64,000 nucleotides of DNA. Origin: Erwinia piriflorinigrans CFBP 5888 (GTDB lineage: Bacteria > Pseudomonadota > Gammaproteobacteria > Enterobacterales > Enterobacteriaceae). The position numbers were made by a program, and so were the translations under genes. Where the stretch lies: assembly GCF_001050515.1 (NCBI RefSeq), contig NZ_CAHS01000021.1:124001-188000 (forward strand), in the 5' to 3' direction. Below, in pieces: positions 1 to 64,000 of this stretch. How positions within the stretch are numbered: position 1 is the stretch's first letter; each line of letters starts with the position of its first letter. The notes beneath the pieces are model-generated. The model ran no database searches. It saw only the letters and a list, made by a program, of their open reading frames with translations, and was not told the DNA's origin.

Positions 1-617
1 ACGGTTCCCTTTGGCCACACGAAAAAAGGCGTGTCGCGGCGTTCCGCTTCATCCATCATCCCGGGCCAGGTCAGTAGCATGATAAATCCCAGTAGCGCGA
101 TGACCATCATCACCACCTTGAGCGGTGGGATCTCCCAGGACAGCAGCAGGCTGACCGCCGCCGCACCGGCAATGCCTCCCAGGCTGAAAAGTGCATGGAA
201 CCCCGACATGATCGGTTTTTGAGCATATTTTTCAGTGATCACCGCATGAATACTGACCACCACATCCATCGCACCGATACCTGCACCAAATAGAAACAGC
301 GCCAGCGCCAGCGAAACCACACTGTTTAATGTCACTAATGCCGGCAGCGTTGCTAACACCAGCAGCAGCGCCAACGTAAAAATGCGGCGACAGCCGAAGC
401 GGGCGGCCAACATGCCGGATAAAGGCATCATTAATAGCGATCCAAAACCAAAAGCTAACAGGATAGCGCCCATCATGCCGTTATCCAGCTGTAGGCGCTC
501 TTTGGTTAATGGGATCAGCGGAGCCCAACTGGCAAGGCTGAAACCGGCCATAAAAAACGCTTTGCGCGTGGCGGCGATGGGTTTATTGATAAGGGAAATA
601 GCTTCTTTGTCAGTCAC
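1..617 (-). CDS. MFS transporter, YbjJ-like, 3' end beyond window edge
   Basis: Partial gene: the first ~205 residues are inside the window and the C-terminal half lies to the left. The start is a GTG at 615-617 with an AAGGA ribosome site upstream, which explains why an ATG-only search misses it. The translation has alternating hydrophobic helices, a motif-A-like loop (GMLAARFGCRR, residues ~68-78) and an SGFHALFSLGG stretch resembling E. coli YbjJ, an inner-membrane MFS protein. It sits 50 bp after the HAD gene on the same strand and is probably the last gene of the aminotransferase operon. From context an exporter is likelier than an importer; that is inference, and the substrate is unknown. 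Confidence 0.8.
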   Translation of the reverse strand, partial: MTDKEAISLINKPIAATRKAFFMAGFSLASWAPLIPLTKERLQLDNGMMGAILLAFGFGSLLMMPLSGMLAARFGCRRIFTLALLLVLATLPALVTLNSVVSLALALFLFGAGIGAMDVVVSIHAVITEKYAQKPIMSGFHALFSLGGIAGAAAVSLLLSWEIPPLKVVMMVIALLGFIMLLTWPGMMDEAERRDTPFFVWPKGT

Positions 618-667
618 AAATATATCCTTACACACCACATGGTTAAATGGGGGAACGGTCAGGGTAG

Positions 668-1300
668 TCAGTATAGTTGAGCGAACTCAGCGATGTCGCC
701 CAGTGTGTCAATGACCGCTGTAGCATGTAGATATTGCTGCTGGTCAGAGAGCGCATGGGGCCATGCATAAATCTTCGCAATACCCGCCTGATAAGCAGCA
801 GATATACCCAGGTCAGTGTCTTCAATCACCACTGTTGTCTTCGCATCGGCATTAAGCCTGTCCAGCATCGCCAGATAGGGATCGGGGAACGGCTTGGTGC
901 GCGCAATATCGTCTCCTCCTGTCAGCTGAACTGGCCTGTTCAGCTTAACCAGCGCCAGGTTAGCCAGGCATATATGTCGTGGTGCAGTTGAAACAAAGCC
1001 AAAAGCGATGCCCTGCCGTTGCAGCTTATTAATCAGGTCGCTCACGCCAGGGCGCAACACGTCAGGGGTGAGCAACGCTTTATAGGTATCGACCACCCGA
1101 GCAATAATAGCGGGCTGCGAGGAAGCATCTATACCGATAAAGCTGAGCGTTTCCTCAAGGCTGAGCCCTATAAGCTGCTGCGGCGTATAAGGCTGTACCT
1201 GTTCAGGTATCAGCGTTTCCAGCACGGCAAAGTGCAGCTTTTCACTATCGACAATCACACCGTCGATATCAAAAATGACGGTCAAATCAGTCATGCTCAT
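668..1300 (-). CDS. HAD-superfamily hydrolase (beta-phosphoglucomutase/GS1-like phosphatase)
   Basis: A 210-residue subfamily I HAD protein. Motif I is FDIDGVIVDSE near residue 10, with the nucleophile Asp11 and the acid/base Asp13. Motif II is the VSTA serine/threonine near residue 103, motif III is the lysine of RTKPFPDPY, and motif IV is VIEDTDLGISAA. The helical cap between residues ~18 and 90 is typical of phosphatases and mutases acting on small sugar phosphates. The start lies 4 bp past the stop of the upstream dehydrogenase, so the two are co-transcribed. By context it may dephosphorylate the intermediate handled by the dehydrogenase and aminotransferase; the substrate cannot be read from sequence. 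Confidence 0.85.
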   Translation of the reverse strand: MSMTDLTVIFDIDGVIVDSEKLHFAVLETLIPEQVQPYTPQQLIGLSLEETLSFIGIDASSQPAIIARVVDTYKALLTPDVLRPGVSDLINKLQRQGIAFGFVSTAPRHICLANLALVKLNRPVQLTGGDDIARTKPFPDPYLAMLDRLNADAKTTVVIEDTDLGISAAYQAGIAKIYAWPHALSDQQQYLHATAVIDTLGDIAEFAQLY

Positions 1301-1304
1301 GCCA

Positions 1305-2366
1305 TTAATCCATGTTACCCAGGCGAATCAACACCTTACAATTTTCTTCCTCCAGCGGGGCCATTGTCTTGTTGGCAATGTCGCAGCCAACCAGGCGGAA
1401 AGCATCCTGATAATCGGCAAAGTCGATTTCATGGCTTATCAGACGATCGGCCGGAATAAGCTCGTCACGGATCAGGGTATAGGCTCGTTCAAAGCTATTG
1501 TTAAGAGAATCGATCGAACCGATAACTGACAGACTTTTATCGGCAATTTTCAGTACGTCCAGGGTGGCGTGTTTATCCTTTAACGCCACGTTCAACAATT
1601 TACCGCCGGGAGCAAGATGCGCAAAAATCAGTTCGGTCAGCTGGCCCGTGGTGTCCACCACCAGGTCAATCTGGCTGTCACGAGAACCGTACTCCTGTTC
1701 GAGAGCCTGCTCAAAATCGTCATAGATGCGTGTTGCAGGCGGTAGATTGTTGCGCGCGAACTGATAGCGATGGGGATTCTTTTCCACCATAAACGCCTCA
1801 ACGCCACGCTGATGCAGGACCCACACATAGAGCATCCCCATTGGCCCGGCACCGGTGACGGCCGCCCGAATATTCGTATGGGTGATGGCCAGTTTATCCA
1901 CGCCGGTAATTGTGCAGCTTAGCGGTTCGGTAAGCGTCGCCGCCTGCATGCTGACATGATCATCCAGCTTGCGTAAAAAGGCCTCCTTAGCGCGATATTG
2001 ACCGGCGAAAGCCCCATCATAAGAAACGCCGGCTTCAGTGCCCATTTTCATTTCACAATGGTTGGGGTTACCCGTCTGGCACATACGACATTGCTGACAG
2101 GAGTAAGTCGGATTCACCACCACCCTGTCACCCGGTGTAAACCGGGTAACGCTTTCGCCCACGCTGGCCACTACGCCGCTGGTTTCATGCCCGAGGGTGA
2201 TACCCGTCAGTGCCACGGGATAGTGACCGCTAATAATGCCTACGTCAGTACCACAAATGCCACATACGGCGATATCGACAACCACATCATCAGGTGCACA
2301 ACACGTCAGCCCAGGGATTTCGGCAATTTCAACCTTCCAGGGTTGAATATACTTTAGTGCCTGCAT
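1305..2366 (-). CDS. zinc-dependent alcohol/polyol dehydrogenase (MDR family)
   Basis: A 353-residue medium-chain dehydrogenase. Visible are the catalytic-zinc region CGICGTD (residues ~35-41), GHETSGVV with the conserved His-Glu, and the structural-zinc cysteines of the YSCQQCRMC segment plus a fourth Cys about seven residues on. The Rossmann glycines GAGPMG are near residue 172, followed by an acidic residue suggesting NAD preference. Members oxidise secondary hydroxyls of polyols or sugars (sorbitol, threonine, inositol types). The ATG overlaps the aminotransferase stop by one base (TAATG), so translation is coupled. It probably forms the keto group that the aminotransferase then aminates. 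The exact substrate is unknown. Confidence 0.88.
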   Translation of the reverse strand: MQALKYIQPWKVEIAEIPGLTCCAPDDVVVDIAVCGICGTDVGIISGHYPVALTGITLGHETSGVVASVGESVTRFTPGDRVVVNPTYSCQQCRMCQTGNPNHCEMKMGTEAGVSYDGAFAGQYRAKEAFLRKLDDHVSMQAATLTEPLSCTITGVDKLAITHTNIRAAVTGAGPMGMLYVWVLHQRGVEAFMVEKNPHRYQFARNNLPPATRIYDDFEQALEQEYGSRDSQIDLVVDTTGQLTELIFAHLAPGGKLLNVALKDKHATLDVLKIADKSLSVIGSIDSLNNSFERAYTLIRDELIPADRLISHEIDFADYQDAFRLVGCDIANKTMAPLEEENCKVLIRLGNMD

Positions 2367-3610
2367 TATGCGACCTCAGATTGGAAAAAAGGGGATTGCT
2401 GCATGTCGCTAAATGTGGCATCCAGCTTGGAGAGAATTTCTTGCAAATGTTCCCGGGTGGAAATCAGAGGAGGACGAACTTTTAGCGCTTTACTTTTTCC
2501 GTATCGAGCGCCACGAATAATCAGCCCATGTTTTTCCGCAATATGAATGGCTTCAGCCGCATATTCCATACTGGGAGTATCAAAGCCATACATAAAGCCC
2601 ACGCCGCGAACGCCGCTAATTTCTGGATACTTCCTTTGCAGAGATAACAGTCCATCGCGTAAAAACCGTTCGCCATTGACGACATTATCAAGAATACCTT
2701 CTTCTTCGATAATGTTGATCGTTTCGTTTATGGCGATAAGTGATAATGGATTAGCCCCGGCGGTACTGGAATGTTCAAATGACTCGAGCACGTCTAACTC
2801 TTTCCGCATCAGCACACCGCCGGTTGGAATACCTATTCCGCCTGCCCCCTTGGCAAACACGATAATATCGGGGTTAAGTGCCCTGGCATAGCCGCTGGAC
2901 GCAAAGAAAGTACCGGTTCTGCCAAAGCCAGTCTGCACTTCGTCAGCGATAAGTACGATACCTTTTTTACTACAGAAATCGCGTAGATTACGATAATACG
3001 CTTCAGAGAGAACAATATTCCCGCCATTACCCAGTATCGGTTCAACGATCAGGCAAGCAATATTTTCATTAGAGCCACATTGATAAATATCTTCTATATC
3101 GGGATAATTTTCATGCGGGTGTGAATCTTCAGCAGCCGACATAACGCTTGCCGGAACGGGAATTTTTAAGGATCCCTCAATGTTTACGTGAAAGTGTTTG
3201 AGACGAAATGCATTACCCGAAATCTGGGCGGTCGCCAGAGACTGCCCGTGATGAGCGAGAAAAAGCGACATAACCCCAGAGCGTTTCGTGTACTTCTGCG
3301 CCATACGGATCGCACACTCAACGGCTCCAGAGCCGGTAACATCGCGCATCCAGATCCGATCAATATTTTCAGGCGTGTGTTTTATCAGTTTTTCAAGTAT
3401 GCACTGTGACATGGCGCCCGTATGGACAGAGCTCAAGTGAGCACAGCGGTCGATTTGTGCTTTGAGCTTACTGGCTATCCTGTCATTGGTATAACCAAGC
3501 TGCAGGTTGAATGTACCTGAAGCTGCGTCAATATATCTGACGCCATCAATATGTAAATAAACACCATCGCCGACATAGCGAGACATAAGTCTTTCAAAAT
3601 TATCAGTCAT
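2366..3610 (-). CDS. class III PLP-dependent aminotransferase
   Basis: A 414-residue fold-type I aminotransferase of the GABA/ornithine/DAPA class. The cofactor aspartate is in LIADEVQTGFGRTG (about residue 219), the PLP lysine is in FAKGAGGIGIPTGG (about 254), and the phosphate-binding SG/SA-x-E region is GSGAVECAIR near residue 94. Class III enzymes usually act on omega-amino groups or on keto-sugars/keto-cyclitols. It is the first gene of a tight minus-strand operon with a dehydrogenase, a phosphatase and an exporter. The start has an AGGGA site about 6 bases upstream. About 0.9 kb of AT-rich DNA precedes it and no regulator is adjacent. Confidence 0.88.
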   Translation of the reverse strand: MTDNFERLMSRYVGDGVYLHIDGVRYIDAASGTFNLQLGYTNDRIASKLKAQIDRCAHLSSVHTGAMSQCILEKLIKHTPENIDRIWMRDVTGSGAVECAIRMAQKYTKRSGVMSLFLAHHGQSLATAQISGNAFRLKHFHVNIEGSLKIPVPASVMSAAEDSHPHENYPDIEDIYQCGSNENIACLIVEPILGNGGNIVLSEAYYRNLRDFCSKKGIVLIADEVQTGFGRTGTFFASSGYARALNPDIIVFAKGAGGIGIPTGGVLMRKELDVLESFEHSSTAGANPLSLIAINETINIIEEEGILDNVVNGERFLRDGLLSLQRKYPEISGVRGVGFMYGFDTPSMEYAAEAIHIAEKHGLIIRGARYGKSKALKVRPPLISTREHLQEILSKLDATFSDMQQSPFFQSEVA

Positions 3611-4556
3611 TACATTCCCTTTTTATATATTACCTTATCGGTAAATTCCTGGGTGCAAACTCATTTTTGAGAGATTGCTGGGATGAAAATGATAAATTCA
3701 TCAAACATCCTGTTCTCTCTTACTGGATCTCTTTAATACCGAGAGCAAGAAATCCCTTAGCCTATTGCATAGAGATATTGGCATAGCCTAACTGGTAAAA
3801 TAAAACAAATAACATCAAGGCAACTCCTGAAAGGAATTAGCCTGATCCAGGCGGAGTCAGTGATCATTTCGATTTTTTAATTTTTTTTGACCAAGATCAA
3901 TTAGTGCACATTCCAACCTGCACACAAAAAAAAGAAAAATAGAGATACTTTTCAAATAAAAATCACACATCCAACCCTTCTTATAAGGAAATAACTCAAA
4001 AAAAATAATGCCGCTCGGGAAAAAAAGATATATCTAATAGCTATATTTGATATTGATAAATATTATTTAAATAATACTATCACCAAATCAAAACTATCGT
4101 CAATACTGATAATAAACACTGTTTAGTTTCATACTAAACTACTACTCAACTAATTATTTTCACTTTGACTAATTAAATAGTCTATGTGGAAACATGCCGC
4201 TGTTTTTAAACAAAAAAAATTAAAACCAATTTGATTTTATGACTATCAGAATCAGTATTCCAATTATTATTCTAACGTTGTTCGATTAATTTTTATGGAT
4301 GAAATTAAGATTTAGCGTCCTTCACTTTCTTATAATGCGAATGATAATAATTCAGCAACAGCTGGACACCTCTCCTTTCGCAAGCTGAATATGCGTGACT
4401 TTTCGTTTGAGTGAGCAGAAGAAACCCGAATTTTTTCGCAGCCAGCACGGGTAATGAAAAAGCGCAGTAGCATCAACGCTAAACAGCCCCAATACGACGA
4501 ACGGCGTGGCAGGGATCTCCGACATCGCTTTCACTTTCGGGGTAATCAATACGCCA
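3611..4556. other. AT-rich gene-free upstream region
   Basis: About 950 bases without a credible gene. From 3840 to about 4340 the sequence is strikingly AT-rich, unlike everything else in the window, which is the composition bound by H-NS-type silencers. Near the aminotransferase start is a perfect palindrome TTACC-TTATC-GGTAA at 3630-3644. At 3887-3900 is TTGACCAAGATCAA, one base from the FNR consensus. The right end (4350-4556) is of normal composition and follows the ClC stop codon; the short open frames there overlap that gene and look like shadows. Confidence 0.6.
3630..3644. promoter_or_regulatory. candidate operator palindrome before aminotransferase operon
   Basis: The inverted repeat TTACC-N5-GGTAA lies 20 bases before the aminotransferase start codon. 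Its position suits a repressor operator or a leader hairpin. No regulator is encoded next to it, so the link is inferred. Confidence 0.3.
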
Positions 4557-6248
4557 TCAGATAAAATCCCGCGCCTGCTGGATAAGGCTGGTTTTGGTGA
4601 GCGCACCGAGATACTTTTTTTCCTCGGCATTATTCAGCACCGGCAGACGTTCCAGCGTCACCTGTGCGAATGCCTCCCATCCTTCTCTGATCGTCTGATG
4701 GGCATAAATAGTGGGGAAATCGCAGTCCATGACGCAGCTAACCGGGGACGTCAAGGTGATCTCCTTATCCAGTATCTTGTGCGAGATATCGTGAATGGAT
4801 ACAGCACCCAGAAACTGCCCCTGGTCGCTTGTCACGTAAACAAAGCGCTCGCGTTTGAGCGAACTGACCGCCAGCGCTTTGCCCACCGAATCCTGGGGCG
4901 TCAGCGCCGCGCCGGCAACAATAAACTGTGAAATGACACCGTTATCAAAATCGAACTTGGCATCCGAACGGCTGAAATGGTCGCCAACCACCGCATAAGT
5001 GCTGCTGGAATGCAGGCGATAAACCACCATTGAGGCCAGTACGCTGGCGATCATCGCCGGAAACAGCAGGCTGCTATTCAGCGTCATCTCCAGCACCATT
5101 AGCATAGCCATCAACGGAGCCTGACTGACTGAAGCCAGCAGTGCGCCCATGCCGATCGCTGCAAACACGGCAACGTTATCCACCGGCAACCCTGCTTTCG
5201 CAGCCAGCAGCGCCACGGCGCTCCCCATCAACGCGCCGATTAATAACGCCGGGGTAAATAATCCGCCGACGGTACTGGAGCCAACGGAAATCGCCGTTGC
5301 CAACATTTTTAGCAACAGTAACGCTAACAGCATCGGCAGCAGGAAATCGCCTGCCATAATGCGCACGATGACCTCGTAGCCGTTACCAAGGATCTGGCTG
5401 CTGCCGATAGCCAGTCCGCCCACCAGCAAGCCACCAAGACCTAAGCGCAACGGCAGGCTGCGCAGGGGAGCAAACAGGCGCTTACTGTGATTTATCATCG
5501 CGATCATCGCCCAGCCCAGCAACCCTGCCAGTAGACCAATCGCGATAGTCAGTGCCATGCTTTCTGGTGCCAGTTCAAACTGGCCGTGCGAAAACGAATA
5601 GATAGCCGAGCCATGCCCGAGCGACCACATGGTCAGTACCGCCGTGCCGGAAGAGATAATCAGCGGGATCAGTCGCTGCATGGCTGAAATACCAAAGGCA
5701 ATCTCCGCAACAAATATCGCGGAAGCCAGCGGTGCATGATAAACCGAAGAGAGGCCAGCGGCAGCGGCCATCGCCACCACGTCACTGTTTTTCAGCGCCA
5801 GGTTTTTAAACAGCCAGCGCCCCATCAGACTGCCGCTCAGCGCCGATAGCTGCACCATCGGCCCTTCCCGGCCGATGGATGCCCCACTGCTGATACTGGC
5901 AAGGGAAGACAGCCCACGGAACAGCGAAGTGCGGGTTGGCACCGCATCCAGCCGGGCGTTAATCACTTCGAGATAATCGCTGCGCAACGTCTGCTTTTGC
6001 TCAATCGCGGTAGCGTAGCGCAGGAAGAAACCCGCAATCAGGCCGCCGCAGCCCACAATCAGCGGCCAGCAGTACCAGGGATAAACCGACATCGCCCGGG
6101 TGATATCGGTCTGTCCACTGAATAGCAGGCCATCAATCCCTGCTATCGCCTCACGGAAGGCCAGCGTCACCAGCGAGGCCACCAGTCCAACCGGGATAGC
6201 CACCAAAATACGGGTCCAGTTTAATGCGTGCCTGCTGTGTAAGCTCAT
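4557..6248 (-). CDS. ClC-family chloride channel/antiporter with C-terminal CBS pair
   Basis: A 563-residue membrane protein. The ClC signature GREGP is near residue 125, with the gating glutamate of Cl-/H+ exchangers retained. The third motif GGLFTP (about residue 325) is also present. As in E. coli ClcB, the usual first motif GSGIP is replaced (SDYLEVINA). Residues ~440-560 form two CBS domains that ClcB (about 418 residues) lacks; in other ClC proteins such domains bind nucleotides or regulate gating. It should move chloride across the inner membrane, perhaps in acid resistance. It is transcribed alone, divergently from the riboswitch-alx unit. Confidence 0.88.
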   Translation of the reverse strand: MSLHSRHALNWTRILVAIPVGLVASLVTLAFREAIAGIDGLLFSGQTDITRAMSVYPWYCWPLIVGCGGLIAGFFLRYATAIEQKQTLRSDYLEVINARLDAVPTRTSLFRGLSSLASISSGASIGREGPMVQLSALSGSLMGRWLFKNLALKNSDVVAMAAAAGLSSVYHAPLASAIFVAEIAFGISAMQRLIPLIISSGTAVLTMWSLGHGSAIYSFSHGQFELAPESMALTIAIGLLAGLLGWAMIAMINHSKRLFAPLRSLPLRLGLGGLLVGGLAIGSSQILGNGYEVIVRIMAGDFLLPMLLALLLLKMLATAISVGSSTVGGLFTPALLIGALMGSAVALLAAKAGLPVDNVAVFAAIGMGALLASVSQAPLMAMLMVLEMTLNSSLLFPAMIASVLASMVVYRLHSSSTYAVVGDHFSRSDAKFDFDNGVISQFIVAGAALTPQDSVGKALAVSSLKRERFVYVTSDQGQFLGAVSIHDISHKILDKEITLTSPVSCVMDCDFPTIYAHQTIREGWEAFAQVTLERLPVLNNAEEKKYLGALTKTSLIQQARDFI

Positions 6249-6360
6249 CGGATTCTCTCGGGACGATTTACTTTATCGTGCGAGAGGATAGCGCAAAAAT
6301 CAAATTACGACGCCACACGGCATATCATCTGTAAATATGTCCAAATATGACTGAACAATA

Positions 6361-6389
6361 TTGACCTTGAGTCTGTAGCGTCCTATCTT
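6361..6389 (+). promoter_or_regulatory. sigma-70 promoter of riboswitch-alx
   Basis: TTGACC (6361-6366), a 17-base spacer and TATCTT (6384-6389) form a good promoter. The predicted transcript starts near 6396, just before the first conserved block of the riboswitch, which supports both calls. Confidence 0.65.
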
Positions 6390-6395
6390 TGCTGT

Positions 6396-6567
6396 TAGCA
6401 AAGGGGAGTAACTTCTTCGTCAGTTAATCGTCAATACGACATCCACATGATGTCCGGTTACTGGGCAACCGATAAAAGGTTGTAAGTGAGACCTTGCCGG
6501 GAGGCGGGGTTTGCTTATAGCAGCGATAACAGAGTGGCTACCGTCTTCCGACGTTAGCCATTTTTAT
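6396..6567 (+). ncRNA. yybP-ykoY manganese riboswitch (PRE/SraF element) of alx
   Basis: The leader of alx carries the conserved blocks of the yybP-ykoY family: AAAGGGGAGTAACTT at the 5' side and GTAAGTGAGACCTTGCCGGG at the 3' side of a multi-helix junction. In E. coli the same element precedes alx and responds to Mn2+ and alkaline pH. The 3' part (6535-6560) can fold as TGGCTA...TAGCCA followed by TTTTTATTT, an intrinsic-terminator shape. Control could therefore be at termination as well as at translation. The alx start lies about 18 bases after the U-run. Confidence 0.9.
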
Positions 6568-6584
6568 TTCGCACGGGATATTTT

Positions 6585-7565
6585 ATGAATACTGTCGGTA
6601 CACCGTTACTCTGGGGCAGCTTCGCTGTCGTTGTCGTGATTATGCTAGCGATTGACCTGCTGTTACAGGGGCGTCGCGGTGCGCACACCATGAGCATGAA
6701 ACAGGCAGCAGCCTGGTCACTGGTATGGGTGACGCTCTCTCTGTTATTTAACGCCGCCTTCTGGTGGTATCTCACCGGCACCGTCGGGCGCGAAGTCGCC
6801 GATACCCAGGCACTCGCCTTCCTCACCGGTTACCTCATCGAAAAAGCGTTGGCGGTCGATAACGTGTTCGTCTGGCTGATGCTGTTCGGTTATTTTGCCG
6901 TGCCGGCAGCCTTGCAGCGCCGGGTATTGATCTACGGCGTACTGGGCGCAATTGTGCTGCGTACCATCATGATCTTTGCCGGAAGCTGGCTGGTTACCCA
7001 GTTCAGCTGGTTATTATATCTTTTTGGCGCGTTCCTGTTGTTTACCGGGATCAAAATGGCGCTGTCGAAAGAAGATGATAGCGCCATCGGCGATAAACCG
7101 CTGGTGCGCTGGCTACGCGGCCGGATGCGTATGACCGATAAAATTGAAGGCGAGCATTTCTTTGTGCGCCAGAACGGCCTGCTGTTCGCCACCCCGCTGC
7201 TGCTGGTGCTGATTATGGTTGAGCTAAGCGATGTGATCTTCGCGGTCGACAGTATTCCGGCGATCTTCGCCGTGACGACCGATCCGTTTATCGTGCTGAC
7301 CTCGAATCTGTTCGCTATTCTTGGTCTACGTGCCATGTACTTCCTGTTAGCGAATGTGGCTGAGCGCTTCTCAATGCTGAAATACGGCCTGTCGGTGATT
7401 CTGGTGTTTATCGGGGTGAAAATGCTGATTGTCGATTTCTTCCATATTCCGATCGCGATATCACTCGGCATCGTCGGCGGTATTCTGGCGTTGACGCTTC
7501 TCATCAACGCTTGGGTCAACTACCGCCACGATCGCAGGCAAGCCCAGGCCAATACGACGCGTTAA
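6585..7565 (+). CDS. alx: Alx, TerC-family membrane protein (manganese export)
   Basis: A 326-residue polytopic inner-membrane protein of the TerC family, close in length to E. coli Alx (about 321). The conserved acidic transmembrane segments are visible: AIDLLLQ near residue 23, [14 protein letters not shown] near residue 86 and [19 protein letters not shown] near residue 213. These aspartates and glutamates are thought to bind Mn2+. E. coli Alx is linked to Mn2+ export and is induced at alkaline pH through its leader RNA. The riboswitch directly upstream and sstT downstream reproduce the E. coli order. Confidence 0.95.
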
Positions 7566-7803
7566 TCACTGCGGTTTCATATCAACAGCAGCACGGGCGG
7601 GCGAAATACAGGCCCGCCCCCTGTGTACTGACGGATCCGTGGCATTACCCTGCGATGAGGTGTTTTCTGCCGCTCCTTTTGTCACGTCACGCAATTTTCC
7701 CTTTCCCTGTCAACGCATTTCCTTATACTTCCCTGCGCAAACATCTCATGCAGCCGACATGTACTGGCAGCAGAACATCGATAACAACAGTGATTTTTAA
7801 ATT

Positions 7804-9036
7804 ATGAGTAAAGAAAAAAGTGGGCTGATACAGCGCCTTATGCAAGGAAGCCTGGTAACACAAATTATGGTTGGGCTGGTGGCCGGGATCGCTCTCGCCT
7901 GGTTATCAAAGAGTCATGCGCTGGCGGTAGGCCTGCTGGGTGAGCTCTTCGTCAACGCTCTGAAAGCGGTCGCGCCACTGCTGGTACTGGTACTGGTTAT
8001 CTCGTCGATTGCCAATCATCAGCAGGGGCAAAAAACCAATATTCGCCCGATTGTCATGCTCTATCTGCTGAGCACCTTTTTTGCCGCCGTGGTGGCGGTG
8101 ATCGCTAGCCATCTGCTGCCGCAGAACCTGACGTTGCAAAACGCCAGCAGCGAGATCGTGCCCCCATCCGGTATCCTCGAAGTCCTGCGCGGCCTGTTGA
8201 TGAGCATGGTCACTAATCCGATTGAGGCGGTAATGAAAGCCAACTATATCGGTATTCTGGTCTGGGCAGTGGGATTGGGCTTCGCTTTTCGCCACAGCAG
8301 CGAAAGTACGCGTACCTTCCTTAACGACGCCTCCGATGCGATCACGCGCCTGGTGCGCCTTGTTATCCGCTTCGCACCTGTCGGCATTTTTGGCCTGGTC
8401 GCTTCCATTCTTGCCTCAACCGGCTTTGATGCGTTATGGCAATATGCCAGCCTGCTCGGCCTGCTGCTCGGCTGCATGCTGCTGATGGCGCTGGTATTTA
8501 ACCCGCTGCTGGTATGGTGGCAGATCCGCCGCAACCCCTACCCGCTGGTATTTACCTGCCTGCGTGAAAGCGGGGTCACTGCCTTCTTTACCCGCAGCTC
8601 CGCTGCCAATATTCCGGTGAATATGGCGCTGGCGAAAAGGCTGGGCCTGGATGAAGATACCTATACGGTGTCAATACCGATCGGGGCCAATATCAGTATG
8701 GCCGGTGCGTCGATTACCATTACCGTGCTGACGCTGGCGGCGGTACATACTTTAGGCATCCAGATAGACACAGGTACTGCCATCCTGCTGAGTCTGGTGG
8801 CGTCTGTCTGTGCCTGTGGTGCGTCCGGCGTTGCGGGCGGTTCACTGCTGCTGATCCCGGTAGCCTGCAACATGTTCGGTATCCCAAATGAAATAGCGAT
8901 GCAGGTGGTCGCGGTCGGCTTTATTATTGGCGTATTGCAGGATTCAGCCGAGACCGCGCTGAACTCTTCAGCGGATATTTTGTTTACCGCCGCAGCCTGT
9001 ATGGCGGAAGATCGTAAACTGGAACAGAACGCCTGA
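7804..9036 (+). CDS. sstT: SstT, serine/threonine:Na+ symporter
   Basis: A 410-residue dicarboxylate/amino-acid:cation symporter (E. coli SstT about 414). The family's serine-rich re-entrant loop is seen in [16 protein letters not shown] (about residue 260), followed by the substrate and sodium segments [18 protein letters not shown] and [16 protein letters not shown]. It takes up L-serine and L-threonine with Na+. It follows alx as in E. coli after a 238-base gap. That gap carries a GC-rich hairpin (7595-7619) without a clear U-run, so the gene probably has its own promoter. Confidence 0.95.
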
Positions 9037-9626
9037 TTGTTCAATTTCCCGCGCGCAAAACACCCTTGAGAGTCAACGTGCTTCCCGGCTAACGGGAGGC
9101 ACTTCACCACAGCGCAAGTCCCTGTCAAACCGTCGACATGCTGATAAACCGGGTGGCACTTCGCCACGACATGTCGACGTTATTCCCGCATTAAAGCGCC
9201 CGCTAATACGTTTGATTGCCACTATTCATGATAAGAAATCGTCGGTGAAAGTGGATATTTTTACTTAAAATACCAATCTCATCCTCAATTCCTAAAAAAA
9301 TGGCTAAAATAAGCTATCTTCACTCTGTGTGATACTGCGGTGTGGTCAAAATAGGCCTAATTGTGTCAGCCTATGTAAAACTCCTTTCAGACAGCCTTTT
9401 TCAACGGTAAAACATCGTGGCTGATGTGTTTCCTGCTGTCTGGCTGCGCATTATTTTGTTACAGTTAGCATGCTTTTTTTACCCATTTGGCGTGAAAAAA
9501 AAAGATGTGCTTTTTACGCACCCTACATTTTATCCACCCTAAAACTTGTAAATTGCACCGATAAGACGATCAATTAAGTGTGTAAATTGCCATTAAACGG
9601 GTCAATGATGATGTTCAGGACGACTA
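9037..9626. other. intergenic region sstT-yqjA with hairpins and yqjA control region
   Basis: 590 bases with no credible gene. The sstT-proximal part holds two hairpins (9078-9102 and 9131-9179). The yqjA-proximal part is AT-rich and holds the 10-base direct repeat TGTAAATTGC at 9547-9556 and 9581-9590, each containing a GTAAA block like a CpxR half-site. E. coli has ygjV, the uxaCA genes, exuT and exuR between these neighbours; none remains here. Confidence 0.6.
9131..9179. repeat. nested palindromic hairpin
   Basis: CGTCGACATG (9131-9140) pairs perfectly with CATGTCGACG (9170-9179). Inside is a second stem, GTGGC-acttc-GCCAC (9153-9167). A separate 10-pair hairpin with one G-U pair lies at 9078-9102, and its right arm is followed by a block like the inner loop (GGCACTTCACCAC versus GGCACTTCGCCAC). 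No U-run follows, so this is not an ordinary intrinsic terminator. Confidence 0.6.
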
Positions 9627-10301
9627 ATGGATATTTTTAAATCTCTTATGCAAGCCCTGTGGCAACAAGATTATGCTGCCCTCGCAGATCCCTCGCTGGT
9701 ATGGGCGATCTACTTCGTTTTATTTATGATTTTGTTCCTGGAAAATGGTCTGCTGCCCGCCGCTTTTCTGCCGGGCGACAGTTTGCTGATTCTGGTCGGC
9801 GTGCTGATTGCTAAAGGCACGATGAACTTTACCCTGACCTTATTTATCCTGACGACTGCCGCCAGCCTCGGATGTTGGGTCAGTTATATTCAGGGAAGAT
9901 GGCTGGGGAATACGGCCACGGTGCAAAAATGGTTGTCACACCTGCCTGAACATTATCATCAGCGGGCTCATCAGATGTTTCACCGCCACGGCCTTTCTGC
10001 GCTGCTGGTGGGCCGTTTTATCGCCTTTGTCCGCACGCTACTGCCGACTATCGCCGGGCTTTCCGGGCTGAGCAATGCGCGTTTTCAGTTTTTCAATTGG
10101 GCGAGCGCCTTTCTATGGGTGCTGATTCTGACCGTCATCGGCTTCGCGCTGGGTAAAACGCCCATTTTCCGCCAATATGAAGACCAGCTGATGTTCTGTC
10201 TGATGCTATTGCCGCTGGTGCTTCTGGTATTCGGGCTGTTTGGTTCACTGTATGTGTTGTGGCGCAAAAGGCAGTCCGACAATAAGAAAGAAAACTCATG
10301 A
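9627..10301 (+). CDS. yqjA: YqjA, DedA-family inner-membrane protein
   Basis: A 224-residue DedA-family protein (E. coli YqjA about 220). Characteristic features are the acidic [16 protein letters not shown] segment near residue 38 and the [20 protein letters not shown] segment near residue 130, with the two arginines needed in this family. DedA proteins are half-redundant undecaprenyl-phosphate/phospholipid flippase candidates; YqjA is needed for alkaline pH and membrane-potential homeostasis. It overlaps mzrA by four bases (ATGA), matching the E. coli CpxR-controlled yqjA-mzrA operon. Confidence 0.94.
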
Positions 10302-10690
10302 TAACGGCTTTTATGAAAAAGCGTGCTCCACAGCGGCGTCTCACTCTGTGGCTGGCTCTGGCTGCCGTCGCATTATTGGGGCTGGCCATGATGCCAGCCC
10401 TGTTTCGCCACGAGAGCGCGCTGCAAATCCGCGCATCTCGTCAGGGAGCGTCCTTGCCAGACGGTTTTTATGTCTACCAGACATTAAGCGCACAGGGTAT
10501 TCACATCAAGAGCATCACGCCAGAGCAAAACGCTTTGGTGATACGCTTTGAGTCTCTGGAGCAAAGTCACGCGGCAGAGAGAGTCCTGCGAGAGCTGCTG
10601 CCGCATGGTTTTGATATCGCACATCATCAAAACCAGGGGGCCACTGGCTGGATAAACCGCATCAGTATGAGAGCACAATCTATCGGCTAA
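10298..10690 (+). CDS. mzrA: MzrA, modulator of EnvZ/OmpR
   Basis: A 130-residue bitopic inner-membrane protein (E. coli about 127). A basic N-terminus is followed by one transmembrane helix (residues ~15-34) and a periplasmic domain containing [12 protein letters not shown] and [17 protein letters not shown], both recognisable in E. coli MzrA. The protein contacts EnvZ and links the Cpx envelope-stress response to OmpR output. The start used here overlaps the yqjA stop (ATGA); an in-frame ATG 15 bases later is an alternative. Confidence 0.9.
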
Positions 10691-10848
10691 CGCTCCGCCC
10701 CTCCCCTGTTCGGCGGGGTTGTTGCTAAAAATCACTCCCTGTTTTGAGCTTTCTGCATTTTCTGTCTATGCTTTGTTGTGCATAAATGGTGAAACCCGGT
10801 ATGAGGAATCAGATATCATTATCCACTGATATCACGCAAAGGAAGGTC

Positions 10849-11232
10849 ATGATTTCGATGAAATTATCACACGTTATTTTCGGCGCAAGCCTGCTTTCTC
10901 TGGGTACATTGGCTCACGCTGGCACGCTTTGTCAGCAGAAAGAGCAGAACGTACAACATGAAATTGATATAGCCAAAAAGCATGATAACAAGCATCGTGT
11001 CATTGGTTTACAGCAGGCTTTGAACGAGATCCGTGCTAACTGTAACGATGATTTTCTGAGAAAATCTCATCAGGAAAAAATCAGTCAGCACGAGAAAAAA
11101 GTGTCTGAACGAGAACGTGAGTTGCAGCAGGAAAAAGCGAAAGGCGGCAACGGCAATAAAATCAAGAAACGCGAAAAGAAACTCGATGAAGCCCGAAACG
11201 AGCTGAAGGAAGTACAGGCTGCGCCATATTAA
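10849..11232 (+). CDS. yqjC: YqjC, periplasmic DUF1090 protein
   Basis: A 127-residue secreted protein. The signal peptide has a Leu/Ala-rich core and ends near LAHA (about residue 24). The mature part is strongly charged and coiled-coil-like (KKVSERERELQQEKAKGG), as in the DUF1090 family. An in-frame ATG exists 63 bases upstream, but AAAGGAAGG at 10838-10846 places the start at 10849. It heads the yqjCDEK set. E. coli YqjC is induced by osmotic and acid stress; its biochemical role is not known. Confidence 0.88.
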   Translation: MISMKLSHVIFGASLLSLGTLAHAGTLCQQKEQNVQHEIDIAKKHDNKHRVIGLQQALNEIRANCNDDFLRKSHQEKISQHEKKVSERERELQQEKAKGGNGNKIKKREKKLDEARNELKEVQAAPY

Positions 11233-11276
11233 GGTCTCTGCCCGACATCACTAAAATAAAATTTGAGGAGTTTTCA

Positions 11277-11582
11277 ATGTCTAAAGATATCACGTCAGAA
11301 AACCTGCGCGCTGAGCTGAAAAGCCTTGCGGATACTCTGGAAGAAGTGCTGAGTTCATCCAGCGAGAAATCCAAATCTGAGCTGGAAAAGCTGCGCAGCA
11401 AAGCGCAGAGCGCACTGAACGACACTCGCGCTCGTCTGGGCGACTCGGGTGAACGCATCGCGCAGACCACTCGTGAAGCGGCCGGCCGCGCTGACGTTTA
11501 CGTGCGTGACAATCCCTGGACCAGCGTCGGTGTCGGTACGGCTGTTGGAGTGGTGTTGGGCGTGCTGCTGACGCGTCGCTAA
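11277..11582 (+). CDS. yqjD: YqjD, ElaB/YqjD-type membrane-anchored ribosome-binding protein
   Basis: A 101-residue DUF883 protein. The amphipathic N-terminal helix (residues 1-75) is rich in Lys and Glu. The C-terminal anchor (PWTSVGVGTAVGVVLGVLL) ends in Arg-Arg, the tail-anchored arrangement of E. coli YqjD. That protein binds 70S/100S ribosomes in stationary phase and tethers them to the inner membrane. It lies between yqjC and yqjE in the E. coli order, with a good TTGAGGAG-type site before the ATG. Confidence 0.93.
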   Translation: MSKDITSENLRAELKSLADTLEEVLSSSSEKSKSELEKLRSKAQSALNDTRARLGDSGERIAQTTREAAGRADVYVRDNPWTSVGVGTAVGVVLGVLLTRR

Positions 11583-11583
11583 C

Positions 11584-11976
11584 ATGGCCGATCAACCGCA
11601 AAGCCACGGCCCCGGCAAAGGGGTCATTAACATCGGGCAGCGCATCATTACAACGCTGGTCGGTATGGTGGAAACCCGTGTCCGACTAGTAGTCGTTGAG
11701 CTGGAAGCGGAAAAAGCTAACCTGCTTCAGATGCTGCTGATGGTAGGTCTGACCATGCTGTTTACCGCCTTCGGTCTAATGAGCCTGATGGTGCTGATTA
11801 TCTGGGCTGTAGATGTTCAGTACCGTCTGATGGCGGTTGCCATTACTACCGGGGTACTTTTCGCACTGGCTCTGATCCTAGGTCTGTGGACGCTGGCAAA
11901 ATCGCGGCGTTCGACTCTGTTAGGCGCCACCCGTAAGGAGCTGTCGGAAGATCGTAAGCTGCTGGAGGGTGACTAA
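11584..11976 (+). CDS. yqjE: YqjE, inner-membrane phage-holin-III-like protein
   Basis: A 130-residue protein with two transmembrane helices (residues ~52-75 and ~80-108) flanked by charged segments, matching E. coli YqjE (DUF1469). The gene begins two bases after the yqjD stop and shares one base with the yqjK start (TAATG), so it sits in the middle of a coupled operon. Its function is unknown; co-expression with the ribosome-tethering YqjD suggests a stationary-phase membrane role. Confidence 0.92.
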   Translation: MADQPQSHGPGKGVINIGQRIITTLVGMVETRVRLVVVELEAEKANLLQMLLMVGLTMLFTAFGLMSLMVLIIWAVDVQYRLMAVAITTGVLFALALILGLWTLAKSRRSTLLGATRKELSEDRKLLEGD

Positions 11977-12257
11977 TGAGCCGTAAGCGTGAAGCGCGTA
12001 AAGCTGAACTGCTGCGACAAATTCAGCAACAGCGGTTGGATCTGAGCGCCGGGCGTAATGCCTGGCTGGACAGTACGGCACGCTACGATAACGGCTGGAT
12101 GGCGCTGCTGAGCGCCAAACGCTGGCTGGCGCTGGGCGGCGGAGTAATGGCTATCTGGTCAATGCGCAATCCCCGCTTTATCACACGCTGGGCCAGGCGA
12201 GGGTTTGGTGCATGGAGCACCTGGCGCATGGTACGCAATTACCTGCCGCGTCGTTAA
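11976..12257 (+). CDS. yqjK: YqjK-like small basic protein
   Basis: A 93-residue, very basic protein of the YqjK family. The N-terminus is a charged helix (SRKREARKAELLRQIQQQ), followed by LSAKRWLALGGGVMAIW, a short hydrophobic stretch near the middle, and an Arg/Trp-rich tail. It closes the yqjDEK block with a one-base overlap to yqjE. Downstream, CAGCCGC/GCGGCTG (about 12270-12292) can form a hairpin that may end the transcript. No function is established. Confidence 0.88.
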   Translation: MSRKREARKAELLRQIQQQRLDLSAGRNAWLDSTARYDNGWMALLSAKRWLALGGGVMAIWSMRNPRFITRWARRGFGAWSTWRMVRNYLPRR

Positions 12258-12466
12258 TGCTTCCCTTTTCAGCCGCGCTCCCCGTGCGGCTGCATCCCCT
12301 GCAATTTTATTGAACAACATTGACAGATTATCTCGCTAACAATGTTTTTATAAGCAAACTATTATCTTCAACAACCAACGGCGCTGTGTGCTTAATCTGC
12401 TTCAGGTCGTGTCCGGGTTCGGTTGTGCCATCCGCATGACCATCCATATCTTGTTTGGGGATTATC

Positions 12467-12859
12467 ATGAAAAAATTAGAAGATTTCGGTTTATTAGCAG
12501 CACGTATCCTGATGCCAATTCTGTTCATCTACGCAGGCTGGGGGAAAATCAGCGATTACGCCGGCACACAGCAATATATGGCCGCGATGGGCGTGCCGGG
12601 CTTCTTCCTGCCGCTGACCATTTTACTGGAGTTCGGCGGCGGTCTGGCCATCCTGTTCGGCTTCCTGACGCGCTTTACCGCATTGTTCATCGCAGCATTC
12701 ACGCTGCTGACGGCATTTATCTTCCATACCGACTTCGCGCAGGGCGTTAACTCGCTGATGTTCATGAAGAACCTGTCGATTGCCGGTGGCTTCCTGCTTC
12801 TCGCCATTACTGGTGCTGGCGCGTTCAGTATCGACCGTCTGCTGGGTAAAAAAGGGTAA
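12467..12859 (+). CDS. yqjF: YqjF, DoxX-family membrane protein
   Basis: A 130-residue protein with four transmembrane helices and the DoxX-family pattern (ARILMPILFIYAGWGKI, ILLEFGGGLAILFGF). It has the same length as E. coli YqjF. An in-frame TTG at 12455 would add four residues, but GGGG at 12457-12460 sits six bases before the ATG at 12467, which is therefore preferred. The E. coli gene responds to aromatic compounds and is controlled by YhaJ, whose gene is nearby at 14356. The strong terminator at 12881 ends it. Confidence 0.92.
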   Translation: MKKLEDFGLLAARILMPILFIYAGWGKISDYAGTQQYMAAMGVPGFFLPLTILLEFGGGLAILFGFLTRFTALFIAAFTLLTAFIFHTDFAQGVNSLMFMKNLSIAGGFLLLAITGAGAFSIDRLLGKKG

Positions 12860-12880
12860 GTCCGCTACCCTGACCGCATC

Positions 12881-12913
12881 AGGGCGAGGATGATTAAATC
12901 CTCGCCCTTTTTA
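12881..12913 (+). terminator. intrinsic terminator of yqjF
   Basis: AGGGCGAGGAT (12881-12891) pairs with ATCCTCGCCCT (12898-12908) and is followed by a T-run. It is a textbook rho-independent terminator 20 bases after the yqjF stop. Confidence 0.88.
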
Positions 12914-13038
12914 CTATTTGTACCGGGTAGAGGCGTGGAGAAGAACCGCTTTCGGTCAGTCACCAGCCAGCAAAGACCGATAACAGGCACGGCTAAAACA
13001 TCCGCAGTTTAAAATATGCTACATATTTTGGAGGAATG

Positions 13039-14043
13039 ATGGGACAACTGATTGACGGCGTCTGGCATGACAACTGGTATGACACCGACTCGACGGGTGG
13101 GCGTTTTAAGCGTACGCAATCAGCCTTTCGTCACTGGGTTACCGCCGATGGTGAGGCGGGGCCAAGCGGCAAGGCGGGATTTCGTGCCGAGGCCGGGCGT
13201 TATCATTTATATGTTTCCCTGGCCTGCCCGTGGGCGCACCGTACGTTGATCATGCGCCAGCTGAAAGGGCTGGAGAACCTGATAAGCGTATCGGTTGTTC
13301 ATCCGCTGATGCTGGAAAACGGCTGGACCTTTGCTGAAGATTTCCCTGCTGCCACCGGCGACAGCCTGTATCAGAACGAATATCTTTACCAACTCTATCT
13401 GCACGCAGACCCGCACTATACCGGCCGAGTTACCGTCCCGGTACTGTGGGATAAGCAGCAGCACACCATTGTCAGTAATGAATCTGCCGATATCATCCGC
13501 ATGTTTAACAGCGCCTTCGACGGCGTGGGCGCTCGCGCTGGGGATTACTATCCGCCCGAGCTGCGGGCGGAGATTGATGAGCTAAACGGTTGGATCTACG
13601 ACAGTGTGAATAACGGGGTCTATAAATCGGGCTTCGCCACCAGCCAGGGCGCATATGACGAGGCGGTAACCGCGTTATTTACCTCGCTTGAACGGCTGGA
13701 AGCCCTGCTGGGACAGCAGCGCTATCTGACAGGTGACCGACTTAGCGAAGCGGATATCCGTCTGTGGACAACGCTGGTGCGGTTCGATCCGGTGTACGTC
13801 ACTCACTTCAAGTGCGATCGCCATCGCATCAGCGATTATCTCAATCTGAACGCTTATCTGCGCGACCTTTATCAAACCGCAGAGCTGGCCACGACGGTGA
13901 ATATCGACCATATCCGCCATCACTACTATTGCAGCCATAAAACCATTAACCCCAGCGGGGTCATTTCACTCGGCCCGGCCTGCCACTGGGATGAACCTCA
14001 CGGGCGCGACAGGCGCTTTGCCCAATCCTCCGATCCTCTCTGA
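13039..14043 (+). CDS. yqjG: YqjG, glutathionyl-hydroquinone reductase
   Basis: A 334-residue xi-class glutathione transferase. The catalytic cysteine is in the YVSLACPWAHRTLI motif near residue 62. Other family segments seen are the substrate-domain VSNESADIIRMFN and RLWTTLVRFDPVYVTHFKC. The enzyme reduces glutathionyl-hydroquinones in the cytoplasm. Two adjacent ATGs exist; the second (13039) has the better GGAGG spacing and matches the E. coli MGQL start. The last ~15 residues are longer than in E. coli. YhaJ regulates this gene in E. coli. Confidence 0.95.
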   Translation: MGQLIDGVWHDNWYDTDSTGGRFKRTQSAFRHWVTADGEAGPSGKAGFRAEAGRYHLYVSLACPWAHRTLIMRQLKGLENLISVSVVHPLMLENGWTFAEDFPAATGDSLYQNEYLYQLYLHADPHYTGRVTVPVLWDKQQHTIVSNESADIIRMFNSAFDGVGARAGDYYPPELRAEIDELNGWIYDSVNNGVYKSGFATSQGAYDEAVTALFTSLERLEALLGQQRYLTGDRLSEADIRLWTTLVRFDPVYVTHFKCDRHRISDYLNLNAYLRDLYQTAELATTVNIDHIRHHYYCSHKTINPSGVISLGPACHWDEPHGRDRRFAQSSDPL

Positions 14044-14195
14044 AGAGGGACATCTTTTAGCATCCGGGGCTATTTTTTACGCGCCCCGGTTTCTCTTCAC
14101 CCTTTTTTGATCTGGCACAAACTCCCACCCTTCGCATCTACGTATCTTTACTGACGTAGATAGCCAATACGAATAACCTTCCGGGGAGTAAAGCC

Positions 14196-14336
14196 ATGAT
14201 CAAAACCATTACCGTTTGTCTCGCCGCCGTGATGTTGTGCTATATCGCGTTTGTCGGCCATTACTACTATCAGACATTCTCAACCTTCTCGAACCCCGGA
14301 ACGACTCACCAGGCCGCTGGAAATCCTCTTCCGTAG
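14196..14336 (+). CDS. small 46-residue single-helix membrane peptide, unassigned
   Basis: An ATG at 14196 with a GGGGAG site seven bases upstream opens a 46-codon frame ending TAG at 14334-14336. The N-terminus (MIKTITVCLAAVMLCYIAF) is a clear transmembrane helix or signal anchor, followed by HYYYQ and a short polar tail rich in Thr, Asn and Pro. The start site and membrane profile are better than chance for so short a frame. I do not recognise the family. It lies between yqjG and the convergent yhaJ, whose stop codon begins 20 bases later. Confidence 0.5.
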   Translation: MIKTITVCLAAVMLCYIAFVGHYYYQTFSTFSNPGTTHQAAGNPLP

Positions 14337-14355
14337 TCTTTAGCACTGCTATGGA

Positions 14356-15258
14356 TTAATTCTGGCGTCGGGCCAGCAGTTTAGGGATCTCTCGCAGGCA
14401 CCAGGCCTTAGCCTCTCCCATGCTGTCGCGCCGCCACGCCATAATAATATCAACCTCAAGCTTATATTCCGGGCTGACTACACGTAAGCGCCCCTCGGCA
14501 ACGTCTTTCTCAACCATCGTATAGGGCATGGTTCCGACGCCTAACCCCGCCAACAAGGCACGGTGCTTATCTTCGATTGTGCTGACCGTCAGACGTTGCT
14601 GCTTGTCGAGGAGCGTCACCGTTAATACCGGTCGCTCGCGCGCGGTATCCGCGACGGCGATGCCACGATATTTCACGCGTGTCGTTTCCGACAGCGGTTC
14701 CGGTTCCTGATGAATGGGGTGATCCGGGCTGGCGACATAGACGCTCATCTGGGTAAAAAGTTTACGGGTATTGATCTCCGACGAGGCACGGAAGTGCATA
14801 TCCGGGGCGATAACAATATCCGCACGCCCCTGCTCCAGTCTCTCCCACGCACCGGCCAGTACCTCTTTCACCAGTGAGAGTTGGGTATTCGCCTTAACGG
14901 CCAATTTTTCTACCAGTGGATAGAGCCTTTCGGTGGAGACCAGCGCTTCAGTGGCGATGGTGAGATGGGTTTCCCAACCGCGTGCCAGCGCTTCGGCGTC
15001 GGTGGTGAGCTTATCTGCCGCTTCCAGCAGGACGCGGCCGCGCTCAAGCAGCATGCGTCCAACGTTAGTAAATTTTGTGCGGTGACCGGAGCGGTCGAAT
15101 AGCACCACATCCAGCTCCTCCTCCAGTTTTTGCATGGTATAACTGAGCGCGGAAGGTACTCTGCCGAGTTCATCTGCCGCCGCCGCGAAGCTGCCGCGAC
15201 GATCGATAGCATCCATAACGCGCAGCGCTTCCAGCGTCAGAGCACGATCTTTAGCCAT
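14356..15258 (-). CDS. yhaJ: YhaJ, LysR-type transcriptional regulator
   Basis: A 300-residue LysR regulator. The N-terminal winged helix (LTLEALRVMDAIDRRGSFAA to about residue 66) is nearly identical to E. coli YhaJ, followed by the effector-binding domain. E. coli YhaJ responds to aromatic metabolites and activates yqjF, yqjG and yhaK-type targets; here yqjF, yqjG and yhaK all lie beside it. An ATG six bases earlier is possible, but the AGAGA site favours 15258. It is divergent from yhaK across 124 bases, which should hold the shared operator. Confidence 0.94.
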   Translation of the reverse strand: MAKDRALTLEALRVMDAIDRRGSFAAAADELGRVPSALSYTMQKLEEELDVVLFDRSGHRTKFTNVGRMLLERGRVLLEAADKLTTDAEALARGWETHLTIATEALVSTERLYPLVEKLAVKANTQLSLVKEVLAGAWERLEQGRADIVIAPDMHFRASSEINTRKLFTQMSVYVASPDHPIHQEPEPLSETTRVKYRGIAVADTARERPVLTVTLLDKQQRLTVSTIEDKHRALLAGLGVGTMPYTMVEKDVAEGRLRVVSPEYKLEVDIIMAWRRDSMGEAKAWCLREIPKLLARRQN

Positions 15259-15382
15259 AGTCATTCTCTGTCAGGAAATTTGAATATAGCCAGCAGATTA
15301 ACTGGCTAACAATCCGGCGTCCAGAAACTTACCATGTCAGAATACTAAACGGCTGGCACCGCCGCCCCGTAAGGAGAAACGC

Positions 15383-16087
15383 ATGATTGACTGTCGAACC
15401 GCTCAGCAGTGTGGCAAAGCGGACTACGGCTGGCTACAGGGGCGCTATACCTTCTCCTTCGGCCACTATTTTGATCCCGAACTCCTGGGTTATGCGTCAT
15501 TACGCGTACTGAATCAGGAAGTCCTGGCACCTGGCGGCGCTTTGCAGCCGCGAACTTACCCGAAGGTCGACGTGCTCAACCTGATTTTACAGGGCACGGC
15601 AGAGTATCGCGACAGCGAAGGCCACCACGTGCAGGCGCAGGCTGGTGAAGTCTTATTGCTGGCTACGCAACCCGGCGTCAGCTATTCCGAGCATAACATC
15701 AGCAAAGAGCACAGCCTGACACGCATGCAGCTCTGGCTGGATGCCTGCCCGCATCAGGAAAATGCGCGGGTACAACGGCTGAAGTTAGCCGATTGCCAGC
15801 GCTACCGCCTGATTGCCTCGCCTGATGGCAGTGACGACAGCCTGCAACTTCGCCAGCAGGTGTGGATACATCAGGTGATTTTGCAACCGGGTGAGGAATA
15901 CCGTCTGCCGCTAAACGGACCGCGTGCTTACCTGCAATCCATTCATGGCGCTCTGACGGTTATCCCGCTGTCGCAACAGCAGACTATCCTTAGCTGCGGC
16001 GATGGCGCGTTTCTGCGTGATGAGCCGAATATCACCCTGGTGGCAACATCGCCGCTGCGCGTATTGGTGATTGATCTGCCGGTGTGA
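15383..16087 (+). CDS. yhaK: YhaK, pirin-family bicupin
   Basis: A 234-residue pirin-like bicupin (E. coli YhaK about 233). The first cupin carries FSFGHYFDPELLGYASLRVLN and KVDVLNLILQGTAEYRDSEG, replacing the classical pirin His metal set in part. The second cupin is the C-terminal half. E. coli YhaK is a cytoplasmic protein reported as a sensor of oxidative or nitrosative stress. The gene diverges from yhaJ, so it probably belongs to the YhaJ regulon. Confidence 0.93.
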   Translation: MIDCRTAQQCGKADYGWLQGRYTFSFGHYFDPELLGYASLRVLNQEVLAPGGALQPRTYPKVDVLNLILQGTAEYRDSEGHHVQAQAGEVLLLATQPGVSYSEHNISKEHSLTRMQLWLDACPHQENARVQRLKLADCQRYRLIASPDGSDDSLQLRQQVWIHQVILQPGEEYRLPLNGPRAYLQSIHGALTVIPLSQQQTILSCGDGAFLRDEPNITLVATSPLRVLVIDLPV

Positions 16088-16310
16088 CGCCCTATTTCCC
16101 TTGCGGCCGCAGTGTGGCAACCTTAAAACATTAGAGATATTTTATTTTAAAATCATGAATTAAGATGCCCTGCCGATGCCACTACCGGCGCTCCCACCCC
16201 TTCTAAACCACGTAAAAAGGAATAAAAAGGGTTGATATGGGTTATAAAAAAATCGATATTAAGAGCACGGCAGCACAATTTTGCGCTGAGAAAACAGAAG
16301 GGAAACTGAT

Positions 16311-16550
16311 ATGCCTAAGGCAGATAATGTGTTTGTAAACACCAGCGACGAACAATCTTATGAATTAGAAGATTGGCTCTATCGCAATGGTTTTTCCAAA
16401 AAGCAAGAAAACGTTGATGCGTTAAAAAAAATCATCAATACAAAGATAAAAAAAGGGATTACCGCGAAAAACATCACTTGGGATGAACTTAATGATGCAC
16501 TGGAAAGCGATCCGAAGTGGTTTGAGTCGCTCGTGGCGATTGGCAAATAA
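16311..16550 (+). CDS. hypothetical 79-residue protein
   Basis: A soluble, charged protein of 79 residues with no signal peptide. The predicted helices include ELEDWLYRNGF and NVDALKKIINTKIKKG, ending in WDELNDALESDPKWFESLV. I do not recognise the family. The reading frame is AT-rich compared with its neighbours. A second short frame (16237-16338, 33 codons, with an AAAAGG site) runs into its start region in another frame, so translation may be coupled. It stands alone between yhaK and the rnpB repeats. Confidence 0.6.
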   Translation: MPKADNVFVNTSDEQSYELEDWLYRNGFSKKQENVDALKKIINTKIKKGITAKNITWDELNDALESDPKWFESLVAIGK

Positions 16551-16666
16551 TCGGCTCTGCACAAGCGGTTGTCACCAGACGGGTTCCGCTCGATTAGCGA
16601 GCCGCCGCCTTCTCTTTATGGAAAGCGTCGTGGACAGTCATTCATCTTGCCGTTCTGCCTGCAAAA

Positions 16667-16702
16667 AACAAAACCCCGCCAAAGCGGGGTTTTGTTTTGA
16701 AT
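16667..16702 (-). terminator. second (distal) rnpB terminator copy
   Basis: AAAACCCCGC-caaa-GCGGGGTTTT, flanked by A- and T-runs, gives an intrinsic terminator in both directions. It is the duplicated copy of the proximal terminator and catches read-through. Confidence 0.8.
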
Positions 16703-16785
16703 GGTGTGAAGCTGACCGGTAAGCCGCCTTCTCTTCATGGAAAGTGTCGTGGACAGTCATTCCTCTGTTTGTTCTGCCTGCAAAA

Positions 16786-16818
16786 AACAAAACCCCGCCG
16801 AAGCGGGGTTTTGTTTTG
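16786..16818 (-). terminator. proximal rnpB terminator
   Basis: AAAACCCCGC-cgaa-GCGGGGTTTT lies immediately after the mature 3' end of RNase P RNA on the minus strand, followed by a run of U in the transcript. Confidence 0.88.
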
Positions 16819-16822
16819 AATG

Positions 16823-17202
<380 letters not shown>

Positions 17203-17234
17203 GGCGCGAAGTGTATAGGGTTTTCACCTGCTTG

Positions 17235-18098
17235 TCACTCGCCCTGATGCTCAAGTGCGTACTTATATAAGGCATTTTTCTTCACGCCGTGAATTTCGGC
17301 AGTCAGCTGAGCCGCTTTTTTCAGCGGTAGCTCACTTTGCAGCAGGGCCAGGGTGCGCAGCGCTTCAGGCGGCAGAGCCTGTTCTTCTGCGTGGTAGCCT
17401 TCCACCATCAGTACCATTTCACCCTTACGGCGATTCTCATCTTCCTGCACCCAGGCCAGCAGTTCGCCGACAGGCGCACCAAAAATGGATTCCCAGGTTT
17501 TGGTTATTTCTCGCGCCAGTACCACGTAGCGCTCCGGCCCCAGCACCTTGACCATATCCTGTAAGCTATCGAGCAGACGATGGGTGGATTCGTAGAAAAT
17601 AAGCGTGCGAGGCTCCTGCTCAAGCGCTTTCAGGGTATCGCAGCGGCCTTTACTTTTGGCCGGTAGAAATCCTTCATAGCAGAAACGGTCAGACGGCAAT
17701 CCGGCAGCGCTTAATGCGGTAATTGCCGCACAGGCACCGGGTAGCGGCACCACGCGAATGCCTGCCTCCCGGCACAGGCGCACCAGATGGTAGCCCGGAT
17801 CGTTAATCAGCGGCGTACCGGCATCGGACACCAAGGCGATGCTTTGCCCCTCGCGCAAGCGCGTCAGTAGGACTTCGGCTTTCTGCTGCTCATTATGGTC
17901 GTGTAATGCGAACAGACGCGCATTGATGGCGAAATGTTGTAGCAACAGCCCGGTATGACGTGTATCTTCCGCAGCGATCAGATCGACGCTCGCAAGCACC
18001 GTCAGTGCCCGCTGGGTGATATCGCCCAGGTTGCCAATCGGTGTGGGAACGATATAGAGCGTGCTGGCAGAAATATCTGCCCGATCGTGTTGTTTCAT
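17235..18098 (-). CDS. rsmI: RsmI, 16S rRNA 2'-O-ribose C1402 methyltransferase
   Basis: A 287-residue member of the tetrapyrrole-methylase fold family. Visible are [19 protein letters not shown] at the N-terminus, [12 protein letters not shown], the SAM-binding [17 protein letters not shown] and the [18 protein letters not shown] segment. It 2'-O-methylates C1402 in the ribosomal P site of the small subunit. It is divergent from lpoA with 62 bases between the starts, as in E. coli (yraL-yraM), and is followed by rnpB 32 bases on. Confidence 0.96.
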
Positions 18099-18160
18099 TG
18101 TTTGATCCGCATAGCCGATTTAATATTGAGCATCTTGAAAAAAACATCACTGGATACAGT

Positions 18161-20158
18161 ATGCTTCCTTCGAAAGTAGTTCACCGCAAAGCGGTACGCA
18201 CCGTGCCGCTTCTGCTGGCCGCCCTGATTTTTGCCGGTTGTACTGGTCAGGCCCCGCAAACGCCTCAAGCGAATGTGCAAGGCGCGGCCAACGGCACTTC
18301 TGATTATTATCTGCAGCAGGTACAGCAAAGCTCAGATGATAACAAGGTTGACTGGCAATTACTCGCAATCAGAGCGCTGTTAAACGAAGGTAAGGCTCCT
18401 CAAGCCAACGATGCCCTTACGCAGCTGGGCGCGAATCTGAACGCCACCCAGCATCAGGAACAGCTGCTGCTGCTGGCCCAGCTCAATGTTGCCCAGCAAA
18501 ATTTACCGGGTGCCGCCGATCGGCTGAAACAGGTGGATAGCAGCGCGCTTTCTCAGGATCAGCAGGTTCGTTACTACCAGCTACAGATCGCTGCCGGTCA
18601 GGGCCAACCGTCACTTGACGTAGTACGCGCCTGGATAGCCCTGGAACCACTGCAAACGCAGCCAGCGGATAAGCAAAAAAATATCGATAACACCTGGCAG
18701 GCGCTACTGCAGATCCCTCAGCAACAAATCAGCACGCTGACGATTAACGCCAATGAAAACGTGCTGCAAGGTTGGTTAGACCTGCTCGGCGTATATAAAA
18801 ACAACGCCACCTCCCCGGATATGTTGAAATCGGCTATCCAGGACTGGCAAACGCGCTATCCGTATAATCCAGCGGCAAAAATGCTGCCCAGCCCCTTGAC
18901 CCAGACGCAGAACTTACATCCCGCCTCGATGGGGAAAATCGCGCTGCTGCTGCCGTTAAGCGGACAGGCTCAGGTGTTTGCCAATGCTATCCAGAAAGGT
19001 TTCAACGACGCGAAGAACGGCGTGCTGGCTCAGAGTACCGCAGCCCCCTCACCGGCGGTTCCTGGGGTGGTCCCCAGCGATGCAGCCGTCGCCATCAGCC
19101 CTTCGGCAACAACGGCAGATAAAGCCGCAGAAGAACCCGCCCCGGCTAACAGCATAACAACCGCCGCGCCGTCGAGCAGTACGCAGGTTCAGGTTTATGA
19201 CACCAGCACGCAGCCTGTCGAGCAGCTGTTGACCCAGGCACAAAATGATGGCGCTACGCTGGTGGTGGGGCCGCTGCTGAAAAACGATGTCGATAAAATC
19301 GTTAATACCCAGACGGCGCTTAACGTGCTGGCGCTGAATGAGCCGGAATCTCTCCAGAACCGTCCGAATATTTGCTATTTTGCGCTTTCTCCTGAAGACG
19401 AAGCCCGTGATGCTGCGCATCATATGTGGGAACAGGGAAAACGTGCCCCGCTGCTGCTGGTGCCCCGTACCTCACTCGGCGATCGCGTCAACAAGGCCTT
19501 TGCCGCTGAATGGCAAAAGCTCGGCGGCGCGACGGTGCTACAACAGCAGTTTGGTTCTGCCGCCGAGCTGAAACAGGGGATTAACAGCGGCGCGGGTATT
19601 CGTCTGAGCGGCACACCGGTGGACGTGCAGCCGCAGCAGCAAGCAGGCGTAACGATTGCGGGTCTGACTATCCCATCACCGTCAACCGATGCTCAAATCG
19701 GTGCAGCCAGCAGCAACGGCCATGTCGATTCGGTGTATATTGTTGCGACTCAGGACGAAATGATCCTGATTAAGCCGATGATCGCTATGCGCATCAGCAG
19801 CCGTGATAATGTGGGCCTGTACGCCAGCTCACGCAGCTACCAGGCCGGTGCAGGCCCGGACTATCGTCTGGAGCTGGAGGGCTTACAGTTTAGCGATGCA
19901 CCGCTGTTATCCGGTGCTAACCCGGCGCTGATGCAGCAGGCTGCCAAAGCCTTTAACAATGATTATTCACTGGTTCGCCTTTACGCCATGGGCATTGATG
20001 CCTGGACGCTGGCTAACCATTTCAATGAGATGCGTAATCAGCCGGGCTTCCAGGTTAAGGGTGACACCGGTAATTTAAGCGCTAATCAGGACTGTGCCAT
20101 TAACAGGAAGTTGGTATGGAGCCAGTATCATCAAGGACAGATCGTTTCGGGCACCTGA
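18161..20158 (+). CDS. lpoA: LpoA, outer-membrane lipoprotein activator of PBP1A
   Basis: A 665-residue lipoprotein. The signal peptide ends in the lipobox LIFAGC (Cys27), so the start at 18161 is chosen although the frame stays open upstream. The N-terminal TPR-like domain (to ~250) is followed by a periplasmic-binding-protein-like domain starting [12 protein letters not shown]. That domain is interrupted by an Ala/Pro/Ser-rich low-complexity insert (about residues 298-345). LpoA reaches from the outer membrane to PBP1A and stimulates its transpeptidase. It overlaps yraN by 43 bases. Confidence 0.94.
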
Positions 20159-20508
20159 GCCGACAGCAGCAAGGGGCGAACCGTGAAAATCAGGCTCGCC
20201 GCCTGCTGGAAACTTCAGGGTTGCATTTTGTCGCCGCCAACGTGCGCTACCGCATTGGTGAGATCGACCTCATCATGCGGGACAAACAGGTGTGGGTTTT
20301 CGTCGAAGTACGCTATCGCCGCAATGCCCTTTTTGGTGGTGCCGCTATCAGCGTAACCCGTAGTAAACAGCTGAAGCTGTTACAGGCGGCAGCCATGTGG
20401 CTGCATAGCCGCAGGCAGAGTTTCGATACCACCGACTGTCGTTTTGATGTGGTAGCGATAACCGGCGAACAGGTGGAATGGCTGCCCAATGCGTTTACAG
20501 CGGATTAA
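20116..20508 (+). CDS. yraN: YraN, UPF0102 nuclease-fold protein
   Basis: A 130-residue UPF0102 protein (E. coli 131). The restriction-endonuclease-like core is [20 protein letters not shown], with the GEIDLI and FVEVRYR motifs supplying the Asp and Glu typical of the fold. The start lies inside the 3' end of lpoA in another frame. Homologues are found next to DNA-processing or rRNA-modification genes; a Holliday-junction or repair role has been proposed but not proved. Confidence 0.9.
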
Positions 20509-20538
20509 GTCGCCGCGCAAAACAACCAGGTGAATGAC

Positions 20539-21129
20539 GTGCTGGAAAGAATAAAAGTTTGCTTTACCGAAAGTATTCAGACGCAGATCGCAGCGGCAGA
20601 GGCCCTGCCGGACGCAATTTCTCGTGCAGCGATGACCGTGGTTCAGTCGCTGCTTAATGGCAATAAAATTCTCTGCTGCGGCAACGGCACCTCCAGCGCC
20701 AATGCCCAGCATTTTGCCGCCAGTATGATTAACCGCTTTGAAACGGAGCGCCCCAGCCTGCCGGCCATCGCCCTCAGCGCTGATAACGTACTGCTAACGG
20801 CAATTGGTAACGATCGCCTACATGAAGAGATCTATGCCAAGCAGGTACGGGCTTTGGGCCATACCGGCGATATCCTTCTGGCGATTTCAACACGCGGCAA
20901 CAGCCGTGATATTGTCAAAGCCGTAGAGGCAGCGGTCACACGTGATATGACGATTGTCGCGCTGACCGGCCACGATGGTGGAGAACTCGCCGGTCTACTG
21001 GGGCCGCATGATGTCGAAATCCGTATTCCTTCGCATCGAAGCGCGAGAATTCAGGAAATGCATATGTTAACCGTGAACTGTTTATGCGATTTAATAGACA
21101 ACACGTTGTTTCCCCACCAGGAACTTTGA
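20539..21129 (+). CDS. diaA: DiaA, DnaA initiator-associating SIS-domain protein
   Basis: A 196-residue SIS-domain protein, exactly the E. coli length when the GTG at 20539 is used. AGGTGA lies five bases before it; a GTG nine bases earlier is possible but poorly spaced. The SIS phosphosugar-fold signatures [18 protein letters not shown] and [20 protein letters not shown] are intact. DiaA tetramers bind several DnaA molecules and help initiation at oriC. The order yraN-diaA-dolP is conserved. Confidence 0.94.
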
Positions 21130-21140
21130 AGGAGTTCAGT

Positions 21141-21713
21141 ATGAAGGCACTATCTGCATGTGCAGTGATTCTTACCGCGTTGATGCTACAGGGCTGTGTG
21201 GCCGCAGTGGTCGGCAGCGCGGCGGTGGCCACTAAAACCGCCACCGACCCACGTACCGTCGGCACCCAAGTTGATGACGGCACTTTAGAGTTGCGCGTCA
21301 CTAACGCCCTGTCTAAAGATGAACAGATTAAGCAAACCGCCCATATCGTCGCCACCGCCTATCAGGGCAAGGTGCTGCTGACCGGCCAGGCACCGGATAA
21401 TGAGCTGGCGTTACGCGCAAAACAGATTGCTGTTGGCGTTGACGGGGCCACCGAGGTGTATAACGAGATCCGTACCGGCAATAAGGTGAGCTTTGGCACC
21501 GCCTCGTCCGACACCTGGATAACCACCAAAGTGCGTTCGCAGCTGCTGGGTAGCGATCGGGTGAAATCTTCAAGCGTGAAGGTGACCACCGAAAATGGCG
21601 AAGTGTTCCTGCTTGGTCTGGTCACCGATGAAGAAGCCAAAGCGGCAGCGGATATCGCCAGCCGGGTGAACGACGTGAAGCACGTCACCACCGCATTTAC
21701 TATTCTTAAATAA
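21141..21713 (+). CDS. dolP: DolP (YraP), dual-BON outer-membrane lipoprotein
   Basis: A 190-residue lipoprotein. The lipobox is LMLQGC (Cys19), followed by two BON domains (residues ~45-115 and ~120-188). An AAGGAG site precedes the ATG at 21141. DolP binds anionic phospholipid at division sites, supports BamA function and contributes to NlpD-dependent amidase activation. The transcript ends in a hairpin terminator next to the convergent PRD regulator. Confidence 0.95.
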   Translation: MKALSACAVILTALMLQGCVAAVVGSAAVATKTATDPRTVGTQVDDGTLELRVTNALSKDEQIKQTAHIVATAYQGKVLLTGQAPDNELALRAKQIAVGVDGATEVYNEIRTGNKVSFGTASSDTWITTKVRSQLLGSDRVKSSSVKVTTENGEVFLLGLVTDEEAKAAADIASRVNDVKHVTTAFTILK

Positions 21714-21721
21714 CCATTAAC

Positions 21722-21745
21722 AGGGCGGTCGCCGATCGCCCTTTC
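21722..21745 (+). terminator. terminator of dolP
   Basis: GGGCGGTC-gcc-GATCGCCC (eight pairs, one G-U) followed by TTTC. It lies between the convergent dolP and regulator stops and may serve both strands. Confidence 0.65.
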
Positions 21746-23678
21746 ACTCTGCGCGGCTCGCTCCACTTTGCTGTCGGCTTAAACAATCCATCGCTACCGC
21801 TTTAAAACCGGCAAAATCCTTACTGTCTCTCAACCTCACCCCTGCCCGTTCGCGCAAAAAAGTTACAAACAGATCGTATATCGCTATCGCTTCCTCGTAC
21901 TCCGTCTTGCCGATCGCCAGCAGGAAAATCACATATGCCGTTTCATCTCCCCATGCCATCCCCTGTGGCGCCAGCACGGTATAGACACAGGTTTTTTTCG
22001 CCAGCAGTCCGAGGGAGTGCGGCAGGGCAATACCTTCGCCCAGCATCGTGGTGACGATGGCTTCGCGCTCTTCAACAGATGAGTAAAAGGTTTTATCCAC
22101 CATTCCTTCCTGCTCAAGCCGATCGCATAGCTGGCGGAACAGTGCTGAACGATCCGCCGGCCTGTCGAGGATCATAAAGTGGCTGGCATCGAAGAATTTC
22201 TCCAGCATGTAAGGTCGGGTGCGATCCAACAGCACCAGTTTCCCGAGCTGCTCCAGCTGGTACTCGGTGGGAAACGGTGACATCACGACCACCGGCTTAT
22301 CCTTATCGCTAAGGCGTACGGTGGAGATAACAAAATCCTCTTCGACGATCCCCTGCAACTCATATTCACGCAGCGAGATAATCCTTTTCACGACAGCCTG
22401 CGGGTATCTGCGCCACAGCATGGCCTGGATCATACGCACGGTAGAATTACCGGTATCACACACCAGCAGGATCTGTGGATGACGCTGATAGCCCACATTG
22501 TAATGACGCTCCAGCCCGACGCCGATATGCAGTACCAGAAAACCCATTTCATTCTCGCTGATGACCCAGGGCGTATATTTGCTCCAGTTGGATACCGCCG
22601 CCAGCGTTACATCCCATGCCAGAGGATAATGCTGTTTGATATTGCTCAACAGAGGGTTGGGAATGTGGATCTGATAGCGCACGCGAGTGATCATCGTTTT
22701 GATATGCATCAACAGGTCGGCATGCAGCTGCGGGTCGTTTTGCAGATTGAAGTTATAATGGGTGCAGATGTAACAGAGAATATACCTCACCAGCGAGTCA
22801 CCATCATCCGCACCGATTGCGCTGACTGCCAGCGCCTCAACCCGGCGCGCCGCGATGTTAACCCGCAAATACGCTTCCTCGGCCGGCGAGATCGCCTTAC
22901 AAACGACAGAACGCAGCTGATTGATCATATAACAGGCCGCAGCGCGCACCTCATCGTCCACGTCCTCGGCGCTAAAATCCGTCAGTGGATACCCTTCACT
23001 GATGCGTCGCACCGCTACCGCACAATAGAGACGCAGATAAAATTCGCCGTCATCTGCCAGACGAATATTAAAGCGTGACAGGCTCTGTTGTAGCAGCGGT
23101 TGCAGCCGATCGAGGATGCCGCTGTATAGTCCCTCCACCTTGAGCAACGGGCTGTCGCTATCTTCAGTGGCTATCTGATAAAACAGGTCGGTCAGGCAGG
23201 TGCGTATTGCCATCTCGCTGCCGAACAGCTTCATGCCATAGCGCGGCCTGGATTCAATGATCAGCTGATAACGCGCCAGCCGATCCCTGACCTCGGCCAT
23301 ATCACTTTGCAGCGTGGTGCGGCTGACAAACCATTCGTCGGCCAGATCTTCCAGCTTGAGTGAAAAAGCCGAGGTGAGGAAGCGGGTTAACAGATAGTTT
23401 ATGCGTTCAGCGGAGGTGCGCGGGACGCGCAGAGGAGAAGATGACTGTTGTAAGAGCTGCTGATAGCGCTCCGCGTTAGCAATCTTCAAACGGTAGCCCG
23501 CGCCACGGCTGAGTACAAAGCAGGCTGCATAATCCTGTAGCAACTCATTAAGCACGTTAATATCGGTGCGCACCGTGCGCGTAGAAACGTCAAGACGCCG
23601 CGCCAGCTCGTCCTGCGGCAGCGTTTCATTTTGCAAGATAGCAAACAGTTGGCCCAGTCGTTGGTTAGGGAATCTCAC
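21744..23678 (-). CDS. MtlR/LicR-type transcriptional activator (HTH-HTH-PRD-PRD-EIIB-EIIA)
   Basis: A 644-residue regulator. An HTH_11 domain (residues 1-55, DELARRLDVSTRTVRTDINV) and a second, Mga-like HTH (about 85-165) precede two PRD domains (about 185-400). An EIIB-type domain carries its phospho-cysteine in LLVCDTGNSTVRMIQ (about residue 410). The C-terminal EIIA(Fru/Mtl)-type domain has its His in GIALPHSLGLL (about 555). Such proteins are switched by PTS phosphorylation. It is the last gene of the amino-sugar-type operon and probably its activator. No standard PTS permease is encoded nearby, so the phosphate donor is an open question. Confidence 0.88.
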   Translation of the reverse strand: MRFPNQRLGQLFAILQNETLPQDELARRLDVSTRTVRTDINVLNELLQDYAACFVLSRGAGYRLKIANAERYQQLLQQSSSPLRVPRTSAERINYLLTRFLTSAFSLKLEDLADEWFVSRTTLQSDMAEVRDRLARYQLIIESRPRYGMKLFGSEMAIRTCLTDLFYQIATEDSDSPLLKVEGLYSGILDRLQPLLQQSLSRFNIRLADDGEFYLRLYCAVAVRRISEGYPLTDFSAEDVDDEVRAAACYMINQLRSVVCKAISPAEEAYLRVNIAARRVEALAVSAIGADDGDSLVRYILCYICTHYNFNLQNDPQLHADLLMHIKTMITRVRYQIHIPNPLLSNIKQHYPLAWDVTLAAVSNWSKYTPWVISENEMGFLVLHIGVGLERHYNVGYQRHPQILLVCDTGNSTVRMIQAMLWRRYPQAVVKRIISLREYELQGIVEEDFVISTVRLSDKDKPVVVMSPFPTEYQLEQLGKLVLLDRTRPYMLEKFFDASHFMILDRPADRSALFRQLCDRLEQEGMVDKTFYSSVEEREAIVTTMLGEGIALPHSLGLLAKKTCVYTVLAPQGMAWGDETAYVIFLLAIGKTEYEEAIAIYDLFVTFLRERAGVRLRDSKDFAGFKAVAMDCLSRQQSGASRAE

Positions 23679-23787
23679 GAGTTACCCCTTTTCCCGTTGG
23701 CGGCTCTGGGGAACGGATACATTCCTCCAGCCTCATTTTTTTCGTGATGAAAAAATAGCCCCGGTAATAACTAGGGCCGGATTCATA

Positions 23788-24528
23788 TCAATCCACCAGC
23801 TTCTTGGTTATCGCCAGCAGCCTTGCCACGTCTTCAGGTCGCGTCAGACCCGTGGATTTATCCATTATCGAGCTGTAGATATGCGGGATTATCTTACTGA
23901 CGCCGGCATCCAGTGCGAACTGCAGGATCGCTGCAAAGTTATTTACATCGATCCCCCCGGTCGGCTCCAGCCAGAAATCCTGTGCGGCGCAGGCGGCAGC
24001 CACCGCCTTAAACTCATCAATGGTATGCAGGCCATTCATCGGGAAGTATTTCACCGAACTGCCGCCCATATCCTTCAACAGCGCCACCGCCGTTGCCACC
24101 GGAACCACGCCGTCTGCCTCCCTGCCACTGAGCGGGCCGGTAGAGATTTTTACCATGCCGGGTCGCCCCGTGGGTGAGATCAACCCATTGACCACAGTCT
24201 GTGACTGCCCAAGCAGCGTGCGCGAGGCCGCCACGCCGGTAAACACCTGGTTAACGTGTTGCGGCTGGATACGGGCGGCGATTGCACTAACCATTGTTGA
24301 CTGATTCGGATCGCCAGCACCAAGACCCACCGACAACGCATTATCGATTAATGCCGCATATTCGCGCATATCGCTCACCGCACTGTCCACGTCGTCATAA
24401 TCTTTCGATAATACGCCGACAAGCACATGGCCTTCGGCCGCCTCCCAGATATCACGCGCATTCTGTTTTGAACCGGCCAGTACGTTGAGACATACCCTGC
24501 CACGATAGAAATGAGGTGTTAGCGTCAT
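23788..24528 (-). CDS. KDGP-aldolase family protein (DgaF-like)
   Basis: A 246-residue TIM-barrel protein of the family paired with DgaE-like lyases. Recognisable segments are VCLNVLAGSKQNARDIWEAA, VVNGLISPTGRPGMVKISTG and WLEPTGGIDVNNFAAIL, with lysines in the strands expected for a Schiff-base aldolase. The start is the ATG that overlaps the stop of the lyase gene (ATGA); an upstream in-frame ATG is not needed. By analogy with Salmonella DgaF it would cleave 2-keto-3-deoxygluconate 6-phosphate into pyruvate and glyceraldehyde 3-phosphate. The true substrate here is inferred. Confidence 0.85.
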   Translation of the reverse strand: MTLTPHFYRGRVCLNVLAGSKQNARDIWEAAEGHVLVGVLSKDYDDVDSAVSDMREYAALIDNALSVGLGAGDPNQSTMVSAIAARIQPQHVNQVFTGVAASRTLLGQSQTVVNGLISPTGRPGMVKISTGPLSGREADGVVPVATAVALLKDMGGSSVKYFPMNGLHTIDEFKAVAAACAAQDFWLEPTGGIDVNNFAAILQFALDAGVSKIIPHIYSSIMDKSTGLTRPEDVARLLAITKKLVD

Positions 24529-25646
24529 GGGCGTTGATCCCCGGCAATAAGGGCGCGAATACAAGAAAAAACGGTGTGCAGCTGATCAACAGTCACGCTG
24601 CGTACGTCGACTTCAACAATCCCTTCATTGGCCTTGTAGCCTCGGAAATAGATAGCGATATCACCGGTTTTCAGTGACTGGACAATCTCACCGGCGGTGC
24701 GGCCCAGCTTCGCCTCGTCGAAATGGATTTCCGCCCGCGCAATGTCCCGTCCGGCTGCATCCCACACCACGCGCGCCTCAACACCCGGCAGTTGGTTAAG
24801 ATGAGCGATAAACGGCGTCATTTTTTCCACCATCTGCCTGCCAGTCACCCTGGCACGCAGCAGATAGTTTTCAATCGCCAGGGTCAGACCGAGGATGCCC
24901 TCTTTGCCAACCTTCATCGCCCGGCCAATGCCCTGCGATTGCCTTTTCACCCATTCGACATACTGCGTTTTGCCGACAACCAACCCGCTGGTCGGCCCTT
25001 CAATCGCTTTGGCTCCGCTGTAGACAACCAGATCGGCACCGGCGTTAGAGTAAGCCTGTAAATCTTCTTCAGCAGCAGCATCAACGATCAGTGGAACGCC
25101 GTGCTGGCGCGCGACGGCTGCCGCTTCTTCAACGCTAAGATGGCTTTTTTGCACGCAGTGGTGCGATTTAATATACAGGATCGCGGCAGTTTGCCCGGTG
25201 ATCGCCGCTGAAAGCTGCTCCGCTGAGCATTCGTTGGCATAACCCGCTTCCACCAGCCGCCCTCCGCCCAACGCCACCATCGTGCCAACCGGCGCGCCAT
25301 AGTTTACGTTGTGACCTTTCGGCAACACGATGTCATGAGCAACGGTCAACGGGGCAGCATGGAGATTATCCAGCAGCCAGACATTATCCTTAATAATCAG
25401 TGCGGCCACCGACTGGGCGAGACCGGCCGATGCACAGGAAACCACCAGCGCCGCTTCACAGCCGAGTAACCCGGCGATGTAAGCACCGCTTTTATTGACC
25501 AAGTCGTTGATTTCAAAATAGTGATTCAGGCCAAATTTCACCGTTTCCACCACATCCGCACTCGGGGTAGAGACACCGAGGATCGTCATGCGCCCGGAGG
25601 CATTGATCACCTGCTTCAAGCCATATTTGTCATAAACAGAGGTCAT
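24525..25646 (-). CDS. DgaE-like PLP-dependent ammonia lyase (SelA-related)
   Basis: A 373-residue fold-type I PLP enzyme related to selenocysteine synthase. The PLP lysine is in VYSGAKAIEGPTSG (near residue 215), after the cofactor-binding LIVDAAAEEDLQAY. The relative DgaE removes ammonia from D-glucosaminate 6-phosphate to give 2-keto-3-deoxygluconate 6-phosphate. An ATG 18 bases upstream is in frame, but GGGAAAA suits the 25646 start. The gene overlaps the amidohydrolase by 17 bases and the aldolase by four. The three consecutive enzymes suggest deacylation, deamination and aldol cleavage. Confidence 0.87.
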   Translation of the reverse strand: MTSVYDKYGLKQVINASGRMTILGVSTPSADVVETVKFGLNHYFEINDLVNKSGAYIAGLLGCEAALVVSCASAGLAQSVAALIIKDNVWLLDNLHAAPLTVAHDIVLPKGHNVNYGAPVGTMVALGGGRLVEAGYANECSAEQLSAAITGQTAAILYIKSHHCVQKSHLSVEEAAAVARQHGVPLIVDAAAEEDLQAYSNAGADLVVYSGAKAIEGPTSGLVVGKTQYVEWVKRQSQGIGRAMKVGKEGILGLTLAIENYLLRARVTGRQMVEKMTPFIAHLNQLPGVEARVVWDAAGRDIARAEIHFDEAKLGRTAGEIVQSLKTGDIAIYFRGYKANEGIVEVDVRSVTVDQLHTVFSCIRALIAGDQRP

Positions 25647-26769
25647 TACGTTTTTTCCCTTCATCGGTCATAAATCCCTGCCCGCCGACCACGGCGACCA
25701 GCGGCACCAGCTGTATTGCACCGGGCAGCGCCTGCCCGTCAGAATCACCGAACAGGCAATCGGCCTGATGCAGGTCAAAAATCGTCAAATCGGCGACATA
25801 ACCCGGCTCGAGACGGCCAATATCTGCCAGGCGCAGCCCGCACGCGGCGTGCACGGTCACACAGTCGATCACCTGCTGTAGGGTCATACCAATATGTAAG
25901 AACTTCGACATAACGTGTGCCAGGCTATGTACCGGGCCATGAATACGATTGCGACAATAAATATCTGAACTGATGGTATGCGGCAAAATCCCCTGAGCAA
26001 TGGCCGCCCGCGCCACCTCAAAACTGAAGCTGGCGCTCCCGTGGCCCACGTCCAGCCGCACGCCACGCTGCAACGCGCGGGTGACCGATGCGCGCAAAGT
26101 ACCGGAAGGAGACAGAATGCGGTTCGGTTTGCCGTTATAACAGTGAGTGATAATATCGCCAGCGGTCAGTTGATCGGCGATCTCATCAAGATGCGGCGGA
26201 TCGTTACCGATATGAACCATCAGCGGCAGTTGGCCGTTATTCCGCTGTATGACTTTGGCGCGCTGCAACGGTTTAATACCATTTTGCTCTACCACGCTGC
26301 TGCTGATACGGGCCTTGAGGCCAAGAATAAACCCCTGATGCCGCTGCAATGCGGCTTTCACCGCCTGCTCGTCGAGGTTTGCCATATCAGCCAGTTCGTT
26401 CTGGGTAAGAATACCGCTGCGGGCAATATTGAGCAGTGCATAGACCCTGGTGCTGGCACTGCGAACCTGCTGAAAGAAGTCATCAATATTGTCGGCTCCG
26501 GTGCTGCCCGCATCCACCACCGTCGTCACCCCGCTTTCTATCCCGATGCGGTCAGCTTCATCATGGTAAATCGGCGATGTCGGATAGCAGTGAACATGCG
26601 AATCAATCCACCCCGCACTAAGCCAGTAACGCCCAGCCAGATCCCACTCGCGCACTGCCGTGTCAGACAGCATGCCAACGGCGGCAATTTTCCCCTGGTT
26701 TATCGCAATATCACTGAGCGAACCGTCGCTAAGACGGGCCTGCCGAATAATCAGATCAAACATGGCCAA
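25630..26769 (-). CDS. amidohydrolase/deacetylase family metallohydrolase
   Basis: A 379-residue amidohydrolase-superfamily enzyme. The metal ligands are visible in order: HxH in GWIDSHVHCYP (about residues 58-60), the probable carbamylated lysine in LGLKARISSS, His in PLMVHIGNDPP, His in IITHCYNGKPN and Asp in TISSDIYCRN. The fold is that of dihydroorotase and N-acetylglucosamine-6-phosphate deacetylase. In this operon it probably opens an amide or lactam, or removes an acyl group, before the PLP lyase acts. The start is the first of two close ATGs. Confidence 0.86.
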   Translation of the reverse strand: MAMFDLIIRQARLSDGSLSDIAINQGKIAAVGMLSDTAVREWDLAGRYWLSAGWIDSHVHCYPTSPIYHDEADRIGIESGVTTVVDAGSTGADNIDDFFQQVRSASTRVYALLNIARSGILTQNELADMANLDEQAVKAALQRHQGFILGLKARISSSVVEQNGIKPLQRAKVIQRNNGQLPLMVHIGNDPPHLDEIADQLTAGDIITHCYNGKPNRILSPSGTLRASVTRALQRGVRLDVGHGSASFSFEVARAAIAQGILPHTISSDIYCRNRIHGPVHSLAHVMSKFLHIGMTLQQVIDCVTVHAACGLRLADIGRLEPGYVADLTIFDLHQADCLFGDSDGQALPGAIQLVPLVAVVGGQGFMTDEGKKRNDLCL

Positions 26770-26808
26770 CTCCTGAGCGCGGAGGCGTCCCGTCCCCGCG
26801 CGGGTTAG

Positions 26809-27459
26809 TTACAGTGCGATAGGGAAGATTGCCCCCAGCAGCATCGCCCCGAGGATAGCCCCACCGGTGATAGGCTTATTCCACAGATAGAACAACAGTG
26901 AGCCGACCAGCGAACCCAGTCCAATAGGAATGGACGCACTGATGGCAGACAGAACAATTAACGGCCCGAGAAAACGACCTGCTGCATTGCCCGCCCCCAT
27001 CATCACGTCAGCGCCATAGGTGGAGTCGCTGTTATTAATGGTAAATTTGCGCGCCAGAATAATCAGGTAGCCGACCATCAGGCCGAGTATCAGCCCGGTA
27101 ACCAGTGCGGCAGCAAAGTGAGCTATCGGGAAAATAAACCCGCTCCCCAGCAACATCGCCGGCACGCCCAAGCCGATACCGGTCTGGATGGCACCACCAA
27201 TATCAAGGATCCCGACCAGTGAACCTTCAATAATGCGCGCAAACAGAAAGCTGGCACCAAAGGCGGCTACCGCACCGTAGACGCCCGTTTCCATGCCGGA
27301 TCGTAGCATCGAGACAAAAGCGACCTCGTTAAATGCGCCCAGCCCGTAGACGTAATACATATGCGTACCGGCAAACACTCCGGCGGAAAGCAGACCAACT
27401 AAGATCGGAAACGACCAGTCCGCATACCAGAAACCGCTTTTTGACTCATCCATTGCCAT
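26809..27459 (-). CDS. DUF4310 family membrane protein (putative transporter subunit)
   Basis: A 216-residue polytopic membrane protein with glycine-rich helices (IGLGVPAMLLGSGFIFPIAHF, ASIPIGLGSLVGSLLFYLW), recognised as the DUF4310 family. It follows the DUF4311 gene by seven bases and is always expected in the same small operon with DUF4311, DUF4312 and SFCGS genes. It has no ATP-binding or known carrier motif. I infer a transport subunit, by position upstream of catabolic enzymes. The 39 bases before the amidohydrolase gene contain no terminator. Confidence 0.8.
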   Translation of the reverse strand: MAMDESKSGFWYADWSFPILVGLLSAGVFAGTHMYYVYGLGAFNEVAFVSMLRSGMETGVYGAVAAFGASFLFARIIEGSLVGILDIGGAIQTGIGLGVPAMLLGSGFIFPIAHFAAALVTGLILGLMVGYLIILARKFTINNSDSTYGADVMMGAGNAAGRFLGPLIVLSAISASIPIGLGSLVGSLLFYLWNKPITGGAILGAMLLGAIFPIAL

Positions 27460-27466
27460 CGTCCTT

Positions 27467-28243
27467 TTATTTACCGTTCAGGGTGTTGTGGAGCATATCC
27501 AGCCAGCCCGGTATACCCAGCTGGAAAGATTGCAGCACCTTCATATCGAATCCACGGAAGAAACCGCTAAGCACAAACAGCAGGATAATGGCTGCCATCA
27601 TCACTTTCGTCACCCGGTTCCAGCCGCTCTCTTCCACCCCTTTACCGATCAAAATACCCAGCACCAGCCCCGGTACGGCGTTACCCATCATCAGCTGCGC
27701 CAGCCCACCAAAAATGGTGGCCCAGAAACCCGACTTTTTGCCTGCATCGATCGCCGCCAGCCAGAACAGTACCGGCATAACGGTATTCACCAGCAGATTA
27801 GCCGCAGGAACCAGCACCTTGACCGCAGTGAGCTGTAAAGCTGCGGGCACCGCCGATGCGGTGGAATTAAGAAACGCCACGACGATCATGCCAATGATGC
27901 CGCAGGCTATCGCCATTTTCTTCGGGTTGTGCAGGGTCTGTGCCAGGTTGCGGTTTTTCATCATCAGCGCCGCAGCTCCCCAGTTGGGGATGATGCGGTG
28001 ATCAACATCTTGGGTGAAAGAACCAGCTGCCACCGAAGAGGCCCAGGCATTGAAAAAGAATCCGAGACCGAAGGAGAAGTGAGAAGCCGGATCGCCCTCA
28101 CAGGAGTTCAGTTCACCGAGTGTACGAAATGCGCCCATGCCCTGTATGGTGGGCGCATGAAACATACGGGCTGCCCCGGCTCCCACTCCCACGCCGACCA
28201 GACCGCCAATAATTAACGACTTGAATAATATGATTAAAAACAT
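27467..28243 (-). CDS. DUF4311 family membrane protein (putative transporter subunit)
   Basis: A 258-residue membrane protein. Its first helix is LFKSLIIGGLVGVGVGAGAA, with a conserved loop GAFRTLGELNSCEGDPASHF and FGLGFFFNAWASSVAAGSF. The size and the paired arrangement with DUF4310 are reminiscent of the IIC/IID pair of mannose-type PTS permeases, but I see no sequence proof of homology. The substrate should be the amino-sugar-acid-like compound processed by the downstream enzymes. Mechanism unknown. Confidence 0.8.
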   Translation of the reverse strand: MFLIILFKSLIIGGLVGVGVGAGAARMFHAPTIQGMGAFRTLGELNSCEGDPASHFSFGLGFFFNAWASSVAAGSFTQDVDHRIIPNWGAAALMMKNRNLAQTLHNPKKMAIACGIIGMIVVAFLNSTASAVPAALQLTAVKVLVPAANLLVNTVMPVLFWLAAIDAGKKSGFWATIFGGLAQLMMGNAVPGLVLGILIGKGVEESGWNRVTKVMMAAIILLFVLSGFFRGFDMKVLQSFQLGIPGWLDMLHNTLNGK

Positions 28244-28275
28244 CCGCTTTTCCTTTTTGTTATCGCCAAACGTTT

Positions 28276-28575
28276 TTATTTCACGGTGCTGAATTCCACT
28301 TTGTCGGTCGCTATCGCGACGACATTGACAACGATCTCCAACTCAACGCCATAAAGCCACTTTTCGCGCGCCAGAAAGAAAAAAAGAAACTTCTCCTTAC
28401 GCACGCGTTGCCACGCGCGCAGCACCCGCACGTCAACCGGTTCAATACGGAGCAGGACGTTATCGCTGGATTTCAACACCGTGTTTTGCACCTGACTTAG
28501 CGCTGCGGCAAAAGCTTTGGCTTTGCTGTCACCTTTACCGCTGACCTTCACCGTGGTGGTGAATTGCTCTTTCAT
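28276..28575 (-). CDS. DUF4312 family small protein
   Basis: A 99-residue protein starting MKEQFTTTVKVSGKGDSKAKAF. The start ATG shares its A with the SFCGS stop (TGATG), so an in-frame ATG further upstream is rejected. It is an alpha/beta protein without signal peptide or membrane helix, and has a basic, aromatic stretch (RVRKEKFLFFFLAREKWLYG). The family is defined by this operon, and its role is unknown. A cytoplasmic accessory subunit of the transporter is the simplest reading. Confidence 0.78.
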   Translation of the reverse strand: MKEQFTTTVKVSGKGDSKAKAFAAALSQVQNTVLKSSDNVLLRIEPVDVRVLRAWQRVRKEKFLFFFLAREKWLYGVELEIVVNVVAIATDKVEFSTVK

Positions 28576-28934
28576 CAGGCTGGCTTCTTCTGCCACGCCA
28601 CGACCAGCCGCTCACCCAGCTCTTCTTGGTCCATAAAGCCGAAACCCAGCACGATAGCGCCTTCATTGATTGCGGTAACGCCCTCCTCTATGGAACGCAT
28701 ACCGTGTTTCACCTTATAGCCATATTTGTTCTGAGCCGTGATAGCACCCGCACCACCGCTGCCGCAGAAGGAGATACCGAAGTCGGCGTTTTCTGCCTTC
28801 ATCACGTCTCCCAGCTTCATATCTGCCGCTACTCCCGGCACCACGATGGCATGGCCTCCTGCTTTCTCAATGCCTGCCGCCACTTTCTGTCCCTTTCCCA
28901 GACGATCGCCGATAACAACGGTGATTTTAGACAT
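28575..28934 (-). CDS. glycine-rich SFCGS family protein
   Basis: A 119-residue protein named after the motif it contains, FGISFCGSGGAGAITAQ (about residues 53-69). N-terminal MSKITVVIGDRLGKGQKVA resembles a small Rossmann-like or EIIB-like fold. The conserved cysteine in a glycine-rich loop could be a phosphorylation or nucleophile site, in line with the cysteine of small PTS EIIB proteins; this is speculation. A longer open frame runs upstream, but family length and context support 28934. It follows the stand-alone PRD gene by ten bases. Confidence 0.8.
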   Translation of the reverse strand: MSKITVVIGDRLGKGQKVAAGIEKAGGHAIVVPGVAADMKLGDVMKAENADFGISFCGSGGAGAITAQNKYGYKVKHGMRSIEEGVTAINEGAIVLGFGFMDQEELGERLVVAWQKKPA

Positions 28935-28944
28935 AGTGATCCCC

Positions 28945-29295
28945 TTAATTTTCGTTTGCTTTGGCGACTTCAAAATGCACCGATAGCAGCCAGGCCTCTT
29001 CAACAGGCAGATTGCCAAACAGGTCCAGCACCTGCTGAGCCAGCGCCATCGACTGCGGAGAAATATCTTCAAACAGGTCGGCTTCCACTTCGGGAAGCGC
29101 TTCTCCGGTGAGTGAGCGCAGCGCCATCGCCCGTACATGGGAAGCCAACATGTGTTGCTGTACCGAATTGGGCTGAATATTTCTTTCGGCAAACAGCCTG
29201 GCAATTTGCGTCATTACTCGTGCAGCCTGTCGTTGAATATCGCTATCCCTTTCTGCCACTACGCTCACCGACGCCGTTCCTTTACTCACCGCCAT
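28945..29295 (-). CDS. stand-alone PRD-domain protein
   Basis: A 116-residue protein made almost entirely of one PTS-regulation domain. QQHMLASHVRAMALRSLTGE and WLLSVHFEVAKAN carry the two histidine positions typical of PRDs. There is no DNA- or RNA-binding domain. It is the first gene of the minus-strand operon. PRDs are phosphorylated by HPr or EIIB, so this protein may sense PTS state, or pass a phosphate to the transporter or to the large regulator encoded at the operon's end. The function is not established. Confidence 0.78.
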   Translation of the reverse strand: MAVSKGTASVSVVAERDSDIQRQAARVMTQIARLFAERNIQPNSVQQHMLASHVRAMALRSLTGEALPEVEADLFEDISPQSMALAQQVLDLFGNLPVEEAWLLSVHFEVAKANEN

Positions 29296-30205
29296 CCCCC
29301 CTTATCCACAATGCAAATAAACTAGCCCGGCAGCGGCTGACTGTGTAGAACGACTTTTTCCGCCACGAAGTGGAAATAAGTGGGTCATGGCTGGGCCATA
29401 TCGCAAAAGCGTTAAAACGGGCAGAGAAAAAAACGAAATAATGCCTGTCTCCCCGCACGCACCATAAGGATCCACACCCTATAATCGATATTTCGGCGTT
29501 TTTCTCAGTGTGCACCGTTATATAAAAGCCTCTTCACTAACATGCTCTTAGAAAAAACTTTATTCTGACAGGTATGCACCTGGCGACGCATGCATCGAGA
29601 CGTTTTTTTGATAGACACAGCAATCGTTAGTAGGGATTCTCGAAGATCAAACTTTAATCCAGAATTCAGTGATAATAAGTGGAAAAATTTTATCTGTATT
29701 TCATAACGGATGGGTGAACCATCCGCGCCCTAACATCACGCCACGATTGGTCAGTTTTTTTGTCAAAAATCAGTGGGGTTAATAATTCTGCGGAGAAGTC
29801 GGCCAGGCAGAATAAGACCGGGGAGTACAAGACTAACAGACCACTAAAATATGGTGACAAGACTTGTCTTCCCGCATGGGCTATACATGATGAAGGAAAG
29901 AAACCGGTAAATAACATGATAAATGTCTATAACAATAGCAATTATTTTATACCAGACAGCACCGACACGACTACTGAGCTTCCACTCCTTTGTTAGTCAA
30001 CTTTATGACGCTTTTTTCGTCGGTGGTGGTTAAAAAAACTCTGTTATTTAGCTGATGTGGAGAACTGTTTATAGAAAGCATTTACTGCAACTGTCGGGAT
30101 CGGCATGTTTAACAAAGAGAACCTTTTCGCTCTCATTGCAGTAAGGTTAAAAAGGAGACGGTTTTCACCGTCGCCTTTTCAGCATATAGAGGTAAGTGGG
30201 GAAAA
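29296..30205. other. intergenic region before the DUF4310-4312 operon
   Basis: About 910 bases without a credible gene; the two short overlapping open frames near 29690-29996 have no ribosome site and are rejected. The left 200 bases should carry the operon promoter, but I cannot pick clear boxes. From 29530 the DNA is AT-rich. At 30082-30144 TTACTGCAA and TTGCAGTAA pair across an inner AGAG/CTCT stem, directly before the pmbA terminator hairpin. Confidence 0.55.
30148..30178 (-). terminator. terminator of pmbA
   Basis: GGAGACGGT-tttc-ACCGTCGCC (one mismatch), with TTTTT after it on the minus strand and TTTT on the plus strand. It lies 28 bases after the pmbA stop and is probably bidirectional. 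Confidence 0.75.
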
Positions 30206-31546
30206 TTACTGCCCGGCGATCTTCATTTCGGGTAACAGAACCGATCCGCACTGAATATTGCTGCGCGTTTCAATATCACTCCCTACCGAGACCATATTAC
30301 GCCACATATCTTTCAGGTTACCCGCTATAGTGATCTCACTCACCGGATACTGAATAACGCCATTTTCTACCCAGAAACCTGAAGCGCCACGCGAATAATC
30401 GCCGGTGATCCCACTGACGCCCTGCCCCATCAGTTCTGTCACCAGTAACCCGGTTCCGAGCTGTTTCAGCATGCCATCAAAACTGTGTCCCTGCCCGGCA
30501 ATGCGCCAGTTATGAATACCGCCTGCATGGCCCGTGCTCTGCAAGCCCAGCTTACGCGCCGAGTAGCTGGTCAGTAGCCAGTTCTGCAACACGCCATCTT
30601 TAACGATGTCACGCCGCTGGGTGCGCACCCCTTCGCTGTCGAACGGCGTTGAAGCCAGCCCTTTCAGCAGATGTGGATGTTCTTCAATAGTCAGCCATTC
30701 AGGCAAGATCTGTTGACCAAGCGAGTCGAGCAGGAAAGTGGATTTGCGGTACACGCTTCCACCACTGATCGCCCCAACAAGATGACCAAAAAGCCCGGTG
30801 GCGACTTCAGCGGCAAACATCACCGGCGCTTTCATCGTCGACAGTTTACGCGGAGACAGGCGCGACAGCGTACGGCGTGCGCACTCTTCACCGACATATT
30901 CAGGCGACTTGAGGTCTTCCATCGCCCGGCCAATGGTGTAAGCGTAGTCCCGCTCCATATCACCGTTTTCTTCCGCGATAACGCAGCTGGAGAGTGAGTG
31001 GCGGCTGGAGCAATAGCCCTGGATCATGCCGTGGCTGTTGCCAAATACTTTAATGCCGACGTGGCTGTTAAAGCTGCCGCCTTCGGTATTGGTAATACGC
31101 TTATCGGATTTTAACGCCGCCTGCTCTGCGCGGGCTGCCAGCTCGATAGCGCGATCGGCGTCGATCTCGCTCGGATGGAACAGATCAAGATCCGGTGTGT
31201 CAAACGCCAGCAGTTCAGGATCCGCCACGTCGGCATAGGGATCCGGCGAGGTATAACGCGCAATATCCAGCGCGGCCTGCACGGTGCGCTGAATAGCATC
31301 CTGACTGAGGTCTGTTGAAGAAGCGCTACCTTTACGATTCTGGTAATAAACGGTAATGCCCAGCGCGCCATCACTGTTGAATTCAACATTTTCCACGGCG
31401 CCGTAGCGTGTGCTGACGCTGATACCGGTCGTTTTAGTGACCGCCACCTCCGCCCCGTCGCTGCTGACGCTTGCCAGTTTGAGCGCTGTCGCTACCGCCT
31501 GTTCCAGGATTTTTCGCTGTTCTGCAACTTGGGAGAGTAATTTCAT
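30206..31546 (-). CDS. pmbA: PmbA (TldE), metalloprotease complex subunit
   Basis: A 446-residue member of the TldD/PmbA family, the same size as E. coli PmbA. Typical stretches are [20 protein letters not shown] near the N-terminus, and [19 protein letters not shown] with [15 protein letters not shown] near the C-terminus. With TldD it forms the heterodimeric zinc protease that degrades CcdA and matures microcin B17. PmbA itself lacks the HExxxH site, as expected. It is divergent from darP, as in E. coli. Confidence 0.96.
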
Positions 31547-31708
31547 TGACCTACCATATAATTAAAAAAGGGCGGTTTTTCGGCGGCTTAGCCTGCGGTA
31601 AAATCGCGCTATGGTGATTACGTTATTTTGAGTCTAACAGACTAAGAGAACAATTTCGCAGTAGCAGCGTAACCTGATAACATTAGCCTCTTTTTTTGGA
31701 GCCTGACC

Positions 31709-32248
31709 ATGACCAAGCAGCCTGACGAGTGGCTCGATGAAGTACCCGATAACAATGAAGAAGATGAAGAGATTATCTGGGTCAGTAAGAGTGAAATTAA
31801 ACGTGATGCCGAAGAACTTAAACGCCTTGGGGCAGAGCTGATTGAACTGGGGAGTAACTCCCTTGACAGGATCCCACTGGATGAAGATCTGCGCAGCGCC
31901 ATTGAACTGGCGCAGAAGATCAAGAAAGAGGGCCGCCGCCGCCAGTTACAGCTGATTGGTAAGATGCTGCGCTCACGCGACGAAGAACCGATCCGCACCG
32001 CACTGGATAAGCTGAAAAACCGTCACAACCAGCAGGTCGCGCTTTTCCACAAGCTTGAGGTGATGCGCGATCGCCTGGTTGAGCAGGGAGATGATGCGGT
32101 AGCCGACGTGCTGGCACTCTATCCGGATGCCGATCGCCAGCAGCTGCGTGCAATGATCCGCAACGCGCAGAAAGAGAAAGCGGATAATAAACCGCCTAAA
32201 GCCTACCGTCAGATCTTCCAGTATCTGCGCGAGCTGGCCGAAGCCTGA
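31709..32248 (+). CDS. darP: DarP (YjgA), 50S ribosome-associated assembly factor
   Basis: A 179-residue DUF615 protein (E. coli 183). It begins with an acidic tail ([16 protein letters not shown]), then a helical domain with [20 protein letters not shown] and [17 protein letters not shown], as in YjgA/DarP. The protein co-sediments with late 50S precursors near the peptidyl-transferase centre. A TTTGGAG site precedes the ATG. Hairpins with the arms GGCGAACC/GGTTCGCC follow the stop and may end both darP and the convergent mpl. Confidence 0.95.
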
Positions 32249-32347
32249 TCCCGCGATGCAGGGCGAACCTGAAAGGGGTTCGCCTCTGGCAAAGGCAGGA
32301 GCTGCACTGATGGCGTGCGGAGAGGTGTTCCCCACACGCCAGGCACT

Positions 32348-33700
32348 TTATGCCAGCCGATCCAGCAATTTCTGATGAATCCCGCCAAAGCCGCCGTTAC
32401 TCATTACCAAAATCGTGTCTCCCGGATGAGCGGTTTTCACGATCGCCTCGACCAGGGTGTCGATATCCGCACTCCAGTGCGCAGGCTGGATGCAGGCGTC
32501 TGCCACTTCTGAAACCTGCCACGGAATATGGTGTGGCTGATAGAGAAACACTTCATCTGCACGCCCTAATGCAGGAGCAAGATCGTCCTTACTGATGCCC
32601 ATTTTCATGGTATTCGAGCGTGGTTCCAGCACCGCCAGAATACGTGCCGTGCCGCCGACTTTACCGCGCAGCGCGGCCAGCGTGGCGTTAATGGCCGTAG
32701 GATGATGGGCAAAGTCATCGTAAACCTTAATACCGTTACTTTCGCCACGCAGCTCCAGACGACGACGGGCATTGATAAAATCGTTCAACGCGCGACCGGC
32801 ATCTTCCGGCTTCACCCCCACGTGACGGGCAGCAGCAATCGCCATCATCCCGTTACGCATGTTGTGCTCGCCAACCAGTGACCAGTTCACCTCCGCCACG
32901 CGTTCGCCATCAAGCCACACTTCCCAGTGCGCCGCGTCTGGCGACAGTTTTTTCACCTGCCAGCAGCCGTTTTCCCCCACCGCTTCCTGTTCGCTCCAGC
33001 AGCCCATCGACATCACCTGCTTCAGATTTGCATCATTTTCAGGCAGGACAATTTTTCCCTGCCCCGGCACGATACGCACCAGGTGATGGAACTGTTTCTG
33101 AATGGCGCGTAAATCGTCGTAGATATCCGCATGATCGAATTCAAGGTTATTCAGGATCAGGGTACGCGGGCAGTAATGTACAAACTTGGCGCGTTTGTCG
33201 AAAAACGCACAGTCGTACTCATCAGCTTCAATAACAAAAAACGGGCTTTTTCCTAAATTAGCCGACACCTCGAAGTTTCCCGGAACACCGCCGATGACAA
33301 AACCCGGTTCATAGCCGCAGGCTTGTAAAATCCATGCCGCCATGCCCGCCGTGGTGGTTTTGCCGTGGGTTCCGGCCACCGCGATCACCCAGCGGTCACG
33401 CAACACGAAATCATGTAGCCATTGTGGGCCGGAAAGATAAGGGATATTCCGTTCCAGTACCGCTTCCACACAGGGATTGCCACGGGTCATGGCATTACCG
33501 ATAATCACCAGATCCGGTGCAGGATCGAGCTGTGAGGCTTCATAACCCTGTATTAAATCAATGCCCTGCTTTTCCAACAGCGTGCTCATTGGCGGATAGA
33601 CGTTAGCATCAGAGCCGGTGACTTCATGGCCGAGTGCGCGAGCCAACATCGCCAAACCGCCCATGAAAGTGCCACAGATACCAAGGATATGGATACGCAT
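32348..33700 (-). CDS. mpl: Mpl, UDP-MurNAc:tripeptide ligase (murein recycling)
   Basis: A 450-residue Mur-ligase-family enzyme (E. coli 457). N-terminal MRIHILGICGTFMGGLAMLA is the dinucleotide-like fold, the ATP P-loop is AVAGTHGKTTTAG (about residue 109), and the Mur motif DDFAHHPTAI is near residue 330. It ligates the recycled L-Ala-gamma-D-Glu-meso-DAP tripeptide directly to UDP-MurNAc, saving three ligation steps. It is divergent from fbp, with 172 bases between them. Confidence 0.96.
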   Translation of the reverse strand: MRIHILGICGTFMGGLAMLARALGHEVTGSDANVYPPMSTLLEKQGIDLIQGYEASQLDPAPDLVIIGNAMTRGNPCVEAVLERNIPYLSGPQWLHDFVLRDRWVIAVAGTHGKTTTAGMAAWILQACGYEPGFVIGGVPGNFEVSANLGKSPFFVIEADEYDCAFFDKRAKFVHYCPRTLILNNLEFDHADIYDDLRAIQKQFHHLVRIVPGQGKIVLPENDANLKQVMSMGCWSEQEAVGENGCWQVKKLSPDAAHWEVWLDGERVAEVNWSLVGEHNMRNGMMAIAAARHVGVKPEDAGRALNDFINARRRLELRGESNGIKVYDDFAHHPTAINATLAALRGKVGGTARILAVLEPRSNTMKMGISKDDLAPALGRADEVFLYQPHHIPWQVSEVADACIQPAHWSADIDTLVEAIVKTAHPGDTILVMSNGGFGGIHQKLLDRLA

Positions 33701-33872
33701 AAAAGGTCCGTTTGGTGAAAGTTCTGCCCTAGTGTACCGCCCCCATCGTACGGAATAAACGGATTTGCCCTATGTTCTTTATTATTCAATCAGCTAAACT
33801 GCAATCGCATATGCATACATTGGCAGTTTGTGAATCAAGCTGCTACTCAATCGCAGATTCAGGAATTGTGTT

Positions 33873-34871
33873 ATGAAAACATTAGGCGAATTTATCGTCG
33901 AAAAGCAACACGACTTTCCGCACGCAACCGGTGAACTGACGGCGTTAATCTCCGCCATCAAACTGGGTGCGAAGATCATTCACCGGGATATTAATAAAGC
34001 CGGCTTGGTCGACATTCTCGGGGCAAGCGGCGCTGAAAATATTCAGGGCGAGCAGCAGATGAAACTTGACCTGTATGCCAATGAAAAACTGAAAGCCGCA
34101 TTGAAGGCACGCGGTATCGTCGCCGGTATTGCCTCTGAAGAAGAAGATGAAATTGTTATTTTCGAAGGTGTGGAAAACGGCAAATATGTCGTGCTGATGG
34201 ACCCTCTCGACGGCTCTTCTAACATTGATGTTAACGTATCAGTGGGCACCATCTTCTCGATTTACCGCCGTATTACCCCGGCGGGTACGCCAGTCACCGA
34301 AGAGGACTTCCTACAGCCTGGCAGTCAGCAGGTCGCAGCGGGTTACGTGGTTTACGGATCGTCAACCATGTTGGTTTATACCACCGGTTATGGCGTACAT
34401 GCCTTTACCTATGACCCGTCGCTGGGGGTGTTTTGCCTGAGCGCGGAGCGTATGACTTTCCCGGCAGTCGGTTACACTTACTCCATTAACGAAGGTAACT
34501 ATATTCGCTTCCCGCAGGGGGTGAAAAAATACCTTAAATTCTGCCAGGAAGAGGATAAAGCAACCCGCCGTCCCTATACCTCACGCTATATTGGCTCACT
34601 GGTGGCAGACTTCCATCGTAATCTGCTCACAGGCGGCATCTATCTCTATCCGAGTACAGCAAGCCACCCGAAAGGTAAGCTGCGTCTGCTGTATGAGTGT
34701 AATCCGATGGCTTTCCTTGCCGAGCAGGCCGGTGGTAAAGCCTCTGACGGAAAAAATCGTATTCTCGATCTGGTACCGGAAACGCTGCATCAGCGCTCAC
34801 CGTTCTTCGTCGGCAACGAGCATATGGTGAATGATACCGAACGTTTCCTGCGTGAGTATCCGGATAACTAA
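33873..34871 (+). CDS. fbp: Fbp, class 1 fructose-1,6-bisphosphatase
   Basis: A 332-residue FBPase, exactly the E. coli length. The metal site is in [20 protein letters not shown], with the acidic EEEDE loop before it. The substrate-binding [20 protein letters not shown] and [15 protein letters not shown] segments are intact. It hydrolyses fructose 1,6-bisphosphate in gluconeogenesis and is inhibited by AMP in E. coli. It is monocistronic; a hairpin (GGGCAGAC...GTCTGCCC) lies between it and the convergent chemoreceptor gene. Confidence 0.97.
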
Positions 34872-34928
34872 GTACCAGACACCTGTACAGGGCTGACCGT
34901 TAAGAAAAGAGTCTCTCTGATAGAAACC

Positions 34929-34950
34929 GGGCAGACACCAAAGTCTGCCC
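34929..34950 (-). terminator. hairpin between fbp and chemoreceptor
   Basis: GGGCAGAC-accaaa-GTCTGCCC forms eight perfect pairs between convergent genes. On the minus strand it is followed by GGTTTCT, a weak U-run, so it is only a probable terminator. Confidence 0.5.
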
Positions 34951-34966
34951 AGAAGTGAGGGGAATA

Positions 34967-36532
34967 TCAGGCCCCTTGCGTAATCTTAAATACCGCCATA
35001 TTCTGCATTAGCTGATGGGATTGCTCCTCAAGCGACTGCGTGGCTGCGGCAGCCTCTTCAACCAATGCGGCGTTCTGCTGCGCCACTTCATCCATTTGTG
35101 TGATAGCCACATTCACCTGTTCAATACCGTGACTTTGCTCCTGGGATGCGCTGGAAATCTCCTTCATCAACGTCGTCACGCGCATCACTTCGGTTGAGAT
35201 CTCATCCATCGTTTCACCTGCTTTGGTTGCCATATCGGAACCCTCGTTGACGCGGGTTTGCGACTCGGCAATCAGCGTGCGGATCTCTTTCGCTGCCGTG
35301 GCGCTACGCTGGGCAAGATTACGCACTTCGCTGGCAACCACGGCGAAACCGCGTCCCTGCTCCCCGGCACGTGCCGCTTCGACAGAAGCATTCAGCGCCA
35401 GAATATTGGTCTGGAACGCAATGCCGTCAATCACGCCAAGAATATCGCCAACGCGTTTCGAACTGTTGGAGATCTCTGACATTTTCCCCATCACATAATT
35501 GACCACTTCCGCACCGCGTTCGGCGGTATCTGAAACAGACTGCGCCAGTAAATGTGCCTGCTGTGCATTATCCGCGTTCTGCTTCACCGTGGCCGTCAGC
35601 TGTTCCATGCTCGCCGCCGTCTGCTCCAGCGATGCCGCCGACTCTTCGGTGCGTTGCGAGAGATTCAGGTTGCCCGATGTCAGCTCACGGCTACCGATAT
35701 CAATCTGCATACTGGCATCACGCACCTGACCGACCGAACGTTGAAGAGACTGCTGCATGCTACCGAGCGCAGCATTCAGGCGGCCTATTTCATTTTTACC
35801 GCTTTCCGGTACCTGCTGGGTCAGATCGCCCTCTGCGATGTATTCAAGATGTTTAATCGCGTTGTCCAGCGGCTTCAGCAACAGTTCGCGTAAGATCATC
35901 CAGGCCAGTGCCACCAGTAGCAACGTCAGTGCGCCGCTCACCAGAATCAGAATGGTCATCATCGACTGATTATAATCCGCCTGCTCCAGACGCGATGCCG
36001 TCACTTCGTTTGCATACTGACCAAAGTCGTCAACTGCATCACTGTACTTACCCGCCAGAGGGGAAAGGTTGCCCTCGAGGATCTGATAATAGTCATTGGC
36101 GTTCTGCTTTTGCATTGCGGTCATCAGCGGAGTAATACCGTTAGCCACGTAATCCCGGAAGGTTGCGACAACCTTCTCCGCCAGAATACGGCCGTGCTCC
36201 GTCACGGTTCCAGCTTCGATGAATTTTTTCAGTTCGTCTTCTGAAGTTACCACATAGCTGAGCGCACGATCGGCCGCTTTGGCCGCCTTATCGGGCTGAC
36301 CAATATCTAACTGACGCATCGACAGTGCCGCAACGGAACGGGCGCGCAGCAAACTGCCGTTGCTGATATAGAGCGCATTTAACTCAATGCCCTGAATGCG
36401 GTTGACGGCATCCAGTGAACGATTCCCCTTCTGTATGGCGGTAATTCCCATTACGCTGACTACCAGTAGCAGCAGCGTCATCAGGCCGAGTAGGGCCAAT
36501 AGGCCCGAACGTATTGAGATTCTTTTTAGCAT
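34967..36532 (-). CDS. methyl-accepting chemotaxis protein (Tar/Tsr-type)
   Basis: A 521-residue transmembrane chemoreceptor. TM1 spans residues ~11-32 and the periplasmic four-helix sensor ~35-190, with the arginine-containing [14 protein letters not shown] segment. TM2 is at ~192-215, the HAMP domain runs to ~268 and the signalling domain follows. The hairpin tip is the highly conserved [21 protein letters not shown] type. The C-terminus ([10 protein letters not shown]) lacks the NWETF pentapeptide that tethers CheR/CheB, so it may depend on other receptors for adaptation. The ligand is unknown. In E. coli this spot between fbp and ppa holds the ytfQRT-yjfF sugar transporter. Confidence 0.93.
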
Positions 36533-36886
36533 GGTCTTTTCCCGATGGTGTTGAGTCTATAAATTCCCAGTATTTAAAATCGACCAAGTTATCGGCAGTC
36601 ACTACGCGTAACTTTACCTAAAATAGATTATTGCATTCGTTTATCAGCGCGCATTGGTTAACCAGCCTTGATGCCAACACACAGCAGAATGAGTCTTTTA
36701 GCCAGCGAGGGAGCCACACCCAACGGCGCTGATGCGGTGGGGAAAATCGTATGCAAAAATAAATAAAAAAAAAGATTAGCCTCATTGATTAACGCAAATT
36801 TTGCCCCTCTCTTTACAGCAATTTCGCCACTGCGCCGGAGCATTCTTAAAGCCTGAAAAAGGGGAGTACTTTGACGATGAGATGGC

Positions 36887-36892
36887 TATAAT
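36887..36892 (+). promoter_or_regulatory. -10 element of ppa promoter
   Basis: A consensus TATAAT lies 38 bases before the ppa start. The TTGACG at 36871 is only 10 bases upstream of it, too close to be its -35 box; the element at proper distance (about 36864) is weak. Confidence 0.5.
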
Positions 36893-36930
36893 ACCGGGCA
36901 CTCAACCTAAGATGATTGAAGGAATTTACC

Positions 36931-37464
36931 ATGAGCCTTAACCACGTACCTGCTGGCAAAGACCTGCCAGATGACATCTATGTCGTCATTGAGATCCCTG
37001 CGAACGCAGCGCCGATCAAATATGAAGTTGATAAAGAGTCTGGTGCTCTGTTCGTAGATCGCTTTATGGCTACCGCGATGTTCTACCCGTGCAACTACGG
37101 TTACATCAACAATACACTCTCGCTGGATGGTGACCCGGTTGACGTGCTGGTGCCAACGCCTTATCCGCTACAGCCGGGTTCTGTGATCCGCTGCCGCCCG
37201 GTTGGCGTACTGAAAATGACCGATGAGTCAGGCGAAGATGCTAAAGTGGTTGCCGTTCCGCACAGCAAACTGAGCAAAGAGTATGAGCACATCCAGGATG
37301 TGAACGATCTTCCAGAACTGTTGCGCGGCCAGATCAGCCACTTCTTCGAGCAGTATAAAGCGCTGGAAAAAGGCAAGTGGGTTAAAGTTGACGGCTGGGA
37401 AGGCGTTGCAGCGGCCAAAGCTGAAATCGTCTCTTCTTTCGAGCGTGCTGCGAAAGCGGAATAA
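36931..37464 (+). CDS. ppa: Ppa, inorganic pyrophosphatase
   Basis: A 177-residue family I pyrophosphatase (E. coli 176). The catalytic metal site DGDPVDVLV (about residues 66-74) and the [16 protein letters not shown] and [12 protein letters not shown] segments are present. It hydrolyses PPi made by DNA, RNA and protein synthesis and is essential in E. coli. The ATG at 36931 has a GAAGGAA site, and the in-frame upstream extension is rejected. A hairpin at 37480-37512 and the strong terminator at 37547 follow. Confidence 0.97.
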
Positions 37465-37546
37465 GTCATAACGTACTGCCCTGATGCTGACACGCACCGT
37501 GCCAGCATCAGGACGCACGTTTTATCCGAACGCCGTACATAAAAAA

Positions 37547-37577
37547 ACACCGCCTGAATACAATACAGGCGGTGTTT
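37547..37577. terminator. bidirectional terminator between ppa and ytfP
   Basis: AACACCGCCTG pairs with CAGGCGGTGTT, with A7 before and T8 after, so it works on both strands for the convergent ppa and tamAB-ytfP transcripts. Confidence 0.92.
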
Positions 37578-37587
37578 TTTTTAACGG

Positions 37588-37938
37588 TTATGACGAGGAG
37601 ATATCTCTTTGCAGCCAGTCGCCGCTTTCGATACGCTCCCTGCCCTTCACCGTTCGCTGATAAACGTACAGCCATGCGCTGCCAAAAGGGGTTGAAACCA
37701 GCTCGCGCCGGTACTCCCCACCTTTGGTTCTGAGCGCATCCAGCTCTCCCAAGGTCGAGGCATCAATCCGGTACACCTCACAATGCACCCGCCCATCCCC
37801 CATCACAACCCCAGGGTAATGACCCAAACTGTACAGCGCGTAGCCCTCGATCTGATGATCGCCCAGCCACTGCGCGTTGGTCATCCAGTGACTGTTACCT
37901 TGTTTACGCCGCAGGCTGCCATAGACAATTATTCGCAT
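37588..37938 (-). CDS. ytfP: YtfP, gamma-glutamylcyclotransferase-fold protein
   Basis: A 116-residue protein of the AIG2/GGCT-like fold. The N-terminal IIVYGSLRRKQGNSHWM matches the substrate-binding YGSLR loop, with a further LGHYPGVVMGDGRVHCEVY segment. E. coli YtfP is about 113 residues, and its cellular substrate is not known. It begins two bases after the tamB stop and is the third gene of the tamA-tamB-ytfP operon. Confidence 0.93.
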   Translation of the reverse strand: MRIIVYGSLRRKQGNSHWMTNAQWLGDHQIEGYALYSLGHYPGVVMGDGRVHCEVYRIDASTLGELDALRTKGGEYRRELVSTPFGSAWLYVYQRTVKGRERIESGDWLQRDISSS

Positions 37939-37940
37939 GA

Positions 37941-40900
37941 CTAAAACTCAAACTGATAAAGTAAATCCAGTGCCTGATCAACCCCAGACACCGCTTCCAA
38001 ATAGAGCTTGGGCATCAGGCGATAACGCAGCGTTAATGTCGCCAGTGAATCAAAAATGCCAACACCGTATTTTACCTGTAGACCCGGCAGTACATAGCCG
38101 CTGACCTGCACCTTCTGGCTGTCGCCCACTCCGGTCGTGTCCAGCGCCAGATTACTGACACCAAAGGTCTCGCCGATTTTACCCACAACCTGCCCACTTT
38201 GTGCAAGCCCCAATCCTACCAGGGCGGAGGTTAATGCGTCGCTATCGCTGCCAGAAGCGCCTAATCCCTGCCCGCGCAGCAGATAGGAGAGCGCTTCCTG
38301 CTGAGACTTCGCCGGATCGGAGAAAATTTCAACCTTAGGCTCATCCGCCAGCCCGGTAACACGCACCCCGGCGGTTACATCGTCTTCGGTCGCTTCCGGG
38401 TTACGGATCGCCTCTATATTCAGGTACGGCTGATCGGCAGGGCCGGAGAATTGCAGCTCGCCCTTACGCACGATCAGATCCTGACCATAAGCATGGAAGC
38501 GCCCGGACGGGATATTAATCTGGCCATTAAGCCCCAGGCCGCGTTTGTCCTGCACCATCTTCAGGTCGCCATTCAGCTTCGCCTTCAGGCCAAAAGCGCT
38601 GAGGCGTACATCGTTACCGACATGAATAACCAGATTGCTGTTAATTGGAATAGCGGCAGACTTAGGTGCTATCGGCTTGAGGTTTTTATCCAGCAGCACT
38701 TCGTCAGAAGAAACCCCGACGGCACTGGTCGGGACTTCCTGCACGGTAATGCGCGCCCACGGAATATCGACACGGCCTTCAAGATTAAACAGTTGCGGGG
38801 TCGCGTCAAACACCAGATCCGGCGATACGTCCATGCGCACCATCGGTGGCACGGTGACGCGTATCTTGTCGCCTTTAGCGGCAATACGCGCTCGCCATGC
38901 ATCCAGCTTGCTCCAGTCAGCATTACCATTAAGGGCGATCTGCCCCTGCGAGGTCTGAACCAACCCTTCCAGAGTCGAACTCATGCCGTTAAAGGCCATA
39001 GTCAGATCGGCAGCGGTCAGATCGACCGGCATAAAACTGCCGTCAACATCGACGTTGCGCAGCCCCAACTCACCAAAGACCTGAGGCTTTTGCAGGTTGC
39101 CGCCAAGACGCAGACGTGTATTCAGCTCTCCGGCGATTTTCTCACCCTGCATCAGTGCCGGGTTGAGCATCGCCAGCGACAGACGGGTGATATTGACATT
39201 GCCGGACAGCGTGCGTCGCCCCTGCGGATCGGCAATCTGTACGTTACCGTCAAGCTGACCGTTGTTAGCAATACGGATCAGCCAGTCAAGCTGCGCACGG
39301 CCGTTTTTCAACGCCGCATTGAGGTTCAGCGTATCAAAAGCGATGGGCAGATTATTGCCCTGAACATCCTGATCGATCTTAACCCCGCGTCCCTTCAAGG
39401 CGACACGCCCGACAGGCAGCGCGCCATTGGCGGTCCAGCTGACATCCGCATCACCATTAAATACCCCCGCCAGCTGGGTGGTTTCAGGCATAAACGGTTT
39501 GATCATCGCCAGATCAAAGCGGTTAAGCACCACGCGAGCATGGCCGGAAGGTCCGGCTTCCACCGTCTGTGGCACGCACAGCTCGGCGTTCGGGTTCTGC
39601 CAGCAGTGTGGCCCAATGCTCACCGTCTGTTTCGCGTTAAGATAATCGAGCGCAATGGCACGGGTTAAGCGCCAGTCCCCTACCGGGGTGGCGAAGCGAG
39701 TATTGTTCAGCGTTCCTTGCCAACGCCCGGCTGCGCGGTCAAAAGAGCCATCAAGCGCCAGCTGGCCGGAAACCGGCTCCCCCTGCATATTCAGTTTCAG
39801 CTGGTGCTGTTTTTCCGTGCCGCTGGCGTCAAGCTGCAACAGTTTGATCGCCAGCGTATCCTGCTTCAACTGCTCCACGCGCAGATTGACTTTACCCTGC
39901 ACCTGCTCGCCAGAGCGAATATCGCCGTCCAGCTTGATTCGCCCAATACGCATCGCCTGCCAGCGCAAACCGTTGGCGGTTAAATCCGCCAGCAGCTGCG
40001 GCGTTTTCAGGTCGCCACGAGCACGAATCGTCCCCACCGCAACGCCGCCCAACCCTGGCAGGGCGTTATCGAGATGCCTGGCATCAATATCCGCATCAAG
40101 ATTCAGCTTCTCGCCCAGAGAACCTTTCAGATTGACGTTATTGCGCCCCAGTACCAGTTTTATGCCGGGGATATCCCACTGGTTGTAACTGTTGCCGGAT
40201 AAAGAACCGTCGGCGCTGACGGCATTATTACGCACGTTGCCTTTCAGCTTCATTTCCGGCACACGCATCTGCCAGCTGCCGCCGTACAGACTGCCTCGGG
40301 TGGTGATTTTCCCCTCCAGCTTCGCTGGCCACTCCGGATACTGTTTCGCGGTATTGATACCGGACAGGATCAGTTCGCTGCGCCAGCTGATCGCTTTGCT
40401 CCAGTCAACCAGCGCCGTCAAGTCAGTATTGCCCTGCAATGCCGCCACACGCAGCTTGTCGAGGGAGAACTGTTCAACATTGCCTTTGCCATCCAGCGTC
40501 AACGTGGCTGGCGGGATCCCCTCACCCAGCAAGGCCGCTTTGAGCGACATCACATAATCCGTGGCTTTGCCGTTAAAACTGAAGTTGACATTGTTGGCCT
40601 GGAACTGTGCCGCGCCGTCCAGCGGCCAGCGCAGCTGTGGGCTTTGCAGGCGCATATTGAGCGGCAGGCCGGCAACGGCCAGCTGGCTATCGGCATCAAG
40701 CTGCGCGCGCACCGGGCCAGACATATTGAGCGCCAGTTTGAGCGTATCCCGCAGTCCGCCGTCCAGCGTCATTTTAATCTTCTCGCCTTTGAGCGGATCG
40801 ATGTTGATCGCGCCGTTGAGCGTAAAGTTCATCGGCCAGCGACCGCTGAGCGTCGCCCCGCCCTGCGCGTTGAGCTGCCCCTGGGGAGAATCAACATCAA

Positions 40901-41714
40901 GCGTTTGCAGCTGGAGCTGATTGTGCTCGGTTTTGGCCTTGAGCAGCAGGCGATTAACGGCAATATCGCTGTCACCGGTGATACGCAGCTGCTCGCCGAG
41001 GATCTGTTGCACGTTAACATCAAGCGGTAGGATAAATTCGGGCAGATCGGGCAGCAGCGGTTTGGCAAACAGCGCCTTGAGCGTTTCGCCCAGCGGTGCT
41101 TCATTCGCTGCCGGTTGTTCAATCTTCGGCTGTGCTACCTGTTCGTTGGCGACTTTTGCCGCTTTCGGCAGCGCAACCAGCAGCCCCTGAATATGGGTTG
41201 GGGTGAGCGTCAACGCCCGCTCCTGCCAGTGCAGGCCGCTGGTGAAATCGGCGAGTGAAATGGCGGTATCGTCGATTTTCACGTTAATGTTATGCAGCGC
41301 CAGCCTGCTCAAGGTGAGCGGATACGGCGTGCTGATCTCACCCGTACTGCTCTCCTCTTCCACCGGCGCTTCGGCAGCAGGTGGCATCTGTTTGCTGTCC
41401 ACCACCACATTCACATCTTTCAACGATAAATCGTTAATGCAGAACGCGCTCTGTTTCAGACAGCCGAGGCGCAGCGCAAGATGGAACTCGCCCGCATTCA
41501 CCGTAACACCGGGCATTTCATAGCTGACGCCTTTAAGAGTCAGGTTACGCCAGCCACCGTCCACCTGTTGAATACCCAACCCCGGAACCCAGCGGGCCGC
41601 CGAATTCAGCGTCAGATGCAGACCGGTGGTGGTGCCAAGCAAAAAGGCAACGCCACCAAGCAGCAACAGGATAAAAATGAGAATGCCAATCAGGCCCTTT
41701 TTCCACCACTTCAT
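37941..41714 (-). CDS. tamB: TamB, inner-membrane-anchored AsmA-like lipid transport/assembly protein
   Basis: A 1257-residue protein (E. coli 1259). One N-terminal signal anchor ([20 protein letters not shown]) is followed by a very long beta-rich taco-shaped domain. The C-terminal DUF490 domain ends at [13 protein letters not shown], with terminal Phe as in E. coli. With TamA it spans the periplasm, helps insert some outer-membrane proteins, and shares phospholipid transport to the outer membrane with YhdP and YdbH. It overlaps tamA by four bases (ATGA). Confidence 0.96.
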
Positions 41715-43462
41715 AGTTCAGGCCCCAATCCAATGTAGAACTGAATATCACGCTTGTCTTGATCGCCAATCGCCCGGGCAATATCGAGTTTTATTGGCCC
41801 CACCGGCGACTGCCAGCGCACGCCAACACCGGCACCGGTCTTCACGTTGCTCTGCTTGATGTCGTTGACCGCTTCACCCGAGTCAATGAACACCGCGCTC
41901 CACCATTTACCCGTGACGTTGTACTGATACTCAAGCGAGCCGGTCGCCAGCTTCGAGGCACCGGTCAATTTGCCATCCTCATCACGCGGTGAGATACCTT
42001 TATACTTGTAGCCGCGAATGCTGCGGTCGCCCCCGGCAAAAAATCGCAGATCCGGCGGTACCTTTTCAAAATTATTGGTTTCAATCCAGCCGAGATTAGC
42101 GCGCGCCACGAAACGATGCTTCTCTTCCAGAGTGCGGATCCACACGTTCTGCGCCTGGATAACCGCGAAGTCGACATCCGATCCCCAGGTGGTATCTGAG
42201 ACATCCAGAGAATAGCGCTGTGAATCGCCCCAGGTCGGCATCAGCCCGCCGCGCGAGCGGGTACGGTTGATACTGACCCCAGGGTAGATCAGCATGGTGG
42301 TATTGGTCACTTTGCCTTGGGTAAAGTGATCCAGACTCCAGCGCAGATTAATGGCGCGCTGCCAGCCACTGGAACTGTCCCAGTAACGCGATGCGGCAAG
42401 AGTAGAGGAGTCGGATTTGGTATCGTTGAGGTCGGTCCTTTTCAAGCCGCCCTGCAACAGGTAATACTGCTCAAGCGGACTTTTGAGGATCGGCATCTTG
42501 TAGCTGAAGTCGAGCTGCTGTTCCGGCGCAGAAATGTTCGCGCTGGTACTGAAACTGTGACCACGATCGTTGACCCAGGGCTTTTTCCACGTGGCTTTAA
42601 CGCGCGGGCCAACGTCCGTTGAGTAGCCGACGCCGGTTTCAATAGTATTCTCGGTGCGCGGCGAAACGAAGCCGTGCAGCGGCAGCACCTTGCTGGCACG
42701 TCCCTTATCAAATTCTGGAACGACCACCACCGAATTAAACCAGCCGGTTGCCGACAGGCGGCGATTCAGTTCAGCCAGATCGCGCGAACTGTAGTTATCG
42801 CCTTTTTTGAAAGGCACCAGGTTATTCAGATATTCATGGCGGATTTGTGAACCAGAGAAACTGACGTCACCAAAGCGATAGCGCTGGCCGCTGTCATAGT
42901 CGATATCCCAGAATGCCTCGCGCCGCTCGACGGACACGCCCAGCTGGCTTTTACGATAATCGGCGTCGAAGTAGCCTTTACGTAACGCCATATTGCTCAG
43001 TGAGCTTTTAAATTTGTCGTAATCGTTGTGATTGAGCACGCTTCCCAGCTTGGGTTTTCCGTCGTTTACCAGCGTGCGGTAATCTTCATCGGTACGCGCG
43101 CCGCCACGCAGGATCACCGTTTCTCCGGCAATTTTAACCGGTTCTCCCGGGGATACTTTTGCCAGCAGCAGGGGGCGTTTACCGCCAGCAGGGGGCGGCA
43201 GCAGATCGAAATCAATCGTTGGCTCGTAATAACCCAGTGCCTTTAGCCCCTCTTTAACCGCCTCGCTGACGCGAGAACGAAAGCGACCATCGGCAGACAC
43301 TTCATCACCGGTGATGGTGGACAAACGCGCTCTGACATTTTTTTCCAACTCACCGGACAGTCCTGTCACCTGCAAACGAACATTCGCCGCCTGCGCAACA
43401 GGGGCGGCGATCAGCAGACAAGACATGCAATACACATGGATTCGTGGCACGCAAACTCCCAT
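41711..43462 (-). CDS. tamA: TamA, BamA-like outer-membrane assembly barrel
   Basis: A 583-residue Omp85 protein (E. coli 577). A signal peptide ends near PVAQA (about residue 25). Three POTRA domains (about 26-265) precede a 16-stranded barrel. The Omp85 motif is [13 protein letters not shown] (about residue 490), and the C-terminal strand ends in IGLGPEL. It is the outer-membrane partner of TamB. In E. coli msrA is divergently placed just upstream; here that position is a 616-base gap. Confidence 0.96.
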
Positions 43463-44078
43463 TTTTTATTGCCAGCCCTTAATCCCATAGGCTTAACCTG
43501 ATAAACAATGTCGAAAACCGATGCCACACGGACTTTTTAGCCGAGGACTCGGTACGGCTAGCCAGCTGGCGCTGAACATAGCAAAAGATTTGCTGTTATT
43601 GTGTGCAAAGTCACGGCGCGTTACAACACTGGATTGCAAACGCACGCGATAAACTCCACATCACAAGCATGATGCGTAAGCGCTAAACGCGAGGTTCAGG
43701 CCATCAGCGCACCTGCGGCATGGATAACAGGCAGTATAGTGCAGTGTATCGCGCTATCAGCTTCACACAAGTTGAGCCGTCAAAAACGGCCGAATCACAC
43801 TCTGTTCACTGCCGCAATTGTAAGCGCTCGTCACCACGGCTATAATCTCCGCACGGTCCGCTCCGCGACCTGATACCCTTCTGCTCGGCTATGCGCCGAA
43901 TCGCAGACATTTTTGGCACGGATAGCCCTGAATCGCTGAACTTTCTGATGTGACATCCGCAGATTCGAATTCTGCGCGCTGCCCAGGCCAAAAATGACAA
44001 GTGATTAACCCGGCCCCCTCTGACAGCGCGATCGTCATTCTGATTGCCACAGAGTCCGAGCCTTCATATGGATGTTTT
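43463..44078 (+). promoter_or_regulatory. tamA-paeA intergenic region with paeA promoter and long 5' leader
   Basis: No gene is supported here. A good plus-strand promoter is TTGTAA (43818-43823), a 17-base spacer and TATAAT (43841-43846), so the paeA mRNA would begin near 43853 and carry a leader of about 225 bases. The leader folds into TCGGC-tatgc-GCCGA (43885-43899) and CGCAGA-ttcgaat-TCTGCG (43958-43976), with GCGCTG/CAGCGC arms nearer the start. Confidence 0.6.
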
Positions 44079-45407
44079 ATGTTAGACAGTTTTCTTGTCA
44101 TCGTACTGCTGATTGCGGTTAGCTCATTTTTCTCTCTTTCAGAGATCTCACTGGCGGCCGCACGCAAAATTAAACTCAAGCTGCTGGCCGATGAGGGCAA
44201 TATTAATGCTCAACGCGTACTGAAAATGCAGGAAACTCCCGGCATGTTCTTTACCGTGGTGCAGATTGGCCTGAACGCGGTTGCGATCCTTGGCGGTATC
44301 GTCGGCGATGCGGCGTTTTCTCCCGCTTTTAAAGCGCTGTTTGAACGCATGTTTGATGCTGAAATGGCAGAACGTCTCAGCTTTATCTGTTCCTTCACCC
44401 TGGTGACCAGCCTGTTTATCCTGTTCGCCGACCTGTTTCCCAAGCGCCTCGGGATGATTGCCCCTGAAAGCGTGGCGCTGAAAATCATCAATCCGATGCG
44501 TTTTTGCCTGTTTATCTTCCGTCCGCTGGTGTGGTTCTTTAACGGCGGAGCCAATATCATTTTCCGTCTGTTTAAAATCCCGCTGGTGCGCAAAGACGAT
44601 ATTACCTCTGATGATATCTATGCGGTGGTGGAAGCGGGCGCACTGGCTGGCGTGCTGCGCAAGCAGGAGCATGAACTGATTGAAAACGTGTTCGAGCTGG
44701 AGTCGCGCACCGTGCCTTCCTCCATGACCTCGCGCGAAAACGTGGTGTGGTTTGACCTGCACGAGGATGAAAGCAGTCTTAAAGAGAAGATTGCGCGCCA
44801 TCCACATTCAAAGTTTCTCGTCTGCAATGAAGATATTGACCACATCGTCGGCTATGTGGACTCAAAAGAGCTGCTGCTGCGTGTCTTAGGCAACCAGAGT
44901 ATGGCGTTGAACAGCGGTGTGCAGATCCGCTCGGCGCTTATCGTACCCGATACCCTGACCTTGTCTGAAGCCCTGGAGAGTTTTAAAACCGCCGGAGAAG
45001 ACTTTGCCGTCATCATGAATGAATATGCGCTGGTGGTGGGTATTATCACGCTCAACGATGTGATGACCACGCTAATGGGCGATTTGGTTGGTCAGGGGCT
45101 GGAAGAGCAAATTGTTGCGCGTGATGAGAACTCATGGCTGGTCGAAGGCGGTACGCCGATCGAGGATGTGATGCGTGTGCTACATATTGACGAATTTCCG
45201 CAGTCAGGTAACTACGAGACCATTGGCGGCTTTATGATGTTTATGCTGCGCAAAATCCCGAAACGTACTGACTTCGTTAAACTGCACGGCTACAAGTTCG
45301 AAGTAGTGGATATTGACAGCTATCGCATCGATCAGCTTCTGGTGACGCGCATTGATGCGCGACCAACCGCAGCCGTATTGCCGAAGGATGCCGAAGAGTC
45401 CGCATGA
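44079..45407 (+). CDS. paeA: PaeA (YtfL), CorC/HCC-family polyamine exporter
   Basis: A 442-residue inner-membrane protein (E. coli YtfL about 447). It has an N-terminal DUF21/CNNM transmembrane domain (to about 190), a CBS pair (about 205-335) containing ESRTVPSSMTSRENVVWFDL, and a C-terminal CorC_HlyC domain. The E. coli protein exports cadaverine and putrescine and protects stationary cells. An upstream in-frame ATG at 44001 is rejected because the homologue starts MLDSFLVI. The hairpin at 45426 terminates it, convergent with ytfK. Confidence 0.93.
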   Translation: MLDSFLVIVLLIAVSSFFSLSEISLAAARKIKLKLLADEGNINAQRVLKMQETPGMFFTVVQIGLNAVAILGGIVGDAAFSPAFKALFERMFDAEMAERLSFICSFTLVTSLFILFADLFPKRLGMIAPESVALKIINPMRFCLFIFRPLVWFFNGGANIIFRLFKIPLVRKDDITSDDIYAVVEAGALAGVLRKQEHELIENVFELESRTVPSSMTSRENVVWFDLHEDESSLKEKIARHPHSKFLVCNEDIDHIVGYVDSKELLLRVLGNQSMALNSGVQIRSALIVPDTLTLSEALESFKTAGEDFAVIMNEYALVVGIITLNDVMTTLMGDLVGQGLEEQIVARDENSWLVEGGTPIEDVMRVLHIDEFPQSGNYETIGGFMMFMLRKIPKRTDFVKLHGYKFEVVDIDSYRIDQLLVTRIDARPTAAVLPKDAEESA

Positions 45408-45425
45408 CGGTAGCGGCAAGCCATG

Positions 45426-45451
45426 AAAAAAGGCGCAGATTGCGCCTTTTT
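45426..45451. terminator. bidirectional terminator between paeA and ytfK
   Basis: AGGCGCA-gat-TGCGCCT with an A6 run before and a T5 run after; it serves both convergent genes. Confidence 0.88.
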
Positions 45452-45456
45452 GCTTT

Positions 45457-45663
45457 TTAGTTGAACTCGGTTTGTAGTCGCAAAACCTGTCGGTTCACTT
45501 CTGACATCACGCTGTAGTGTTGTTTGTCTTTAATGCGTGGGATCAGAATCTTACCTTTATCAAATTCAAACGCGCCAACGTCCTTGATGTAGAACCTCCC
45601 CCGAAACAGTGTCTTAACATATTTAGCGACCTGTAATGGATTATATCGCTGGAAGATCTTCAT
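45457..45663 (-). CDS. ytfK: YtfK, stringent-response regulator of SpoT
   Basis: A 68-residue DUF1107 protein, the same length as E. coli YtfK, with [19 protein letters not shown] and [16 protein letters not shown]. In E. coli YtfK tips SpoT toward (p)ppGpp synthesis under phosphate or fatty-acid starvation. An AGGAG lies ten bases before the ATG. I found no convincing Pho box upstream. Confidence 0.93.
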
Positions 45664-46041
45664 TATCTTGCTACTCCTGAAATATTAACTACGTCTCGTC
45701 GTTGCCAATAGCGGTACGAGTTGATGAAACGCAAAGTACAAAGACTATAGAACATGATTTGCTTGCGATGTTCTAAAAATTGAATTTTTTTACTGTTCTT
45801 ACATATCATGACAGAAGACTCTGTTACATGAGCTTTATTACACAGTATAAACATTCAATAGATAAGGATTTGTGCGCCATGTTGCAAAGATGTCATAGCG
45901 ACAGGCAGCATCATGGACAGTTATTATTGCAGTCGTATGACCGATCGAAGATAGCGGAAAGACTAAAAGGGGATGAGGAGAAAAGCGAAGTGGGCTAACC
46001 GTTACAGAGGATCAGCCCAGTCACGGCGCAAAATGGCAAGA
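45664..46041. other. intergenic region ytfK-cysQ
   Basis: 378 bases with no supported gene. E. coli ytfJ and ytfI, which lie here, are absent. The ytfK promoter must be inside, but no strong boxes or structured elements stand out. A 72-codon open frame (45780-45998) has no ribosome site. Confidence 0.5.
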
Positions 46042-46782
46042 TCAAAAAATCGATACGCGGAACCCCGGATTCAGAAATGACTCACGCGGCGCATAATCGA
46101 GAGGTTTTCCCTGCCAGTCATTGACGTGTGCGCCCGCCGCCATCGCCACCGCGTGGCCAGCACCGGTATCCCAGATATTGGTGGGTCCAAAGCGCGGATA
46201 GAGCTGCGCTTTCCCCTCTGCCACCAGGCAGAATTTTAATGAAGAGCCAATCGCGGTGGTTTGATGATCGCCAAGATGCTTGAGGTAATCTTCCAGTTCG
46301 CTGTCAGCATGTGAACGACTGACCACGACCAACGGCGGTCGCGCATCCTGCACGCGAATGCGGGTTTTATGACCGCCCTCTTCCTTCCAGGCTTTCCCTT
46401 CTGCGGCGTAATACATCACGGCCAGCACCGGCGCATAGACCACGCCCAGCACCGGCTTACCCGCGTTGATGAGCGCGATGTTGACCGTAAATTCCCCGTT
46501 ACGTTTGATAAACTCTTTCGTACCGTCGAGCGGGTCTACCAGCCAGTACTGCTGCCAGCGCTGGCGAACCTCCCAACTCTGCGGATCTTCTTCTGACAGC
46601 ACCGGAATTGTCGGGGTTAACGCCTGTAGTCCAGAGACAATCACTCCGTGCGCCGCGATATCTGCGGCAGTTACCGGGGAATCATCAGATTTTTGCATCA
46701 CATCCAGCGGAGCCTGTCCGTCATACACCTGCATAATGGCATCACCTGCATCACGCGCCAGCTGGCAAATTTTTTCTAACAC
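46042..46782 (-). CDS. cysQ: CysQ, 3'(2'),5'-bisphosphate nucleotidase
   Basis: A 246-residue inositol-monophosphatase-fold enzyme, exactly the E. coli length when the GTG at 46782 is used; GGAGGT lies just upstream. The metal site is seen in [10 protein letters not shown], the [22 protein letters not shown] signature and [16 protein letters not shown]. It hydrolyses PAP from sulfate assimilation to AMP. It diverges from cpdB. Confidence 0.96.
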
Positions 46783-47019
46783 GATCCACCTCCTGAATAT
46801 TAGGGTGTTTTCATCAGCATAACGCACCTGTGCAGGCGGAGCACGGGATAACGCTATTTTTCGAATAATCATTAGGTTAACGAGATAAAGCTGAACGTCA
46901 GTACGATTTGATGCGAAATCCCTCGTGCCACATCACATTTTCCTGCGACCATTACATAAATTTTCATCATACTCTGCGAAGGTTAGAGCTGTTTACTGAC
47001 GAACATTAAGGGAGAAAAC

Positions 47020-48954
47020 ATGTTCAGACCCTGCCTCACGCTAAGCGCACTGCTGGTTAGCCACTCGCTGTATGCGGCCACCGTCGATTTCCGCATTATG
47101 GAAACCACTGACCTGCACGCGAATATGATGGACTTTGATTATTACAAAGACAGGCCCACCGATAAGTATGGCCTGGTGCGTACGGCTTCACTGATCAAAA
47201 CAGCACGGCTGCAGGCAACTAACAGCGTGCTCATTGATAATGGCGATGTGATACAGGGCAGCCCGCTGGGTGACTATATGGCGGCGAAAGGGCTGAAAGA
47301 TGGGGAAACTCATCCGGTTTATAAAGCAATGAACTCTCTTGACTACAGCGTGGGCAATCTCGGCAATCACGAATTCAATTATGGTCTGGATTACCTGCAA
47401 AAGGCGATCCACGGCGCACGCTTTCCCTACATCAACGCCAATATCATTGATGTGAAAAGCGGTAAACCGCTGTTTACGCCCTGGCTGATTAAGCCGGTGA
47501 CGGTGCGCGATCGCGAGGGCAAAACCCACACGCTAAAGATCGGTTATATTGGCTTTGCACCGCCACAGATTATGACATGGGATCGGGCTAACCTGAGCGG
47601 TAAAGTCACGGTGGAGGATATCACCGTCGCGGCTCAGAAATGGGTGCCACACATGCGCCAGCAGGGAGCAGACATTATTGTCGCCATCCCGCATTCCGGC
47701 CTGTCCAGTGAACCGTACCACGCGCTGGCGGAGAACTCGGTTTACTATCTCAGCCAGGTGGCCGGGATCGATGCAATCCTGTTTGGCCATGCGCATGCGG
47801 TCTTCCCGAGCAGTGATTTCGCCGCCATAAAAGGGGCAGATATTGCAAAGGGGACGCTGAACGGTATTCCGGCAGTGATGCCCGGTATGTGGGGCGATCA
47901 TCTCGGCATTGTCGACCTGATACTGAATAATGACGCGGGACGCTGGCAGGTGAGCAGCGCACGCGCGGAAGCTCGCCCGGTGTACGATAAGGCGGCTAAG
48001 CGGCCGCTGGCAGCGGAAGATCCCGCACTGGCGGAGATTCTGGCACAGGATCATGCTGCCACGCGCGAATTTGTCAGCCAGCCAATTGGTCAGTCGGCAG
48101 ATGTGATGGCCAGCTACCTGTCGCTGGTTCAGGACGATCCGACGGTGCAAATCGTCAACGATGCCCAGCGCGCCTACGTTGAACACTTTATCCAGGGCGA
48201 TCCCGACTTGGCAAATCTGCCTGTTCTGGCAGCGGCAGCACCATTTAAGGCCGGTGGGCGCAAAAACGATCCGTCCAGCTATGTGGAGGTGGATAAAGGC
48301 CAGCTCACTTTGCGTAATGCTGCCGATCTCTACCTTTATCCCAACACGCTGGTGGTGGTAAAAGTGAGCGGCGAACAGGTCAAACAGTGGCTTGAATGTT
48401 CAGCCGGGCAGTTCAATCAGATCGATAGTCATAGCGGTCAACCGCAATCGCTCATCAACTGGGATTTTCGTACCTACAATTTCGACGTGATTGACGGGGT
48501 GAATTATCGAATTGATGTGACACAGCCTGCGCGCTATGACGCAGAATGTCGGCTGATTGATAGCAAAGCCTCACGTATCCGCGATCTGACCTGGCAAGGT
48601 AAGCCTGTCGACCCGACCGCCACCTTCCTGATTGCCACCAATAACTATCGAGCCTGGGGTGGTCAGTTTGCCGGTACGGGTGAAAAACAGATTGCGTTTG
48701 CCTCACCGGATGAGAATCGATCGATTCTGGCAGGCTATATTGCCGCACAAACCCGCGCACACGGAAATGTTAAGGCTCGGGCAGATAACAACTGGCGTCT
48801 GGCCGCTATTAACAGCAGCGTCCCGCTGGATATTCGTTTTGAAACCTCACCGGGAGAGAAAGCGGCGGAGTTTATACGCAGCCATACGCGTTATCCCTTG
48901 GAATACAAGGGAACAGACCCGATCGGTTTTGCGATTTATCAGCTAAAGCTTTAG
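47020..48954 (+). CDS. cpdB: CpdB, periplasmic 2',3'-cyclic nucleotide phosphodiesterase/3'-nucleotidase
   Basis: A 644-residue calcineurin-like enzyme (E. coli 647). A signal peptide (to about residue 19, SLYA) is followed by the metallophosphatase motifs [46 protein letters not shown] and [12 protein letters not shown]. The 5'-nucleotidase C-terminal domain contains the aromatic substrate site ([15 protein letters not shown]). It turns 2',3'-cyclic nucleotides from RNA decay into nucleosides for uptake. It diverges from cysQ, as in E. coli. Confidence 0.97.
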
Positions 48955-48960
48955 CAACAG

Positions 48961-48993
48961 GGCATTCCGGCGATATACGTCGGCCGGAATGCC
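48961..48993. terminator. long hairpin between cpdB and fklB
   Basis: GGCATTCCGGC (48961-48971) pairs perfectly with GCCGGAATGCC (48983-48993) between convergent genes. No T-run follows on either side, so termination here would be imperfect or protein-aided. Confidence 0.55.
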
Positions 48994-49000
48994 TGACATC

Positions 49001-49621
49001 TTACAGGATGTCTAACAGCTCGACTTCAAACACCAGGGTGCTGAAAGGCGGGATGGAGGCACCGGCACCGCGTTCGCCGTAAGCCAGATTATGTGGGATC
49101 ACCAGCTGCCATTTGGAACCGACCGGCATCAGGGTTAATGCTTCGATCCAGCCTGGGATCACGCCGCTAACCGGGAATTCAGCCGGTTCGCCACGCTGTA
49201 CGGAGCTGTCAAACACGCTGCCGTCAATCAGTTTACCGGTGTAGTGCACACGCACACGATCCTGGCGGGATGGGATTGCACCTTCTCCCTGAGTTAACAC
49301 GCTGAACTGCAGCCCGCTCTCCGTGCTGCTGACGCCTTCGCGCTGCGCATTCTCTTCCAGGAACTTCTGACCTTCCACTGCCAGAGCTTTTTGACGCTCC
49401 TGACGAACGGCTTCGGCACGTTCGTGTACTTCACGCAGGGCGCGGTGAACCACATCAACAGGTACCGTCGGGGCGTTCCCTTCAAGCGCATCGCGCAGGC
49501 CCGCCAGCAGAGCGTCAGGCTGCAAACCCTGCAAACCAGACTCCTGCAACTGCTGGCCGACCTGTAAACCGATACCGTAACTTGCTTGCGCTTCTACGCT
49601 GTCAAAAGAAGGGGTTGTCAT
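49001..49621 (-). CDS. fklB: FklB, FKBP-type 22-kDa peptidyl-prolyl isomerase
   Basis: A 206-residue cytoplasmic FKBP, equal to E. coli FklB. An N-terminal helical dimerisation domain (residues 1-90, starting [18 protein letters not shown]) is followed by the FKBP domain with [28 protein letters not shown] and [14 protein letters not shown]. The start at 49621 has AAAGGA upstream; the longer in-frame extension is rejected. It speeds prolyl isomerisation. Confidence 0.96.
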
Positions 49622-49931
49622 GGATTTTCCTTTCATCATTATTAAAACCGAGGACGAAGCATAACAGCGCAGGCAACGGGCGTAAAATCTCATCTTTCCC
49701 TGGTGACTTTTCGCGATGAAACGGAAACAATACCTTTCCATTTTCCAGTCGCGAAATGGCTGCCGGGCCGCCACTCTTATTTCAGGTCATCGGTAGTCTG
49801 GTCTGCTAAGCGACAAAGTATCAGAGGTAAAAATGGGCCAAATAGCCCGCAGGCAAAGGAAGAGCCGGTTATATTTTGCCAGCCATATCAAAAAATGGAT
49901 GGCGCGATCTTCGCACCATCAGGAGGCCGTC

Positions 49932-50480
49932 ATGCCAGAAGCATCGCCCGGTTCACGCTCATCGTCATGGTTCAGCCGCCTCTGGCACCTGCCAGAGCAG
50001 ATAAGCTGGATGGCCCCCCTGCCTCCTTCCCATCGCCGGGGCATCATTGCCGCAGCGCTATTGATACTGCTGGCATTTTTGTGGCCCTCCTCCCCGGAGC
50101 AGCGCACGGCACAGCCAGTCACCGCGTTGCAAAGCGGTTCCGTCGTCACGGAAGCCCCGTTACAGGCGCAGCTTACAGACAGCTCACCTTCGGCTGACGC
50201 TCGCCAGCCTGATGCAGAAGGCCAATGGCAGGATTACACCGTTGCTTCAGGACAGACTCTGGCACAGCTGTTCCGCGACAATAATCTGCCGGTTAATGAT
50301 GTGTTTGCGATGGCACAGGTCGAAGGGAATGACAAGCCTCTCAGCACGTTGCACAGCGGTCAGACGGTGAAAGTTCGTCAAAATGCGCAGGGAGTGGTGA
50401 CCGGGTTAACGCTCGACGGTGCTAACGGCAGTATCTTGTTTAGCCGCCAGCCGGATGGAACCTTTATTCAGGCACAGTAG
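49932..50480 (+). CDS. ytfB: YtfB, OapA-domain cell-division protein
   Basis: A 182-residue bitopic protein. The cytoplasmic N-terminus has the OapA N-terminal signature (WMAPLPPSHRRGI), then one transmembrane helix (about residues 37-50), a Pro/Ser/Gln-rich linker and a LysM-like OapA domain (DYTVASGQTLAQLFRDNNLP). E. coli YtfB (212 residues) binds glycans and localises to the septum; here the linker is about 30 residues shorter. The AGGAGG before the ATG at 49932 fixes the start. Confidence 0.92.
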   Translation: MPEASPGSRSSSWFSRLWHLPEQISWMAPLPPSHRRGIIAAALLILLAFLWPSSPEQRTAQPVTALQSGSVVTEAPLQAQLTDSSPSADARQPDAEGQWQDYTVASGQTLAQLFRDNNLPVNDVFAMAQVEGNDKPLSTLHSGQTVKVRQNAQGVVTGLTLDGANGSILFSRQPDGTFIQAQ

Positions 50481-50484
50481 AAAC

Positions 50485-50513
50485 AAAAACGCCGACCCTG
50501 AGGTCGGCGTTTT
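50485..50513. terminator. bidirectional terminator between ytfB and rplI
   Basis: AAAACGCCGACC-ctga-GGTCGGCGTTTT is a strong intrinsic terminator for both the convergent ytfB and the ribosomal operon. Confidence 0.92.
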
Positions 50514-50530
50514 GTATCGAGCTTTAGCGA

Positions 50531-50995
<465 letters not shown>

Positions 50996-51021
50996 TTAAA
51001 GTCGTTAATGGACAGTTGCCG

Positions 51022-51571
<550 letters not shown>

Positions 51572-51576
51572 GGAAA

Positions 51577-52058
<482 letters not shown>

Positions 52059-52171
52059 AAAAATTGACGCGTAATCATACTGGCGGGACAGGGGAAACAC
52101 AAGGTAAAGATCGCGCCCGCTTAAAAAGCGTCGGCAGGGGAAATAAAGAGCGGTTTGAGCGTATCCGTAGG

Positions 52172-52966
52172 TTAACGCAACGCCAGCGCGGAACGCTGTG
52201 CATCGCCGCCCGATAATGGCAGATGGCGTTCAAAAAAAGCGGTAAATGCTGCCAGCGCTGGGGGAGTGATGCGGTGGCCAGTGCCTTCTTCGACCAGATA
52301 GGTCAGATTGCGATCCTGGCCACTACACCGCAGAGCCTGCTCTAAACGTACGCTTTCTGCGACCGGTACGACCTCATCGGCATCACCGTGCCACACCAGC
52401 AGGGGACGGTTGGCGATATTTGCCAGACGGTGGATCACATCATAATCCACTAGCGGTGCCAGCCGTTGCGCCAGCTGCGTTTCATGCTCGGCAGAAGCCG
52501 ACACCAGTGGCGGGAACAGGGTGAGTGCCAGCTGGCTGTAATAGCCGGAACCCATCAGGCAGGCGCAACTGTGGAGCTGCGGATAGCGTGCCAGCGCGCC
52601 CAGCGCGGTCATTCCCCCCATTGAGGCTCCCGCCACCGCCAGCCGTGTCCCCTCCACTAAATTTTGCTGGCGCAGCGCCTGTTCAATTTGTGGCAACTCA
52701 TCAATATTGCTACGCAGTATTTCCCAGAAGTGGGCCAACCGCCGATGGTTATCACCATCAAAGCGCGCGCCGTGCATATCTGCATCCGGCAGTACGGCTC
52801 GATAGCCAGCCTGCGCCAGTGCCACCGCAAAGTAGCTATACACTTCCTTCGACGAGCTGTAACCATGATAAAACAGCACCGTAGGTAACGCCTGATGGCG
52901 CTTGCCGGCAGGGTACGCATGTAAACATTCGATCCCGGCAAAACGTTCGGTATTCAGCTCAATCAT
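52172..52966 (-). CDS. yjfP: YjfP, alpha/beta-hydrolase esterase
   Basis: A 264-residue alpha/beta hydrolase. The oxyanion loop is VLFYHGYSSSKEVYSYFAVA, the nucleophile elbow is GASMGG with Ser near residue 121, the acid is the Asp of HGDADEVVP and the His is in TGHRITPPA. E. coli YjfP (249 residues) is a carboxylesterase on short acyl esters. GGAGATCTC sets the start at 52966. The last ~15 residues exceed E. coli. Confidence 0.93.
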   Translation of the reverse strand: MIELNTERFAGIECLHAYPAGKRHQALPTVLFYHGYSSSKEVYSYFAVALAQAGYRAVLPDADMHGARFDGDNHRRLAHFWEILRSNIDELPQIEQALRQQNLVEGTRLAVAGASMGGMTALGALARYPQLHSCACLMGSGYYSQLALTLFPPLVSASAEHETQLAQRLAPLVDYDVIHRLANIANRPLLVWHGDADEVVPVAESVRLEQALRCSGQDRNLTYLVEEGTGHRITPPALAAFTAFFERHLPLSGGDAQRSALALR

Positions 52967-53352
52967 GAGATCTCCTGTTTTATCTTCAGCCTGGTCGACG
53001 AGTTGCAATAATGACGACGATGTTCGATGTGTTAACGGCAATCCGCTTTTATCGTTCCGCGAAAAGTATTTTACCCGCCCGCCGTTAATGCGTGTAATAC
53101 CATAACGATATAAGGCATAACGATGCCGCGTCTCTCTGACAAAACGTGGAGTATGGGCGTCAAACTTTCCGTTCAGCGTAGCCGTATGTTTTAACGCTTA
53201 CGCTGGCACACAGCCACAATGCAGCACAAAGGGTTGCCCATTCCAAAATGACGACACCGGAGATGAGCCGCAAAGGACGCTATCTTAACGAGCGGGTGCT
53301 GGCCTTCAACGTATGGACTTAAATAAGCTATCATTCCATTGAGGTGATGATT
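52967..53352. other. divergent intergenic region yjfP-bsmA
   Basis: 386 bases with no supported gene. The direct repeat CATAACGAT at 53101-53109 and 53116-53124 (15-base period, on one helix face within half a turn) lies about 230 bases before bsmA. An open frame in the minus direction that overlaps bsmA is a shadow. Confidence 0.5.
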
Positions 53353-53703
53353 ATGCGCAAAATAACCGCTGTATTGATAACGCTGCTGCTGATGAGCTGC
53401 TCTCGGTTTAACCCTGCGCCGCCCCCTGCCCCAACCGCCCAGGCGCAGGAAATCCAGCGTGCGCAGAGTGGTGGCTTGCTGCGTCTCGGAACCGACAGCG
53501 TCACGGTTCGTGGTTCGCCGGATGACGCCGAACGCGCGCTGGCGTCGAAAGCGACCGCCGCCGGGGCCAGCTACTACCAGATCCTGTTGGTCAAGGAAAC
53601 GGTTGAAGCCGGTATGTGGTATGCCTCTGCCATCTTCTATGGCCCGGCACAGAACATTGGCGCTCACCAAGTCAACAAGCAGAATGACGTAATGGGAAGG
53701 TAG
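53353..53703 (+). CDS. bsmA: BsmA-like small lipoprotein (YhcN/DUF1471 family)
   Basis: A 116-residue lipoprotein. The signal peptide MRKITAVLITLLLMSC ends in a lipobox with Cys16. The C-terminal DUF1471 fold contains RLGTDSVTVRGSPDDAERAL and ASYYQILLVKET. E. coli BsmA (YjfO) affects biofilm peroxide resistance and motility and lies in the same yjfP-rlmB interval. TGAGGTG with six-base spacing favours the ATG at 53353 over the one at 53347. Confidence 0.85.
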   Translation: MRKITAVLITLLLMSCSRFNPAPPPAPTAQAQEIQRAQSGGLLRLGTDSVTVRGSPDDAERALASKATAAGASYYQILLVKETVEAGMWYASAIFYGPAQNIGAHQVNKQNDVMGR

Positions 53704-53705
53704 AG

Positions 53706-53738
53706 TATCGGGACGCAGAACGCGCCCCGATATATTTA
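53706..53738 (+). terminator. terminator of bsmA overlapping rlmB stop
   Basis: TATCGGG (53706-53712) pairs with CCCGATA (53726-53732), followed by TATTTATTT. The stem overlaps the last codon region of the convergent rlmB. Confidence 0.6.
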
Positions 53739-54473
53739 TTTCAAGCCGCGCTGGCGCACCGCTTCAAACAGACAAACGCCGGTTGCCACCGAAACGTTGA
53801 GCGAAGAGACGCTTCCCGCCATCGGAATGTTAATCAATTCATCGCAATGTTCACGCGTCAGGCGGCGCATCCCCTCACCTTCTGCCCCCATCACCAGCGC
53901 CATCGGCCCGGTCATTTTGCTTTGATACAGCGTGTGATCGGCCTCACCAGCAGTGCCCACAATCCAGACGTTCGCATCCTGCAACACGCGCAGGGTACGC
54001 GCCAGATTCGTCACACGGATCAGTGGGATATGCTCTGCCGCGCCGCTGGCCACCTTTTTCGCCGTGGCATTAAGCGCAGCAGAACGGTCTTTCGGCACGA
54101 TAATCGCGTGGACTCCGGCAGCATCGGCGCTGCGCATGCAGGCACCGAGGTTATGCGGATCGGTAACCCCATCCAGGATCAGCAGAAACGGATTATCCAG
54201 ACTGTTCAGCAGATCAGGCAGATCGCCTTCCTGATACTGACGCCCCGGCTTGACGCGAGCAATAATACCCTGATGAACCGCGCCTTCCGACGTGTTATCC
54301 AGCATCTGCTTGTTCGCCACCTGGATAACGATGCCCTGTGCTTCCAACGCTTTCACCAGCGTTTGCAGGCGACGGTCTTCGCGACCTTTCAGGATAAAAA
54401 CTTCCTGGAAACGCTGTGGATCGCTGTCGAGCAGCGCCTGCACGGCGTGGATACCAAAAACAATTTCACTCAT
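53736..54473 (-). CDS. rlmB: RlmB, 23S rRNA Gm2251 2'-O-methyltransferase
   Basis: A 245-residue SpoU/TrmH-family methyltransferase. An N-terminal L30e-like RNA-binding domain ([20 protein letters not shown]) precedes the knotted catalytic domain with [33 protein letters not shown] and [20 protein letters not shown]. It methylates G2251 in the P loop of the large subunit. It follows rnr by 78 bases in the nsrR-rnr-rlmB operon. Confidence 0.97.
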
Positions 54474-54551
54474 GTTTCACATACTCAAAGGTCATTGATA
54501 GCGGCGATCTGACATATCGATCGCCGGATGTTCATGGTTTGCCGTTATGCG

Positions 54552-56999
54552 TTATGCATCGTCGCTTTTCTTCGCACGTTTGGCACGCGTGGCGGCCGAG
54601 ATTTTACGGCTTTTGTCCGACGGTTTACGCGACTTTTTCGTTTTTGTCGCCGCTGGGGCGCTATCAGTAGCAGCAGGTTTTTCCGCACGGAAAGCGCTAT
54701 CCGGTTCAAAATTGGCCCCTTTGCGCGGTGCACGACGGCGGCTGCCGCCATTCTTCGCGGCACCACGCTTTTCGCGCTCGCGCTCAGTTTTCCCTTCGCC
54801 ACGCGGTTTACGGCTGCTGGATATCAGTGCAAAGTCGATTTTACGCTCGTCCATATGTACGGCATCAACGCGGACTTCCACCGTATCACCCAGACGATAG
54901 GTGCGACCGCCGGACTCACCGATCAGACGCTGACCAACGGCGTCAAAGCGGTAATAATCATTATCCAGCGTCGAAACGTGCACCAGTCCATCGATAAACA
55001 GATCGGTCAGGCGAACGAAGAAGCCGAAGCCGGTCACGCTGGAGATCACTCCGCTAAAGGTTTCTCCGACCTGGTCCTGCATAAAGTCGCACTTCAGCCA
55101 GTCGGCAACGTCACGCGTCGCTTCATCGGCCCGGCGCTCGGTCATTGAGCAGTGCTGGCCAAACTGCAACATCTGCGGCATCTCATAGTGGAAGCCACCG
55201 TTTGGTGTGGTATTGCCCTGCAACGTACCCGCCTCTTTCGCCAGCAGATATTTGATGGCACGGTGCAGCAGCAGGTCAGGATAACGGCGGATTGGCGAGG
55301 TAAAATGCGCATAGGACGCCAGCGCCAGGCCAAAGTGCCCACGGTTCTCGGGATCGTAGACTGCCTGCTTCATTGAGCGCAGCAACATGGTCTGTAGCAT
55401 CTCATGATCGGGTCGACCGGCAATCTGATTCAGCAGTTCGGCGTAATCAAGCGGCTGCGGCTTGTCGCCGCCGGGTAGCGTCAGCCCCAGTTCATTCAGC
55501 ACCGAGCGGAAGCTCTTAATGCTCTCTTCGCCTGGACGGTCATGATCGCGGAAAAGCGCTGGCTCGTTGTTCTTCTCAACAAAGCGTGCGGAAGCGATGT
55601 TCGCGAGGATCATACACTCTTCGATCAGCTTGTGCGCATCGTTGCGTACCACCTGCTCAACACGTTCAATACGACGATCGGCGTTAAAAATAAATTTCGC
55701 CTCTTCGGTTTCAAACGAAATGCCCCCGCGCTGTTCACGAGATTTTTCCAGCGCCAGATACATACGATGCAACTCTTCCAGGTCTTTCACCAGCGGCTCA
55801 TAATGCTGACGCAGCTCCTGATCACCCTGCAAGATATTCCATACTTTGTTATAGGTCAGACGGGCAAAGGAATTCATCACCGCTTCGTAATGCTTATAAC
55901 CGGTCAGTTTACCGGTGGAGGAGATGGTCATCTCGCACACCATACACAGACGGTCAACTTCCGGGTTCAGTGAACACAGGCCGTTAGACAGCACTTCCGG
56001 CAGCATTGGCACGACCTGCGAAGGGAAATAGACCGAGGTGCCACGGTTGATAGCCTCGTCATCCAGCGGCGTGCCGGGACGGACATAGTAGCTGACGTCA
56101 GCAATGGCCACCCACAAACGCCATCCGCCGCCGCGTTTGCGTTCGCAGAACACCGCGTCATCAAAGTCACGCGCATCTTCGCCGTCAATGGTGACCAGCG
56201 GCAGGTCACGCAGATCAACGCGACCACGCGTGGCCTCTTCCGGCACTTCCTCACTCAGATGGGCGATCTGTTTTTCCAGCGCTTCCGGCCAGACGTGGGG
56301 AATATCATGCGTGCGCAGCGCCATATCGACGGCCATGCTGGTACCCATGTTATCGCCAAGAACTTCCACGACCTTACCAATGGCTTTGGTGCGGCGGGTT
56401 GGGCGCTGGGTCAGCTCGACCACCACCACAAAGCCCATACGCGCGTTCATCAGCTCTTCCGCTGGGATCAGGATATCGAAGCTCAGACGGCTGTCATCCG
56501 GCACGACAAAGCCCACGCCAGCATCGGTAAAGTAGCGGCCGACGATTTGGCTTTTACGCGGTTCAACCACGCGAACCATGCGCGCTTCGCGGCGACCTTT
56601 ACGGTCTGCACCCATCGCCTGCGCGAGGATCACATCCCCGTGCATGCACATTTTCATCTGTTCGGCAGAAAGATAGAGATCGTCTTTGCTGCCTTCAATG
56701 CGTAGGAAGCCAAAGCCATCGCGATGGCCTATCACCTTGCCTTTTAACAGGTCCAGCCTTTCCGGCAGCGCATAGCACTGGCGGCGGGTAAAGACCAGCT
56801 GTCCATCACGCTCCATCGCACGCAGACGGCGACGCAGCGCCTCAATTTGTTCTTCTCCGCTAATGTCTAATTCTTGCGCCAGCTCTTCACGGCTGGCCGG
56901 TTTTTCGCGCTTGTCCAGATGGGCAAGAATGAATTCGCGGCTGGGAATAGGGTTTTCGTATTTTTCAGCTTCTCGTTCCTGAAAAGGATCGTGTGACAT
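54552..56999 (-). CDS. rnr: RNase R, 3'-5' exoribonuclease
   Basis: An 815-residue RNase II-family nuclease (E. coli 813). In order: an N-terminal helix-turn-helix (to ~75), two cold-shock domains, and the RNB domain with catalytic aspartates in [17 protein letters not shown] (about residue 275). An S1 domain (about 640-725) and a Lys/Arg-rich tail ending AKKSDDA complete it. It degrades structured RNA and acts with tmRNA. It starts 33 bases after the nsrR stop. Confidence 0.97.
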
Positions 57000-57032
57000 C
57001 GAGGTTCCTCCGTTGTCAGCTTTGATTGAAGA

Positions 57033-57464
57033 TCATTCAATCAGCAAAATTTGGTAGAGCGGATGGTTGTCTTCAACCAGATCGGCCAGGGTGTATTGGT
57101 CCAGCTCACGCAGAAAACTTTGCATCGCTTCATGCAGGGCTGTTTTCAGACGACAGGCTGCGGTGATATGACAAAATTCACTGCTACAGTTCACCAGCTG
57201 TAGTGGCTCCAGCGTACGTACCACCTGGCCTATCACAATCTCTGCGGCGGGTTTACCCAAACGGATACCGCCGTTTTTACCACGGAGCGCGGAAACATAT
57301 CCAGCCCGACTCAGTTGATTGATAATTTTGACCATATGATGGCGTGAAACGCCATAGATTTCGGTGACTTCACTGATACTGGTCATCTGGCCCGCAGGCA
57401 GCGAAGCAAGATAGATCAGCGCACGTAAACCATAATCGGTGAAACTGGTTAGCTGCACGGTCAC
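57033..57464 (-). CDS. nsrR: NsrR, nitric-oxide-sensing Rrf2-family repressor
   Basis: A 143-residue Rrf2 regulator (E. coli 141). The winged helix begins [20 protein letters not shown]. The three iron-sulfur cysteines are in [15 protein letters not shown] (about residues 92-104). NO destroys the cluster and derepresses genes such as hmp and ytfE. It heads the nsrR-rnr-rlmB operon. Confidence 0.96.
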
Positions 57465-57655
57465 CTCAGGAATACAACGACAGCTGGCGTTGACATCCGC
57501 TCAAGAATGTATTTATTAGCTATGATAATAAACCAGCCCCGGTGTAGCAGGCCAATATATTTAAGCAGCGGGAATAAGCGACAACAACAGGCGGGAACGG
57601 TAGAGCACCGGTGCTGAATAAGAGCTGGCCGGGCAACGCCCGGCCTGAAACAGAA

Positions 57656-58957
<1,302 letters not shown>

Positions 58958-59019
58958 TCAAAATCACCGATTGCTTAAAAAAGGATTCTACCATCGTCAT
59001 TTTCCTCTTTCAGCTGTTT

Positions 59020-59035
59020 TAGCATACGATTGCGC
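59020..59035 (-). promoter_or_regulatory. candidate PurR operator upstream of purA
   Basis: Read on the minus strand, GCGCAATCGTATGCTA matches the PurR consensus (ACGCAAACGTTTGCGT) at 11 of 16 positions, including the CGCAA and CGT core. It lies about 70 bases before the start. E. coli purA is PurR-repressed. Confidence 0.45.
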
Positions 59036-59081
59036 TCTTTTTTACCTGAAGTGCGCTTTGCGCTGCGCCTCGGCTGCCTGT

Positions 59082-59282
59082 TCACCCAGCTTGAGTACGG
59101 GTCAACATGTAGTAGATCACTACGCCAGCGACGACCAGCCCACCGCCTATGCGGCGAAGAAGCCCGTCCGGCATGCGCGCCATACTGATAATGATGCGTC
59201 GCCACAGGCGTGGTGACAGCATCGGCCCGACGCCCTCAAGTATCAGCACTAATCCCAGTGCCATCCACACGGTTATATTCAT
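59082..59282 (-). CDS. yjeT: YjeT, DUF2065 small membrane protein
   Basis: A 66-residue protein with two hydrophobic helices (WMALGLVLILEGVGPMLSP, GGGLVVAGVVIYYML) separated by a basic loop, matching E. coli YjeT (65 residues). It lies between hflC and purA as in E. coli. Some homologues are named HflD-like or late-stage components, but no function is proved. The in-frame upstream ATG is rejected on family length. Confidence 0.9.
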   Translation of the reverse strand: MNITVWMALGLVLILEGVGPMLSPRLWRRIIISMARMPDGLLRRIGGGLVVAGVVIYYMLTRTQAG

Positions 59283-59310
59283 CGTTGTTCGCACCACCGT
59301 TATTGACATA

Positions 59311-59338
59311 AAAAAGGGCCGGAAATTCCGGCCCTTTT
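59311..59338 (-). terminator. terminator after hflC
   Basis: GGGCCGG-aaatt-CCGGCCC with a U5 run on the minus strand, 18 bases after the hflC stop. It separates hflX-hflK-hflC from yjeT-purA. Confidence 0.88.
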
Positions 59339-59355
59339 GCTGTTATTGCAGATAG

Positions 59356-60360
59356 TTAACGTGTGGCAGTGGCAGGACTCTTCATAAAGCGGAAGAAGTC
59401 GCTATCCGGGCTAAGCACCATCACATCCTGATTGCTCTTGAAGCTGTTATCGTAAGCACGCAGGCTGCGCACGAACGCGTAGAAATCAGGATCTTTGCTG
59501 AATGCGTCAGCAAACAGTTTTGCGGCTTCCGCATCACCTTCACCCTGAGTAATCAGCGCCTGACGTCGAGCCTCTGCCAGCGTACGTTCAACTTCATAGT
59601 CCGCCTGCGCACGCACTTTCGCCGCTTCTTCCGCACCCTGTGCACGTTGGCTACGGGCAACGGATTCACGCTCGGCACGCATACGCGCATAGATAGCGTC
59701 AGAAACTTCGGTCGGCAGGTTAATCTGCTTGATACGCACATCCATAACCTGAATACCCAGCGCAGCCATGCTGTTCGGGTTAATCGCAGGTTCGTTGCCG
59801 TTGGTCTCTCTTTCAACACGCTTGGCGACTGATGCGATCGCATCATCAGCGGCTGGCGTCGCCACGTCATCATCCTGACCCGCAGTGCCGGTATTTAGCG
59901 CATCACGCACGTCAGTGGTCAAACGACCACGGGAATCGGTGACGATATCTTTGACGTCCAGACGCCCCATCTCCGAGCGCAGACGGTCACTGAACTTACG
60001 TTTCAGCAGCACTTCAGCCTGAGAGACATCACCGCCGCCGGTGGCGAGGTAGTAACGGCTGAAATCGCTGATACGCCATTTGATATAGGAATCAACGATC
60101 AGGTCTTTCTTCTCTTTAGTGATGAAGCGGTCGGCCTGGTTATCCATCGTCTGGATACGCGCATCAAGTGACTTAACCGACTCCAGGAACGGCACTTTGA
60201 AATGCAGACCTGGCGCGTACACCAGCGGTTTATTTTCGTCATCGCGCAGAACTTTGCCGAAGCGCATCACAATACCGCGCTGGCCTTCCTGCACGACAAA
60301 CAGTGACGCGTACAGCACCACCAGCACAACAATCAATACAACGATTAATGGCTTACGCAT
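59356..60360 (-). CDS. hflC: HflC, FtsH-modulating SPFH protein
   Basis: A 334-residue type II membrane protein. The N-terminal anchor (VVLIVVLVVLYASLFVVQEG) is followed by the SPFH/band-7 domain (to about 190) and a long coiled coil (ERESVARSQRAQGAEEAAKV). It forms the large HflKC cage around FtsH in the inner membrane and tempers its proteolysis. It starts three bases after the hflK stop. Confidence 0.97.
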   Translation of the reverse strand: MRKPLIVVLIVVLVVLYASLFVVQEGQRGIVMRFGKVLRDDENKPLVYAPGLHFKVPFLESVKSLDARIQTMDNQADRFITKEKKDLIVDSYIKWRISDFSRYYLATGGGDVSQAEVLLKRKFSDRLRSEMGRLDVKDIVTDSRGRLTTDVRDALNTGTAGQDDDVATPAADDAIASVAKRVERETNGNEPAINPNSMAALGIQVMDVRIKQINLPTEVSDAIYARMRAERESVARSQRAQGAEEAAKVRAQADYEVERTLAEARRQALITQGEGDAEAAKLFADAFSKDPDFYAFVRSLRAYDNSFKSNQDVMVLSPDSDFFRFMKSPATATR

Positions 60361-60363
60361 CGC

Positions 60364-61617
60364 TTATTCTCTCCCTTCGCGCTGGGTATCGGAACGCTGA
60401 GCATTCACCCTGCGCTGATCCATAATGTCGCCCGGACTGAACGACGAACTGCTGTTAGCGCGTTCGTTGCTGCCGGATGCAGGAGGCAAACGCAGCAGGC
60501 TGCTGCTGCCGTCCTGTGAATTTCCGGTTGATGCACCCGCCTGCCCACGCATCAGCTGGTCCAGCGGCAGCACCATCAGATTACTGCCTTTATCGTTAAC
60601 CAAGACTTTGCGCGTATGACCGAGCACGCGTTCCATGGTTTCGATATACAGACGTTCGCGCGTGATCTGCGGTGCGGCTTTATATTCCGGCAAGATACGT
60701 GCAAAGCTATCCACTTCACCCTGTGCTTCCAGGGTGACGCGCGCTTTATAGGCACGAGCCTGTTCCAGGATACCCTGCGCATCACCACGCGCACGCGGCA
60801 GCTTATCGTTGGCATAGGCTTCGGCTTCGCGCACCGCCTGCTCACGGTTTTCACGCGCGGCAATCGCATCATCGAAGGATGCTTTCACCGCTTCAGGTGG
60901 ACGCGCCGTCTGGAAGTTGACGTCCAGCAGGGTAATCCCCATATCGTACGGACGGATCGTTTCCTCCAGCTCGCGCTGCGTTTCGCTTCGAACTACGGTT
61001 CGACCTTCGGTCAGAATACGATCCATGGTCGAACGGCCGATTACGCCACGCAGGGCGCTATCGGTGGCCTGACGCAGGCTGTCATCAGCGCTGGTCACGG
61101 CAAACAGATAGCGTTCCGGGTTCGTCACGCGGTACTGCACGTTCATTTCAACGCGTACCACATTTTCATCGGAGGTCAGCATAGTGCCTGAAGCGGATAG
61201 CTCACGCACTGCCTCGACGTTCACCGCACGCACCTGATCGATAAAGGTCGGTTTCCAGTTCAGACCGGGCTCAACCTGGTGGCTAAATTTCCCGAAGCGC
61301 GTCACCACGCCTCGTTCAGCCTCTTTGATGGTATAAAAACCACTGGCAGCCCAGATAACCACCGCAGCCACCGCCACAATGCCCACCAGACGCCCGCCAT
61401 TTCCTGGATTGCGTTGCGTAGGACCGTTGCCGTCACCGCCTTTTTTACCACCGCCCAGACCGCCAAGCTTACTGCTCAGCTTACGGAAGATATCATCTAA
61501 ATCAGGTGGCCCTTTATCACGCCCCCCTTTATTTCCCCCAGAGTTGCCGCCTTTATTATTGCTGCTTCCCCACGGGTCGCGGTCCTGTCCGTTATTTCCG
61601 GGCTGATTCCACGCCAT
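60364..61617 (-). CDS. hflK: HflK, FtsH-modulating SPFH protein
   Basis: A 417-residue partner of HflC. The N-terminus is Gly/Asn-rich (NNKGGNSGGNKGGRDKG) and cytoplasmic. It is followed by a transmembrane helix (about residues 80-98), the SPFH domain starting EAERGVVTRFGKF, a coiled coil and a Ser/Asn-rich tail. It is co-transcribed with hflC. The 117 bases upstream hold an imperfect hairpin (GCGGGACGC...GCGTATCCCGC). Confidence 0.97.
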   Translation of the reverse strand: MAWNQPGNNGQDRDPWGSSNNKGGNSGGNKGGRDKGPPDLDDIFRKLSSKLGGLGGGKKGGDGNGPTQRNPGNGGRLVGIVAVAAVVIWAASGFYTIKEAERGVVTRFGKFSHQVEPGLNWKPTFIDQVRAVNVEAVRELSASGTMLTSDENVVRVEMNVQYRVTNPERYLFAVTSADDSLRQATDSALRGVIGRSTMDRILTEGRTVVRSETQRELEETIRPYDMGITLLDVNFQTARPPEAVKASFDDAIAARENREQAVREAEAYANDKLPRARGDAQGILEQARAYKARVTLEAQGEVDSFARILPEYKAAPQITRERLYIETMERVLGHTRKVLVNDKGSNLMVLPLDQLMRGQAGASTGNSQDGSSSLLRLPPASGSNERANSSSSFSPGDIMDQRRVNAQRSDTQREGRE

Positions 61618-61734
61618 GTTTATACTCCATTAATTGTGTGTGCGGTGGTACCCCAAAGCGGGATACGCATGTCAGGCAAAATCAGGCTGCGTCCCGCCAC
61701 TGCGCGCGAACCTCGCTGCCGAAACATAGCCTTG

Positions 61735-63015
61735 TTAAACAATATAATCCACCAGCTCCGGTTCCTGTTTGCACAGTCGGCGCCAGTCGATGATGGGCAT
61801 GCGCACCTGCAATCCCAGGCTGCCATCTTCTTCATTCCACTCTTTCTCTATCGCCTGCAGTTGGTAGAAACGACTGCGTAATCGTCCTGCTGCTGGCGGA
61901 AGACGTAACTCAAACTGCGCAATTTCGCCAGCCAGACGCTCGGTCAGCGCCTGGAACAGCAGCGGAATGCCCTCCCCGGTTTGCGCGGACAGCCACACCC
62001 TGACAGGCAGATTTTCTTCATTACGATCGATACGCGGTACAAAGCCGTCCAGCATATCAATTTTGTTCATCACCAGAAGGCCGGGGATCTCATCGGACTC
62101 TATTTCTTCCAGTACCACATTCACCGCATCGATGTTCTCTTCGATCCTCAGATCCGCTGCATCAACGATGTGCAGCAAAAGAGCCGCTTCACGGGTCTCT
62201 TGCAGAGTGGCTTTGAACGCCGCCACCAGGTCATGGGGCAAATGACGGATAAAACCTACGGTATCGGCCAGCACTACTTCGCCTACATCGACAACATCGA
62301 CACGACGTAACGTGGGGTCGAGAGTGGCAAACAGCTGGTCGGCCGCGTAAACCTCCGCCGAGGTTAAGCGGTTAAACAGGGTAGATTTGCCGGCATTGGT
62401 ATAACCCACCAGCGACACAGTCGGCACATCAGCCTTATTACGTGCTTGTCTGCCCTGCTCGCGCTGTTTTGACACGCGCTCAAGGCGGGAAAGGATCAGG
62501 GTGATACGGTTACGCAGTAAACGGCGGTCGGTTTCCAGCTGGGTTTCACCCGGGCCGCGTAGACCAATACCGCCTTTCTGGCGTTCAAGGTGCGTCCAAC
62601 CGCGCACCAGACGCGTGGCAAGATGGCGCAGCTGTGCCAGTTCAACCTGTAATTTACCTTCGTGGGTACGGGCGCGTTGCGCGAAGATATCCAGGATCAG
62701 CCCTGTACGATCGATTACGCGGCACTCACACAGCGCTTCAAGATTTCGCTCCTGCGCCGGGCTCAGGGCATGATCGAACAGCACCACTGAGGCACCGCTT
62801 TCTTTTACCGCATCGGCAATTTCAACAGCTTTTCCCTCGCCGACGAAAAACTTAGGGTGAGGCGCTTTACGGCTGCCGGTGACGACACGCAGCGCTTCAA
62901 CACCGGCGGATGACACCAGAGTTTCAAACTCCTGCAAATCATCCGTATCTTTGTCTTGCGAGAAATAGATGTGCACTAATACGGCCTGCTCACCGGCATC
63001 ATAACGGTCAAACAA
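61735..63015 (-). CDS. hflX: HflX, ribosome-splitting GTPase
   Basis: A 426-residue HflX (E. coli also 426). The N-terminal HflX domain (to ~195) contains the conserved [14 protein letters not shown] linker. The G domain has the P-loop [12 protein letters not shown] (about residue 205), [10 protein letters not shown] as switch II and NKID for guanine. It splits stalled 70S ribosomes after heat shock. It follows hfq after a rather long 230-base gap. Confidence 0.97.
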
Positions 63016-63192
63016 ACTTAAAACCTCTCAATACCTTGTTAAACCTGCTGCGCGTTGGCCATACTGCGTCAATATCAGATTCAGGATAAGCGTCCGGTGT
63101 AAAGAACGGCATTTAGCACGGCCTTACGCCATATCAGCTGCGCGGCCAGCTAAACCAGACGAAATGTTATTACCACGTCGAGATACTGCCAG

Positions 63193-63224
63193 GACGGGGA
63201 CCCGGGACACAAAGACTCCCCGTC
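63193..63224 (-). terminator. hairpin between hfq and hflX
   Basis: GACGGGGA (63193-63200) pairs perfectly with TCCCCGTC (63217-63224), 22 bases after the hfq stop. No U-run follows, so it may be a partial terminator or an mRNA-end stabiliser for hfq. Confidence 0.5.
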
Positions 63225-63245
63225 ATGGAGAAACAGCCACACGAG

Positions 63246-63557
63246 TTATTCGGCGTCAGCACTGTCTTGCTGAGGCTGAGATGAAGGTGCCTGATTGCTA
63301 CTACTGTTATGATAGTTGCTGCTGCCGCCACCGGTATTATTGCTGTGATGAGAAACCGGACGGGACGGAACAACGGTAGAAATAGCGTGCTTGTACACCA
63401 TCTGACTAACCGTGTTTTTCAAAAGAATTACAAACTGGTCAAATGACTCGATCTGGCCCTGCAGTTTGATGCCATTTACTAAATAAATCGAAACCGGAAC
63501 ACGTTCGCGACGCAGTGCGTTCAAGAACGGATCTTGTAATGATTGCCCCTTAGCCAT
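63246..63557 (-). CDS. hfq: Hfq, RNA chaperone
   Basis: A 103-residue Hfq. The Sm1 motif region [20 protein letters not shown] and the Sm2 motif [11 protein letters not shown] are identical to the enterobacterial protein. The flexible tail (from residue ~73) is rich in Ser, Asn and Gln and ends DSADAE. The hexamer pairs sRNAs with mRNAs. It follows miaA by about 100 bases. Confidence 0.98.
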
Positions 63558-63658
63558 TCTGTCTTTTCCTTATATGCTTGTTGTTTGTAACTTAAGAACC
63601 ATGCGGCTCGAAATACGACGAAAAAAATTTGCGCAAAGTAAGCACCAATTGTACACAA

Positions 63659-64000
63659 TCACCCAGGCTTCGCACTAAGAACCTGTAACACTCTGCTATA
63701 CGCAGCATCAGGTTGTTCGCTGTCTAGCCAGTGAAGCTCTTTCCAGCCGCGTAGCCAGGTCATCTGACGCTTGGCCAACTGCCTTGTCGCACAAATTCCT
63801 CGATAAACCATGTCGTCGTAGTCAATTTCACCCGATAGATATGACCACATCTGGCGATAACCAACACAACGAATGGAAGGCATTTCCGTATGCAAATCAC
63901 CTCGTGCAAAGAGAGCCCGAGCCTCCGCTTCAAATCCTGACGCCAGCATCTGATGAAAACGCTGCTCAATCCGCTGATGTATCAGTTCGCGACTTGCAGG
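63659..64000 (-). CDS. miaA: MiaA, tRNA dimethylallyltransferase, 5' part beyond window
   Basis: Partial: only the last ~113 residues are present and the start lies beyond the right edge. Visible family segments are [40 protein letters not shown] and [18 protein letters not shown]. The enzyme adds the dimethylallyl group to A37 of tRNAs reading UNN codons. The order miaA-hfq-hflX is the usual enterobacterial superoperon. Confidence 0.96.

What the first reader, a model, noticed from the sequence alone, without database searches (positions are those of the whole stretch)
21744..29295. Nine-gene operon with unassigned transporter families and a three-step amino-compound catabolic route
Seen: nine same-strand genes with overlaps or short gaps (PRD, SFCGS, DUF4312, DUF4311, DUF4310, amidohydrolase, DgaE-like lyase, KDGP-type aldolase, PRD/EIIB/EIIA activator). 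Known: DgaE and DgaF split D-glucosaminate 6-phosphate in Salmonella, fed there by a mannose-type PTS. Inference: here the PTS is replaced by DUF4310/4311/4312/SFCGS, and an amidohydrolase is added. The substrate is therefore likely an N-acylated or lactam form of an amino sugar acid, and the transport mechanism is new.
Basis: partly seen in the sequence, partly recalled or inferred. Interest (0 to 1): 0.75.

Follow-up and report, generated by a model that had tools for sequence, protein, structure and literature searches.

The report
PTS-linked amino-sugar-acid uptake operon
A widely shared bacterial gene set of unknown function probably imports an acetylated amino-sugar acid through an unassigned four-protein transporter and breaks it down to pyruvate, with help from the cell's sugar phosphotransferase system, and this can now be tested at the bench.

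Summary
The nine genes are real, in the order and at the coordinates given. They are a typical member of a gene set that NCBI models already name 'conserved hypothetical' (EF_0829 to EF_0839 / AHA_3910 to AHA_3917). In 76 of 86 loci all nine genes were found. My searches of the held papers found no assignment of transporter or substrate. New here: (1) cassettes in two unrelated lineages (Bartonella plasmids, a Bacillota genome) carry their own HPr and Enzyme I with active-site histidines kept; (2) SFCGS resembles the RpiB/LacAB sugar-phosphate-isomerase superfamily; (3) a stand-alone PRD protein with two invariant histidines is fused to SFCGS in one genome; (4) a 20-bp dyad (TTTCCACTTYGAAGTGGAAA-like) precedes the PRD gene in 83 of 89 loci, including the window; (5) 30 of 86 loci have a lactonase, 26 with a signal-peptide-like start. 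Best reading: uptake and breakdown of an N-acetylated 2-amino-2-deoxy-aldonate through D-glucosaminate-6-phosphate or a similar intermediate. The claim that the PTS is 'replaced' is only half right: a recognisable EII permease is absent, but the PTS seems still to be needed. Transport chemistry and substrate remain inferred. A chitin-LPMO association was tested and not supported.

The parts
29357..29376 (-). putative operator: 20-bp dyad TTTCCACTTCGTGGCGGAAA, 62-81 bp upstream of the PRD start
   Evidence: within 2 mismatches at the 12 fixed positions in 83 of 89 loci (54 exact) against 31 of 890 dinucleotide shuffles; window: 1 match with up to 3 mismatches to the full dyad, 0.01 expected
28945..29295 (-). 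stand-alone PRD protein, 116 aa
   Evidence: TIGR03582 125.1 bits (cut-off 69.35); H53 and H107 in 87/87
28575..28934 (-). SFCGS protein, RpiB/LacAB-like, invariant Cys57 in CGSGG
   Evidence: PF14272, TIGR03577; LacAB_rpiB match in 25 of 31 members, best E 9.3e-4
28276..28596 (-). DUF4312 small soluble protein (ATG at 28575 also possible)
   Evidence: PF14189, TIGR03578; no hydrophobic segment
27467..28243 (-). DUF4311 integral membrane protein, 258 aa
   Evidence: PF14188, TIGR03580; hydrophobic segments; all-helical model, pLDDT 69
26809..27459 (-). DUF4310 integral membrane protein, 216 aa
   Evidence: PF14187, TIGR03579; hydrophobic segments; low-confidence helical model, pLDDT 61
25630..26763 (-). 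amidohydrolase/deacetylase of the EF_0837 family (the listed ORF starts at TTG 26769)
   Evidence: TIGR03583 524 bits (cut-off 432); relatives with structures 8wzy, 2ics, 2ogj, 8je0; D56, H58, H60, K152, H186, H209, D269 in 89/89
24525..25664 (-). DgaE-family PLP ammonia-lyase
   Evidence: TIGR01437 573 bits (cut-off 385); aligned to D-glucosaminate-6-P ammonia lyase 7lc0
23788..24525 (-). KDGP aldolase
   Evidence: PF07071; NF047796 377.5 bits (cut-off 300); structures 3m0z, 3lm7, 3nzr
23749..23778 (-). terminator-like hairpin and T run between aldolase and activator
   Evidence: fold z -2.16; not flagged by the consensus scan
21744..23678 (-). activator: HTH, Mga, PRD, EIIB-like stretch (by eye), EIIA_2
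   Evidence: Pfam; PRD His325 and His384 in 80/80; EIIB-like Cys 65 C/15 T, EIIA His 73 of 80

Best explanation
The operon takes up and degrades an N-acylated 2-amino-2-deoxy-aldonic acid, most likely N-acetyl-D-glucosaminate or an epimer, under control of and probably coupled to the PTS. DUF4311 and DUF4310 form the membrane permease; SFCGS (RpiB-like), DUF4312 and the PRD protein form its cytoplasmic part, with HPr-P acting on the PRD histidines. Inside the cell the amidohydrolase removes the acyl group, the DgaE-type lyase eliminates ammonia to give 2-keto-3-deoxygluconate 6-phosphate, and the aldolase yields pyruvate and glyceraldehyde 3-phosphate. In about a third of loci a lactonase first opens the lactone, probably outside the cytoplasm. 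The activator binds the TTTCCA-N8-TGGAAA dyad. Shown: gene content, conservation, dyad, conserved catalytic-type residues, HPr/EI linkage, one PRD-SFCGS fusion. Inferred: substrate, transport, phosphoryl route, order of deacylation and phosphorylation, activator-dyad binding.
For: Invariant amidohydrolase metal-ligand residues and lyase Arg triad, and the lyase His pair in 86 and 88 of 88; the phosphate of D-glucosaminate-6-P was docked by hand near these Arg in the solved lyase. No ORF like the E. faecalis PfkB kinase or E. coli KdgK in the other 85 of 86 loci nor in the five Bacillota loci L109-L113, so phosphate should come from transport or from elsewhere in the genome. HPr-EI directly after the activator on two Bartonella plasmids (domains checked in one) and HPr+EI after the cassette in Bacillota genome G520, with HPr His15 and EI His189 kept. 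PRD His invariant in 87/87 and 80/80. PRD fused to SFCGS in G635. SFCGS and DUF4311 are well conserved to Bacillota: 66-77% and 57-70%, against 39-54% for amidohydrolase and lyase. PRD-SFCGS-4312-4311-4310 occurs without the enzymes in G605. A Cof-type HAD, recognised by eye only, follows the aldolase in four Bacillota cassettes, as expected if phosphosugars are made. 14 of 15 cassette genomes tested have an EI-type gene.
Against: No EIIA, EIIB or EIIC match in the transporter proteins; DUF4312 has no conserved His or Cys and SFCGS no conserved His. The activator's EIIA His and EIIB-like Cys are not universal. E. faecalis adds a PfkB kinase (59/199 identical to KdgK) and an ordinary EIIC, which fits an unphosphorylated route. 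The lyase Arg triad is also kept in 8t7j, of unknown substrate, so it is not proof of a phosphate. Genome G359 has the cassette but no EI or HPr in the draft; its contig ends inside a broken activator, so this is not decisive. The HPr/EI linkage could serve regulation only, and G520 has two further EI-type genes. The lyase fails the strict D-glucosaminate-6-P model. No clear fold match for DUF4311 or DUF4310.
Confidence: 0.5

Rival explanations
1. Same substrate class, but the transporter is an ordinary secondary permease; deacetylation and deamination act on unphosphorylated sugar acid, a housekeeping KDG kinase phosphorylates, and the PTS only controls the PRD regulators. This is the logic of the ong pathway of chitin oxidation.
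For: ong pathway: GlcNAc1A, deacetylase OngB, OngC, KDG, KdgK (PMC9537276, passages). E. faecalis cassette has a KdgK-like kinase. No universal phospho-carrier residue in the activator's EIIA/EIIB parts or in DUF4312.
Against: The Arg triad near the docked phosphate is invariant in 88/88 lyases. No KdgK-like ORF in the other 85 loci. The PRD protein also travels with an SFCGS-like protein and a membrane protein in the yhf operons of E. coli and Cetobacterium, whose regulator is YhfZ and not the PTS activator, so it is not simply a helper of the activator.
Confidence: 0.3
2. The substrate is not an amino-sugar acid but another N-acyl or O-acyl D-2-amino or D-2-hydroxy acid, and the DgaE/DgaF-like enzymes act on an analogous intermediate.
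For: cog3964 relatives are recalled, not read, to hydrolyse acetyl-(R)-mandelate and, weakly, N-acetyl-D-serine. The lyase scores 372.1 against a 600-bit cut-off for the D-glucosaminate-6-P enzyme.
Against: The aldolase passes the KDPG-type cut-off (377.5 against 300 bits), and Arg triad and His pair are kept.
Confidence: 0.15
3. The DUF proteins are not a transporter but a membrane-bound sensor or metabolon scaffold; uptake uses another system.
For: Transport was never shown; the models are of low confidence and match no known transporter clearly.
Against: No other permease recurs in the gene run; the E. faecalis EIIC has no similar ORF in the other 85 loci (single-locus extra ORFs were not identified). 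The conserved charged residues in DUF4311 could line an anion path.
Confidence: 0.05

Closest known systems
EF_0829-EF_0839 / AHA_3910-AHA_3917 hypothetical cassette (TIGR03577-TIGR03583, TIGR01437)
   Same: all eight family cut-offs are met and the genes co-occur
   Different: the models assign no function except the lyase family name; the PTS link, dyad, RpiB relation and fusion are added here
Salmonella dgaABCDEF (D-glucosaminate)
   Same: ammonia-lyase and KDGP aldolase steps; His pair and Arg triad
   Different: PTS permease genes absent; amidohydrolase added; lyase below the strict model cut-off
ong cluster (N-acetyl-D-glucosaminate from oxidised chitin)
   Same: deacetylase, then deamination to a keto-deoxy acid
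   Different: OngB is D-aminoacylase-like (PMC12017989, abstract), import is by a sodium-solute symporter and KdgK is in the cluster (PMC9537276, passages)
yhf operon (E. coli yhfS-yhfZ, Cetobacterium)
   Same: stand-alone PRD next to an SFCGS-like DUF2620 protein, a membrane protein of unknown function, an amidohydrolase-type and a PLP enzyme; PRDs alike, pairwise hhalign E 4.5e-6
   Different: YhfT shows no sequence similarity to DUF4311/4310; other enzymes; regulator YhfZ; second PRD His absent in the two yhf PRD sequences read by eye

Membership tests
EF_0829/AHA_3910 cassette | eight NCBIfam models over their cut-offs, in one cluster | tested here: met
   all eight; cluster
Salmonella Dga system | mannose-family PTS permease genes | tested here: not met
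   no EII permease domain in the nine genes; the activator's EIIA_2 domain is not a permease
[quoted passage not shown]
   372.1 bits, cut-off 600
Salmonella Dga system | DgaF-type aldolase NF047796 | tested here: met
   377.5 bits, cut-off 300
Salmonella Dga system | His162/163 and Arg301/332/346 of the lyase | tested here: met
   paper; alignment; conservation 86-88 of 88
PTS permease (EII complex) | recognisable EIIA/EIIB/EIIC/EIID domain in transporter genes | tested here: not met
   Pfam scans
PTS permease (EII complex) | EIIC-like fold | tested here: inconclusive
   low-confidence models; no strong match
PTS permease (EII complex) | substrate phosphorylated by PEP, EI and HPr | not testable with these tools
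   only gene linkage of HPr/EI seen
RpiB/LacAB superfamily (SFCGS) | sequence match to PF02502 | tested here: inconclusive
   25 of 31 members match, best E 9.3e-4, window member 13.1 bits against 24.7; hhalign to RpiB E 0.0011, probability 21%
ong pathway | KDG kinase in cluster and D-aminoacylase-type deacetylase | tested here: not met
   no kinase among the nine genes and amidohydrolase of the EF_0837 family; no KdgK-like ORF in the window
yhf-type operon | YhfT membrane protein | tested here: not met
   hhalign to DUF4311/4310: E 0.11 and 0.25; no YhfT Pfam match

The most novel reading that the evidence does not exclude
PRD, SFCGS, DUF4312, DUF4311 and DUF4310 are a new class of PTS permease: HPr-P phosphorylates the stand-alone PRD domain, which serves in place of EIIA; it passes phosphate to the RpiB-like SFCGS protein (invariant Cys57) in place of EIIB; and DUF4311/DUF4310 carry and phosphorylate the sugar acid. 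The E. coli yhf operon would be a sister class.
Probability: 0.22. Interest if true: 0.88.

Novelty: new variant of a known kind. Interest (0 to 1): 0.6.

Why it matters
If the PTS coupling holds, it would be a new class of group-translocating permease and would give a reason for PRD proteins that lack a DNA-binding part. The putative operator and the predicted substrate make the question directly testable.

Tried and rejected
DUF4311/4310 related to YhfT: the weak E. coli match of the DUF4311 model was at first taken for YhfT; its place was not shown, but two similar weak matches read out (L009, L010) are DjlA-like membrane stretches, and hhalign gave nothing.

DUF4310 related to MtrC of methanogens: only a hint in the annotation note of the Salmonella copy; profile search of solved structures and Pfam/NCBIfam scans gave no MtrC match.

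Chitin-LPMO association: of 295 genomes of the order, 41 have DUF4311 over its cut-off and 79 an LPMO; 16 have both (39% of cassette genomes, against 63 of 254, 25%, of the others). Eleven of the 16 are one genus (g183); outside it 5 of 30 (sets recounted). Not supported as the general source. Near the LPMO gene of the window's genome no dyad with fewer than 2 mismatches was found; two with 2 mismatches were.

Operator elsewhere: one exact site in each of 55 listed loci of 136; no wider regulon could be searched.

My notes call the genus Serratia (entry 1); one search shows the nearest named locus is Erwinia sp. 198 (76% DNA identity), so that label was wrong. My note that activator-first loci lack the dyad (entry 3) was corrected.

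A scan of viral contigs gave no relative. Eight phage-collection records hold the gene; they look like bacterial DNA. E. coli genomes gave no match at the sensitivity used. No Rfam match in 20000-32000.
Full report
OBSERVATION. The nine genes are present on the minus strand at 21744-29295, tightly packed (gaps 7, -22, 32, 7, 39, -20, -1, 109 with the starts used). The families are TIGR03582, 03577, 03578, 03580, 03579, 03583, 01437 and 03581; seven of the eight bear EF_08xx and mostly AHA_39xx locus names, so the cassette was evidently seen as a unit and left as hypothetical. The window genome's nearest relative among my loci is Erwinia sp. 198 (76% DNA identity over 10,993 aligned bases). All 36 genomes of its genus that were searched, its own included, carry DUF4311.

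CO-OCCURRENCE. With five plasmid-collection records and the window, 76 of 86 loci contain all nine genes. The ten exceptions are L020 (three genes not found), L033, L058, L060, L086 (no activator), L043 (no DUF4312), L045 and L089 (short contigs), L078 and L091 (no aldolase); L033, L045, L058, L086 and L089 reach a contig end. The kept loci are biased: they are the best-scoring, mostly Gammaproteobacteria. Even draws gave 7 of 299 genomes in the window's phylum, 6 of 299 over the cut-off in the phylum of Enterococcus genome G357 and 41 of 295 over the cut-off in the window's order.

VARIANTS. (a) Thirty of 86 loci have a beta-propeller lactonase, 29 of them placed in the gene run; by eye 26 of 30 N-termini look like signal peptides and four (L066, L072, L073, L097) do not (no predictor was run). 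(b) E. faecalis inserts a PTS EIIC, a 99-aa protein and MupG and adds a PfkB kinase; Enterococcus viikkiensis shows none of these in its run. (c) Four Bacillota genomes (L109, L110, L112, L113) have activator, amidohydrolase, PRD, SFCGS, DUF4312, DUF4311, DUF4310, lyase, aldolase, then a Cof-type HAD judged by eye. In L110 the PRD and DUF4312 were not matched by similarity, only ORFs of fitting place; in L112 the PRD is fused to SFCGS. (d) G605 has activator, PRD, SFCGS, DUF4312, DUF4311 and DUF4310 without the enzymes nearby. (e) Two Bartonella plasmids place an EI gene directly after the activator; the one scanned is a 671-aa HPr-EI fusion. (f) Genome G520 has separate HPr and EI genes after the HAD gene. 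HPr His15 and EI His189 are kept in both. G520 has two further EI-type genes, so its cassette EI is not its only one.

PROTEINS. Amidohydrolase: D56, H58, H60, K152, H186, H209 and D269 are in 89 of 89; lyase: H168 in 86 of 88, H169, R310, R341 and R355 in 88 of 88 (379-aa numbering). These Arg align with Arg301, 332 and 346 of the Salmonella lyase, near which the phosphate of the substrate was placed by manual docking (PMC9529869, first of three parts of the text read). The same three Arg are also kept in 8t7j, of unknown substrate, so they are not proof of a phosphate. PRD: H53 and H107 in 87 of 87. Activator: PRD His325 and His384 in 80 of 80; EIIB-like Cys in 65 of 80 (15 Thr), EIIA His in 73 of 80. 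SFCGS: Cys57 in 89 of 89 (numbered there on a longer ORF); 25 of 31 members match LacAB_rpiB (best E 9.3e-4) and 11 match DUF2620 (best 2.2e-3), with unrelated families such as DUF1685 (17 of 31, best 0.004) at similar E-values. NCBIfam shows the same tendency (RPI_actino 0.0087; LacB 0.1). hhalign to E. coli RpiB gave E 0.0011 (probability 21%) and set the CGSGG of SFCGS on the CGTG of RpiB. A profile search of solved structures found no RpiB. In G635 PRD (2e-9) and SFCGS (7e-60) are one 249-aa ORF. That genome also has an in-frame TAG in DUF4311, so its cassette may be decaying. Proteins shorter than 80% of the median were left out of these counts.

CONSERVATION. Window against Enterococcus and other Bacillota copies: SFCGS 66-77%, DUF4311 57-70%, DUF4310 54-70%, lyase 42-54%, amidohydrolase 39-44%, aldolase 33-61%, DUF4312 24-50%, PRD 26-42%, activator 19-26%. 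The membrane pair and SFCGS are on the whole more conserved than the enzymes; DUF4312 and PRD are not.

OPERATOR. Upstream of PRD a dyad with core TTTCCA-N8-TGGAAA, consensus TTTCCA(C/G)TTYGAA(G/C)TGGAAA, lies within 2 mismatches in 83 of 89 loci (54 exact), against 31 of 890 dinucleotide-shuffled controls. The six misses are L043, L016, L059, L110, L112 and L113. The hit in L111 (2 mismatches, not a clear dyad) may be chance. It is present with 2 mismatches on the Bartonella plasmids. The window has one copy, 29357-29376. That the activator binds it is an inference from its conserved place.

SISTER OPERON. E. coli yhfS-yhfZ and Cetobacterium hold a stand-alone PRD, a DUF2620 protein and the membrane protein YhfT with amidohydrolase-type and PLP enzymes. 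The PRDs are alike (pairwise hhalign E 4.5e-6); SFCGS and DUF2620 weakly; the membrane proteins are not. There the regulator is YhfZ, without the PTS activator, so the PRD protein more likely serves the transporter than the activator. This is inference.

MECHANISM. Deacylation, ammonia elimination and aldol cleavage follow from the families. Phosphate must enter before the aldolase. Either the transporter does it, driven by HPr/EI, or a kinase elsewhere does. Against the first: no EII domain, no conserved His in SFCGS or DUF4312, and the activator's EIIA/EIIB residues are not universal. For it: HPr/EI beside the cassette in two lineages, PRD histidines, PRD-SFCGS fusion, no KdgK-like kinase in 85 of 86 loci. 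An EI-type gene was found in 14 of 15 cassette genomes tested; the exception, G359, also lacks HPr, but its contig ends in a broken activator. I hold the PTS-coupled reading somewhat above the ong-like one.

LITERATURE. Full-text searches for the four family names, cog3964/EF0837/Atu3266, annotation strings, yhf genes and STM numbers listed no paper that I recognised, from titles and abstracts, as a functional study of the transporter; subscription papers are mostly not held. Seen: PMC9529869 (part 1 of 3), PMC9537276, PMC11653859, PMC11000858 and PMC7396535 (passages), PMC12017989 (abstract and outline). PMC11000858 lists STM4441-2 among unknown genes as crp-regulated (its note points to RegPrecise) and STM4446 under protein synthesis, probably through the old selenocysteine-synthase name. 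PMC7396535 reports a duplicated dgaE in 100% and dgaF in 97.5% of the E. faecalis strains analysed. In the Salmonella record the notes that could be read in full tie PRD, SFCGS, DUF4312, DUF4311 and aldolase to STM4440-STM4443 and STM4447; the other numbers follow by order. Specificities of cog3964 enzymes are recalled only.

VERDICT.

Noticed in passing
L112:10637-11383 (-), genome G635: PRD and SFCGS are fused in one 249-aa ORF; the same cassette has an in-frame TAG in DUF4311.
   Followed up: partly
L111 (genome G605): Activator and transporter genes without the three enzymes, followed by unrelated genes.
   Followed up: no
L053, L054, L056, L061, L071 (Rouxiella and relatives): The cassette lies tail to tail with a 90-aa HPr-like (probably NPr) gene and what looks by eye like the rapZ/ptsN nitrogen-PTS cluster.
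   Followed up: no
L017, L018: On the bat-faeces Bartonella plasmids the cassette and its EI gene sit next to type VI secretion genes.
   Followed up: no
L016 about 18570-19324: The E. faecalis record lists no gene for the aldolase, which appears as two ORFs; it may be interrupted in this record.
   Followed up: no
L131:9714-10358: The annotation note of Salmonella DUF4310 names a methanogen MtrC as KEGG match (0.00030); not reproduced here.
   Followed up: partly
L136 (genome G000 contig C17) about 9107-10633: The window's genome encodes an LPMO_10 protein next to a run of genes that look by eye like type II secretion genes.
   Followed up: partly
L129:7294-15657: A yhf operon in Cetobacterium (Fusobacteriota) adds an amidase-family gene; a parallel orphan system.
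   Followed up: no
hits H17, H18, H21-H24: Phage-collection records without annotation carry this bacterial gene; they look like host DNA in the assemblies.
   Followed up: no
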